Virus record (IMG/VR): IMGVR_UViG_3300037161_000124
Location: 1 to 26,813 of that record
Source of the DNA: a virus
DNA length: 26,813 nt
Strand: one strand, 5' to 3'
This document shows positions 1 through 26,813 of this stretch, piece after piece. The first letter of the stretch is position 1; every line of letters starts with the position of its first letter. The notes beneath the pieces are model-generated. The model searched no databases. It saw only the letters and a program-made list of their open reading frames with translations, and had not been told where the DNA came from. The position numbers were made by a program, and so were the translations under genes.

Positions 1-214
1 TCGGGTCCGGAGTCAGCGGCATAGCCAGCGGGCCGAGGTGATCGGGCGGATTCAGCGGATGGCCCACAGTGTAGATGCCTTGCGGCAGCGGCCCGCGGTC
101 CACCACGTCTTGCATGGCTGGATTATTTAACCCCGCGCCATTTCCGGAATAGCCAGTGCCGAGCACGCCGCCGTCGTCGCTGGTCAGTTGCCCGGTGGTC
201 TGCGAGTACTTCAT
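1..214 (-). CDS. tlde1/DUF2778-like peptidoglycan-active protein, N-terminal part
   Basis: The reading frame begins with ATG at 214-212 and runs off the left edge, so only about 71 residues are visible and the catalytic part is missing. The visible part starts MKYSQTTGQL and continues with a GTGYSGNGAG-LNNP segment, then GPLPQGIYTVG and LTPDP. This order (YSG-GxGxNNPAMQ, then GPxPxGxYxIG) is what I know from the DUF2778/tlde1 family, which includes L,D-transpeptidase-like effectors and phage proteins acting on peptidoglycan. Its ATG overlaps the TGA of the upstream peptidase gene (ATGA), so the two are translationally coupled. I infer a cell-wall or lysis role; the Cys/His active site would lie outside the window. 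Confidence 0.65.
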   Translation of the reverse strand, partial: MKYSQTTGQLTSDDGGVLGTGYSGNGAGLNNPAMQDVVDRGPLPQGIYTVGHPLNPPDHLGPLAMPLTPDP

Positions 215-870
215 AACGTGTTAAACTCCGGGTCGATAACCGCAGTCGGACCCATGATCTGCGTGCACGCCTTGTACAGCTTCATGCGCACCAGGTCTGC
301 CGGCGACGTCGCCGAGAAGTCGCGGTGCAGTGCGACCCCGGAGTTCTCAAAGATCGCCGTGTCGTAGGCGCTGCAAAACATGCGGCGGTACGTCTCGCTC
401 TGGCACACATGCGCGCCGATGAATGGGATGGATCGCCAGAGGTACGCGAAGTAGCCGGGGATGTCGTACTTGACGCTGCCGTTTTCGCACTTCGCAATGA
501 AGGCGTAGAACTTGTTCCAGTCGATCTGGGCGCGCACTTCGTCGGCGAGCGCCAAGTGCCAGGCGCACGAACCGGCCGCGGCGTAGTCCACGGTAAGGAC
601 TTGCTCCAGCGGGTGCGTTTGCGGCCCCGAGATCTTCTTCTTGGTGACCGGATCGGTGAAGATGGTCGACTCCGTGACCCAGATCGCGGGCGACGGCTGT
701 TTCGCCGCTTGCGGCCACGCCAACTGCTTCCTGACCATCGCCACATGCGATAGCTTCGATCCCGTGTAGCCGTCGATGATAAAGCTCAGCGGCGCGCGGC
801 CGGCGAAAGCGATCACGTCGCCTGGCAGCATGTTCGGCGCCGCGGCGCGGTATTGGGTGAGGTCGTTCAC
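211..870 (-). CDS. YiiX/NlpC-P60-like cysteine peptidase
   Basis: 219 residues, starting at GTG (870-868) whose bases overlap the TGA of the preceding gene (GTGA). Near the N-terminus the sequence PGDVIAF is followed by SHVAMV with His42, and near the C-terminus there is FCSAYDTAIF with Cys166. The order His first, Cys late is that of the circularly permuted NlpC/P60 superfamily (YiiX/YebB-like), where a GD-[VI]-I-x-F strand precedes the His and a C-S-x-x-[VY] motif carries the nucleophile. Glu67 in WVTES is a possible third catalytic residue. No signal peptide is visible. Between a signal-peptide protein and a tlde1-like gene, it probably acts on peptidoglycan or a lipid-linked acyl or peptide bond during lysis. 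The substrate is not predictable from sequence. Confidence 0.7.
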   Translation of the reverse strand: MNDLTQYRAAAPNMLPGDVIAFAGRAPLSFIIDGYTGSKLSHVAMVRKQLAWPQAAKQPSPAIWVTESTIFTDPVTKKKISGPQTHPLEQVLTVDYAAAGSCAWHLALADEVRAQIDWNKFYAFIAKCENGSVKYDIPGYFAYLWRSIPFIGAHVCQSETYRRMFCSAYDTAIFENSGVALHRDFSATSPADLVRMKLYKACTQIMGPTAVIDPEFNTL

Positions 871-1100
871 TTGTTTTCCATTTCAGGCCATTCTCCGGAC
901 GTTTCGACATCGCGCCAAAGCTTCGAGAGCAGCTTCGCCTGCTTTACGTCAAATACGTGTTGCCGCAGCTTGCCGTCAAAATCCACCAGGCAGCGGCCGA
1001 AGCGGTTCATGCGATCGGCGAATAGATCGCCCGACTCGACGGCCGGCGCTGGCGCGGCGGCAATCGCCAGTGCGAGCGCGGCGCGGCGCGTCATCGTCAT
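867..1100 (-). CDS. small exported protein, unknown
   Basis: 77 residues with a clear N-terminal export signal: MTMTRRAALALAIAAAPAPA, a positively charged n-region with Arg-Arg, a hydrophobic Ala/Leu core and an APA-type cleavage site near residue 20. The mature part (about 57 residues) is polar and ends EWPEMENK. The ATG is preceded by AAAGG about 11 bases upstream, matching the leader found before other minus-strand genes here. Its stop overlaps the GTG of the YiiX-like gene. By position in the lysis cluster it could be a spanin-like or inhibitor protein, but there is no lipobox and no membrane anchor beyond the signal. I do not recognise the family. Confidence 0.55.
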   Translation of the reverse strand: MTMTRRAALALAIAAAPAPAVESGDLFADRMNRFGRCLVDFDGKLRQHVFDVKQAKLLSKLWRDVETSGEWPEMENK

Positions 1101-1132
1101 GGTTGGAAACCTTTGAAAATCGGGGCTGGCGG

Positions 1133-1186
1133 ACTAGGGGCTAGGGGTTGGCTGATTGCTGATGGCTGAAAGCTGAAAGCTTCTTA
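1133..1186. repeat. heptamer repeat tract with stop-codon end
   Basis: Degenerate 7-base units: two CTAGGGG units, then GTTGGCT, GATTGCT, GATGGCT and two GAAAGCT-type units. The tract ends GCTTCTTA, whose TTA is the minus-strand TAA stop of the gene 1184-1564. The same right end recurs at 2137, 9155 and 17089. Confidence 0.8.
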
Positions 1187-1564
1187 CACGCCGAAGGTCA
1201 TTCTGATCGGGACGTTAAAGCTCTGCACCGCCCCGGACGAAGACGACGGAGACGTTGCGCTGGCGGTGCTGGCGGGCGCCTGCAACGTGCCCGCTTGCTT
1301 CATCTGGGCGAGCACGGCTTCGATAATCGCAGTGATCTCGGCGTCGGTGGGCGGTGCCGTAGGGGCGACTCCCGATGCGGAGAGGGGGTCGAGGAGCGCT
1401 TTGATCCCGCCGAGTACCCATGACAATTTCGACTGGCCCGATAGCGGCTTGCTGAAAATTGTTTCGGCGCGGCCAATCAGGCTGGACACGAGCGGGCCGA
1501 GGGTACCAACCGCGAATTGCACGGCGGTGAGGACTGCGGGGATTGCGACTACGGCGGCTGCCAT
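1184..1564 (-). CDS. small hydrophobic phage protein, holin candidate
   Basis: 126 residues. The first 30 residues (MAAAVVAIPAVLTAVQFAVG and following) form a hydrophobic stretch compatible with one or two short membrane helices. An amphipathic middle (SKLSWVLGGIKALLD) follows, then a low-complexity Ala/Ser/Pro linker and a short C-terminus. Size, one hydrophobic N-terminal segment and location in the lysis cluster fit a holin or a membrane-associated tail protein; no holin family signature is recognised. The stop codon is part of the adjoining heptamer element. It starts directly beside the 3' end of the small zinc-motif gene 1565-1723. Confidence 0.5.
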   Translation of the reverse strand: MAAAVVAIPAVLTAVQFAVGTLGPLVSSLIGRAETIFSKPLSGQSKLSWVLGGIKALLDPLSASGVAPTAPPTDAEITAIIEAVLAQMKQAGTLQAPASTASATSPSSSSGAVQSFNVPIRMTFGV

Positions 1565-1723
1565 TTAATTTGCTCCTTGTTTCGTCTCTCGCATTTTCTT
1601 GTCGGCGCATGGCGTACATGCCGGCCGCGGCGTGCCGATCAAACTCGGGTAAACGGTATCGGCCGGCTTTCCGCAGAACTGGCAGATGCGCGCGCGGTTT
1701 GGTTTGTCGTTGCAACAGCCCAT
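1565..1723 (-). CDS. small zinc-ribbon-like protein
   Basis: 52 residues from the ATG at 1723-1721 (MGCCNDKPNRARICQFCGKP). A longer frame opens at 1789, but this ATG is preferred: it has AAAGGCTTTACTCCC just upstream, the same leader as the gene starting at 7987, and a plus-strand promoter occupies the region further up. CQFCGK and CTPCADKK form two CxxC knuckles about 20 residues apart, as in short zinc ribbons, with an extra CC pair near the N-terminus. Function unknown; a nucleic-acid or protein-binding zinc finger is the simplest guess. Confidence 0.55.
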   Translation of the reverse strand: MGCCNDKPNRARICQFCGKPADTVYPSLIGTPRPACTPCADKKMRETKQGAN

Positions 1724-1743
1724 GGGAGTAAAGCCTTTGGTAC

Positions 1744-1773
1744 TTGTGCGGCCCTGTGGCGGCGTGCTAGATT
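1744..1773 (+). promoter_or_regulatory. sigma70-like promoter for 1792-2106
   Basis: TTGTGC (1744-1749), an 18-base spacer, and TAGATT (1768-1773) preceded by TGC, an extended -10. The predicted start is about 12 bases before the ATG at 1792, with no Shine-Dalgarno visible. Confidence 0.5.
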
Positions 1774-1791
1774 GCGGTAAACCCAACACTG

Positions 1792-2106
1792 ATGAAAGAC
1801 TTCACTGTGACGATAGGCGGCAGCCGAGGAGACGAATGGGAACGCATTTGCGGTACCCGGACATTCCCGGTGAAGTCTCCGATCCCTGTACTGGCGAATC
1901 TGCCGGGCAAATCGGAGGTCCGCGTTTTCCTGGTAGACCTCGATGAGGTTGAGCCAGATATTCTCGCCAGAATCAAGACCGGCCTGGCGCGGAAGTTCGG
2001 ACTGTCGCCTGCCGAGGCCGAGACGGAGATCAAAGAGAAGGGGATACCCATCCTCGATGAAGAGGTCTCGGTAATGATCGACCATCCTCAAAAGTGGTTT
2101 GGCTGA
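1792..2106 (+). CDS. plus-strand accessory protein, unknown
   Basis: 104 residues (MKDFTVTIGGSRGDEWERIC...), soluble, acidic, with alternating beta-like N-terminal strands and a helical RIKTGLARKFGLSPAEAETEIKEKG segment. No family recognised. It is transcribed against the surrounding late genes from its own promoter at 1744-1773. It ends KWFG-stop, where TTT GGC TGA is the left end of the heptamer element 2098-2137, so the repeat supplies the stop. I treat it as a moron-type insertion between the zinc-ribbon gene and the tail gene 2135-2632. Confidence 0.6.
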   Translation: MKDFTVTIGGSRGDEWERICGTRTFPVKSPIPVLANLPGKSEVRVFLVDLDEVEPDILARIKTGLARKFGLSPAEAETEIKEKGIPILDEEVSVMIDHPQKWFG

Positions 2107-2137
2107 AAGCTGAGAGCTGAAAGCTGAAAGCTTCTTA
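2098..2137. repeat. heptamer element supplying stops on both strands
   Basis: TTTGGCTGA left end, GAAAGCT-type heptamers, GCTTCTTA right end. The TGA at 2104-2106 ends the plus-strand gene and the TTA at 2135-2137 is the minus-strand TAA of the tail gene, so one 40-base element terminates two convergent genes. Confidence 0.85.
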
Positions 2138-2632
2138 CCCCTGCGTTTCAAGCACCGCCGTAAACTTCCATAACGACGATCCGCTGGTGATGTCGATCGA
2201 GAACACGTCGTTGTACGCGACCGGCAGCGGCGAGGTGGTCAGATTCGTGAATTGAAACACCGTATCCGCCGGCGTAGCTGCCGCGATGGTGGGGTCCTTG
2301 AGGAAGATGTCGGACGGGTCATTCGCCAGCCCGGAGCCGAGCAGCGGGGCCTGGTTGATGCGGAAGGTCAGCGCCACTGACGGGTCGGAGGCTTGAATCA
2401 CTACCGTTACCACGTCCGCCGTTGCATCGCGCGGTGCCGGCAGCATCGGCCCGACGTTGGTTCCTGTCGCGCCGCTGTTCATGATGAAGCCGACGACTAC
2501 CGTTGGGCCGCCCGCCTGCGCTTGGTTCTGGAAATACAGGTTCCAGGGTTGGGTCATATTGCCCTGCCCGTCGAACATGACCGTGCGGAGGGGTGCCAGC
2601 CTGTAGGCGGGCTGCGAGCGGGGTTTAGCCAT
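2135..2632 (-). CDS. small tail or fibre-associated protein
   Basis: 165 residues. The N-terminal stretch LAPLRTVMFDGQGNMTQPWNLYFQNQ matches a pattern I know from phage tail proteins (PLR-x-x-x-D-x-G-x-MT-x-x-W-x-x-[WY]F), usually the virion-attachment end of fibres or needle-like proteins. The rest looks beta-rich and ends SLWKFTAVLETQG. The ATG sits directly after the TAA of the gp10-like gene (GAATAAATG), so translation is probably coupled, with GGGG upstream as a ribosome site. I infer a minor tail component at the distal end next to the gp10 hub; the exact role is unknown. Confidence 0.6.
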   Translation of the reverse strand: MAKPRSQPAYRLAPLRTVMFDGQGNMTQPWNLYFQNQAQAGGPTVVVGFIMNSGATGTNVGPMLPAPRDATADVVTVVIQASDPSVALTFRINQAPLLGSGLANDPSDIFLKDPTIAAATPADTVFQFTNLTTSPLPVAYNDVFSIDITSGSSLWKFTAVLETQG

Positions 2633-4675
2633 TTATTCCCCGCCCGGTTCGCCATCCATGAAGGCATTCGTGATTGAGATCGGCGCCGTCGCGCTGATGA
2701 TGGTGATTCGCGGTACCAGGTCCCAGGCCCAGCCCAGGCGCCTCCAGCGCAGGCGCGTGGAATAGCCCGATACGTTCGGCGCGTTCACATTCGGGGCCGC
2801 CGGCGCGATCAGCGATTGCGCGTTCATGAACGTGTGCCCGTGATCCTTCGAATAATCGAAGGTGACCGTGACGTCCTGCTCGCCGACGTCCATCTCGAGC
2901 TGAAACAAGCCATAGAAGAAGCGTTGGTTATCGCCCGCCACGTGGGGGCACGCCCGCTGCCGGAAGATCGCGTGACCGTTATCCGAGGGCGTGCTCAGCG
3001 ATTGGATATAGATGTTTCCGGAGGTGTGGTCGCCCACGAAGTGCGCGCCAGAGATTGCGGGCGCAGAGCCGTGCCCGTACAGATCTCCGAAGGCGTGGCA
3101 GCGTTGCAACTGGCGGTGCAGGGTAGTTCCGTCCCAATAGCCGCGCTGGTGCCACTGGGGGATGCCGGTTTGTTGCCATGCCGTGAAGTCGAATACCCAA
3201 GTCGCGTCGCCCTGCGGGAAATGCAAGACCCAGAATTCGTGCCCTTCGTCGATTTCGGTGTAGCCGATCGCGTCTTCAACAGTGGGATACGTTCTCCAGG
3301 CCTCCTCGATCGCGTGGGTTGAGATGCGTTGCGGCATCAATCCCTGGCAATAAACCGCCTGGACATCGCCGCGGCTGCTGGCAAAAGCCATCCAGGCAAT
3401 GCCGTTGATCGACAGCCGGACCGGCGAGAACTGCGCGGCCAGGCCGTAGTGGATGACGCCGCCGGCCTGCAGGCGCTGGAACGGAAAGTTCGCCGCGCCC
3501 GTGTCCTGCCAGATCTCGGTGGATTCCAGGCCGCCGAAGATCCACAGCAGCTCATGGTCGGCAAGGAAAGCCAAAATGTGATCCGGGTAGGCTTCTTTGT
3601 CGGCTTCGTCGATCGGATTAAAACTCGTGAAATCGTCGATGCCGGAGATGTACCATTGGTTCGACTGCGGCGCCGCGATGATCCCATAGGTGTCCAGGTA
3701 AGCCCCGGTGCCCGCCGGGACCTGGCCGCCGGTCTCCTCGGTGCCTGAGCCGCCGCTCGTATTCGGCGGTGCCGCGGCAGCGGGTAAGCCGTTCTGCGTC
3801 AGCAGCACCGTGCCGGACTGCGGGCCCCCGAGACCCCAGCCGCTGATGAGGTAGGTGCCGTGGACCCATCCGGAGCCTCCGGTGATGACCAGCGTGCGAC
3901 CGATATCCGCCTGCGTGAACTGATAACTTTTGCTCCCGACAAACCACCCTGGCGCAAGAGTGTAGAGATCGGTGTAGGCCTGCGCGCCGAGGACTTCGAT
4001 GCCCGTGCCTCCAATCGAATCCGCCGTTCCCCATGCGGCCGCCGCGAAGGCTACGCCGGTTACTGCGGCGCCGTTCAGCGTGCTGGACCCGGTGCTGGTG
4101 ATGACCTGGCTCTGAATCGTGAATCCGATACCCGATTGGATTTCCATCGTGGCGCCCACGTCGGTGGGACCGAAGCCGGTACCGTTGATGAGTCCGTTGC
4201 CTGTGTCGTCGATCTGCAGGCCGACCATGGGAATCGAGAAATTTATCGGCACCGCGCCCGTGCCGCTGTCCACCCAGACGAAGCCGCCGTTGATAACCAT
4301 CAACTGGGAGCCGCTGGCGTTGGGGAAGATCAAAGCCGGCTGATATTCGGGATTGGCGAGGGTGGCAAACGGCGTGTAAAGGGCGTTGCCGACCGGGCCA
4401 TGGTCCGAGCAACTGCCGTCCGCGAAGACTTCGTAGAGATGGGAGGGCGTGGTTCCAGCCACGGCGAACAGGCGGTCCTGTCCGGACCACAGCGCCAGCA
4501 CGTTCGATTGTGGCAGAGTGCCGAGAAGGGTGAGGCCAGGCGTGCCCTTCATTCGCCCAACAGCACGCCCCACCTTGCTTTCTATAACTTCGGGGATCAA
4601 GCCGATGCACACATCCGCTGAGGCGTTCGGCGAATCGAGCAGGTACGACCCGGCTCCGAAGAAAGGTAGGCGCAT
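2633..4675 (-). CDS. P22 gp10-like packaged DNA stabilisation / tail hub protein
   Basis: 680 residues starting MRLPFFGAGSYLLDSPNASA. The N-terminal features (S-x-x-x-D-C-x-G-L-x-P-E, then TPGLTLLGTLP and the repeated RLFAVAGTTPSHLYEV strands) and the later YISGIDDFTSF, LWIFGGLESTEIWQ and GIAWMAFASSRGDVQAVY blade-like repeats are those of the phage stabilisation family of P22 gp10, a beta-propeller protein closing the portal channel. P22 gp10 is about 470 residues; here extra Gly/Thr-rich sequence around residues 170-320 appears inserted. The ATG lies right behind a heptamer element with no Shine-Dalgarno. The stop is coupled to the next tail gene. Neighbouring gp4-like genes support the assignment. 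Confidence 0.85.
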   Translation of the reverse strand: MRLPFFGAGSYLLDSPNASADVCIGLIPEVIESKVGRAVGRMKGTPGLTLLGTLPQSNVLALWSGQDRLFAVAGTTPSHLYEVFADGSCSDHGPVGNALYTPFATLANPEYQPALIFPNASGSQLMVINGGFVWVDSGTGAVPINFSIPMVGLQIDDTGNGLINGTGFGPTDVGATMEIQSGIGFTIQSQVITSTGSSTLNGAAVTGVAFAAAAWGTADSIGGTGIEVLGAQAYTDLYTLAPGWFVGSKSYQFTQADIGRTLVITGGSGWVHGTYLISGWGLGGPQSGTVLLTQNGLPAAAAPPNTSGGSGTEETGGQVPAGTGAYLDTYGIIAAPQSNQWYISGIDDFTSFNPIDEADKEAYPDHILAFLADHELLWIFGGLESTEIWQDTGAANFPFQRLQAGGVIHYGLAAQFSPVRLSINGIAWMAFASSRGDVQAVYCQGLMPQRISTHAIEEAWRTYPTVEDAIGYTEIDEGHEFWVLHFPQGDATWVFDFTAWQQTGIPQWHQRGYWDGTTLHRQLQRCHAFGDLYGHGSAPAISGAHFVGDHTSGNIYIQSLSTPSDNGHAIFRQRACPHVAGDNQRFFYGLFQLEMDVGEQDVTVTFDYSKDHGHTFMNAQSLIAPAAPNVNAPNVSGYSTRLRWRRLGWAWDLVPRITIISATAPISITNAFMDGEPGGE

Positions 4676-4679
4676 GGCG

Positions 4680-4708
4680 TTTGGCTGATGGCTGACGGCT
4701 GAAGGCTA
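4680..4708. repeat. heptamer element between gp4-like and gp10-like genes
   Basis: TTTGGCTGA, then GCTGACG and GCTGAAG units, ending GGCTA, whose CTA is the minus-strand TAG of 4706-5392. It fills almost the whole gap upstream of the gp10-like start. Confidence 0.8.
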
Positions 4709-5392
4709 TCCGGCTTGCACCACTTGCTTCCCCGGACTCTGCGGCATCGGCTGATCGGGCGGCGGATCGCTGCCGAAGATTCTGGAGTTAGCCAGCCCGA
4801 TATCGGACTTCGACTGTTGCGCCGCGGCCATCAAGCTCTGGGTCACCACCTTGCCGTACTGCTCCGCCAGGTCTACGGCCAGATTTAAGGTCAAGCCGCG
4901 GGCATATCCGGGTGCCAGGGTGATTGCAGTCAAATTCAAATCCGGCCATTGGGCCAGCGGGGCGAAGTAGAACAGGTGCAAAGTCCCCGTCGCGGTGGGC
5001 CACCAGAAGATATTGGAGTTGGGTACCGCGTAGTCGCAGAACAGCTTGGTGGCGAACTTCCCCGATCGGGAATTGTCCACGATCTCGGACCACTGCGCCG
5101 GAGACAGGATCTCGACGGGCGACTGCAAGCTGCCGGAATCGCAATAGGCCGCGGTGATCTTCGAGGGCCGGTATCCCAGGCTGAACGGCTGGTTGGCGCC
5201 CGCCAGGTTGATCTGACCTTCGGAGATCTGCATGATGAGCAGCCCGAGAGCCGCCCACTGGTCGACCAGTTTGTTGAGCGAGATCAATCCGTCGCTGAGT
5301 TCGGCGCCGTTGAGTGTTTCGCCGGAGGCTATCGCCTGGATGGCGCGCGCGGCGTCGGTGATTAGGGCTTGGGCAGTATAGGTTTGAGCCAT
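4706..5392 (-). CDS. gp4-like tail accessory factor, paralogue A
   Basis: 228 residues. The pattern is that of P22 gp4-type tail accessory factors: helical N-terminus (YTAQALITDAARAIQAIASG), LNKLVDQW, a beta segment with YRPSKITAAYC, FCDYAVPNSNIFWWPTATGTLHLFY, then LAPGYARGLTLNLAVDLAEQYGK. These blocks line up with the other three paralogues in this window: DYxxP near a WP-x3-GTLxL strand, then PPGY-x3-L-x-x-NLA. Gp4 multimers bind below the portal and connect it to gp10. P22 gp4 is about 166 residues, so these are long versions. GGAGAAATCCCAATG provides the start context. Confidence 0.75.
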   Translation of the reverse strand: MAQTYTAQALITDAARAIQAIASGETLNGAELSDGLISLNKLVDQWAALGLLIMQISEGQINLAGANQPFSLGYRPSKITAAYCDSGSLQSPVEILSPAQWSEIVDNSRSGKFATKLFCDYAVPNSNIFWWPTATGTLHLFYFAPLAQWPDLNLTAITLAPGYARGLTLNLAVDLAEQYGKVVTQSLMAAAQQSKSDIGLANSRIFGSDPPPDQPMPQSPGKQVVQAG

Positions 5393-5515
5393 TGGGATTT
5401 CTCCGTCGTCGCGACGGTGGTTTATACGGTTGCTAAACTGAAGTGAAGGCGAATCGCCGACCCGATCTATCAGCTAGGCGAAGAAAGGAGGGCGCGGAAG
5501 ATAGCCAGAGCCAGT
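5393..5515 (+). promoter_or_regulatory. divergent promoter with inverted repeats
   Basis: TGC-TAAACT (5431-5439) is an extended -10 pointing toward 5598-6549. CCGTCG-TCG-CGACGG (5403-5417) is a perfect inverted repeat over the -35 region, and GGCGA-A-TCGCC (5448-5458) is another near the expected transcription start. Their positions suit operators, but no -35 hexamer is convincing. Confidence 0.45.
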
Positions 5516-5582
5516 CCCGGCGGCGTTCCAATTTACGGAGCTGCGTTGTTCGTGGCCGAGAACGCAGCGGGGCGTCGCCGGG
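5516..5582 (+). ncRNA. two-tier stem-loop in the 5' leader of 5598-6110
   Basis: Outer stem CCCGGCGGCG (5516-5525) pairs with CGTCGCCGGG (5573-5582) over ten pairs with one G-U. Inside it GCTGCGTT (5540-5547) pairs with AACGCAGC (5561-5568). It sits between the promoter and the ATG at 5598. It could be a cis-regulatory leader RNA; it resembles no riboswitch class I know. Confidence 0.4.
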
Positions 5583-5597
5583 GCCTGAAAATGTCTT

Positions 5598-6110
5598 ATG
5601 AGCGAATTGGATGACGCGGAGCGAATAGTAGCGAAGTTGCTGGCGGCGAACATGCGCCACGTCACGGAGCGGATCGAGCGGCAGCTATTCTGTTCTCAGA
5701 CCGAACCCCGAGAGCGTCCACTGCCGCCCAACGTGATCGAGATCTCCGCAGTGTGCGGCGAGATACGGGTGCTGATGGTGGATGAAGTTGCGCCGCACTA
5801 CTTGATCCGGTTGATGCAGATCCCGATGGATTGCGAAGACCCTTCGACATGGACCGCAATCCCGGAAGGCCGGTTCTTTGTCCGTTCAAGTGCGTGGTGG
5901 AACGGCGTCCCTTCATGGGTGTTTCAGCCCCCCGACGGGCACAAGATTACGCTTGGCTTCCACCGTGACGCCGAGCTTTCCAGGCTCCGTATCCGCCTGC
6001 TGGTGGATGGCATCCAGTACGAATTGAACGGAGCCGCGCCGGAAAAGATGCAGCCGGTAAGGGAGTTGCCGGGGCCAGCGGGGCTGCTGGCGGAGGGCGA
6101 ACATGCCTGA
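5598..6110 (+). CDS. plus-strand accessory protein, unknown
   Basis: 170 residues (MSELDDAERIVAKLLAANMRHV...). A short N-terminal helix is followed by a mixed region with several Trp (STWTAIPEGRFF, AWWNGVPSWVF) and a C-terminal beta-like segment (RIRLLVDGIQYELNG). No family recognised. It has a roughly 160-base leader containing a structured element. Its last eight bases overlap the next gene, so the two form a two-gene plus-strand operon inserted between two gp4 paralogues. No signal peptide or membrane segment is seen. Confidence 0.6.
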   Translation: MSELDDAERIVAKLLAANMRHVTERIERQLFCSQTEPRERPLPPNVIEISAVCGEIRVLMVDEVAPHYLIRLMQIPMDCEDPSTWTAIPEGRFFVRSSAWWNGVPSWVFQPPDGHKITLGFHRDAELSRLRIRLLVDGIQYELNGAAPEKMQPVRELPGPAGLLAEGEHA

Positions 6111-6549
6111 CGGGATGATGTCTAACACGTTTCCCAAGCCTTACGAGCTTGCGGCCAAGGCCCTGTTCTATGAGGTAATGGAATGGAGGTACGGCCCAAC
6201 TCGCCGAGCCAGCTACGATGAACTAGCGGAGCAGCACCAGCTAGGCGAGTTGCTCTTGGCCCACTTCAGCCGCTTCGAGACGGGATTGCAGCAGATGATC
6301 GACAAGCTGATGGAACTGAACACTGAGGCCATGTCTCTCAGGCCGCCGCAACTGCTGGTGGTGGGTGAGGGTCAAGCGTGGCAGATAGCCAAACGTCTCG
6401 GCATTCCCTACTCCGAGCCAGCCACCAGCCACCAATCACCAGCCACCGGATCTACGGCGTCGCCGGCTTTCCCTGTTCCAGATCGATCTCCTGCAAAGGC
6501 TGCTGTAGAGGCACCGGACGCAGCGGCGCCGCTGGCGCACCAATCGTAA
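6103..6549 (+). CDS. accessory protein with repeat-derived C-terminus
   Basis: 148 residues. Residues 1-100 (EWRYGPTRRASYDELAEQH, FSRFETGLQQMIDKLMEL) look like an ordinary helical protein. From about residue 105 the frame runs through a heptamer tract (SEPATSHQSPATGS) and then about 98 bases antisense to the 3' end of the gp4 paralogue 6452-7207 before stopping. The tail is therefore probably an artefact of repeat insertion that removed the original stop. Family unknown. It is coupled to the upstream gene by an 8-base overlap. Confidence 0.55.
   Translation: MPDGMMSNTFPKPYELAAKALFYEVMEWRYGPTRRASYDELAEQHQLGELLLAHFSRFETGLQQMIDKLMELNTEAMSLRPPQLLVVGEGQAWQIAKRLGIPYSEPATSHQSPATGSTASPAFPVPDRSPAKAAVEAPDAAAPLAHQS
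6418..6450. repeat. GGTGGCT-type heptamer tract
   Basis: Read on the minus strand it is GGTGGCT-type units directly after the TAG stop of the gene 6452-7207. On the plus strand it is coding, giving ATSHQSPAT in the gene 6103-6549. Confidence 0.75.
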
Positions 6550-7207
6550 CGGCGTTGAGTTGCGCCAGACGCGCTTTGGTCGCCTCGGCTTTCTGCCCCA
6601 CCCACTGATCCAGAATGGCACCCGGAAACTCCGAAGCCAAGACCACGGCCAGGTTGAATTTCAGGGTTTCCAAGTATCCAGGCGGAAAGGCGATTACATC
6701 GCTCAGATACACCACGCCGGCCAAGGGTTTGTAGCTCCACAAATTCAGCGTTCCCCCGTTGGCGGCCGCCGGCCACAGCATGATGGTTGCCTGCGGGTAG
6801 CCGTAATCGCACACCAGGTAATCGGCGTAGCTGCCGGTCACCGTGCGATCGATGATGGTTTCAAAGCGCTCCGGGGTGACCACTTCCACCGGCATAGAAC
6901 CGTCCGTAGTGGAAACCGAGGCGGCGCGAATCTTTTCCGGCCGCGGGGTGGTAATGTTGCCGCCCGTGCCCCAGGTGTAGCTGGCCGCTCCTGTAAGCGA
7001 GAAGGTTTCGTTCACTGTCTGGTAGATGGTGGCGCCGTCCACCGAGAAGCCGTCGATGATGGCGTTGAGCGCATCGAGACAGATCTGATAGTCCTGGGAG
7101 GCGGGTACGGTGTTGCCGCCCTGTTGAGTGGTGGCGAAGGCCGAGTTGGGCGCCAGGACGTGAATCAGGCGTAGAGCTTCATCGCAGATGTTTTGGACTG
7201 ATGGCAT
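6452..7207 (-). CDS. gp4-like tail accessory factor, paralogue B
   Basis: 251 residues. It is closely related to the next gene upstream: both share DEALRLIHVL, QGGNTVPA, IDGFSVDGAT, LTGAASYTWG, RPEKIRAA, FETIID, LVCDY, VVYLSD and FPPGYLETLK-NLAV-LASEF. The fold pattern (helical start, beta middle with DYxxP, PPGY-x3-L motif, helical end) matches the P22 gp4-type family. The Pro-rich tail (PLRPVPLQQPLQEIDLEQGKP) is also shared with its tandem copy. Gp4-type factors form the ring between portal and tail hub. No clear Shine-Dalgarno; ACTCCCATG precedes the start. Confidence 0.75.
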   Translation of the reverse strand: MPSVQNICDEALRLIHVLAPNSAFATTQQGGNTVPASQDYQICLDALNAIIDGFSVDGATIYQTVNETFSLTGAASYTWGTGGNITTPRPEKIRAASVSTTDGSMPVEVVTPERFETIIDRTVTGSYADYLVCDYGYPQATIMLWPAAANGGTLNLWSYKPLAGVVYLSDVIAFPPGYLETLKFNLAVVLASEFPGAILDQWVGQKAEATKARLAQLNAVTIGAPAAPLRPVPLQQPLQEIDLEQGKPATP

Positions 7208-7228
7208 GGGAGTTGACTCTTGGGAGGG

Positions 7229-7987
7229 TTACGGCCGCTGCGGGCTGCCTTGCGCAATGTCGCTCCCGGCAACCGGCTGCTGAATGGGAAGCGGCGGCAG
7301 GGGCGGCATCGGCTCGCCGATGGTCACCATGTTGAGCGCCGCGAGACGCGCTTTGCAGTCCCCGGCCTTCTGGAATACCCACTGATCGAGACGGCCCGTC
7401 GGGAATTCCGAGGCCAGCATCACCGCCAAATTGAGTTTCAGGGTTTCCAGATATCCAGGCGGAAATGAGATGGCGTCGCTCAAGTAAACCACCGCGGTCA
7501 GCGGCTTAATGCTCCACAGGTCCAGGGTGCCGGTGGCCACGATGGGCCAGAGCGAGATGGTGGCCAGGGGATTGGCGTAATCGCACACCAGCATGTCGGC
7601 GAACTTGCCTGCCCTGCTGATGTCGATAATCGTCTCGAACTTTTCCGGCGTGACGATCGCCACGCGCATGGATGCCGTAGTGGATTGGATTACCGCGGCC
7701 GCGCGGATCTTCTCCGGACGCGCCGTATTGATGACGCCGCCAAGGCCCCAGGTGTAGCTGGCAGCTCCGGTCAAGGCAAAGGTTTCGTGCACCACCTGGT
7801 AGACCGTTGCCCCGTCCACCGAGAAGCCGTCGATCACCTGGTTTAGGGCGTCGAGCGCAATTTGATACTCCTGGCAGGCTGGAACGGTGTTGCCGCCCTG
7901 CACCTGGGTGGCAAAGGAGGCGTTGGCCCGCAGGACGTGGATGAGACGCAATGCCTCGTCGCAAAGGTTTTGAACTGTGAATGCCAT
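7229..7987 (-). CDS. gp4-like tail accessory factor, paralogue C (tandem copy of B)
   Basis: 252 residues, lying 21 bases upstream of paralogue B and sharing long identical blocks with it, which points to a tandem duplication. Differences concentrate in the region after RPEKIRAA and in the C-terminal Pro-rich tail. The start is preceded by AAGGCTTTACCCCC, nearly identical to the leader of 1565-1723. The two copies may make different rings or one may be a spare; the divergence suggests both are under selection. Assignment to the gp4-type family is from the conserved DYxxP and PPGY-x3-L-x-x-NLA blocks. Confidence 0.75.
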   Translation of the reverse strand: MAFTVQNLCDEALRLIHVLRANASFATQVQGGNTVPACQEYQIALDALNQVIDGFSVDGATVYQVVHETFALTGAASYTWGLGGVINTARPEKIRAAAVIQSTTASMRVAIVTPEKFETIIDISRAGKFADMLVCDYANPLATISLWPIVATGTLDLWSIKPLTAVVYLSDAISFPPGYLETLKLNLAVMLASEFPTGRLDQWVFQKAGDCKARLAALNMVTIGEPMPPLPPLPIQQPVAGSDIAQGSPQRP

Positions 7988-8061
7988 GGGGGTAAAGCCT
8001 TATATGTTGGTGCCGCCGCCGTCGCAGCCGCGCCGGACGGCTGGTAGTACCTTTAGGGCTG

Positions 8062-8088
8062 TTGGCTGCGATTCAGCAGTGGTACACT
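8062..8088 (+). promoter_or_regulatory. promoter of the radical SAM gene, leaderless type
   Basis: TTGGCT (8062-8067), a 15-base spacer, TACACT (8083-8088) preceded by TGG. Only seven bases (TTGGAGC) separate the -10 from the ATG at 8096, so transcription should begin at or beside the start codon. The remaining sequence from 7988 shows nothing else. Confidence 0.5.
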
Positions 8089-8095
8089 TTGGAGC

Positions 8096-9085
8096 ATGCG
8101 GGTGCTGGTGGTGCAACTCGACGGGAAGCTGCCAAACGTCGCACTGATGCGGATTGCGGCCCACCACATAGATGCGGGCGATCAGGTCATTCTGAAGCGC
8201 GGCGGGGAGCGCGGGCTCTGGGATTCAGAATGGGACCTGGTCTACGGCAGCGCCATCTTCCTCAAAACCAAGCCGGCTATAGACCGGCTGCTCCGCGAAT
8301 ACCCGAATGCAATCGTAGGCGGAAGCGGAACCGGGAACCTCAAGCGCAAGGTGTCCGACTTCGGCATCCTCACCAAGCGGCAGGAGTACGGCATCTACCC
8401 AGAGTTTCGCCAGTCGATCGGCTTCACCCAGCGCGGCTGCCGCCTGCGATGCGGATTCTGCAATGTCCCCGAGATGGAGGGGCCGGTAGCCGTGGAGCAG
8501 TCAATATATAACCTCTGGCGCGGCAATCCGTGGCCGAGGGAACTGCTGCTGCTCGACAATGACTTCTTCGGTTCGCCGTCCTGGCGTCAAAACATCCGGG
8601 AGATTCGAGAGGGCGGCTTCAAGGTCAGCTTCACCCAGGGCATCAATGCACGATTCCTGGACGACGAAAGCGCCGAGGCTGTTGCCTCAGTCGAATACCG
8701 TGACGATTCCATGCAGGTTCGCCGGATCTACACGGCCTGGGACAACCGCAAAGATGAGGCGCGGCTGTTTGCCGGATTGAATCGGCTCGTGAAATATGGC
8801 GTCAAACCGGACCAGATCATGGTCTACATCCTAGTTGGGTACTGGCCCGGGGAGACTTCGCAGGATCGCCTTTACCGCCAGCAGCGGCTACGCGACTTCG
8901 GCTGCCGCCCGTACCCAATGCCATTCGTTCGCACGCCAGAACTCGTCGGTTTCCAGCGGTGGGTCATTGGCGCTTACGACAAGAGAATCCCGTGGCATGA
9001 ATGGGCGGGCGGGCGCTACAGACCGGAACGAATTCATCCGCGGGCTGACTTTCCACTGCTCGAAACCAGCGCCGGGCAGGCCTGA
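8096..9085 (+). CDS. radical SAM protein with B12-binding-like N-terminus
   Basis: 329 residues. TQRGCRLRCGFC gives the CX3CX2C iron-sulfur motif (Cys115, Cys119, Cys122) of radical SAM enzymes. Residues 1-80 (VLVVQLDGKLPNVALMRIAAHH..., DLVYGSAIF, NAIVGGSGTG) resemble the Rossmann-like domain that precedes the radical core in B12-binding and MiaB-like relatives, though no DxHxxG cobalamin motif is visible. LLLLDNDFFG and VSFTQGINARFLDD fit later strands of the core barrel, and IMVYILVGYWPGE is the usual late block. The substrate is unknown; related genes are carried by other phages. It is transcribed from its own promoter against the tail operon, so I regard it as an accessory gene. Confidence 0.8.
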   Translation: MRVLVVQLDGKLPNVALMRIAAHHIDAGDQVILKRGGERGLWDSEWDLVYGSAIFLKTKPAIDRLLREYPNAIVGGSGTGNLKRKVSDFGILTKRQEYGIYPEFRQSIGFTQRGCRLRCGFCNVPEMEGPVAVEQSIYNLWRGNPWPRELLLLDNDFFGSPSWRQNIREIREGGFKVSFTQGINARFLDDESAEAVASVEYRDDSMQVRRIYTAWDNRKDEARLFAGLNRLVKYGVKPDQIMVYILVGYWPGETSQDRLYRQQRLRDFGCRPYPMPFVRTPELVGFQRWVIGAYDKRIPWHEWAGGRYRPERIHPRADFPLLETSAGQA

Positions 9086-9115
9086 CCGGCGCGGCGCCAA
9101 GCTATGATCTTTGTG

Positions 9116-9155
9116 TTTGGCTGAATGCTGACGGCTGAAAGCTGAAAGCTTCTTA
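9116..9155. repeat. heptamer element after 9153-9575
   Basis: TTTGGCTGA left end, GCTGACG and GCTGAAA units, GCTTCTTA right end with the TAA stop of the coiled-coil gene. Same architecture as 2098-2137 and 17050-17089. Confidence 0.85.
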
Positions 9156-9575
9156 CGCCGCTTTCGCTTTCTTGCCGGCTTGCTTCTCGGCCAGCTCCGC
9201 CAGCAGCGATTCGATCTCCCCCCGCTGCGTTTCGATGCGCGCGTTGAGCGCCTCGACCTGCGCCGCGGTTTGCTCCGCCCGCTCTTTCCAGGATTTGTCG
9301 AAGACCACTTTGAGGTCGGCGATTTCCATCGTCAGTTTGATGCAGTTGGGGCATTCGCCGGCTTTGGGCGCGGTTGTGGCGGGCTCTTCCGTAACGTGCG
9401 GCTGGCGGCCGTATCCGTCGGCGAGCGCGACTTCTTCCTCTTCGAGGCTCTTGACGAATTTGATGGCGCCGGATGCGTGGTGCATGACGCGGGGATATTC
9501 CTGATGCTGGTAGGGCGGCGCAACGGGTTTATCCGTGGGGCGGCCGTTGCCGAAGCTGTTTTCTGGTCTTGCCAT
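9153..9575 (-). CDS. phage structural-accessory protein with C-terminal coiled coil
   Basis: 140 residues. YPRVMHHASGAIKFVKSLEEEEVALADGYG matches a short module I know from many phage proteins (P-x-x-MYH-x-[DS]G-x3-V-x-s-x-EE-x3-L-GxGW). CPNC follows at about residues 75-78. The last 60 residues (KLTMEIADLKVVFDKSW... EALNARIETQRGEIESLLAEL) form a long coiled coil with an Ala/Lys tail. AAGGAG lies about 13 bases before the ATG. A needle-like or head-associated role is possible, but the family function is not established to my knowledge. Confidence 0.6.
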   Translation of the reverse strand: MARPENSFGNGRPTDKPVAPPYQHQEYPRVMHHASGAIKFVKSLEEEEVALADGYGRQPHVTEEPATTAPKAGECPNCIKLTMEIADLKVVFDKSWKERAEQTAAQVEALNARIETQRGEIESLLAELAEKQAGKKAKAA

Positions 9576-9650
9576 AAATGTGTTTGTTCTCCTTGAAAAC
9601 TGGTGGTGCTTGTAGTACGTATGGACCTAGTAAATACAGGGGTTTGAGCG

Positions 9651-9656
9651 CATACT
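9651..9656 (+). promoter_or_regulatory. possible -10 box of the double-HNH gene
   Basis: CATACT lies nine bases before the ATG at 9666; no good -35 hexamer is visible. The gap 9576-9665 otherwise holds the AAGGAG ribosome site of the minus-strand gene. Confidence 0.3.
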
Positions 9657-9665
9657 TGAATAAGA

Positions 9666-10439
9666 ATGAGCGCCCCGACAAGTACCCGATTTGATGATCT
9701 CGTGAGCCTGATTGCGAGCCTGAACGACAACCCTGCGAGGGGCTGGCAGGCTTACCCGTGTATCGACTTGCCGTATCCGAAACATGGAGGCTATTACGCG
9801 GTGATCCAGGTGCCTGGGGGCCGCCGCAAGGAAGCGCATTTAGTGGCCTACGAGTTGGCTTATGGAGAGATACCCCACGGGCACACCGTTCGCCATCACT
9901 GCCATGCGAGTTGGTGCATCAGGCCAATTCACTTCTATACCGAGCCGAGCGCCAATTGGTACTACCTCGTTGAAACGGTTCTCGGTTTAAGCGAACCGCC
10001 CGATGCGTCCTGGCAGGATTACCCCTGCGTGGAGTGGCCATGCGGAGAGAAGGAACGTCAAACCGTCTGGGTGGCAGATGGCAATTGGCACCTCGGGAGC
10101 CCCGTGCTTACCTATCGTGCGGCATACCACATCGCGAAAGGCCCGATACCTCCGGGTTATGCCGTCTGCCATCACTGCGACAATCCAAGATGCTTTCGCC
10201 CCTGCCATCTTTTCGCGGCTACGCAGGAAGATAATCTTCGCGATTGTAGGGAGAAGGGCCGCAACACCAAGGGCAGCGCCTGCCATATTGCCAAGCTCAC
10301 GGAAGACGACGTGCGGAAGATCCGCAGTCTCGTGCGCGACGGCTGTCGTTACATGGCCATCGCCGAGAGTTTTCACGTCACCAAAAACACCATCTGGCAC
10401 ATAGCGAACCGGCGTAGTTGGAAACACGTATACCCTTGA
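9666..10439 (+). CDS. HNH endonuclease with two HNH cores and C-terminal HTH
   Basis: 257 residues. The second core is canonical for the phage HNH_3 group: AVCHHCDNPRCFRPCHLF (His169-His170, Cys171, Asn173, His181) followed by DNLRD. The first core, TVRHHCHASWCIRPIHFY (His77-His78 to His89), keeps His and Cys positions but lacks the DNxxD part. Each core is preceded by a similar W-Q-x-YPC block (WQAYPC at 27-32, WQDYPC at 116-121), so an HNH unit has been internally duplicated. Residues 211-250 (LTEDDVRKIRSLVRDG...) form the helix-turn-helix usual in homing-type enzymes. It lies convergent to the gp4 paralogue 10445-11272, and is probably a free-standing homing endonuclease. Confidence 0.85.
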   Translation: MSAPTSTRFDDLVSLIASLNDNPARGWQAYPCIDLPYPKHGGYYAVIQVPGGRRKEAHLVAYELAYGEIPHGHTVRHHCHASWCIRPIHFYTEPSANWYYLVETVLGLSEPPDASWQDYPCVEWPCGEKERQTVWVADGNWHLGSPVLTYRAAYHIAKGPIPPGYAVCHHCDNPRCFRPCHLFAATQEDNLRDCREKGRNTKGSACHIAKLTEDDVRKIRSLVRDGCRYMAIAESFHVTKNTIWHIANRRSWKHVYP

Positions 10440-10444
10440 GCCGC

Positions 10445-11272
10445 TTAGACGTATTGGTTGGAAAGTATGTTGAAGTTTGAACCTCTCGTTTGTCCCACAG
10501 CCATATTCCCCCGCTCGCACTGCTGGATGTAGCTCACCGCATTGATGCTCTTGATGAGCGCCAGCGCCCGCCCGGCCATGGCGACCGCCAGCGGCGACAA
10601 GTTGGCCTTCGGCCCGTATCGCGCGGCAATCCTCAGCGCCAGGTTGTACTGCAAGGCGTCCACGTATTCCGGCGGCGTGATGATGGGATCGAGCGGCGAT
10701 TGAAACTGCTGCACGGTCTGCCAGGTGTACAGCGCGCCTTGGGTGACGTAGGCGTTTGCCGGAATCGGCCACAGGTAGATCTTTCCATTGGGTACCGCGG
10801 GCTCGTAATAGAGTTTCGTGGGATTGCCCGAGGTCAGGTCCTTGGGACTCAGGGCCGCCCACTGCTGCGCGGTGAGTTGATCGAAAGGTTCCTCGATCAC
10901 CGGGTTGACGTTGGTGAAGAGGTACGACGCCCACTCGATGCGCTGTGGCCTTTCGATGGGGATGTCGGTCAGCCCGCTCAGCCCAACGAGATACGGAAAG
11001 TCCGGGCCGCCCTGCCCGATGTTGATCGCAAACAGGGTGCGCAGGATGGCCGGCACCATGTTCTGCTGCGCTTTCCAGCTTGAAACCAACTGGTTCAATT
11101 CCCAAAGTGAATCCTGGTAGTCGTAGATCGAGTAGCCACGCCCAGCCATCTGCATGACGCCGGCGATGCGCAGCGCATGGTAGATGAGATCGCCCACGAT
11201 GGGCGCGTTCGCCGGATTGTTCGCGTACTGCGCGCCGGTGAATTGGCCGAAGTTGATAGTGGAGGTGGACAT
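10445..11272 (-). CDS. gp4-like tail accessory factor, paralogue D
   Basis: 275 residues from ATG 11272-11270 (MSTSTINFGQFTGAQY). The frame is open further upstream to 11512, but that part covers the promoter and two small genes of the other strand, so the internal ATG is preferred. LIYHALRIAGVMQMAG, LWELNQLVSSW, RPQRIEWASYLF, YYEPAVPNGKIYLWPIPANA and ITPPEYVDALQYNLALRIAARYG are the gp4-type blocks also seen in paralogues A-C, but this copy is the most diverged and longest. It probably forms another ring or adaptor in the portal-tail junction. Confidence 0.7.
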   Translation of the reverse strand: MSTSTINFGQFTGAQYANNPANAPIVGDLIYHALRIAGVMQMAGRGYSIYDYQDSLWELNQLVSSWKAQQNMVPAILRTLFAINIGQGGPDFPYLVGLSGLTDIPIERPQRIEWASYLFTNVNPVIEEPFDQLTAQQWAALSPKDLTSGNPTKLYYEPAVPNGKIYLWPIPANAYVTQGALYTWQTVQQFQSPLDPIITPPEYVDALQYNLALRIAARYGPKANLSPLAVAMAGRALALIKSINAVSYIQQCERGNMAVGQTRGSNFNILSNQYV

Positions 11273-11293
11273 GGGGGAACCGAGGGCTATACT
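11266..11293 (+). promoter_or_regulatory. strong leaderless-type promoter for 11300-11539
   Basis: TGGACA (11266-11271), 16-base spacer, TATACT (11288-11293), then GGACGC and ATG at 11300. Its -35 overlaps the start codon of the gp4 paralogue on the other strand, so the two expression units may interfere. Confidence 0.6.
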
Positions 11294-11299
11294 GGACGC

Positions 11300-11440
11300 A
11301 TGCCCCAAATCGAAGTTGAGTTCGCGGGAAAGAAATACGGGCCGTTCGCTTCGGTCCAGGACGCCTTGGCGCAAGGGTTCCACATCCCGGACCTGTGCCC
11401 CTGCAAGAACTGCAAAAAGCTGAGAGGAGAGAAAGGCTGA
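11300..11440 (+). CDS. 46-residue Cys-motif mini-protein
   Basis: MPQIEVEFAGKKYGPFASVQDALAQGFHIPDLCPCKNCKKL and a short basic tail. It has two beta-like strands and a helix, then CPCKNCKK, a compact Cys cluster that could bind zinc or be a redox site. The ATG lies six bases after a TATACT box, so the mRNA is probably leaderless. Family unknown. The next small gene starts four bases after its stop. Confidence 0.5.
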   Translation: MPQIEVEFAGKKYGPFASVQDALAQGFHIPDLCPCKNCKKLRGEKG

Positions 11441-11443
11441 CGC

Positions 11444-11539
11444 ATGCTGAGAGATTGCGACGACTGCGGAAATAGCTACGACGATGCGGAGTGCCTCACC
11501 TGCTGCCCGCACTCCCGGCGATACGGTTCATGTTTTTGA
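11444..11539 (+). CDS. 31-residue Cys-rich mini-protein
   Basis: MLRDCDDCGNSYDDAE, then CLTCCPHSRRYGSCF and stop. CDDC and CLTCC resemble two zinc knuckles. The start is four bases after the stop of 11300-11440, with AGAGGAGAG about 20 bases upstream. It is short, so coding status rests on the Cys pattern and tight spacing. Confidence 0.4.
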   Translation: MLRDCDDCGNSYDDAECLTCCPHSRRYGSCF

Positions 11540-11563
11540 AACTCCTGAATTGATAGTAGCGCT

Positions 11564-11573
11564 GTGGCAAAAT
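11564..11573 (+). promoter_or_regulatory. extended -10 for 11580-11771
   Basis: TGG-CAAAAT (box at 11568-11573) lies six bases before the ATG at 11580. No clear -35 is seen, typical for an extended -10 promoter. Confidence 0.4.
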
Positions 11574-11579
11574 AAACGC

Positions 11580-11771
11580 ATGCCCCTGAGCGACAATGAG
11601 TTGATCCACGCCATGTTCGACCAGGACGCGGATGTGGCGAGCGCGGCGAAACGCCTTTACAACGAGCGGCACGCGAACGATTTGAAGCCTGCGGAGCCGC
11701 CACATTGCGAGGAGTGCTTCGAAGGCTGCCCCAAGTGCCAGCCGGAATGGTTTCGGAAGCTGAAAAGCTGA
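11580..11771 (+). CDS. 63-residue Cys-motif mini-protein
   Basis: MPLSDNELIHAMFDQDADVA and a helical region lead to CEECFEGCPKC near the C-terminus, a CxxC-x3-CxxC pattern likely to bind zinc. The ATG follows a -10 box at six bases, so the transcript would be leaderless. The stop TGA lies in a heptamer-like tract (GCTGACG). Family unknown; it is the third Cys-rich mini-gene in this cluster. Confidence 0.5.
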   Translation: MPLSDNELIHAMFDQDADVASAAKRLYNERHANDLKPAEPPHCEECFEGCPKCQPEWFRKLKS

Positions 11772-11777
11772 CGGCTA
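11755..11777. repeat. short heptamer tract between convergent genes
   Basis: GCTGAAAA, GCTGACG and GCTA. It contains the plus-strand stop at 11769-11771 and the minus-strand TAG at 11775-11777. Confidence 0.65.
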
Positions 11778-11969
11778 CTTCCCCGACCAGTGGCCCTTGC
11801 GGGCTTTGTTGGCCGGCTTGAGCACGTTCTCGTAGAGGCGCGCCGCGGCGCCGATGCTGGGCGAGTCCATGTGGGACTTGGCGAAGCTGTTTATGCTTTG
11901 CCGGGCGCGCGCCGCAGCGGCTGTCAGTTTTCCGGGGTGCGAGATCTTGATGGGCTTCTTTTCGGCCAT
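11775..11969 (-). CDS. small basic protein, unknown
   Basis: 64 residues, strongly basic (MAEKKPIKISHPGKLTAAAARARQS ... KARKGHWSGK), mostly helical. It starts one base after the stop of 11971-12354 and is probably translated by coupling. No family recognised; a DNA-binding or virion-internal role is possible but unproven. Confidence 0.5.
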   Translation of the reverse strand: MAEKKPIKISHPGKLTAAAARARQSINSFAKSHMDSPSIGAAARLYENVLKPANKARKGHWSGK

Positions 11970-11970
11970 G

Positions 11971-12354
11971 TCAGTTTTCCATCAACAATACGGAAACGAG
12001 GGCGGCGGCCGTGTGGGCTAAAAGCGCCGGTGCTGTTATCCCCGCCGTCCAACGGAACAGGAACGGTGGATCGCCCGGCATCAGGCGCGCGAAAGCGACG
12101 CCACCGGCGCCCGTGGTGCCTGTCATCACGTCCACATAGTTGACCGTATCAAGGTTCTGAATCAACATGAACCCCAGATTGGCCAGGTTCGACACGGGGA
12201 TGGCGGTGCCCCCGGCGGTCGTTGACGTTAGAACAATTTGCTCCACATACTTATTCCCCGTCTGAGCGACGGAGATGTTCTGCTGTGAGGCGCTCACGTT
12301 GACGCCCACGCCGCTCAAAGCGAGGGCCGCGCCTGCGGTAATGGTGTTCGACAT
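11971..12354 (-). CDS. small beta-rich structural protein candidate
   Basis: 127 residues from ATG 12354-12352 (MSNTITAGAALALSGVGVNVSASQQN...). The frame is open far upstream, but AAAAAGGAATCCCA immediately before this ATG is the leader seen before other genes. The sequence is Thr/Ala/Gly-rich with alternating beta strands, and includes MLIQNLDTVNYVDVMTG, a pattern of small phage decoration or fibre proteins. It ends in a hydrophobic AALVSVLLMEN. It shares its general style (small, beta-rich, no Cys) with 17087-17443, so both may be surface decorations, but I cannot name the family. Confidence 0.55.
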   Translation of the reverse strand: MSNTITAGAALALSGVGVNVSASQQNISVAQTGNKYVEQIVLTSTTAGGTAIPVSNLANLGFMLIQNLDTVNYVDVMTGTTGAGGVAFARLMPGDPPFLFRWTAGITAPALLAHTAAALVSVLLMEN

Positions 12355-12374
12355 TGGGATTCCTTTTTGAAAAA

Positions 12375-12398
12375 CTGAAAGCTGAAAGCTGATGGCTA
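12375..12398. repeat. heptamer tract after 12396-14303
   Basis: Two CTGAAAG units and GCTGATG, ending GGCTA with the minus-strand TAG. Confidence 0.75.
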
Positions 12399-14303
12399 CT
12401 TCGCCAGATGCAGCGCGCGCAACACCCGCGTCCAGATCGCTTGATGCTGCTGCGGCACGGCCCGCGCCATGGCCCTGTACCTCATTGGCTGAAGCGTATT
12501 CACCCACACGCCGCTTTGGCAGTCGTAGATGGCGCCCGACCAGTCGTTGATGACGGGCAAGGCAACCTGGGCGGCCGCGTTGCAGGGTCCTTGCAGGCCG
12601 ATGTAGGTGAAGTATTGCGGGATCGCCACGTAGACCAGCGCGCTCGTGCTGTGAGCTTGCGTACCGGTGCCGTCCCAGCCGCGTTCGACGGGAACCGCAT
12701 CGGTAGGGTTTACCGGCGCCGCAGTCACTCGCATGGCTTCCTGGTCCACGTAGAGCACCGTGAACGAAGCGCCTGAAGGCTGCCCAATGGATCCGTTGCT
12801 GACCGGCTGCCCAGGACCCGTGACGCTCGCGGTGGAGGCGAGAGAGACGGAAAGTTGGAACTCGTTTACCGGCGCCGTGAACGTGGTCGTGGGGATGGCC
12901 TTCAACTGCGCGGGCGGCGGGGGCGGCGGCGGAGGTGGCGGCGGAGGCGGAGGCGGCGGCGGCGGCGGTACCGGAGGTAAGCTTGCCGCTTTCCAGGCCA
13001 AACCGGTCACCGTGGGAGACAAGGGAATTCCCGCCAGCATCTGCCAGGTGTAGCTGGTCACAGGCGTGTTGTCGTTGCATGCTCCGGATTGGAGCAGGGC
13101 GTAAGGCTGATCGTAGAACAGGGTGGTGCGAGTGGCCCCGATCTGGCTCGAAAACCCGAACAGCCACGTCCAGAACGCGCCGTTGGCGTTGTAGGTTTCC
13201 ATCCCCGGCCAGCCGCAGCCGTTGATAAGCTCGGATTGGCAGAGGACATTCGAGCCGGCTGGGCAGTATCCGGGCGGTCCCGATTCGTCGATCTGGACCT
13301 GGAGCCCCGCCGCGGTCGCGGAAGCCGCCCAACTTGCATAGACTCCCGGCTGCGCGCTCCATGACGGCGTGCTGTCGAAACTCCTGAAGTAGATCTCCGC
13401 ACCGAAAACCTGCATCCCGCTGGGCACCGAGGCTGTGACGTTGGCGACATACGCGCCGTCTGCCATGGTGTAGCCGGAGGCGCACAGCACGGCAGATCCT
13501 CCAGTCGCCGCGTGAATGGCCGGGCACAGGCCGGCTATGAGCGTGTTCCAATCCGCCACGCTGAGCGTCTGGCCCGTGGAGGCGTTGTCCGCTTCTTCGG
13601 GTTCGTGGGCTGCGATGACAGTGTGGAGCGAAACGCTGGGCGAAAGGTTATGGATGTGCGCAACCATGGCGGCCAAGAAAGGCGCTTCGCAAGCAATCCG
13701 TTGCGCGACTGTCATGGTGGATGGCGTGAGGCCGCAAATCAGCCAGGGCGCGCCGGCGCCGGGAACTCCGAAACTGATGGGCGCCAGCCGGATGGTGAGG
13801 CCCTGCGCCGCGATGTACGCCATCATGGCGTCGTAGAACGCAAGATTGGTTGTCAGGCGCGTGCATGTGGCCGTCGCGTATGTTCCCGCGCAACTGAAGC
13901 CGGTCGCCGCGGTGTACTCGGCCGACATCATGTACGGCATGTAGTCGATGTTCCAGACTACGCCCGTGGCGCCGCTCTGCGCCAAAATGTTGACGAAGGC
14001 TTCCTGGAGGGGCACCGAGTTGTACGGACAGGTTCCGGTGGTCGGGCAGTTCTCGATCCAGTTGGCCGAAGCTCCCACCAGCTCCAGATCGTTTGCAAAG
14101 GGCGCCGTAAGCGCTGGAACCGGAACGGCGTTGAGGAAAGTGTTGTACGCCGAAATGTAAGCTTGAATCGTCGGCGATCCCGTCTGCGGGCAGCTCGCCG
14201 ACGTGCCTGCCGCGCCCGCGGCCGCCCAGCAGGTGCCGGGCTGGGCGTTGCCGGCTTGGGCGAAGATGACCAGGGCCGCGCAGATGAGGATGGCGTGCTT
14301 CAT
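12396..14303 (-). CDS. exported TIM-barrel-like protein with polyproline linker and shared C-terminal domain
   Basis: 635 residues from ATG 14303 (MKHAILICAALVIFAQAGNA), a clear Sec signal peptide cut after about residue 20. Residues 70-440 look like a glycoside-hydrolase-type barrel: NIDYMPYMM, helix-strand repeats, AAHEPEEAD (Glu234/236/237) and QVQIDESG (Glu340) as candidate acid/base and nucleophile, and Cys-rich extracellular character. A run of about 20 Pro (446-465, GGC-type tract at 12916-12968) links to a C-terminal domain (475-566, GPGQPVSNGSIG... LYVDQEAMRV... VERGW) also present in 17627-18595. I infer a secreted or surface carbohydrate-active protein; a tail-spike role is possible, though signal peptides are unusual for virion proteins. 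Confidence 0.65.
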   Translation of the reverse strand: MKHAILICAALVIFAQAGNAQPGTCWAAAGAAGTSASCPQTGSPTIQAYISAYNTFLNAVPVPALTAPFANDLELVGASANWIENCPTTGTCPYNSVPLQEAFVNILAQSGATGVVWNIDYMPYMMSAEYTAATGFSCAGTYATATCTRLTTNLAFYDAMMAYIAAQGLTIRLAPISFGVPGAGAPWLICGLTPSTMTVAQRIACEAPFLAAMVAHIHNLSPSVSLHTVIAAHEPEEADNASTGQTLSVADWNTLIAGLCPAIHAATGGSAVLCASGYTMADGAYVANVTASVPSGMQVFGAEIYFRSFDSTPSWSAQPGVYASWAASATAAGLQVQIDESGPPGYCPAGSNVLCQSELINGCGWPGMETYNANGAFWTWLFGFSSQIGATRTTLFYDQPYALLQSGACNDNTPVTSYTWQMLAGIPLSPTVTGLAWKAASLPPVPPPPPPPPPPPPPPPPPPPAQLKAIPTTTFTAPVNEFQLSVSLASTASVTGPGQPVSNGSIGQPSGASFTVLYVDQEAMRVTAAPVNPTDAVPVERGWDGTGTQAHSTSALVYVAIPQYFTYIGLQGPCNAAAQVALPVINDWSGAIYDCQSGVWVNTLQPMRYRAMARAVPQQHQAIWTRVLRALHLAK

Positions 14304-14322
14304 GCGATTATGGGAGTAGATG

Positions 14323-14664
14323 ATGACGCGACGTGCTCTGTTTGCGCTGGTGGTCGGGGCCGTGGGCTGCAAGCCTGAACCAGGCCTTTCCGATTGGAGC
14401 GTGCGTGTCGAAACCGGGCCAGACGAAATATCGGAGATCGAAGCCGCCCACGAAGAACTCTGGCAACTGTCGGGTGCTCTTCATCCGCAAGACGTGCCGC
14501 AAGTGCGCGCTTTTCTTGAGCGTGCCATTGCGTCGCTGGAGACGAACATCCAGGATACGGATCGCATGCCCGGACCCCTCACATTTCCGTGGTGGCAGGA
14601 GTTGCGACCTGTGGATGTGCAGACGCTTCGAAAACTTCGGACGTTGCTGGAGGCGCTGGCATGA
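14323..14664 (+). CDS. putative lipoprotein with IExAHxELW motif
   Basis: 113 residues from the second ATG (14323-14325), which has GGGAG six bases before it; the first ATG (14320) is too close. The N-terminus MTRRALFALVVGAVGCKP is a lipoprotein-type signal with Cys after AVG. The mature part contains ISEIEAAHEELWQLSG, which matches ITAIEDAHQELWNMG in the minus-strand gene 15178-15543, so the two are related. The function is unknown. Its start lies only 19 bases from the start of the divergent exported protein, and its stop overlaps the next gene (ATGA). Confidence 0.55.
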   Translation: MTRRALFALVVGAVGCKPEPGLSDWSVRVETGPDEISEIEAAHEELWQLSGALHPQDVPQVRAFLERAIASLETNIQDTDRMPGPLTFPWWQELRPVDVQTLRKLRTLLEALA

Positions 14665-15050
14665 CCCGCCGCGCTTTATTCGCTCTGGCTGCCGCTGCGG
14701 TGCTGGACCCTGAGCGATTGCTTTGGCGTCCCGGCGCGAAACTCGTTTCGATTCCGAAGGCAATGTCGTTTCAGGGTTGGGGAATTCCGGGAACCGACCC
14801 GCCACTCTGCGTGGGTGACATCCTGACGTTTTGGAACGATCCGCAGCAATACCGCGTAACGGCGACGCACCCGCCGGGCGAATATGTGCGGGTCGAGTTG
14901 AAGCCGGTGCTGAATTCAGCGCGTATCACTGGTCTGATGCCAATGAAGAGAATCGCGCGTGAAGGCCGTTTCTACGCGAAATACGTGGAACTCCCTGGTG
15001 GCAGCGACCGCAACGGGGGCACCTTCGAGGCTTCGGTCCATTTAATTTAA
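14661..15050 (+). CDS. signal-peptide protein, unknown
   Basis: 129 residues from ATG 14661 (overlapping the stop of 14323-14664). It begins MTRRALFALAAAAVLDPERL, nearly the same N-terminus as its upstream neighbour, with twin Arg and a hydrophobic core. The following LLWRPGAKLVSIP is a pattern I associate with phage proteins of unknown function. The mature portion is beta-rich (GDILTFWNDPQQYRVTATHPPGEYVRVELKP). It may be cell-surface or virion-associated. The frame stays open after the TAA; see the next small ORF. Confidence 0.55.
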   Translation: MTRRALFALAAAAVLDPERLLWRPGAKLVSIPKAMSFQGWGIPGTDPPLCVGDILTFWNDPQQYRVTATHPPGEYVRVELKPVLNSARITGLMPMKRIAREGRFYAKYVELPGGSDRNGGTFEASVHLI

Positions 15051-15090
15051 GCCTCGGGGACTGTCGCCTTCGGGCGACAGCGGAAGAGGC
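15051..15090. terminator. hairpin with UUCG loop after 14661-15050
   Basis: CTGTCGCC-TTCG-GGCGACAG (15061-15080) is an 8-bp perfect stem with a stable tetraloop, flanked by GCCTC (15051-15055) pairing with GAGGC (15086-15090). It begins right after the plus-strand stop. No T-run follows, so a classical terminator is uncertain; it could be an mRNA-end or processing structure. Confidence 0.5.
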
Positions 15091-15103
15091 TTGCCCGTAT
15101 AGT
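15074..15103 (+). promoter_or_regulatory. possible promoter for 15153-15305
   Basis: GCGACA (15074-15079), 18-base spacer, TATAGT (15098-15103). It lies partly within the hairpin, so transcription and the hairpin are linked in position. Confidence 0.35.
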
Positions 15104-15152
15104 AGACGGCCCTCAAGCAGCGGTCTTGCAGGCTATTCTCAACACCCCCGAA

Positions 15153-15305
15153 ATGCTGGATCTGATTGAGCTTCGAGTTACCAAAGACGAAAGAAAGGTG
15201 ATGGGACTCGGTACGTTCTATCGGTGGCCGGAGTTCCAGCGCATTCTGTCAGATGCCCGTCCTGTCCAACTACAAACTGGACCGATATCAACTCTGCGGG
15301 CTTAA
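15153..15305 (+). CDS. possible 50-residue protein, overlapping the opposite-strand gene
   Basis: MLDLIELRVTKDERKVMGLG, then TFYRWPEFQRILSD and a short tail. The frame is open upstream to 15051 without ATG but reads protein-like (ARIVDGPQAAVLQAILNTPE), so an alternative start such as TTG at 15126 would give a longer product. It overlaps the 3' end of 15178-15543 on the other strand by 128 bases, which lowers confidence. No family recognised. Confidence 0.35.
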   Translation: MLDLIELRVTKDERKVMGLGTFYRWPEFQRILSDARPVQLQTGPISTLRA

Positions 15306-15543
15306 CCAGCCGCAGTTTCCGCAGCACCCGCATCAGGATGTTCTCGCGCGGGGTGAACGTGCACACGAAGGAATCGCCGGGGCGCGGCTGCGGCCAGACT
15401 TCGATGGTGCCCATGTTCCACAACTCTTGGTGGGCGTCTTCAATCGCGGTTATGTCGAAGGTGGAATTGTCCATCGAAGAAGTTTGGGTGGACAGCCTCA
15501 CGGCGCGGTCCACCAGCGCCTCTGGCACACTGGAAAGCCACAC
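15178..15543 (-). CDS. protein with IExAHxELW motif, possibly 5'-frameshifted
   Basis: 121 residues from GTG 15543-15541 (VWLSSVPEALVDRAVRLSTQ), with GGAAGG about nine bases upstream. FDITAIEDAHQELWNMG aligns with ISEIEAAHEELWQLSG of the lipoprotein-like gene on the opposite strand, although this copy has no signal peptide. The rest includes FTPRENILMRVLRKLRLVKP. The codons just upstream in another frame read MDGEPGADFN...FKLKVRAEGPPG, which joins smoothly to VWLSSVPEALVD after a one-base shift, so the true protein may be about 28 residues longer. Function unknown. Confidence 0.55.
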   Translation of the reverse strand: MWLSSVPEALVDRAVRLSTQTSSMDNSTFDITAIEDAHQELWNMGTIEVWPQPRPGDSFVCTFTPRENILMRVLRKLRLVKPAELISVQFVVGQDGHLTECAGTPATDRTYRVPSPFFRLW

Positions 15544-15626
15544 CCGGGCGGACCTTCCGCGCGTACCTTGAGCTTGAAATCCGGGAAAGGGCGGCGGTTA
15601 AAGTCCGCCCCTGGCTCCCCGTCCAT
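15541..15626 (-). other. possible frameshifted N-terminus of 15178-15543
   Basis: From ATG 15626 the minus strand reads MDGEPGADFNRRPFPDFKLK, then VRAEGPPG, before entering a nonsensical frame. A -1 shift at CCCGGGTG continues as VWLSSVPEAL. The site is not a classical slippery heptamer, so a mutation or sequencing indel is more likely than programmed shifting. Confidence 0.35.
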
Positions 15627-15644
15627 CGGAACTTGGCGCGCGCG

Positions 15645-15917
15645 TTACGCCGTGGCGGCAGGCGCGGGATCGGCGGCCGGCGGCGGTGCTCCACCCGCGG
15701 CGGCGGCGGTTTCCTTGCCGAAACGGAAGCGGCGATCATGTTCAAGTTGGATCAGCTTGTCCGGCAGCGCCTTGGCGACGTTGGCTAGGGTCTTCGCCAC
15801 ACGTTCGTCGGCGTGCTTGCCGCGGTCGAGATGCGCCTCTATGCTGGTGCCCTCTTCCTGAAATGGGTCCTTGAGGGCGTTCGCTACGTCCTTCATGTAC
15901 TCAGTTGGCTGTTTCAT
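15645..15917 (-). CDS. small helical protein with Ala/Pro tail, unknown
   Basis: 90 residues: MKQPTEYMKDVANALKDPFQEE and a charged helical body (HADERVAKTLANVAKALPDKLIQLEHDRRFRFG), followed by an Ala/Gly/Pro-rich low-complexity tail. GAAGGAGC lies about ten bases before the ATG, a good ribosome site. There is no membrane segment and no recognised family. It sits between two unknown late genes and is probably a minor virion or assembly factor. Confidence 0.55.
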   Translation of the reverse strand: MKQPTEYMKDVANALKDPFQEEGTSIEAHLDRGKHADERVAKTLANVAKALPDKLIQLEHDRRFRFGKETAAAAGGAPPPAADPAPAATA

Positions 15918-15960
15918 GAGACTGGTTGCTCCTTCGGTTTCAAGGATACCATAGCCAGCT

Positions 15961-16434
15961 TTACGCCTCGGCCAGCGAGTAAGCCAACAGATCGCGGAAC
16001 CATTCGACCTTCGCCCGTTCGGCGGTGTCGCGGATCACATAGAGCACACTGAAGGTGATCGCGGTTGAATTGTCCGGCCGATTCTCACGCCGCATGTGCA
16101 TGTCGAGCCCGGAGTACGAATCGACGGCGCGATCCTCGTTGTTTTTCAACGGAATGGGAAGCATGAAGACTTCTCCGCTGGCCGATACCGACGCGCGAAG
16201 GGTGCGGGCCATTCCTACGACAGTTCCCTTGATCCAGCGTTCAAAGGCGTCGACGCAGTGAAACTGCCAGCCATCCGGTAGGACGATTGTGCCCTCCACC
16301 AGTTGCGGCGGTCCCTGCGTAGCGGGTGCCAGCGCGAGGCGTGGTCGCGTTATGGGCGCTCCCGCAAGCGCTTCAGCCAGTATTTCTGCCGCAACGTAGA
16401 GCATGGCGACGGGATTCAATTCATCACGCTTCAA
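15961..16434 (-). CDS. late-region protein, unknown
   Basis: 157 residues (MKRDELNPVAMLYVAAEILAEALAG...). A helical N-terminus precedes a beta-rich middle (GTIVLPDGWQFHCVDAFERWIKGTVVGMARTLRA, EVFMLPIPLKNNED) and a region ending DTAERAKVEWFRDLLAYSLAEA. No family recognised. The ATG lies inside the last codons of the GroES-like gene (11-base overlap), so translation is coupled; Met11 is an alternative start that would still overlap slightly less. It could be a tail-completion or head-tail protein by position, but nothing in the sequence proves it. Confidence 0.55.
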   Translation of the reverse strand: MKRDELNPVAMLYVAAEILAEALAGAPITRPRLALAPATQGPPQLVEGTIVLPDGWQFHCVDAFERWIKGTVVGMARTLRASVSASGEVFMLPIPLKNNEDRAVDSYSGLDMHMRRENRPDNSTAITFSVLYVIRDTAERAKVEWFRDLLAYSLAEA

Positions 16435-17044
16435 GTACGCCCTCGATCTTCGATTTCGGGATGATGCAGTCAGCCAGCGGCTCTACAGCCCACAACTCGG
16501 GATGGAGCGTCGCCACTTCCGCGTGGGTTTCGCAAACGCGAAAGCTCTGACGCCCTTCGTTACCGATACCAAAGGCCCGATACTTCGCCTCTTTTAAGCA
16601 ACGCACCAGACGGTTCTGATGATCGCCCATCTTCCAAGACACTTGGCAGATATCCGCTTCAAGTACGCCCTCGATCTGCGATTCCGGGATGATGCGGTAG
16701 CGCACGCCGTCCTCAGCGTAGTCCTGGCCGCCCTTGTGTGCGTAGAGCACCAGGTCGCCGACGTTCACGTCGAGGGGGATGCGCTCAGTGTGCGCAAACT
16801 CTTCCCACACGCCCTGCGACGATCCTTGCCAGTCGGGGATGAACCGCTTGCCGTACTTGTAGCCTTCGCCTACGGCAACGACGTGCCCGCGATCGGTGTA
16901 ATTGCCGCTCGTGCCGCCCTTCTCGTCGAAGGTTCCCGCGTGCAACGATGTACCGGGCATGACGACGCGGCTGGACGGTGCGGTACGCTCGCTTTCGGCG
17001 AGGGGGCGAACCACTACAGCATTGAAGAGAGGCTGGAATTTCAT
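16424..17044 (-). CDS. GroES-like co-chaperonin with duplicated C-terminus and Cys domain
   Basis: 206 residues. Residues 1-130 follow the Cpn10 pattern: PLFNAVVVRPLAESERT, GHVVAVGEG, VNVGDLVLYAHKGGQDY and YRIIPESQIEGVLE, with an acidic/Gly-rich loop at 35-50 in place of the usual mobile loop. Ordinary GroES ends there. Here a 76-residue extension follows, with Cys133, Cys149, Cys171 and His174 (zinc-domain style, VCETHAEVATLHPELW), and ends IIPKSKIEGVLEA, repeating residues 118-130. A phage GroES, like T4 gp31, would partner host GroEL to fold the coat protein. No Shine-Dalgarno is visible; a heptamer element lies just upstream. Confidence 0.75.
   Translation of the reverse strand: MKFQPLFNAVVVRPLAESERTAPSSRVVMPGTSLHAGTFDEKGGTSGNYTDRGHVVAVGEGYKYGKRFIPDWQGSSQGVWEEFAHTERIPLDVNVGDLVLYAHKGGQDYAEDGVRYRIIPESQIEGVLEADICQVSWKMGDHQNRLVRCLKEAKYRAFGIGNEGRQSFRVCETHAEVATLHPELWAVEPLADCIIPKSKIEGVLEA
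16427..16467. repeat. direct repeat, copy 1, C-terminus of the GroES-like gene
   Basis: 41 bases matching 16655-16695 with two mismatches at an offset of exactly 228 bases (76 codons). It encodes IIPKSKIEGVLEA at the end of the protein. Confidence 0.85.
16655..16695. repeat. direct repeat, copy 2, end of the Cpn10 core
   Basis: Partner of 16427-16467; encodes IIPESQIEGVLEA. Recombination between the copies would remove 228 bases in frame and leave a normal-length GroES of about 130 residues. Confidence 0.85.
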
Positions 17045-17049
17045 GGAAG

Positions 17050-17089
17050 TTTGGCTGATGGCTGAAAGCTGAAAGCTGACAGCTTCTTA
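17050..17089. repeat. heptamer element between 17087-17443 and GroES
   Basis: TTTGGCTGA left end, GCTGATG, GCTGAAA and GCTGACA units, GCTTCTTA right end carrying the TAA of 17087-17443. It nearly fills the gap to the GroES start. Confidence 0.85.
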
Positions 17090-17443
17090 CACGTTCAAAT
17101 CTGCTGACACTCTTACTGGATCTGCTGCTGTTCCGTCCACCCAGATAGTAGACAGATCAATCGCCGGCGCCAGTGAAAACTCGATAGCTCCGGGGGGGTC
17201 GGCCCAGGAGCCGCCGGGAGCCGTGGCCGTCGCTGGCGACAATTCGCCGCTCACGTCGTTGGCATTGGTCGTTGCGGGCGTGCGGCCTCCGTAGATTCCC
17301 GCCATGACATAGCCCAGGCCGGTGCCTCCGGTAGCCATTTGGATGAAGACCCGGTTGGCCATCGGGTTCTGTACCAGGCCGAGGGCGACGGAGAGATTGA
17401 CCGGCGTTCCGGGGTTTAGCGTGATCTTGACATTTCTTCGCAT
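17087..17443 (-). CDS. small beta-rich decoration-type protein
   Basis: 118 residues (MRRNVKITLNPGTPVNLSVALGLVQN, MANRVFIQMATGGTGLGYVMAGIYGG..., GAIEFSLAPAIDLSTIWVDGTAADPVRVSADLNV). The alternating hydrophobic pattern, Gly/Thr/Ala richness and the final WVDGTAADPVRVSAD strand suit a head-decoration or small fibre protein. The start is preceded by AAAGGATTCTCCC, the recurrent leader. It lies between the exported repeat-domain protein and GroES, in the coat-proximal part of the operon. The family is not recognised with certainty. Confidence 0.55.
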   Translation of the reverse strand: MRRNVKITLNPGTPVNLSVALGLVQNPMANRVFIQMATGGTGLGYVMAGIYGGRTPATTNANDVSGELSPATATAPGGSWADPPGAIEFSLAPAIDLSTIWVDGTAADPVRVSADLNV

Positions 17444-17456
17444 GGGAGAATCCTTT

Positions 17457-17539
17457 GGTGGCTGGTGGATAGTGACTGGTGGCTGGTGGTTTTACTGAAA
17501 GCTGAAAACTGAAAGCTGAAAGCTGAAAGCTGACAGCTT
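17457..17539. repeat. long composite heptamer tract
   Basis: GGTGGCT units with a GGATAGTG interruption, then five CTGAAAG-type units. The first 35 or so bases nearly repeat the tract at 26000-26035. Confidence 0.85.
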
Positions 17540-17546
17540 TTGAAGG

Positions 17547-17584
17547 CAGGGGACCTCCGAGGGAGAAGGCATGGAGGCCCCCTG
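17547..17584. terminator. strong hairpin downstream of 17627-18595
   Basis: CAGGGG-A-CCTCC (17547-17558) pairs with GGAGG-C-CCCCTG (17573-17584), 11 pairs with one mismatch and a 14-base loop. It lies just after the minus-strand gene; no T-run follows, so a transcript-end stabiliser is as likely as a terminator. Confidence 0.45.
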
Positions 17585-17626
17585 GGGCGGCGCGCTCAAA
17601 TAGCAGGAGCCGAGCCGCCGAGAGCG

Positions 17627-18595
17627 TTAATACACGTAGAGATATGGGCCAGTGCCCGTGTGGAACGAAGTCGGAACGGTCAGCGCCGGGACGGTCCCGA
17701 AGGTTGCGCCGGTTTGTCCTACGGTCAGGATGTTGTCGTCGATCCCGGTATCCACCATGCGGACGGTGGTAGAGCCGGTCGAGTTGTCCTGGAGGCAGCC
17801 GAAATACTGCGCCGGTCCCACCGCGTAGAGCTTGGAGGTGAAGGCGTAGTTCTCGAACACCGAAGCGGTCACCGAGGCCTGTCCGGCGAGCGCGCTGTTG
17901 GCCAGGGCGTTGCCGGCGGAGTCGTAGAGAATCACGTACCGCTTATTGCCGGTGACCGTGGTCCCGTTGAGCAGGCCGATGCCGGTGATTAACTTGCTGC
18001 CCGGCAGGTCCACTTCCGTGCAATAGACCGTGGTGGAGCCGACGGCGGTGCCGTTGGTGTCCAGGCCGGTATAAGCAACCGCTCCGATGGTCGGGAAGTT
18101 GAGGCGGTAAGCGGTAGCCGTGCCGCTGCCGGTAACCCAGGAACCACCCAGGCATTCGGCATATTGATTCAGGTGCACGTTGATGGTGGGGTTGACGGCG
18201 GTGGCGGAATTGCAGGTGCCGGAGGGCAGGCCGCTGGACTCCCACACCAGTTGCTGGGGCGTGGCGATCCAGACGAGCGCTCCGGAGGCATGCGCCACGG
18301 CGGGAGATTGGAAGCCGCGTTCCACCAGCACAGGCTGGCCGGTGGCGGGCGCGACAGTGACGCGCATGGCTTCGCCGTCCACATATAGGATGGTCCAGGC
18401 CGCGCCCGAAGGCGTGCCGATGGAACCCTGCGAGACGGGTTGGCCCGGCCCGTTAACGCCGGTAAGCGACGCCAGGGTCACATAGGGCTGGGTGGCAGTG
18501 ATGGCGGCGGAAAGGGTGGTGTTGGAAAGTTGGGCCGCAGGCAGCGCGAAGCAGGCCAGCAGCAGGGCGATGGTAACGAGAGTGATGTTTTTCAT
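17627..18595 (-). CDS. exported protein with the shared GPGQPVS-domain
   Basis: 322 residues with a Sec signal peptide (MKNITLVTIALLLACFALPA). Residues 24-115 carry VNGPGQPVSQGSIGTPSGAA, LYVDGEAMRVT, VERGFQ and ALVWIATPQQ, clearly homologous to the C-terminal domain of the exported barrel protein 12396-14303. The remaining 200 residues are beta-rich (YRLNFPTIGAVAYTGLDTNGT, KLITGIGLLNGTTVTGNKRYVILYDS...), like fibre or adhesin shafts. AAAGGATAAACTACGACC precedes the ATG. It lies immediately downstream of the coat gene. The export signal on a probable structural protein is odd; it may instead coat the host surface or be a secreted partner. Confidence 0.6.
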   Translation of the reverse strand: MKNITLVTIALLLACFALPAAQLSNTTLSAAITATQPYVTLASLTGVNGPGQPVSQGSIGTPSGAAWTILYVDGEAMRVTVAPATGQPVLVERGFQSPAVAHASGALVWIATPQQLVWESSGLPSGTCNSATAVNPTINVHLNQYAECLGGSWVTGSGTATAYRLNFPTIGAVAYTGLDTNGTAVGSTTVYCTEVDLPGSKLITGIGLLNGTTVTGNKRYVILYDSAGNALANSALAGQASVTASVFENYAFTSKLYAVGPAQYFGCLQDNSTGSTTVRMVDTGIDDNILTVGQTGATFGTVPALTVPTSFHTGTGPYLYVY

Positions 18596-18619
18596 GGTCG
18601 TAGTTTATCCTTTAGTGAA

Positions 18620-18690
18620 GGGTGGGTGGTGGCTGGTGGCTGGTGGTTTAGAACAAACCTACCGACCACTAGCCACTAATCACTAGCCCC
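18620..18690. repeat. heptamer tracts in both orientations after coat
   Basis: GGTGGCT units at 18620-18648 and the inverted CACTAGC/CACTAAT units at 18667-18688, next to the coat stop at 18683. Confidence 0.7.
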
Positions 18691-19948
18691 CAATTCTGAC
18701 CGCCCATTCCGGCCTGATGGTCTTGAACCCGCCCAGCACTTCCAGGCGCGTGATGCGTTCGTTGGAGCCGATCAGGAAGCCGCGCGTCAGACGCATGGCC
18801 ATGCCCAGCTTGGGATTGATGACCTGCTCGGACCAGTCCAAGCCGCCGGGGGTTTCCTGTTTCACAACGGCCAAAGTGAAGGCCTGCTTGTGGAAGCCCA
18901 TGTTCTGCGGGCTGGTCACTCCGCCGATGCTGGAGAAGCTGGCATGGCCCACGAGGTACACGCTGATGGCCGCGCCGGCTGCCGGAGCGCTCACCACCGT
19001 CTGAAACGGGGAGGTGGTGTCGAAGTTGATGGGAGGCTCGATCGGGATCGTGGCCGCGCCGGTGTTGTCCGCCACCACGGGGGCCGTCACAACGAAGGTG
19101 CGCAGCTTGTTGGTGGAACGGAAGGACAGCGGGTTGGTGGCGATGCACGCCGTGGAGCCCGAGCCGATGGAGATGATGTCGCCCGGGTTCAGGATCGCCT
19201 GCGAGGCGTCCCAGCCACTGGTGACGAGCGAGCTGCCGCTCTGGTTGGCGCCGTTGACGATCGGGTTGGAGGTCGGAGCGCCGGCGGTGCCGAGCGCGCC
19301 CACGACGGCCGCGGACACGTTCTGGTCCATGGACCACTTCCAGCCCACGGCCTTGCCCATGTTGCCGTACAGGTACTGGTCGGAGACTTCCTTGGTCGGC
19401 AGCAGGAAGTTGAAGTTGAAGCCCAGCACGTTGCCCTGGGCATCGGGGTTCACCACCAGCGAGCGGAACTGATCGGAGGTGGGGCAAGCCGCGTTCTCGA
19501 GCGCGATCTTGGCTTGCGTGTACGTCGCGAGAGACGCCGGGGTAACACCCGGTTGGCCCACGAAGTTGTACACGTATTGGTACTGGTCGAGGCCATCGCC
19601 GTCCATCATCTGAGCGATGATGGCGCTGGACGATTCGGTGTAGCGCTCGCCAAAGCGGTCGATGGTGAGCACCAGGTCCTGATCGGAGATCTGCAGATCC
19701 TGTCCCCAGAGGGTGTTGATGGTCACGGGGACCATCTGCTCCTGGATCGCTTCGGGCTGTGCGGCGTCGCCGCGGCGGCCGCGGAAGCGGACCGGAATGC
19801 GGGCGTTCACCGTGTATCCGACCTTTTCATTCGGGACGGCGTAACTGTCGTCAAATTCCCTTGAGACGTACTTGCAAAAGACGGCGTTGTTATCCCACCG
19901 CTCCAAGGAGTCTTGTAGAATGGCGACCGGGTTTAGGAGGTCGTTCAT
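18683..19948 (-). CDS. P22 gp5-like major coat protein
   Basis: 421 residues from ATG 19948-19946, with GAGGAAAACATA before it; the frame is open further upstream but that part holds the opposite-strand module. P22 coat is 430 residues. Family features: helical N-arm (ILQDSLERWDNNAVFCKYVSREFDD), GYTVNARIPVRFRGRRGD, MVPVTINTLWGQDLQISDQDLVLTIDRFGERY, LLPTKEVSDQYLYGNMGKA, an inserted beta-rich central domain (about 240-330), and the final RLTRGFLIGSNERITRLEVLGGFKTIRPEWAVRI. It forms the HK97-fold capsid on the scaffold encoded upstream, possibly folded with help from the GroES-like protein. Confidence 0.9.
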   Translation of the reverse strand: MNDLLNPVAILQDSLERWDNNAVFCKYVSREFDDSYAVPNEKVGYTVNARIPVRFRGRRGDAAQPEAIQEQMVPVTINTLWGQDLQISDQDLVLTIDRFGERYTESSSAIIAQMMDGDGLDQYQYVYNFVGQPGVTPASLATYTQAKIALENAACPTSDQFRSLVVNPDAQGNVLGFNFNFLLPTKEVSDQYLYGNMGKAVGWKWSMDQNVSAAVVGALGTAGAPTSNPIVNGANQSGSSLVTSGWDASQAILNPGDIISIGSGSTACIATNPLSFRSTNKLRTFVVTAPVVADNTGAATIPIEPPINFDTTSPFQTVVSAPAAGAAISVYLVGHASFSSIGGVTSPQNMGFHKQAFTLAVVKQETPGGLDWSEQVINPKLGMAMRLTRGFLIGSNERITRLEVLGGFKTIRPEWAVRIGG

Positions 19949-19981
19949 TATGTTTTCCTCACGTCTCGCGACGTTAGTTTT

Positions 19982-20035
19982 GGTACCTGGATGGTACCGG
20001 TTATAGTTGAAGCGTAGCGCGTTATGCACTACACT
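19982..20035 (+). promoter_or_regulatory. promoter and candidate RHH operator
   Basis: GGTACC at 19982-19987 and again at 19993-19998, one helical turn apart (11 bases). TTGAAG (20007-20012), 17-base spacer, TACACT (20030-20035), then six bases to the ATG at 20042. Spaced short repeats next to a promoter are typical RHH autoregulation sites. Confidence 0.55.
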
Positions 20036-20041
20036 TGGAGC

Positions 20042-20185
20042 ATGGAACACAAGCAACCCAGCAGCTTTCGGCTTTCCGATGAAGCGCGGAGGCTCCTTGT
20101 AAAACTCGCCAAGCGGCTCAGCTTGTCTCAAACAGCCGTTATTGAACTGGCCATTCGGGAATACGCCAAGCAACCGCGAGGGTGA
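20042..20185 (+). CDS. ribbon-helix-helix DNA-binding protein
   Basis: 47 residues: SSFRLSDEARRLLVKLAKRL, then SLSQTAVIELAIREYAKQ. The short beta strand (S-F-R-L), a helix, then S-x-[ST]-x-x-V-I-x-x-A-[IL]-x-x-[YF] is the MetJ/Arc/CopG fold, which dimerises to bind DNA. It starts six bases after a -10 box, so is probably leaderless, and is followed three bases after its stop by the HNH gene. It probably represses its own promoter through the GGTACC pair and so controls the endonuclease; a toxin-antitoxin reading is less likely because the partner is an HNH nuclease with homing-type features. Confidence 0.7.
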   Translation: MEHKQPSSFRLSDEARRLLVKLAKRLSLSQTAVIELAIREYAKQPRG

Positions 20186-20188
20186 ATC

Positions 20189-20929
20189 ATGGATCTGGAC
20201 GTTGTACGTTGCGGACGCTGTTTGCAGGAAAAGCCGCTGACATCCTTTGGGAACATCAGGCGAACCGGAAAAACCTGCAAGGACTGCCATCGTGCACGTA
20301 TGCACGAGTGGCACCGCAACCATCCAGATTACAACCGAAAGTGGCTGGAGGCCCACGGTCGCAAAGTCGGCGACGACCGCAGGACAGGGAGGCCCAGTCT
20401 TTTTCGTTCGGTGGCGGAACGGCAGGAGCACAAAAAAGAGTACATGCGCCGCTGGCGCGAAAGCCACCCCAATAGCGCCCGGGAGTGGCGGAGCCGCAAT
20501 CCCAACTACGGCCGCCAAAGAAAGCGAACTTCTCCCGACAAAGCGCGGGTCTATAACCAGAAATACAGGGACGGGAACGCCGCTGAACTTAATGCGAGGT
20601 CCAACGCCCGGCGAAGAGAGCGGCGCGTTACGGATGCCGAGTACGCCCAGCGAGAGCGGGATCGCTGCCTTCGTCAGTGGAAGAATCGCCGGTTCTCCCT
20701 TTGCGATCGAATTAAGCTGCTCCGTGCGCAGGATGGAAAATGCGCTAATCCGGCATGTCAAAAAGAATTGGGCGAGGCGTTCCACATCGACCACATAATA
20801 CCTTTGGCGCGTGGTGGAACGAGTGATCCCGAGAATCTTCAACTTCTTTGCCCGCGCTGTAATTGCAGCAAGGGTGCCAAAGATCCCCAAGAGTGGCTGA
20901 CGCAGGTAAGTTCGGAGCGTACAGCTTAA
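20189..20929 (+). CDS. HNH endonuclease with N-terminal zinc motif
   Basis: 246 residues. An N-terminal CGRC...CKDCH zinc knuckle pair (Cys8, Cys11, Cys30, Cys33) is followed by a highly basic Arg/Asn-rich linker (about 35-165) and a C-terminal HNH domain: CANPAC, HIDHIIPLARGGTSDPENL, LLCPRCNCSKG (Asp201-His202, Asn216, with Cys185/190/221/224 for zinc). This is the common phage HNH/homing arrangement. It lies on the plus strand between scaffold and coat, in one unit with the RHH gene, and is probably an insertion into the head operon. Confidence 0.85.
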   Translation: MDLDVVRCGRCLQEKPLTSFGNIRRTGKTCKDCHRARMHEWHRNHPDYNRKWLEAHGRKVGDDRRTGRPSLFRSVAERQEHKKEYMRRWRESHPNSAREWRSRNPNYGRQRKRTSPDKARVYNQKYRDGNAAELNARSNARRRERRVTDAEYAQRERDRCLRQWKNRRFSLCDRIKLLRAQDGKCANPACQKELGEAFHIDHIIPLARGGTSDPENLQLLCPRCNCSKGAKDPQEWLTQVSSERTA

Positions 20930-20978
20930 ATGTGGCCCTGGATTCTGTCTCTCGACGGTATCGCGGGCCGCCTATAGG

Positions 20979-22163
20979 CTAGTTGCCGTACTCCGCTTTG
21001 CGCAGCCTCCGGAATTCCGCAGTCGGATCATTGGGAAATTTCGCAAGGTGCGCGGCCAGCGTGCCATCTTTCGTCATCTGAGACAACGATTTGACGGGGC
21101 TGGTAGAGCGCGCACCCGATCCAACGGGACTCGGGGGGGCTGGCTTGGGAGCCGGCGCGGGCGAAGCCGCGCGGGGAGCGGGAGCAACCTTCGAAGGCGC
21201 TGGAGCTGCAGCGGCAGCGGCGACAGCCGCCACCGGTTGGGCAGCGGGCTGTGTTTCCTCGATGGGGTCGTCGTCCTCGGCGATCGCGGCGAGTTCCGGC
21301 AGCTCGATCTTCCCCAGCTCTTGCACGGCCAGGGCGAGTTTTTTCCGGTACTGCACGATGGTTTCGCCTTCGTTGAACTTCGTGGCGATACAGATCTTGT
21401 TGGCTTCGGTCGGGTGGGTTGCCAGCCAGTAGGCCAGCTCCGCGCCATGGTCGAAAGACCAAAGGGCCTGGTTCATCACGTCGTTCGTTATGTCGACATC
21501 GTGTTGCTGAGCAATCACGACATCAAAGTCGTCATGCCGCGCCTTGGCTTCGTCGATCTGGCTCTTACGCCAGTTTTCGAATGCCTCCTGGTCGCGGGTG
21601 TCGGAATCTTTACGGGCCTGCGCTTCGGTTTCGCGGGCGGCGGTGGTTACCTTCTCGCGGTCGATGCGCGCGCGCTCGTCGTAGCGCCAGTCGGCGATGG
21701 CTTCGACGAATGCGGGATCGTAGACTCCGTTTTCGTAATCTTCGGGTTTCGGCTTGGGAGCGGGCTGCTCGGCAGCAGTGGGCTGTGCCTGGTGGCTGGT
21801 GGCTGGCTCGGCAGCGACCGGCTCGGCGGCGGCGGCCGGCGCCGCGGCGGCCGGCGTTGCTTTGCGGGCCGCTTCCAATTCCTGTTTCAGCCGCTCGTTC
21901 TCGGCGGCCGTGGTTTCCCATTTCTTTTTGTAGCCGCTCGACGGTTTGGGCGCGGGCGGCGCGGCGGGTTCCGCGGCGGCAACCGGTTCGGCAACTGGCT
22001 CAACCGGCGCGTCGGTGGCCGGTGCTGGTTCGGCGGGCGGGACTTGGCCGCCTTCGTCGGAGTGGGTTTCGACCGTCGAGCCGGTGAAGCCGAGGTCGGC
22101 CAGAACTTTCTCTACCACTTTGGGGTCCTGGCGAGTTTCAAACGTCAAATCTTCGGTGTTCAT
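20979..22163 (-). CDS. scaffolding protein
   Basis: 394 residues, acidic, Ala/Pro/Glu-rich and mainly helical, as scaffolds are. A disordered N-terminal half (about 40-145) with many PAP/EP repeats leads to helical regions (DERARIDREKVTTAARETEAQARKD, WRKSQIDEAKARHDDFDVVI, LAYWLATHPTEANKICI). A second Ala/Pro linker follows (about 305-350). The C-terminus KSLSQMTKDGTLAAHLAKFP ... EFRRLRKAE is a basic helical end, in the position where P22 gp8 binds coat. Placement between portal and coat supports the call. Part of the Ala/Pro linker (EPATSHQAQ) is encoded by a heptamer repeat. Confidence 0.75.
   Translation of the reverse strand: MNTEDLTFETRQDPKVVEKVLADLGFTGSTVETHSDEGGQVPPAEPAPATDAPVEPVAEPVAAAEPAAPPAPKPSSGYKKKWETTAAENERLKQELEAARKATPAAAAPAAAAEPVAAEPATSHQAQPTAAEQPAPKPKPEDYENGVYDPAFVEAIADWRYDERARIDREKVTTAARETEAQARKDSDTRDQEAFENWRKSQIDEAKARHDDFDVVIAQQHDVDITNDVMNQALWSFDHGAELAYWLATHPTEANKICIATKFNEGETIVQYRKKLALAVQELGKIELPELAAIAEDDDPIEETQPAAQPVAAVAAAAAAPAPSKVAPAPRAASPAPAPKPAPPSPVGSGARSTSPVKSLSQMTKDGTLAAHLAKFPNDPTAEFRRLRKAEYGN
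21788..21811. repeat. heptamer tract inside the scaffold gene
   Basis: GGTGGCT units (tgcct-ggtggctggtggctgg region) coding for PATSHQ on the minus strand. The same tract type as intergenic copies, here kept in frame within a disordered linker. Confidence 0.65.
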
Positions 22164-22189
22164 AAAATGGGGTGTCTGAACGGTTAGTG

Positions 22190-22224
22190 AAGCTGAAAGC
22201 TGGCTGCTGATGGCTGAAAGCCTA
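22190..22224. repeat. heptamer tract between scaffold and portal
   Basis: GCTGAAA, GCTGGCT, GCTGATG and GCTGAAA units, ending at the portal stop (CTA at 22222-22224). It lies just upstream of the scaffold start, which has no Shine-Dalgarno. Confidence 0.75.
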
Positions 22225-24501
22225 TGCCGCTTGCGGCATCGGCTCGGAAGCTGGCGGCGCGCCGGCGGCTGCGGGCTGCTGCTGGGCTTGCGCGGCCTGC
22301 TGCGCGTCGGCCTGCTGTTGCTGTCCCTGCTGCTGGAGCTGTTGCTGGTGCTGCTGGTCGGAAAGTTCCTTCTGGTGCTGCTGCTCGTCGCGTTGCGCCT
22401 GCAGTTGGTAAACCTGGTCGATCTTCTGATTGATCGCCGCGTACTGGGATTGGAACATCTGCAAGGCCTGATCGCTGCCCAGCTTCAGATCGGCTATTGC
22501 TAATTGGGTAGCGTTATTCCCGGCGGCGATGCGCTCTTTCGATTCGTTCTGGATGCGCTGGGTTTTCAACTCTTCGGCTTGCGCCGTCATCTGCGTGTTC
22601 ATGGCCTGCAGGAGTTGCTGCATTTGGACGATCTGCTGCTGAACCTGCGGCGGTACCGGGGCTTGGCCTTCCTGCTGTTGCGCCACGTCGGGCGGTCTTA
22701 GGCGGTCCGCGATTTCGTCGATGCCCGGAACGTCGAAGGTTTTCAGAATCAGATCCAGCGCCCGAGTCATGGCCTGCGGCATGGCTTGATATAGCTGGAA
22801 TAACTGTTCCTGAGCTTGCGCCCGCCGCGATGCGTAACTCGGCCCTGACCCGAGAGTCACGTCGTACCTTGCAGCGCTCTTGATGTCGTAGATCCGGTCC
22901 ACACCCTTGTTGTCGGTGTGTTTCTTGTTGAGCCACACCTGCCGCACTGAGCCGTCCGGATCGAAGACGGTCTCCAATCTTTCCTCGTCGTAGATCTTGG
23001 GCGCCAGATCTACCAGGATGCGAAGCACGTGCATCTGGGAGATGGCCAGATTGTCGTGGTAGTTGAAGTGGGCGTTATCGCCTTGCCGCTGGATGGCGAG
23101 AATCGCTCTGCCCGACTGATCCGGCTGGGACTCGCCCATGTCCGGGCGGTACATGCTGGTGGTCGCGCGGATATCGTCCGCCGCGTGTGCGATGGCCTGG
23201 GTGATGTCCTGGGTATTTACGGCAGGCGAAATGCGCTGCGGCGGCGGGACTGGGATAGGACCGGTTCCCGTGTCCTGCACTTGCGGGTCGTACTCGAGGT
23301 AAGCCTGCGCCACGCGGTTGCAGTTGGCCCACTTGGCCGCGTAGTTCTCGATCTGGTTCTTGGCTACCAGCCATTGACTGATAGGAGCCAGCCCGATGGC
23401 TTCGGCTTCCTTCGAGCGCATGAAGTCATAGGACAGGTTGGCATCCATGGCCGGCCTGACCATGCCGCGCACCGTTCGCTTGCCCTCGACGATGACCTCG
23501 CGGCCGATGATCGGTACAATCGGTATCCACTTGCCCGGCCAGGTCCAGCGGTCCAGGATTTCGACGCCGTTGAGCTTGTAGCCCTTGACGGTTTTCTTTG
23601 TGGTGGGGCGCCACGCTCTTACCCTGTCTTGTTCGGTGATCTCGTCCTCGCGCTTGATCTGCCCGTCCTCGAGCTGTGCCAGTCTGCCGCGCTTGGTGAG
23701 CACCTTCCAGAATTCGGCTGTTCTTACGCTGCCGGTTGGAAACCAGTCTTTGCGAATCTGATCGCCGACGCTCTGGAAATCGAAGAGGCTGGCAACCTTG
23801 GAATCGGGGTAGGTCTCCTTGTAGACCTGCGTGTCGAGGTCCTCGGTGACCATGCAGCGGCGCATGTCCGAGTAATCGAACTCGTCGGCCGAGGGATCGG
23901 GATAAACCGTGAAGGGATTGGCGACACGCCGCAAAACGATCTTCTGTTTGAAGCTGTCGTCCTCTTCCCAAACCGTCAACACGCGCACCCAGCCGCGGCC
24001 GCACTTCACGGCATGCTCATAGCCGGTTGCCCAGACCACGCGGGCGTTGCTGTCGTTGTCGATGTTTCTTACGAGACCCTGCAGGACCTCGGCGGTTTCC
24101 TTGTCGGCGCCTTCACCCACCGGACTGATTCTCGGCTCCGGGGGAGATTGGCGGGCGTCGTTGACCACTTGGTCGACGGCGGGGCCGATCCTATCGAAGA
24201 CCAAACACGGGCGCCCCCTGCGCTCTTCGAGCATCTGGGCATCCCAATGTTTCAGTCCGTCGACGAATTCGAATTCCTGCCGCGCGCGCTCCCGAAACGG
24301 CTGCTCCCAGCTTGCTACCGCGGTGAAGTACTCGTGCGCTTCGACGAGGATGTCTTCGTCGGTCAGGCCGTCTTCGTCGGTCTCGACCTTCGGTTCTTCC
24401 TTGTGCGCCGAGAGTACGGATAAAGGAGTATGCCGGCTTCCCGACTCCATGGAGGGGTCGAAGCTGGTGCGGGTTTCCGAGGGTGGAAGCTGGGGAGACA
24501 T
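22222..24501 (-). CDS. P22 gp1-like portal protein
   Basis: 759 residues from ATG 24501-24499; the frame opens further upstream, but that part is repeat DNA (Trp/Pro/Arg nonsense). P22 portal is 725. Recognisable portal blocks: ARQEFEFVDGLKHWDAQMLEERRGRPCLVFDRIGPAVDQVVND, NPFTVYPDPSADEFDYSDMRRCMV, WIPIVPIIGREVIVEGKR, the RGMVRPAMDANLSYDFMRSKEAE segment, DDIRATTSMYRPDMGESQPDQSGRAILA and a long Gln-rich helical C-terminus (about 640-759) corresponding to the barrel helix region. It forms the dodecameric ring through which DNA enters. The exact start is uncertain because there is no ribosome site. Confidence 0.9.
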   Translation of the reverse strand: MSPQLPPSETRTSFDPSMESGSRHTPLSVLSAHKEEPKVETDEDGLTDEDILVEAHEYFTAVASWEQPFRERARQEFEFVDGLKHWDAQMLEERRGRPCLVFDRIGPAVDQVVNDARQSPPEPRISPVGEGADKETAEVLQGLVRNIDNDSNARVVWATGYEHAVKCGRGWVRVLTVWEEDDSFKQKIVLRRVANPFTVYPDPSADEFDYSDMRRCMVTEDLDTQVYKETYPDSKVASLFDFQSVGDQIRKDWFPTGSVRTAEFWKVLTKRGRLAQLEDGQIKREDEITEQDRVRAWRPTTKKTVKGYKLNGVEILDRWTWPGKWIPIVPIIGREVIVEGKRTVRGMVRPAMDANLSYDFMRSKEAEAIGLAPISQWLVAKNQIENYAAKWANCNRVAQAYLEYDPQVQDTGTGPIPVPPPQRISPAVNTQDITQAIAHAADDIRATTSMYRPDMGESQPDQSGRAILAIQRQGDNAHFNYHDNLAISQMHVLRILVDLAPKIYDEERLETVFDPDGSVRQVWLNKKHTDNKGVDRIYDIKSAARYDVTLGSGPSYASRRAQAQEQLFQLYQAMPQAMTRALDLILKTFDVPGIDEIADRLRPPDVAQQQEGQAPVPPQVQQQIVQMQQLLQAMNTQMTAQAEELKTQRIQNESKERIAAGNNATQLAIADLKLGSDQALQMFQSQYAAINQKIDQVYQLQAQRDEQQHQKELSDQQHQQQLQQQGQQQQADAQQAAQAQQQPAAAGAPPASEPMPQAA

Positions 24502-24534
24502 GAGCGGGAGAGGGGGTGAGCGGGCGAGGGGGCG
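24502..24534. repeat. octamer repeat (GAGSGGGN) upstream of portal
   Basis: Four 8-base units: GAGCGGGA, GAGGGGGT, GAGCGGGC, GAGGGGGC. An inverted copy with the same last three units lies at 25741-25772. Confidence 0.75.
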
Positions 24535-24548
24535 GCACGGCGGCGTTT

Positions 24549-24583
24549 CCAGCCACCAGCCACCGCCCACTATCCACCGTTCT
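24549..24583. repeat. GGTGGCT-type heptamer tract after 24584-24862
   Basis: Read on the minus strand: GGTGGATAGTGGGCGGTGG, then GGTGGCT. It follows the TAA of the small gene 24584-24862 on that strand. Confidence 0.7.
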
Positions 24584-24862
24584 TTACGCCGCGTCGCCCG
24601 ATGCGGGCGTGGCGCCGGCGTCATCTGCGTCGGGCTCGCCGTGACACTGGGCCGAGTAGGCGTGGGCGTCGTCGGAGTTATCGAACACCGCGGGCGGTTC
24701 GGAGGGCGGATACTGCGGGTTGCCGTTCTCGTCCGGCATGGGGTCGTGCTCTTTCGAGACCATGAAGCCGTTCTTGGCTTTGCTGATGGTCGTGGAGCGC
24801 ACCGGGCCGCGCTTGGCTTTCTTGCCTTTACCTTTGGACATCGAGATCGATGAGAGTTTCAT
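24584..24862 (-). CDS. small hydrophilic protein, unknown
   Basis: 92 residues. The N-terminal half is basic (MSKGKGKKAKRGPVRSTTISKAKNGFMVSKEHDP) and the C-terminal half acidic (EPPAVFDNSDDAHAYSAQCHGEPDADD). The middle AKNGFMVSKEHDPMPDENGN and FDNSDDAHAY are reminiscent of short phage head-region proteins, but no family is certain. The ATG follows CCAAAGGATTCCCCT, the recurrent leader. Met8 is an alternative start. It sits directly upstream of the portal. Confidence 0.55.
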   Translation of the reverse strand: MKLSSISMSKGKGKKAKRGPVRSTTISKAKNGFMVSKEHDPMPDENGNPQYPPSEPPAVFDNSDDAHAYSAQCHGEPDADDAGATPASGDAA

Positions 24863-24879
24863 AGGGGAATCCTTTGGGG

Positions 24880-24920
24880 TTTAGCTTTCAGCTTTCAGCT
24901 TTCAGCTCTCAGGTTTCAGC
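24880..24920. repeat. heptamer tract, opposite orientation
   Basis: AGCTTTC units (24882-24908) on the plus strand, the reverse of most other tracts. It lies beyond the 3' end of 24916-25227, whose TGA stop at 24916-24918 is inside the tract. Confidence 0.8.
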
Positions 24921-25227
24921 AGTTCTGTTGGCCGCAAGCGTCTCCAAATCCGAGGCGGCTGTTGACGGTGCGAACGAAACCGACCGCTTGCGCGGCGCTC
25001 GTACATGCCTGCGATATGAGGTCTTGCAGGGAAAGGTGCCGGGGTGTAACTGCGAGCGGTTCCTTTTCCGGTAACGGCGCGAACAATCCCTCGTGTAGGG
25101 TGACTAGTTCGCTGTCGAGCGTCTCCAGCCAGTTGCGGAGTTCCGCGGCCTGTTTGACGACACTGGGTTCGGACGGCGCTGGGCAGTCCGAGTGTTGGTT
25201 GCGTTGGTTGTTATTTATCATGCCCAA
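24916..25227 (-). CDS. small protein, unknown
   Basis: 103 residues: helical LRNWLETLDSELVTLHEGLFAPL and a second helix (SLQDLISQACTSAAQAVGFVRTVNSRLGFGD). Its pattern (short N-terminus, two helices, mostly soluble) is common for phage head-region orphans. The last residues (CGQQNC) come from near the repeat. No family recognised. It follows 25234-25581 after six bases. Confidence 0.5.
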   Translation of the reverse strand: MGMINNNQRNQHSDCPAPSEPSVVKQAAELRNWLETLDSELVTLHEGLFAPLPEKEPLAVTPRHLSLQDLISQACTSAAQAVGFVRTVNSRLGFGDACGQQNC

Positions 25228-25233
25228 CTGCGT

Positions 25234-25581
25234 TTATGAAATCGTTGCGAGCCTGGCCACCCGGCAGTTCAGTGCGACGGGGGCGCGCTTGCACGGGAAG
25301 CCCGGTATCTTGGCGAGAGTTTCGTCACTCCACGCCATCGCTACGTTCTCCGCAAATTCCACCGCGGCATCCGCGCTGATGAAGTCGTGGCCGTCGTCTG
25401 GGGAATCCAGCACGCACTTCGGGACGTAGAAGTAGAGGCGGTACCAGTATTCCTCGCCGATTGGCATCGCGACGCGCGCCAGGATGCGGCCGGTGCCGTG
25501 CACCATTACGTTGCTGTCGAAGCGCTCGCCTTCGGGGTTGCGCCCGGCGTGGCGCTCCCAAGTGAAATCGTTGCGGGTCAT
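25234..25581 (-). CDS. small protein, unknown
   Basis: 115 residues (MTRNDFTWERHAGRNPEGERFDSN...). A beta-rich middle (ILARVAMPIGEEYWYRLYFYVPKCVLDSPDDGHDFISADAAVEFAENVAMAW) suggests a compact alpha/beta fold. The start overlaps the TGA of 25578-25784 by four bases (ATGA), so the two genes are coupled. No family recognised. Confidence 0.55.
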   Translation of the reverse strand: MTRNDFTWERHAGRNPEGERFDSNVMVHGTGRILARVAMPIGEEYWYRLYFYVPKCVLDSPDDGHDFISADAAVEFAENVAMAWSDETLAKIPGFPCKRAPVALNCRVARLATIS

Positions 25582-25784
25582 ACGCCCTTGCGCATCGCGC
25601 CGTAAATGATCGCGCCGCCGGCCTGGGTGTTGAAGCCGAGGCGCTCCAGGAGTTCGGCGTACTCGTAGAGAAACTTCTGCCGGGCCCAGTGGAGATATTC
25701 GGTGTAGGAGCCGATGGCGTACTGCGTGCCGGATAAGGCTCGCTCGCCCCCTCGCCCGCTCACCCCCTCGCTGTGTCGCTTCAA
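25578..25784 (-). CDS. small protein with repeat-derived N-terminus
   Basis: 68 residues from TTG 25784-25782 (TTGA overlap with the previous stop). Residues 6-16 (EGVSGRGGERA) are encoded by an octamer repeat tract. From about residue 18 the sequence (GTQYAIGSYTEYLHWARQKFLYEYAELLERLGFNTQAGGAIIYGAMRKG) looks like a real helical protein. The repeat may have replaced the original start region. Function unknown. Confidence 0.45.
   Translation of the reverse strand: MKRHSEGVSGRGGERALSGTQYAIGSYTEYLHWARQKFLYEYAELLERLGFNTQAGGAIIYGAMRKGV
25741..25772. repeat. octamer repeat, inverted copy
   Basis: The reverse complement of the 24502-24534 family (GAGGGGGT, GAGCGGGC, GAGGGGGC, GAGCG), read into protein as EGVSGRGGERA. 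Confidence 0.75.
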
Positions 25785-25987
25785 CTGGTCGCCGCCCCTT
25801 TACCCTCGGGCATAAATTGGCTCACCTTCGTCGGCAGCTTTACCGAGCGCGGAAGATACAGGCTGGCCATAGAGCGAAACCCCGTGCCGCCAGCCGTGGG
25901 GGATCCGATCAACTTGGGCTTCTTGAGCGTCTCGCGGAACAGCGTCGGGGTTTTCGAGATGTTGGGGGTTTTGGTGCTGAAGGTCAT
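25781..25987 (-). CDS. small basic protein, unknown
   Basis: 68 residues (MTFSTKTPNISKTPTLFRETLKKPKLIGSP, FRSMASLYLPRSVKLPTKVSQFMPEG), basic and Ser/Thr/Pro-rich with few helices. It is coupled to the next gene by the TTGA overlap. No family recognised; in this position it could be a minor head-associated protein. Confidence 0.45.
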   Translation of the reverse strand: MTFSTKTPNISKTPTLFRETLKKPKLIGSPTAGGTGFRSMASLYLPRSVKLPTKVSQFMPEGKGAATS

Positions 25988-25999
25988 GGCTGTAAACCC

Positions 26000-26068
26000 G
26001 GTGGCTGGTGGATAGTGGCTGGTGGCTGGTGGTTTAGCTGAGTGCTGAAAGCTGAAAGCTGAAAGCTA
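26000..26068. repeat. long composite heptamer tract
   Basis: GGTGGCT units with a GGATAGTG interruption, then GAGTGCT and three GAAAGCT units, ending at the TAG (26066-26068) of the next gene. Near duplicate of 17457-17539. Confidence 0.85.
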
Positions 26069-26248
26069 CTTGAATATCTCCATCAGCACGGCGCGCGCCC
26101 GCGCGTACCGCTTGCACTCAGAGCAGGCGCATTGCGCCCCGGCCGCTTCAACATGGTCGAGGAGGTATTCCAGTTGCTCGATCAGGATGTCGCCTTCGTC
26201 AGCGGCCAGCGCGGCGGCGGGTGATTTGACTTCCGTTGCAGGCTCCAT
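26066..26248 (-). CDS. 60-residue protein with a Cys cluster
   Basis: 60 residues from ATG 26248-26246, with AAGG nine bases upstream: MEPATEVKSPAAALAADEGD, then LIEQLEYLLDHVEAAGAQCACSECKRYARARAVLMEIFK. CACSEC is a likely zinc or redox site between two helices. A longer frame to 26380 is open but covers the gene 26199-26405, so this start is preferred. Function unknown. Confidence 0.5.
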   Translation of the reverse strand: MEPATEVKSPAAALAADEGDILIEQLEYLLDHVEAAGAQCACSECKRYARARAVLMEIFK

Positions 26249-26405
26249 GATGCCGCCTTGGTGCTTGGGCTTCGAGGTTGAGGCTCCGCTGGAATTGCGC
26301 GTTTTCGCTTTCGCACCAGGCGGCGTGCGGCCCGCGGCCGAAGACGCATCGCTCGCAGCATTTTTCGGTGGACGGCGCATAGGGACGGCTCATCAGGTCG
26401 GTCAT
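26199..26405 (-). CDS. 68-residue Cys-rich protein
   Basis: MTDLMSRPYAPSTEKCCERC, then VFGRGPHAAWCESENAQFQRS and a basic tail. The CCERC...C arrangement suggests a zinc-binding site. The ATG overlaps the TGA of 26402-26677 (ATGA), which supports this frame over the overlapping one. It overlaps 26066-26248 by 50 bases. Function unknown. Confidence 0.5.
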   Translation of the reverse strand: MTDLMSRPYAPSTEKCCERCVFGRGPHAAWCESENAQFQRSLNLEAQAPRRHHGACNGSQITRRRAGR

Positions 26406-26677
26406 AAAGGGGTAATGCTTTCGGCTCTGAGATCCGCCAGCCGCGCCACGTAGCGCTCGTAGCAGCGCGCGATGCGTGCGTCGCGGGTTTCGCGCGTCTC
26501 GATCTGCGTCGCTTCCGGCGAGAGGTTCGCCGGGTCGATGGATTCGAGCGGCCCGGCTTTCAGCATCAGCCGGACTAGATCTTTCACTACCGCGCGTACG
26601 GCTGCGTCCCAGGCGGTTCCCGTGTCGCCATCGTTTGCCAGCCAGGCGGCGTGGGCGATCTGTGCGAGGTGCGTCAT
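26402..26677 (-). CDS. small helical protein, unknown
   Basis: 91 residues (MTHLAQIAHAAWLANDGDTGTAWDAAVRAVVKDLVRLMLKAGPLESIDP, RDARIARCYERYVARLADLRAE), highly helical and soluble. It is the first minus-strand gene of the visible late region. No Shine-Dalgarno is evident and no family is recognised. Its stop is coupled to 26199-26405. Terminase subunits would be expected further upstream, outside the window. Confidence 0.5.
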   Translation of the reverse strand: MTHLAQIAHAAWLANDGDTGTAWDAAVRAVVKDLVRLMLKAGPLESIDPANLSPEATQIETRETRDARIARCYERYVARLADLRAESITPL

Positions 26678-26701
26678 GGAAAGTAGGGTAGTGGTGTTAG
26701 G

Positions 26702-26729
26702 TTGTGTTGGTTTTCAACTCTGCTAAAAT
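26702..26729 (+). promoter_or_regulatory. sigma70-like promoter for a right-edge RNA
   Basis: TTGTGT (26702-26707), 16-base spacer, TAAAAT (26724-26729) preceded by TGC, an extended -10. The predicted start (about 26735-26737) coincides with the first base of the structured segment that follows. Confidence 0.5.
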
Positions 26730-26736
26730 CTCGAAT

Positions 26737-26800
26737 GGCCGCCTAGCCCTGGCCTCATGAACTAGGGCGAAGCGCGGGAACCTTGACCTGCCCGGCGGCC
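26737..26800 (+). ncRNA. candidate structured RNA
   Basis: GGCCGCC (26737-26743) pairs with GGCGGCC (26794-26800), closing a three-way junction with two internal hairpins: GCCCT (26746-26750)/AGGGC (26764-26768) and GGG (26776-26778)/CCC (26791-26793). There is no ORF beyond three codons. It is not a canonical tRNA: the 7-bp outer stem followed by TA looks tRNA-like, but no T-arm or anticodon arm is seen. The minus strand can also fold, so the strand is set only by the promoter. It may continue outside the window. Confidence 0.35.
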
Positions 26801-26813
26801 AATTTCACATCAG

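Follow-up and report, generated by a model that had tools for sequence, protein, structure and literature searches.

The window, the whole 26,813-nucleotide stretch of viral record IMGVR_UViG_3300037161_000124, is a fragment of a P22-like podovirus. Its minus strand carries portal, scaffolding and coat genes (Table 1); the coat ORF also matches PHROG 1302. On the same strand, two ORFs singled out in an initial annotation were recovered and are labelled here P0001 and P0002. A host search by DNA was swamped by matches to the proline-codon repeat and to period-7 repeats, and gave no firm lead on the host.

Table 1. Positions of the features discussed, numbered along the window.
Feature	Position	Strand	Remarks
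P0001, 635 aa	12396..14303	-	signal peptide, putative enzyme (alpha/beta barrel), Pro linker, shared domain; mature part with 16 Cys
Shared domain in P0001, residues ~470-602	12498..12896	-	from the P0002-P0001 alignment; kept in G001
Pro linker (19 in a row), residues 446-464	12912..12968	-	
P0001 putative glycoside-hydrolase-like region, residues 21-441	12981..14243	-	candidate acid/base E234, candidate nucleophile E340
P0001 predicted Sec signal peptide, residues 1-20	14244..14303	-	heuristic score 43.8; in G001 and G002 homologues
P0002, 322 aa	17627..18595	-	coat-adjacent; signal peptide, shared beta-barrel domain, C-terminal beta-sandwich
P0002 C-terminal beta-sandwich, residues 160-322	17630..18118	-	Cys192 and Cys267; fold matches
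Shared domain in P0002, residues 23-155	18131..18529	-	small beta-barrel (22-115) and Cys128-Cys148 region
P0002 predicted Sec signal peptide, residues 1-21	18533..18595	-	heuristic score 44.5; family-wide; SD-like site
P22-like coat protein	18683..19948	-	P22_CoatProtein 1.3e-10, phrog_283 2.3e-41; directly upstream of P0002
Scaffolding protein	20979..22163	-	phrog_8865 3.8e-10
P22-like portal protein (ORF as listed)	22222..24624	-	PF16510 2.5e-142

The three motifs by which a common domain had been recognised (GPGQPVSxGSIGxPSGA, LYVDxEAMRV and VERG) are found in both proteins, and the likeness exceeds them: the shared domain of P0002 aligns with the C-terminus of P0001 at 49% identity (E = 8.4e-28), and the same likeness is present in G001, a relative with 62-81% identity. 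A sequence profile of the P0002 domain matches phage tail-tip proteins (8vjh_A of phage Chi, 2.4e-7), and VIA-align gave it Z scores of 10.4 to 9in6_M, 7.8 to 9n71_A and 7.4 to 8vjh_B.

The AlphaFold2 model of P0002 has a pLDDT of 85.5. The fold of its C-terminal domain matches 9jwb_Z of the cyanophage A4 capsid asymmetric unit over 149 residues (Z 15.8, identity 9%, role taken from the entry title), 8zdp_v of the Douge central fibre (Z 14.0) and 9d93_Pa of the Bxb1 tail tip (Z 12.9). In Chi (8vjh), Douge (8zdp) and Bxb1 (9d93) the domains that resemble those of P0002 lie within large tail-tip or fibre proteins, unlike P0002. Lectins and CBMs match the C-terminal domain too, with Z of about 6-11, so the fold alone is no proof of a virion role. 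Foldseek matches to IBDV VP2 were set aside on account of their rmsd near 19 Å. The P0002 sequence gave no useful match in Pfam, PHROGs, NCBIfam or the PDB (PHROG 1101, 'tail protein', reached E = 0.009), nor did tblastn of P0002 and a second family member against a collection of named phages give any match.

Relatives of P0002 were found at 80 IMG/VR loci. We examined 77 loci, 70 with complete 5' ends and with near-identical contigs remaining among them; 54 representatives are those below 92% identity. Wherever upstream sequence exceeds 700 bp (68 of 68 loci), the coat gene lies directly upstream of the P0002-family gene. An annotated cement gene occupies the same slot, directly after coat, in Pseudanabaena phage Pam1 (ON014753; order portal-scaffold-coat-cement-adaptor). 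The Pam1 protein differs in having 140 aa and no signal peptide, and it is likened to P0002 by gene position. Among 396 sampled Acidobacteriota genomes, a P0002 profile matched four, one strongly (the L057 genome) and three weakly and partially.

The Sec-type signal peptides first noted at both N-termini are borne out by heuristic prediction: they read MKHAILICAALVIFAQAGNA and MKNITLVTIALLLACFALPAA, each followed by Q at the predicted cleavage site, and are kept in G001. Signal peptides were called with a home-made heuristic rule rather than SignalP, with a strict cut-off at a score of at least 30. In the P0002 family, 66 of the 70 members with complete 5' ends carry one, 65 of them at the strict cut-off, and the other four have a long hydrophobic start as judged by eye; this census excludes L004, L005, L058 and L059, which are copies of the window/L003, and includes L057. 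At the same cut-off no signal peptide was called in the coat (0/63), portal (0/41) or adaptor (0/89) genes of these loci. Of 523 other genes there, 23 scored as bearing one. Structural CDS of four named podoviruses reached a score of at least 26 once in 53 (PBR31 orf35). Mean pairwise identity within the family is 27% in the signal-peptide region versus 49% in the mature part; despite this divergence the region is hydrophobic in all 54 representatives. The layout is n-h-c with ends of the A-x-A/Q type, for example AFG/Q and LHA/Q in the P0002 family (slash, predicted cleavage). An SD-like match of at least 4 nt accompanies the signal-peptide start in 37 of the 54 representatives, versus 24 of the 220 in-frame starts that lie further downstream.

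The mature part has a nearly invariant set of four cysteines across the family: 51 representatives have four, two have six and one has three. Even and odd cysteine counts stand at 31:3 in the genes with signal peptides versus 53:59 in other genes (p = 2.6e-6), where the former set of 36 genes retains at least one likely false positive, an adaptor gene at 10445-11272 with one Cys. Paired cysteines are a usual, not an obligatory, trait of Sec-exported proteins.

Within P0001, the candidate catalytic residues proposed initially can be placed at E234 (AAHEPEE) and E340 (QIDES). Both are conserved in G001 and in a second relative, G002, as is the glycoside-hydrolase-like region around them (82% in G001). 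The AlphaFold2 model of P0001 is poor (mean pLDDT 37.5), probably because there are too few homologues; alternation of beta strands and alpha helices is visible at this low confidence, and, judged by eye on that low-confidence model, strand order and E234/E340 would fit the (beta/alpha)8 barrel of glycoside hydrolase clan GH-A, in which strands 4 and 7 are each followed by Glu. P0001 matched no glycoside hydrolase family in Pfam, NCBIfam or PHROGs, and its enzyme region no recognised family of any kind there. Its enzyme region had no useful sequence match in the PDB and no relative in the 396 Acidobacteriota genomes, a set without a positive control, and tblastn of P0001 against the named phages found no match. 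The enzyme domain and its activity are putative. The linker, described initially as 20 prolines, is present and has 19; its length is not conserved, since G001 has a shorter one and G002 none. G002 also lacks the shared domain; the enzyme part of P0001 can thus occur without that domain.

Signal peptides recur on tail spikes of related soil phages, ahead of a head-binding domain homologous to annotated spikes (PBR31 tail spike, E = 2e-15). Among 28 distinct spikes from 32 loci, a Cys pair is present in 18/18 spike head-binding domains with a signal peptide versus 0/10 relatives without one (Fisher 7.6e-8, uncorrected for shared ancestry); signal-peptide status was judged by eye, not by rule, for L156, and by eye also for the G406 and G407 spikes. 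One scan pattern used to find spikes held one of the two cysteines (GGCVFTY) and a second pattern did not, so the share of spikes with signal peptides is biased, but neither pattern selected for the second Cys. All six contigs of ~40-42 kb that were read whole contain a spike with a signal peptide. The head-binding domain profile had no match in the G001 and G002 pieces or in copies of the window's P0001/P0002 region. Named spikes with the same domain, from Xanthomonas phage PBR31, Pam1, Shewanella phage X14 and others (E down to 3e-19), differ from the soil-phage spikes in that the chain begins at the domain, with neither signal peptide nor Cys pair in the nine of nine examined. Known tail proteins homologous to these but free of signals had been foreseen as an argument against export, and in part they exist; as they lack the Cys pair as well, they favour export rather than refute it. 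Burkholderia phage BcepC6B gp19 (YP_024939, tail fibre) and Xanthomonas phage PBR31 orf35 (putative structural protein) have signal-peptide-like N-termini; their structural roles are by annotation, and they belong to a protein family other than P0001 and P0002.

In the initial annotation the two were taken either as secreted proteins altering the host envelope, or as virion or receptor-binding proteins matured outside the cytoplasm. We favour the second on account of gene position, folds and the signal peptides on spike head-binding domains; the signal peptides look real and conserved, and membership of P0001 and P0002 in the virion would follow from that reading. Conserved predicted signal peptides, paired cysteines, coat adjacency and virion-type folds can all be read from the sequences. 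Export is well supported, and signal peptides with paired cysteines on proteins resembling outer parts of a particle suggest that the particle exterior is completed outside the cytoplasm. We put the probability at about 55% that P0002 is a decoration protein in the cement slot and P0001 an enzyme arm with the same docking domain, both exported and docking outside the cytoplasm.

P0001 and P0002 would be made as Sec pre-proteins, cleaved at A-x-A/Q and oxidised outside the cytoplasm to disulfide-bonded forms. Heads with their DNA, portal, adaptors and ejection proteins would assemble in the cytoplasm without the exported parts, namely the decoration protein and, in relatives, also tail spikes and fibres. 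Docking would probably take place at lysis, when failure of the inner membrane would let the exported parts encounter the particles and attach to them. We infer that export happens in the real host, that the exported parts belong to the virion, when they dock and that P0001 is an active enzyme. Tailed phages are thought to complete their particles in the cytoplasm, and to our knowledge the spikes and decoration proteins described so far assemble there and have no signal peptides. P22 spikes can join finished heads in vitro. The filamentous phage coat proteins pIII and pVIII have signal peptides and enter virions assembled outside the cytoplasm; those phages differ in being non-lytic filaments extruded through the membrane, not tailed phages.

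An exported protein could equally remain in the envelope and never contact a virion. P0001 and P0002 might then act in the periplasm, on the outer surface or in the surroundings of the infected cell, for instance by masking receptors (superinfection exclusion), stopping released virions from sticking to debris or cutting exopolysaccharide. We consider this unlikely, though it is the alternative to be taken most seriously: the export signals and paired cysteines fit it as they stand, as do the lectin- and CBM-like matches of the P0002 C-terminal domain and the enzymes with signal peptides in the same operon, among them, in G001, an alpha-galactosidase of family GH27 (Pfam Melibiase_2, 5.9e-39). 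It sits poorly with the cement slot held by P0002 at every testable locus, with capsid, fibre and tail-tip chains as its best fold matches, and with the signal peptides that the same phages put on a spike head-binding domain, which is known for joining the virion.

It is improbable that P0001 represents an auxiliary metabolic gene, acquired by the phage and encoding a secreted glycoside hydrolase of host type for degrading soil polymers, with a shared domain that is a recombination accident. The G002 version without that domain and the GH27 neighbour in G001 point that way, and active glycoside hydrolases carried by soil viruses are described in PMC6786970; against it, both the window and G001 keep enzyme and shared domain fused, and no relative of the enzyme region was found in the Acidobacteriota set (which has no positive control) or in named phages.

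That the hydrophobic N-termini are cytoplasmic leaders for assembly or ejection, cut by another protease, has a precedent in P22 gp7, which according to the annotation note of its record has 20 residues removed from its N-terminus by host OpdA; the classic n-h-c layout with A-x-A/Q ends, the coupling with Cys pairs and even Cys parity, and the coat, portal and adaptor genes lacking such N-termini make it very improbable. Wrong start codons, a caveat raised in the initial annotation, or assembly artefacts can be dismissed almost entirely, since the same layout recurs across dozens of contigs, sampled separately, with SD-like sites at the signal-peptide starts and a short gap after the coat stop. 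In its favour, no SD-like match of at least 4 nt was found at the P0001 start, so the caveat is disfavoured for P0002, and 23 of the 523 other locus genes also score as bearing signal peptides.

Starting from P0002 as an exported decoration protein and P0001 as its enzyme-bearing counterpart, a broader proposal, to which we would give a little under even odds, is that these virions are built in two compartments. Heads and ejection machinery would be cytoplasmic, and everything on the outside (decoration, spikes, fibres and enzyme arms) would be Sec-secreted, oxidised in the periplasm and attached at or after lysis, possibly snapping onto sister particles too. Among the titles and abstract openings that our literature search covered, none described exported virion proteins in tailed phages, which is weak evidence of absence given thin coverage of subscription papers. 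If true, such building would add a new mode to tailed-phage morphogenesis. The annotated structural proteins with signal peptides in named phages, BcepC6B gp19 and PBR31 orf35, make the model testable. It would account for the making of disulfide-stabilised spikes and decoration proteins and would bear on predictions of virion proteins and of host range in soil viromes; a viral gene with a signal peptide need not be an auxiliary metabolic gene.

The virion genes of this 26.8-kb IMG/VR virus record lie in a minus-strand operon, in which the coat gene is followed by P0002 (322 residues) and P0001 (635 residues) stands further along, ahead of the adaptors. The initial annotation had proposed that these two proteins carry Sec signal peptides and share sequence motifs. 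Both proposals were borne out: the motifs fall within a 133-residue region of 49% identity (E 8e-28), and predicted signal peptides are present also on both homologues in G001, an 87.75-kb relative (IMGVR_UViG_3300023259_000001) that keeps the two genes in the same order at 62% and 81% identity. In a second relative, G002, the signal peptide and enzyme part of P0001 are present, in two frames, and the linker and shared domain are absent; its coat-adjacent gene has a signal peptide and matches the family profile only at positions 1-137 (signal peptide plus shared domain). This distribution, an enzyme without the domain and a coat-adjacent gene with it, indicates that the shared domain is a module moving between proteins.

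Coordinates and matches of features in the window and in related loci
Feature	Location	Strand	Match or remark
P0001	window 12396-14303	-	
P0002	window 17627-18595	-	
P22-like portal	window operon	-	PF16510, 2.5e-142
Scaffold	window operon	-	phrog_8865
P22-type coat	window operon	-	PF11651; phrog_283
gp4-like adaptors	window operon	-	phrog_637
Head closure Hc3	window operon	-	phrog_578
Up to four gp4-like adaptor paralogues	window 4706-5392, 6452-7207, 7229-7987, 10445-11272	-	two match phrog_12985/637; remaining two alike by eye
GroES-like co-chaperonin within virion operon	window 16424-17044	-	PF00166 9.2e-8; NCBIfam 6e-9 (below its cut-off); annotated GroES gene also in PBR31
ORF inside minus-strand operon	window 8096-9085	+	Radical SAM, weak (7e-4, under the cut-off)
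Possible homing endonucleases	window 9666-10439, 20189-20929	+	HNH-endonuclease-like motifs by eye
ORFs divergent from P0001	window 14320-14664, 14589-15050	+	MTRRALFAL-type, export-signal-like starts; similar counterpart of the second in G001
Ten period-7 repeat tracts	window 1158-1182, 2102-2133, 4682-4708, 6418-6442, 9127-9151, 17052-17084, 17495-17538, 24879-24912, 26008-26034, 26037-26068		mostly CTGAAAG units, mostly intergenic
Single open frame	G001:37123-51606 (L036-L037)		4,827 codons; perhaps giant virion or ejected protein
Three consecutive gene calls, twice	G002:19910-23014, 25265-28369 (L040, L041)		equal lengths and starts; either duplication or assembly artefact
alpha-Galactosidase-like protein	G001:79059-81281 (= L052:6471-8693)		Melibiase_2, 5.9e-39
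P0002-family copy	L077:5920-6240		stopped at ~103 residues although match runs on
PBR31 orf35	L208:24674-25483		annotated putative structural protein; signal-peptide-like start
BcepC6B gp19	L209:1459-2532		annotated tail fibre; signal-peptide-like start

In P0001 a signal peptide is followed by some 420 residues rich in Cys, a run of 19 prolines (20 had been claimed) and the shared domain. A barrel-like enzyme with candidate Glu residues had also been suggested; strands and helices do alternate in a low-confidence model, and by our count E234 follows strand four and E340 strand seven, as in the layout of clan GH-A. The profile libraries gave no match to the region. We treat it as a putative enzyme-like region and do not assign it to clan GH-A. 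P0001 would not be the sole enzyme of the exported set, since the GH27-type alpha-galactosidase adjoining the P0002 homologue in G001 bears a signal peptide.

The home-made heuristic rule used to call signal peptides asks for a positively charged n-region, a hydrophobic core free of charges, and small residues at both -3 and -1; it accepts any start codon in frame. Under this rule 66 of the 70 P0002-family members whose 5' ends are complete score as carrying a signal peptide; L093, L105, L051 and L055 do not, but by eye have long hydrophobic starts. At a strict cut-off (30), the same loci yielded none in coat (0/63), portal (0/41) or adaptor (0/89) genes and 23 among 523 other genes. Across 54 representatives, mean pairwise identity was 27% in the signal peptide versus 49% in the mature part; despite this divergence the hydrophobic core is kept in every one, and the signal-peptide ends have the form AFG|Q, LHA|Q, SFA|Q and similar. 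Shine-Dalgarno-like sites accompany 37/54 of these starts versus 24/220 downstream starts.

A single eight-member alignment used as query recovered 80 IMG/VR loci of the family; tblastn among 50,697 records detected no relatives in named phages. One further member (L057) lies in an Acidobacteria MAG contig that may be a phage contig binned there; searching for the host at the DNA level yielded no secure connection. The exact repeat pattern CAGCTTTCAGCTTTCAGCTTTCAG was found in 2 of 149 Acidobacteriota genomes (reversed control, 0), and G001 has no period-7 tracts under the same rule.

Tail spikes follow the pattern of P0002. Six distinct P0002-carrying loci encode a tail-spike head-binding domain that is a relative (2e-15) of the spike annotated in Xanthomonas phage PBR31, and in all six a signal peptide directly precedes it, whereas nine named-phage spikes start at the domain itself and lack a signal peptide. 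Scanning for this domain gave 32 loci, 28 of them distinct. In all 18 with a signal peptide (17 by rule, L156 by eye), and in none of the 10 without, a pair of cysteines lies around positions 25 and 82 (Fisher 7.6e-8, ancestry uncorrected; one scan pattern included the first Cys, the second being unselected). Six relative contigs of ~40-42 kb (G405-G410), read whole, each combine coat with signal-peptide-bearing P0002 and spike (two spikes, in G406 and G407, by eye), a count not independent of the six spike loci because two phages are common to both. Only G406 has a terminal repeat, and coat, portal and adaptor genes of the six received no signal-peptide calls.

Mature P0002 has four cysteines in 51 of 54 representatives, six in two and three in one, with conserved columns C128, C148, C192 and C267. 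Over these six contigs, G001 and the window, median Cys per 100 residues was 1.54 in signal-peptide genes versus 0.77 in others; among genes with any Cys, counts were even in 31/34 versus 53/112 (p 2.6e-6), as expected if cysteines pair.

The coat gene lies just upstream of the P0002 homologue in all 68 loci with enough upstream sequence, mostly within 120 bp; in Pam1 the gene annotated in this slot encodes a cement protein. An AlphaFold2 model of P0002 (54 aligned members, pLDDT 85.5) matched, in its C-terminal domain, the cyanophage A4 capsid chain (Z 15.8), Douge central fibre (14.0) and Bxb1 tail tip (12.9), lectin-like and CBM folds ranking next. The N-terminal shared domain matched VP1 capsid entry 9in6 at Z 10.4, with lower scores for a tail tube (7.8) and for the tail tip of Chi (7.4); Z under 8 may reflect only a common arrangement. 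Family-profile sequence matches there were minor tail protein 8vjh_A (2.4e-7) and tip attachment protein 8rk3_o (4e-4). The capsid, fibre and tail domains among these matches belong to virion surfaces.

Export is the step with the strongest support, as judged from sequence. Membership in the virion is inferred from the slot of the gene, the matched folds and the domains of the spikes; the main rival holds that the proteins, likewise exported, function outside the virion. As virion components, they would dock onto particles at lysis, because they would be exported while heads are cytoplasmic and P22 spikes can bind finished heads in vitro. Among named phages, PBR31 orf35 and BcepC6B gp19 offer a possible test bed.

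Follow-up and report, generated by a model that had tools for sequence, protein, structure and literature searches.

A viral GroES-like protein with a conserved Cys/His extension and a repeated gene end at the edge of a non-homologous cassette

Why should a virus-encoded GroES-like gene carry the 3' end of its core twice, in frame, on either side of a Cys-containing insert? The gene lies in a 26.8-kb stretch of viral DNA (26,813 nucleotides, called the window in what follows). The first-pass annotation had proposed a 228-bp duplication through which recombination would switch the virus between a normal GroES and a GroES with an added zinc-like domain. The question has two halves, the nature of the insert and the origin of the second gene end, and these turn out to have separate answers.

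The GroES core and its genomic setting

The GroES-like gene, its two principal parts and the flanking genes that anchor the comparison with related viruses are the following.

16424..17044, (-) strand: 206-aa GroES-like ORF with C-terminal extension, stop included (ORF list, Pfam, PHROG, PDB, NCBIfam)
16655..17044, (-) strand: Cpn10/GroES-like core, residues 1-130, with mid-loops longer than those of cellular GroES (Pfam, PHROG, NCBIfam, PDB)
16475..16654, (-) strand: 60-residue extension, residues 131-190 (also present in the relative L005; dN/dS; low-confidence model)
17087..17443, (-) strand: conserved 118-aa gene upstream, a synteny anchor (81% in L005, 68% in L019)
15645..15917, (-) strand: conserved 90-aa gene downstream, a synteny anchor (87% in L005)

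The GroES ORF is surrounded by head genes of the P22-like podovirus type: the window holds a P22-like head module with portal (phrog_156), major head protein (phrog_283), scaffold (phrog_8865) and head-closure genes. The initial identification of the protein as GroES-like is well founded. The Pfam Cpn10 profile (PF00166) matches at 9.2e-8 (32.5 bits, over the curated cut-off of 21.1), phrog_3188 matches at 4e-6, phmmer matches solved GroES chains in the PDB at E of about 1e-4, and residues 1-128 align to positions 1-94 of the 95 in NCBIfam NF001529, covering the N-terminal strand and the mobile-loop region. The placing of the core's end near residue 130 is borne out by this last alignment and by agreement with the usual end of GroES. 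The NF001529 score is 31 bits, set against a subfamily cut-off of 133, which makes the protein a superfamily member outside any named subfamily; because the named GroES subfamilies score low, it is, by its profile scores, a diverged viral branch of the GroES family. The AlphaFold2 model of the full-length protein, for which the input was only three sequences, has a pLDDT of 34, too low for the beta-barrel or the seven-fold ring to be read from it.

Bacteriophage T4 gp31 and its relatives (PHROG 3188) are likewise virus-encoded members of the GroES family; the one in the window adjoins head genes, and gp31 is not known to have a C-terminal extension comparable to the one described below. There is no GroEL gene in the window or in the contigs of its two relatives, so the protein would have to use host GroEL. 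By analogy with GroES biology, the core would cap host GroEL and aid the folding of virion proteins. Neither sigma-70-type promoters nor terminators were found above chance near the GroES gene.

A search of 2.9 million viral contigs located the GroES protein in four contigs beyond the window's own record, three of them belonging to the window's virus itself (99.98-100% identical over 6.4-15.3 kb). Genome-contig scans gave no relatives of the protein in bacterial genomes or prophages, and phage isolate records gave no match. The collection contains two diverged relatives only: L005 (contig 3300023259_000001, the same as L017), with ~83% DNA identity to the window, and L019 (contig 3300014495_000069), which was reached by way of its major head protein and not through the GroES search. 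L019 supplies the homologue ending at the core that the first-pass annotation had proposed to look for: its syntenic GroES, 55% identical and 135 residues long, ends with RYRIISEAHIEAVLEEGSGF and a stop codon, without the extension.

Other features came to light in these genomes. The major head protein gene of L019 is interrupted by a group I intron (L019:10131-10359; Rfam RF00028, 81 bits); Rfam detects none in the window. Two (+) ORFs of the window, on the opposite strand at 20189-20929 and 9666-10439, were recognized by eye as putative HNH homing endonucleases, and the one at 20189-20929 adjoins the major head protein gene, the gene that has the intron in L019. Four (-) ORFs (4706-5392, 6452-7207, 7229-7987 and 10445-11512) are alike: 6915-7200 and 7692-7977 have 75% DNA identity, and the first matches phrog_12985 and phrog_637 (head-tail adaptor). 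The likeness suggests repeated adaptor-type paralogues. A partial match to int-alpA RNA lies at the contig end, at 26736-26813 (+) (RF02996, 38.4 bits against 35.8). The window also contains two families of dispersed repeats, the first with a 7-base unit present in ~10 copies, many of them in intergenic gaps:

1148-1190, 2099-2141, 9117-9159, 17051-17093, 17491-17547 and 26034-26076, with an inverted copy at 24882-24920: GCTGAAA / AGCTGAA repeat
17450-17492, 18607-18649 and 25993-26035, with inverted copies at 6418 and 24549: GGTGGCT repeat

Both are possibly host-derived or regulatory spacer repeats.

A conserved Cys/His extension

That a distinct, Cys-containing domain follows the core was correctly perceived at the outset. 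The 60-residue Cys/His extension is conserved in L005, whose GroES shares both core and extension and terminates with LWAIEPL and a stop codon, the second repeat copy being absent; C133, H142, C149, C171 and H174 are kept in both proteins. Since the repeat-free L005 gene has the extension, the presence of the extension is independent of the second copy. Comparison of the window with L005 yields 13 silent and 8 replacement changes in the extension (dN/dS about 0.14, as against 0.22 in the core and 0.18 in the head protein), and the same DNA taken in two alternative frames gives values of 0.70 and 1.18; a ratio of ~0.14 implies that the extension is translated and selected in the GroES frame. 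Judged by this pattern of substitution, the extension is a real inherited domain under purifying selection and not a creation of the repeat.

That the window's virus recently gained the extension by insertion into a short GroES is disfavoured: codons 131-150 are no less diverged at silent sites than the core, which makes the extension older than the split between the window and L005. Next to these strongly diverged codons stands a run of 21 codons (151-171; 16532-16594 of the window) in which every base is identical between the two viruses (permutation p = 0.0009); this identity may reflect patchy exchange or extra constraint.

A model of the extension built from two sequences (pLDDT 63) consists of a beta-hairpin and then a helix that begins at C171-x-x-H174. 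It looks like a treble-clef-type metal site, a resemblance only, which Foldseek did not confirm: searching with this weak model returned nothing at E < 0.7. Pfam, PHROGs, NCBIfam and the PDB sequences contain no known family for the extension, tblastn against phages and plasmids gave chance-level matches only, and a literature search found no relevant publication on phage GroES extensions. The cellular world offers a parallel in HspA of Helicobacter pylori, a GroES whose C-terminal extension is His- and Cys-rich and binds nickel (PMC3856676). Both proteins append a Cys/His-containing extension to the C-terminus of a GroES core; unlike that of HspA, the extension of the window protein is a 60-residue viral domain that has 3 Cys and 2 conserved His and for which metal binding is putative. 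The extension would probably bind a metal ion and add a contact with some target.

The repeated gene end and the cassette beyond it

The second half of the question concerns the following elements.

16655..16698, (-) strand: repeat copy 1, the 3' end of the GroES core (IIPESQIEGVLEA), with the L005 state at 3/3 between-copy mismatches
16466..16474, (-) strand: junction codons A-D-C, from the end of the extension to IIPKSK of copy 2 (read from the sequence)
16427..16470, (-) strand: repeat copy 2, IIPKSKIEGVLEA plus flanking bases, absent from L005/L017
16440..16444, (-) strand: GAGGG, Shine-Dalgarno-like by inference, inside copy 2 and five bases before the putative TTG start of the next ORF
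15961..16434, (-) strand: 157-aa ORF, found only in the window's virus, whose putative TTG start overlaps the GroES stop
15952..16477, (-) strand: non-homologous cassette comprising copy 2 and the 157-aa ORF, in place of an unrelated 138-aa ORF of L017 (locus comparison)

The direct copies at 16427-16470 and 16655-16698 agree at 41 of 44 bases (93%), are spaced 228 bp apart and share a reading frame. Only two repeats in all were found over 2 kb, the other being a 13-mer in a low-complexity spacer, and as a sequence match the 44-bp repeat is far beyond chance. The figures first given for the copies (39 of 41 bases over the stretch then compared, a spacing of 228, a common frame) all hold; the term "228-bp duplication" does not, the duplicated unit being 44 bp and 228 the spacing. 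The intervening 184 bp, which encode the extension, occur once only, and this rules out a true 228-bp tandem duplication. An assembly artefact is likewise ruled out: the repeat is the same in four assemblies, and its copies are not identical to one another.

The proposed switch would operate by homologous recombination between the copies, deletion of 228 bp toggling the gene between a normal and an extended GroES. In-frame direct repeats 44 bp long and 93% identical are a plausible deletion substrate, and the mycobacteriophages Island3 and Brujita exemplify such repeats alongside a single-copy sister, as an evolutionary event (PMC3029335). However, the extension of L005 exists without the repeat, so that the L005 GroES could not switch, and deletion would be irreversible unless the insert were resupplied, which amounts to loss rather than switching. 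The two-copy form is present in every assembly of the window's virus (4/4), and a search of IMG/VR with a degenerate DNA pattern of the GroES C-terminus recovered only these five contigs (the window's own record and the four matches) and no deletion allele; the two-copy allele is the only one seen in the assemblies. With the evidence standing in this way against the first proposal, a reversible toggle is highly improbable, and the further notion that the copies recombine at a useful rate, one population making both plain GroES and GroES with a metal-binding arm, is about as improbable.

Could copy 2 instead have a structural role? The second C-terminal segment might be able to take the place of the first in forming the last beta-strand of the ring, in which case the extension would loop out of the barrel and not trail behind it. 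Copy 2 preserves both the frame and the hydrophobic IIP..IEGVLEA pattern, but L005 does without it, and the differences between the copies all fall on one side: copy 1 matches L005 at each of the 3 mismatches and copy 2 departs from it every time, two of the substitutions altering charge (E to K, Q to K). A substitute strand is very unlikely; the sequence of copy 2 suits a relaxed remnant better than a functional duplicate that has been maintained. There are three silent sites at which the two copies share a base that differs from that of L005. This sharing of silent bases points to an origin of copy 2 in the window's lineage or a close sister, with later drift. The L005 locus has no comparable repeat.

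What lies beyond the repeat is more informative about its origin. Homology between the window and L017 runs from 17038 to 16478, where it ends at the last codons of the extension, and is absent until it resumes at 15951, placing the repeat at the border of homologous and non-homologous DNA; the alignment shows copy 2 lying exactly at the left edge of the non-homologous cassette. In the interval bounded by the conserved 118-aa and 90-aa genes the three viruses (window, L005/L017 and L019) differ from one another, which is the pattern expected of a mosaic cassette site. Neither the 157-aa ORF nor a single-copy relative with the same downstream gene was found outside the window's virus.

We think it probable that copy 2 is a recombination scar, left in an inherited, extended viral GroES at the border of a gene cassette that was exchanged. 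An uneven recombination between a genome with the extended GroES and one with a short GroES directly before the 157-aa ORF would have fused the final 44 bp of the short gene to the end of the extension. The reason for their transfer would be that the apparent ribosome site of the overlapping 157-aa gene, and its TTG start, lie within them: with GAGGG and TTG both inside copy 2, a GroES end that travels with the next gene preserves that gene's start. The join would have been in frame by chance, with the old stop lost and 16 residues added.

There is a close phage precedent for a repeated gene end around a small insert. Comparison of mycobacteriophage Island3 genes 67/68 with Brujita reveals a gene 3' end of ~50-60 bp repeated around a small extra coding segment; the sister genome is single-copy, and the explanation offered is recombination between the copies during mosaic evolution (PMC3029335). 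The second copy in Island3 ends a separate 85-residue gene, whereas copy 2 in the window continues the same ORF in frame, and unlike Island3/Brujita the window's virus has no known single-copy sister. The first-pass annotation knew of no counterpart to a switchable extension; this was too strong, for the HspA extension (PMC3856676) and the Island3/Brujita repeat (PMC3029335) precede it.

The repeat in the window could also have arisen locally: slippage or template switching would have placed a second copy of the virus's own 44-bp GroES 3' end after the extension, e.g., while a new downstream gene was being joined, so supplying a ready-made ribosome site and dispensing with a second, short-GroES genome. 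The GAGGG-TTG start of the 157-aa ORF within copy 2 is in keeping with this, as are the window-specific silent bases common to the two copies, which by sequence fit local duplication and the scar equally well. No genome with a short GroES directly before the 157-aa ORF was found, which makes the donor hypothetical and keeps local duplication as the main rival. Against it, copy 2 borders a segment without homology to L017, so that exchange with other DNA occurred there anyway. We consider local duplication rather unlikely and retain the recombination scar as the preferred account.

Implications for viral chaperonins and phage mosaicism

The repeat, if it is such a scar, would provide a clear in-frame example of how gene-by-gene phage mosaicism doubles a gene end and, accidentally, makes a protein longer. 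What is most interesting in the observation is the Cys/His extension, conserved on a viral GroES; it adds modestly to the picture of viral chaperonins. The arm raises the question of substrate selection (coat protein, for example), and if it is functional, the short GroES of L019, the armed GroES of L005 and the window protein, with arm and scar, would constitute a natural comparison series.
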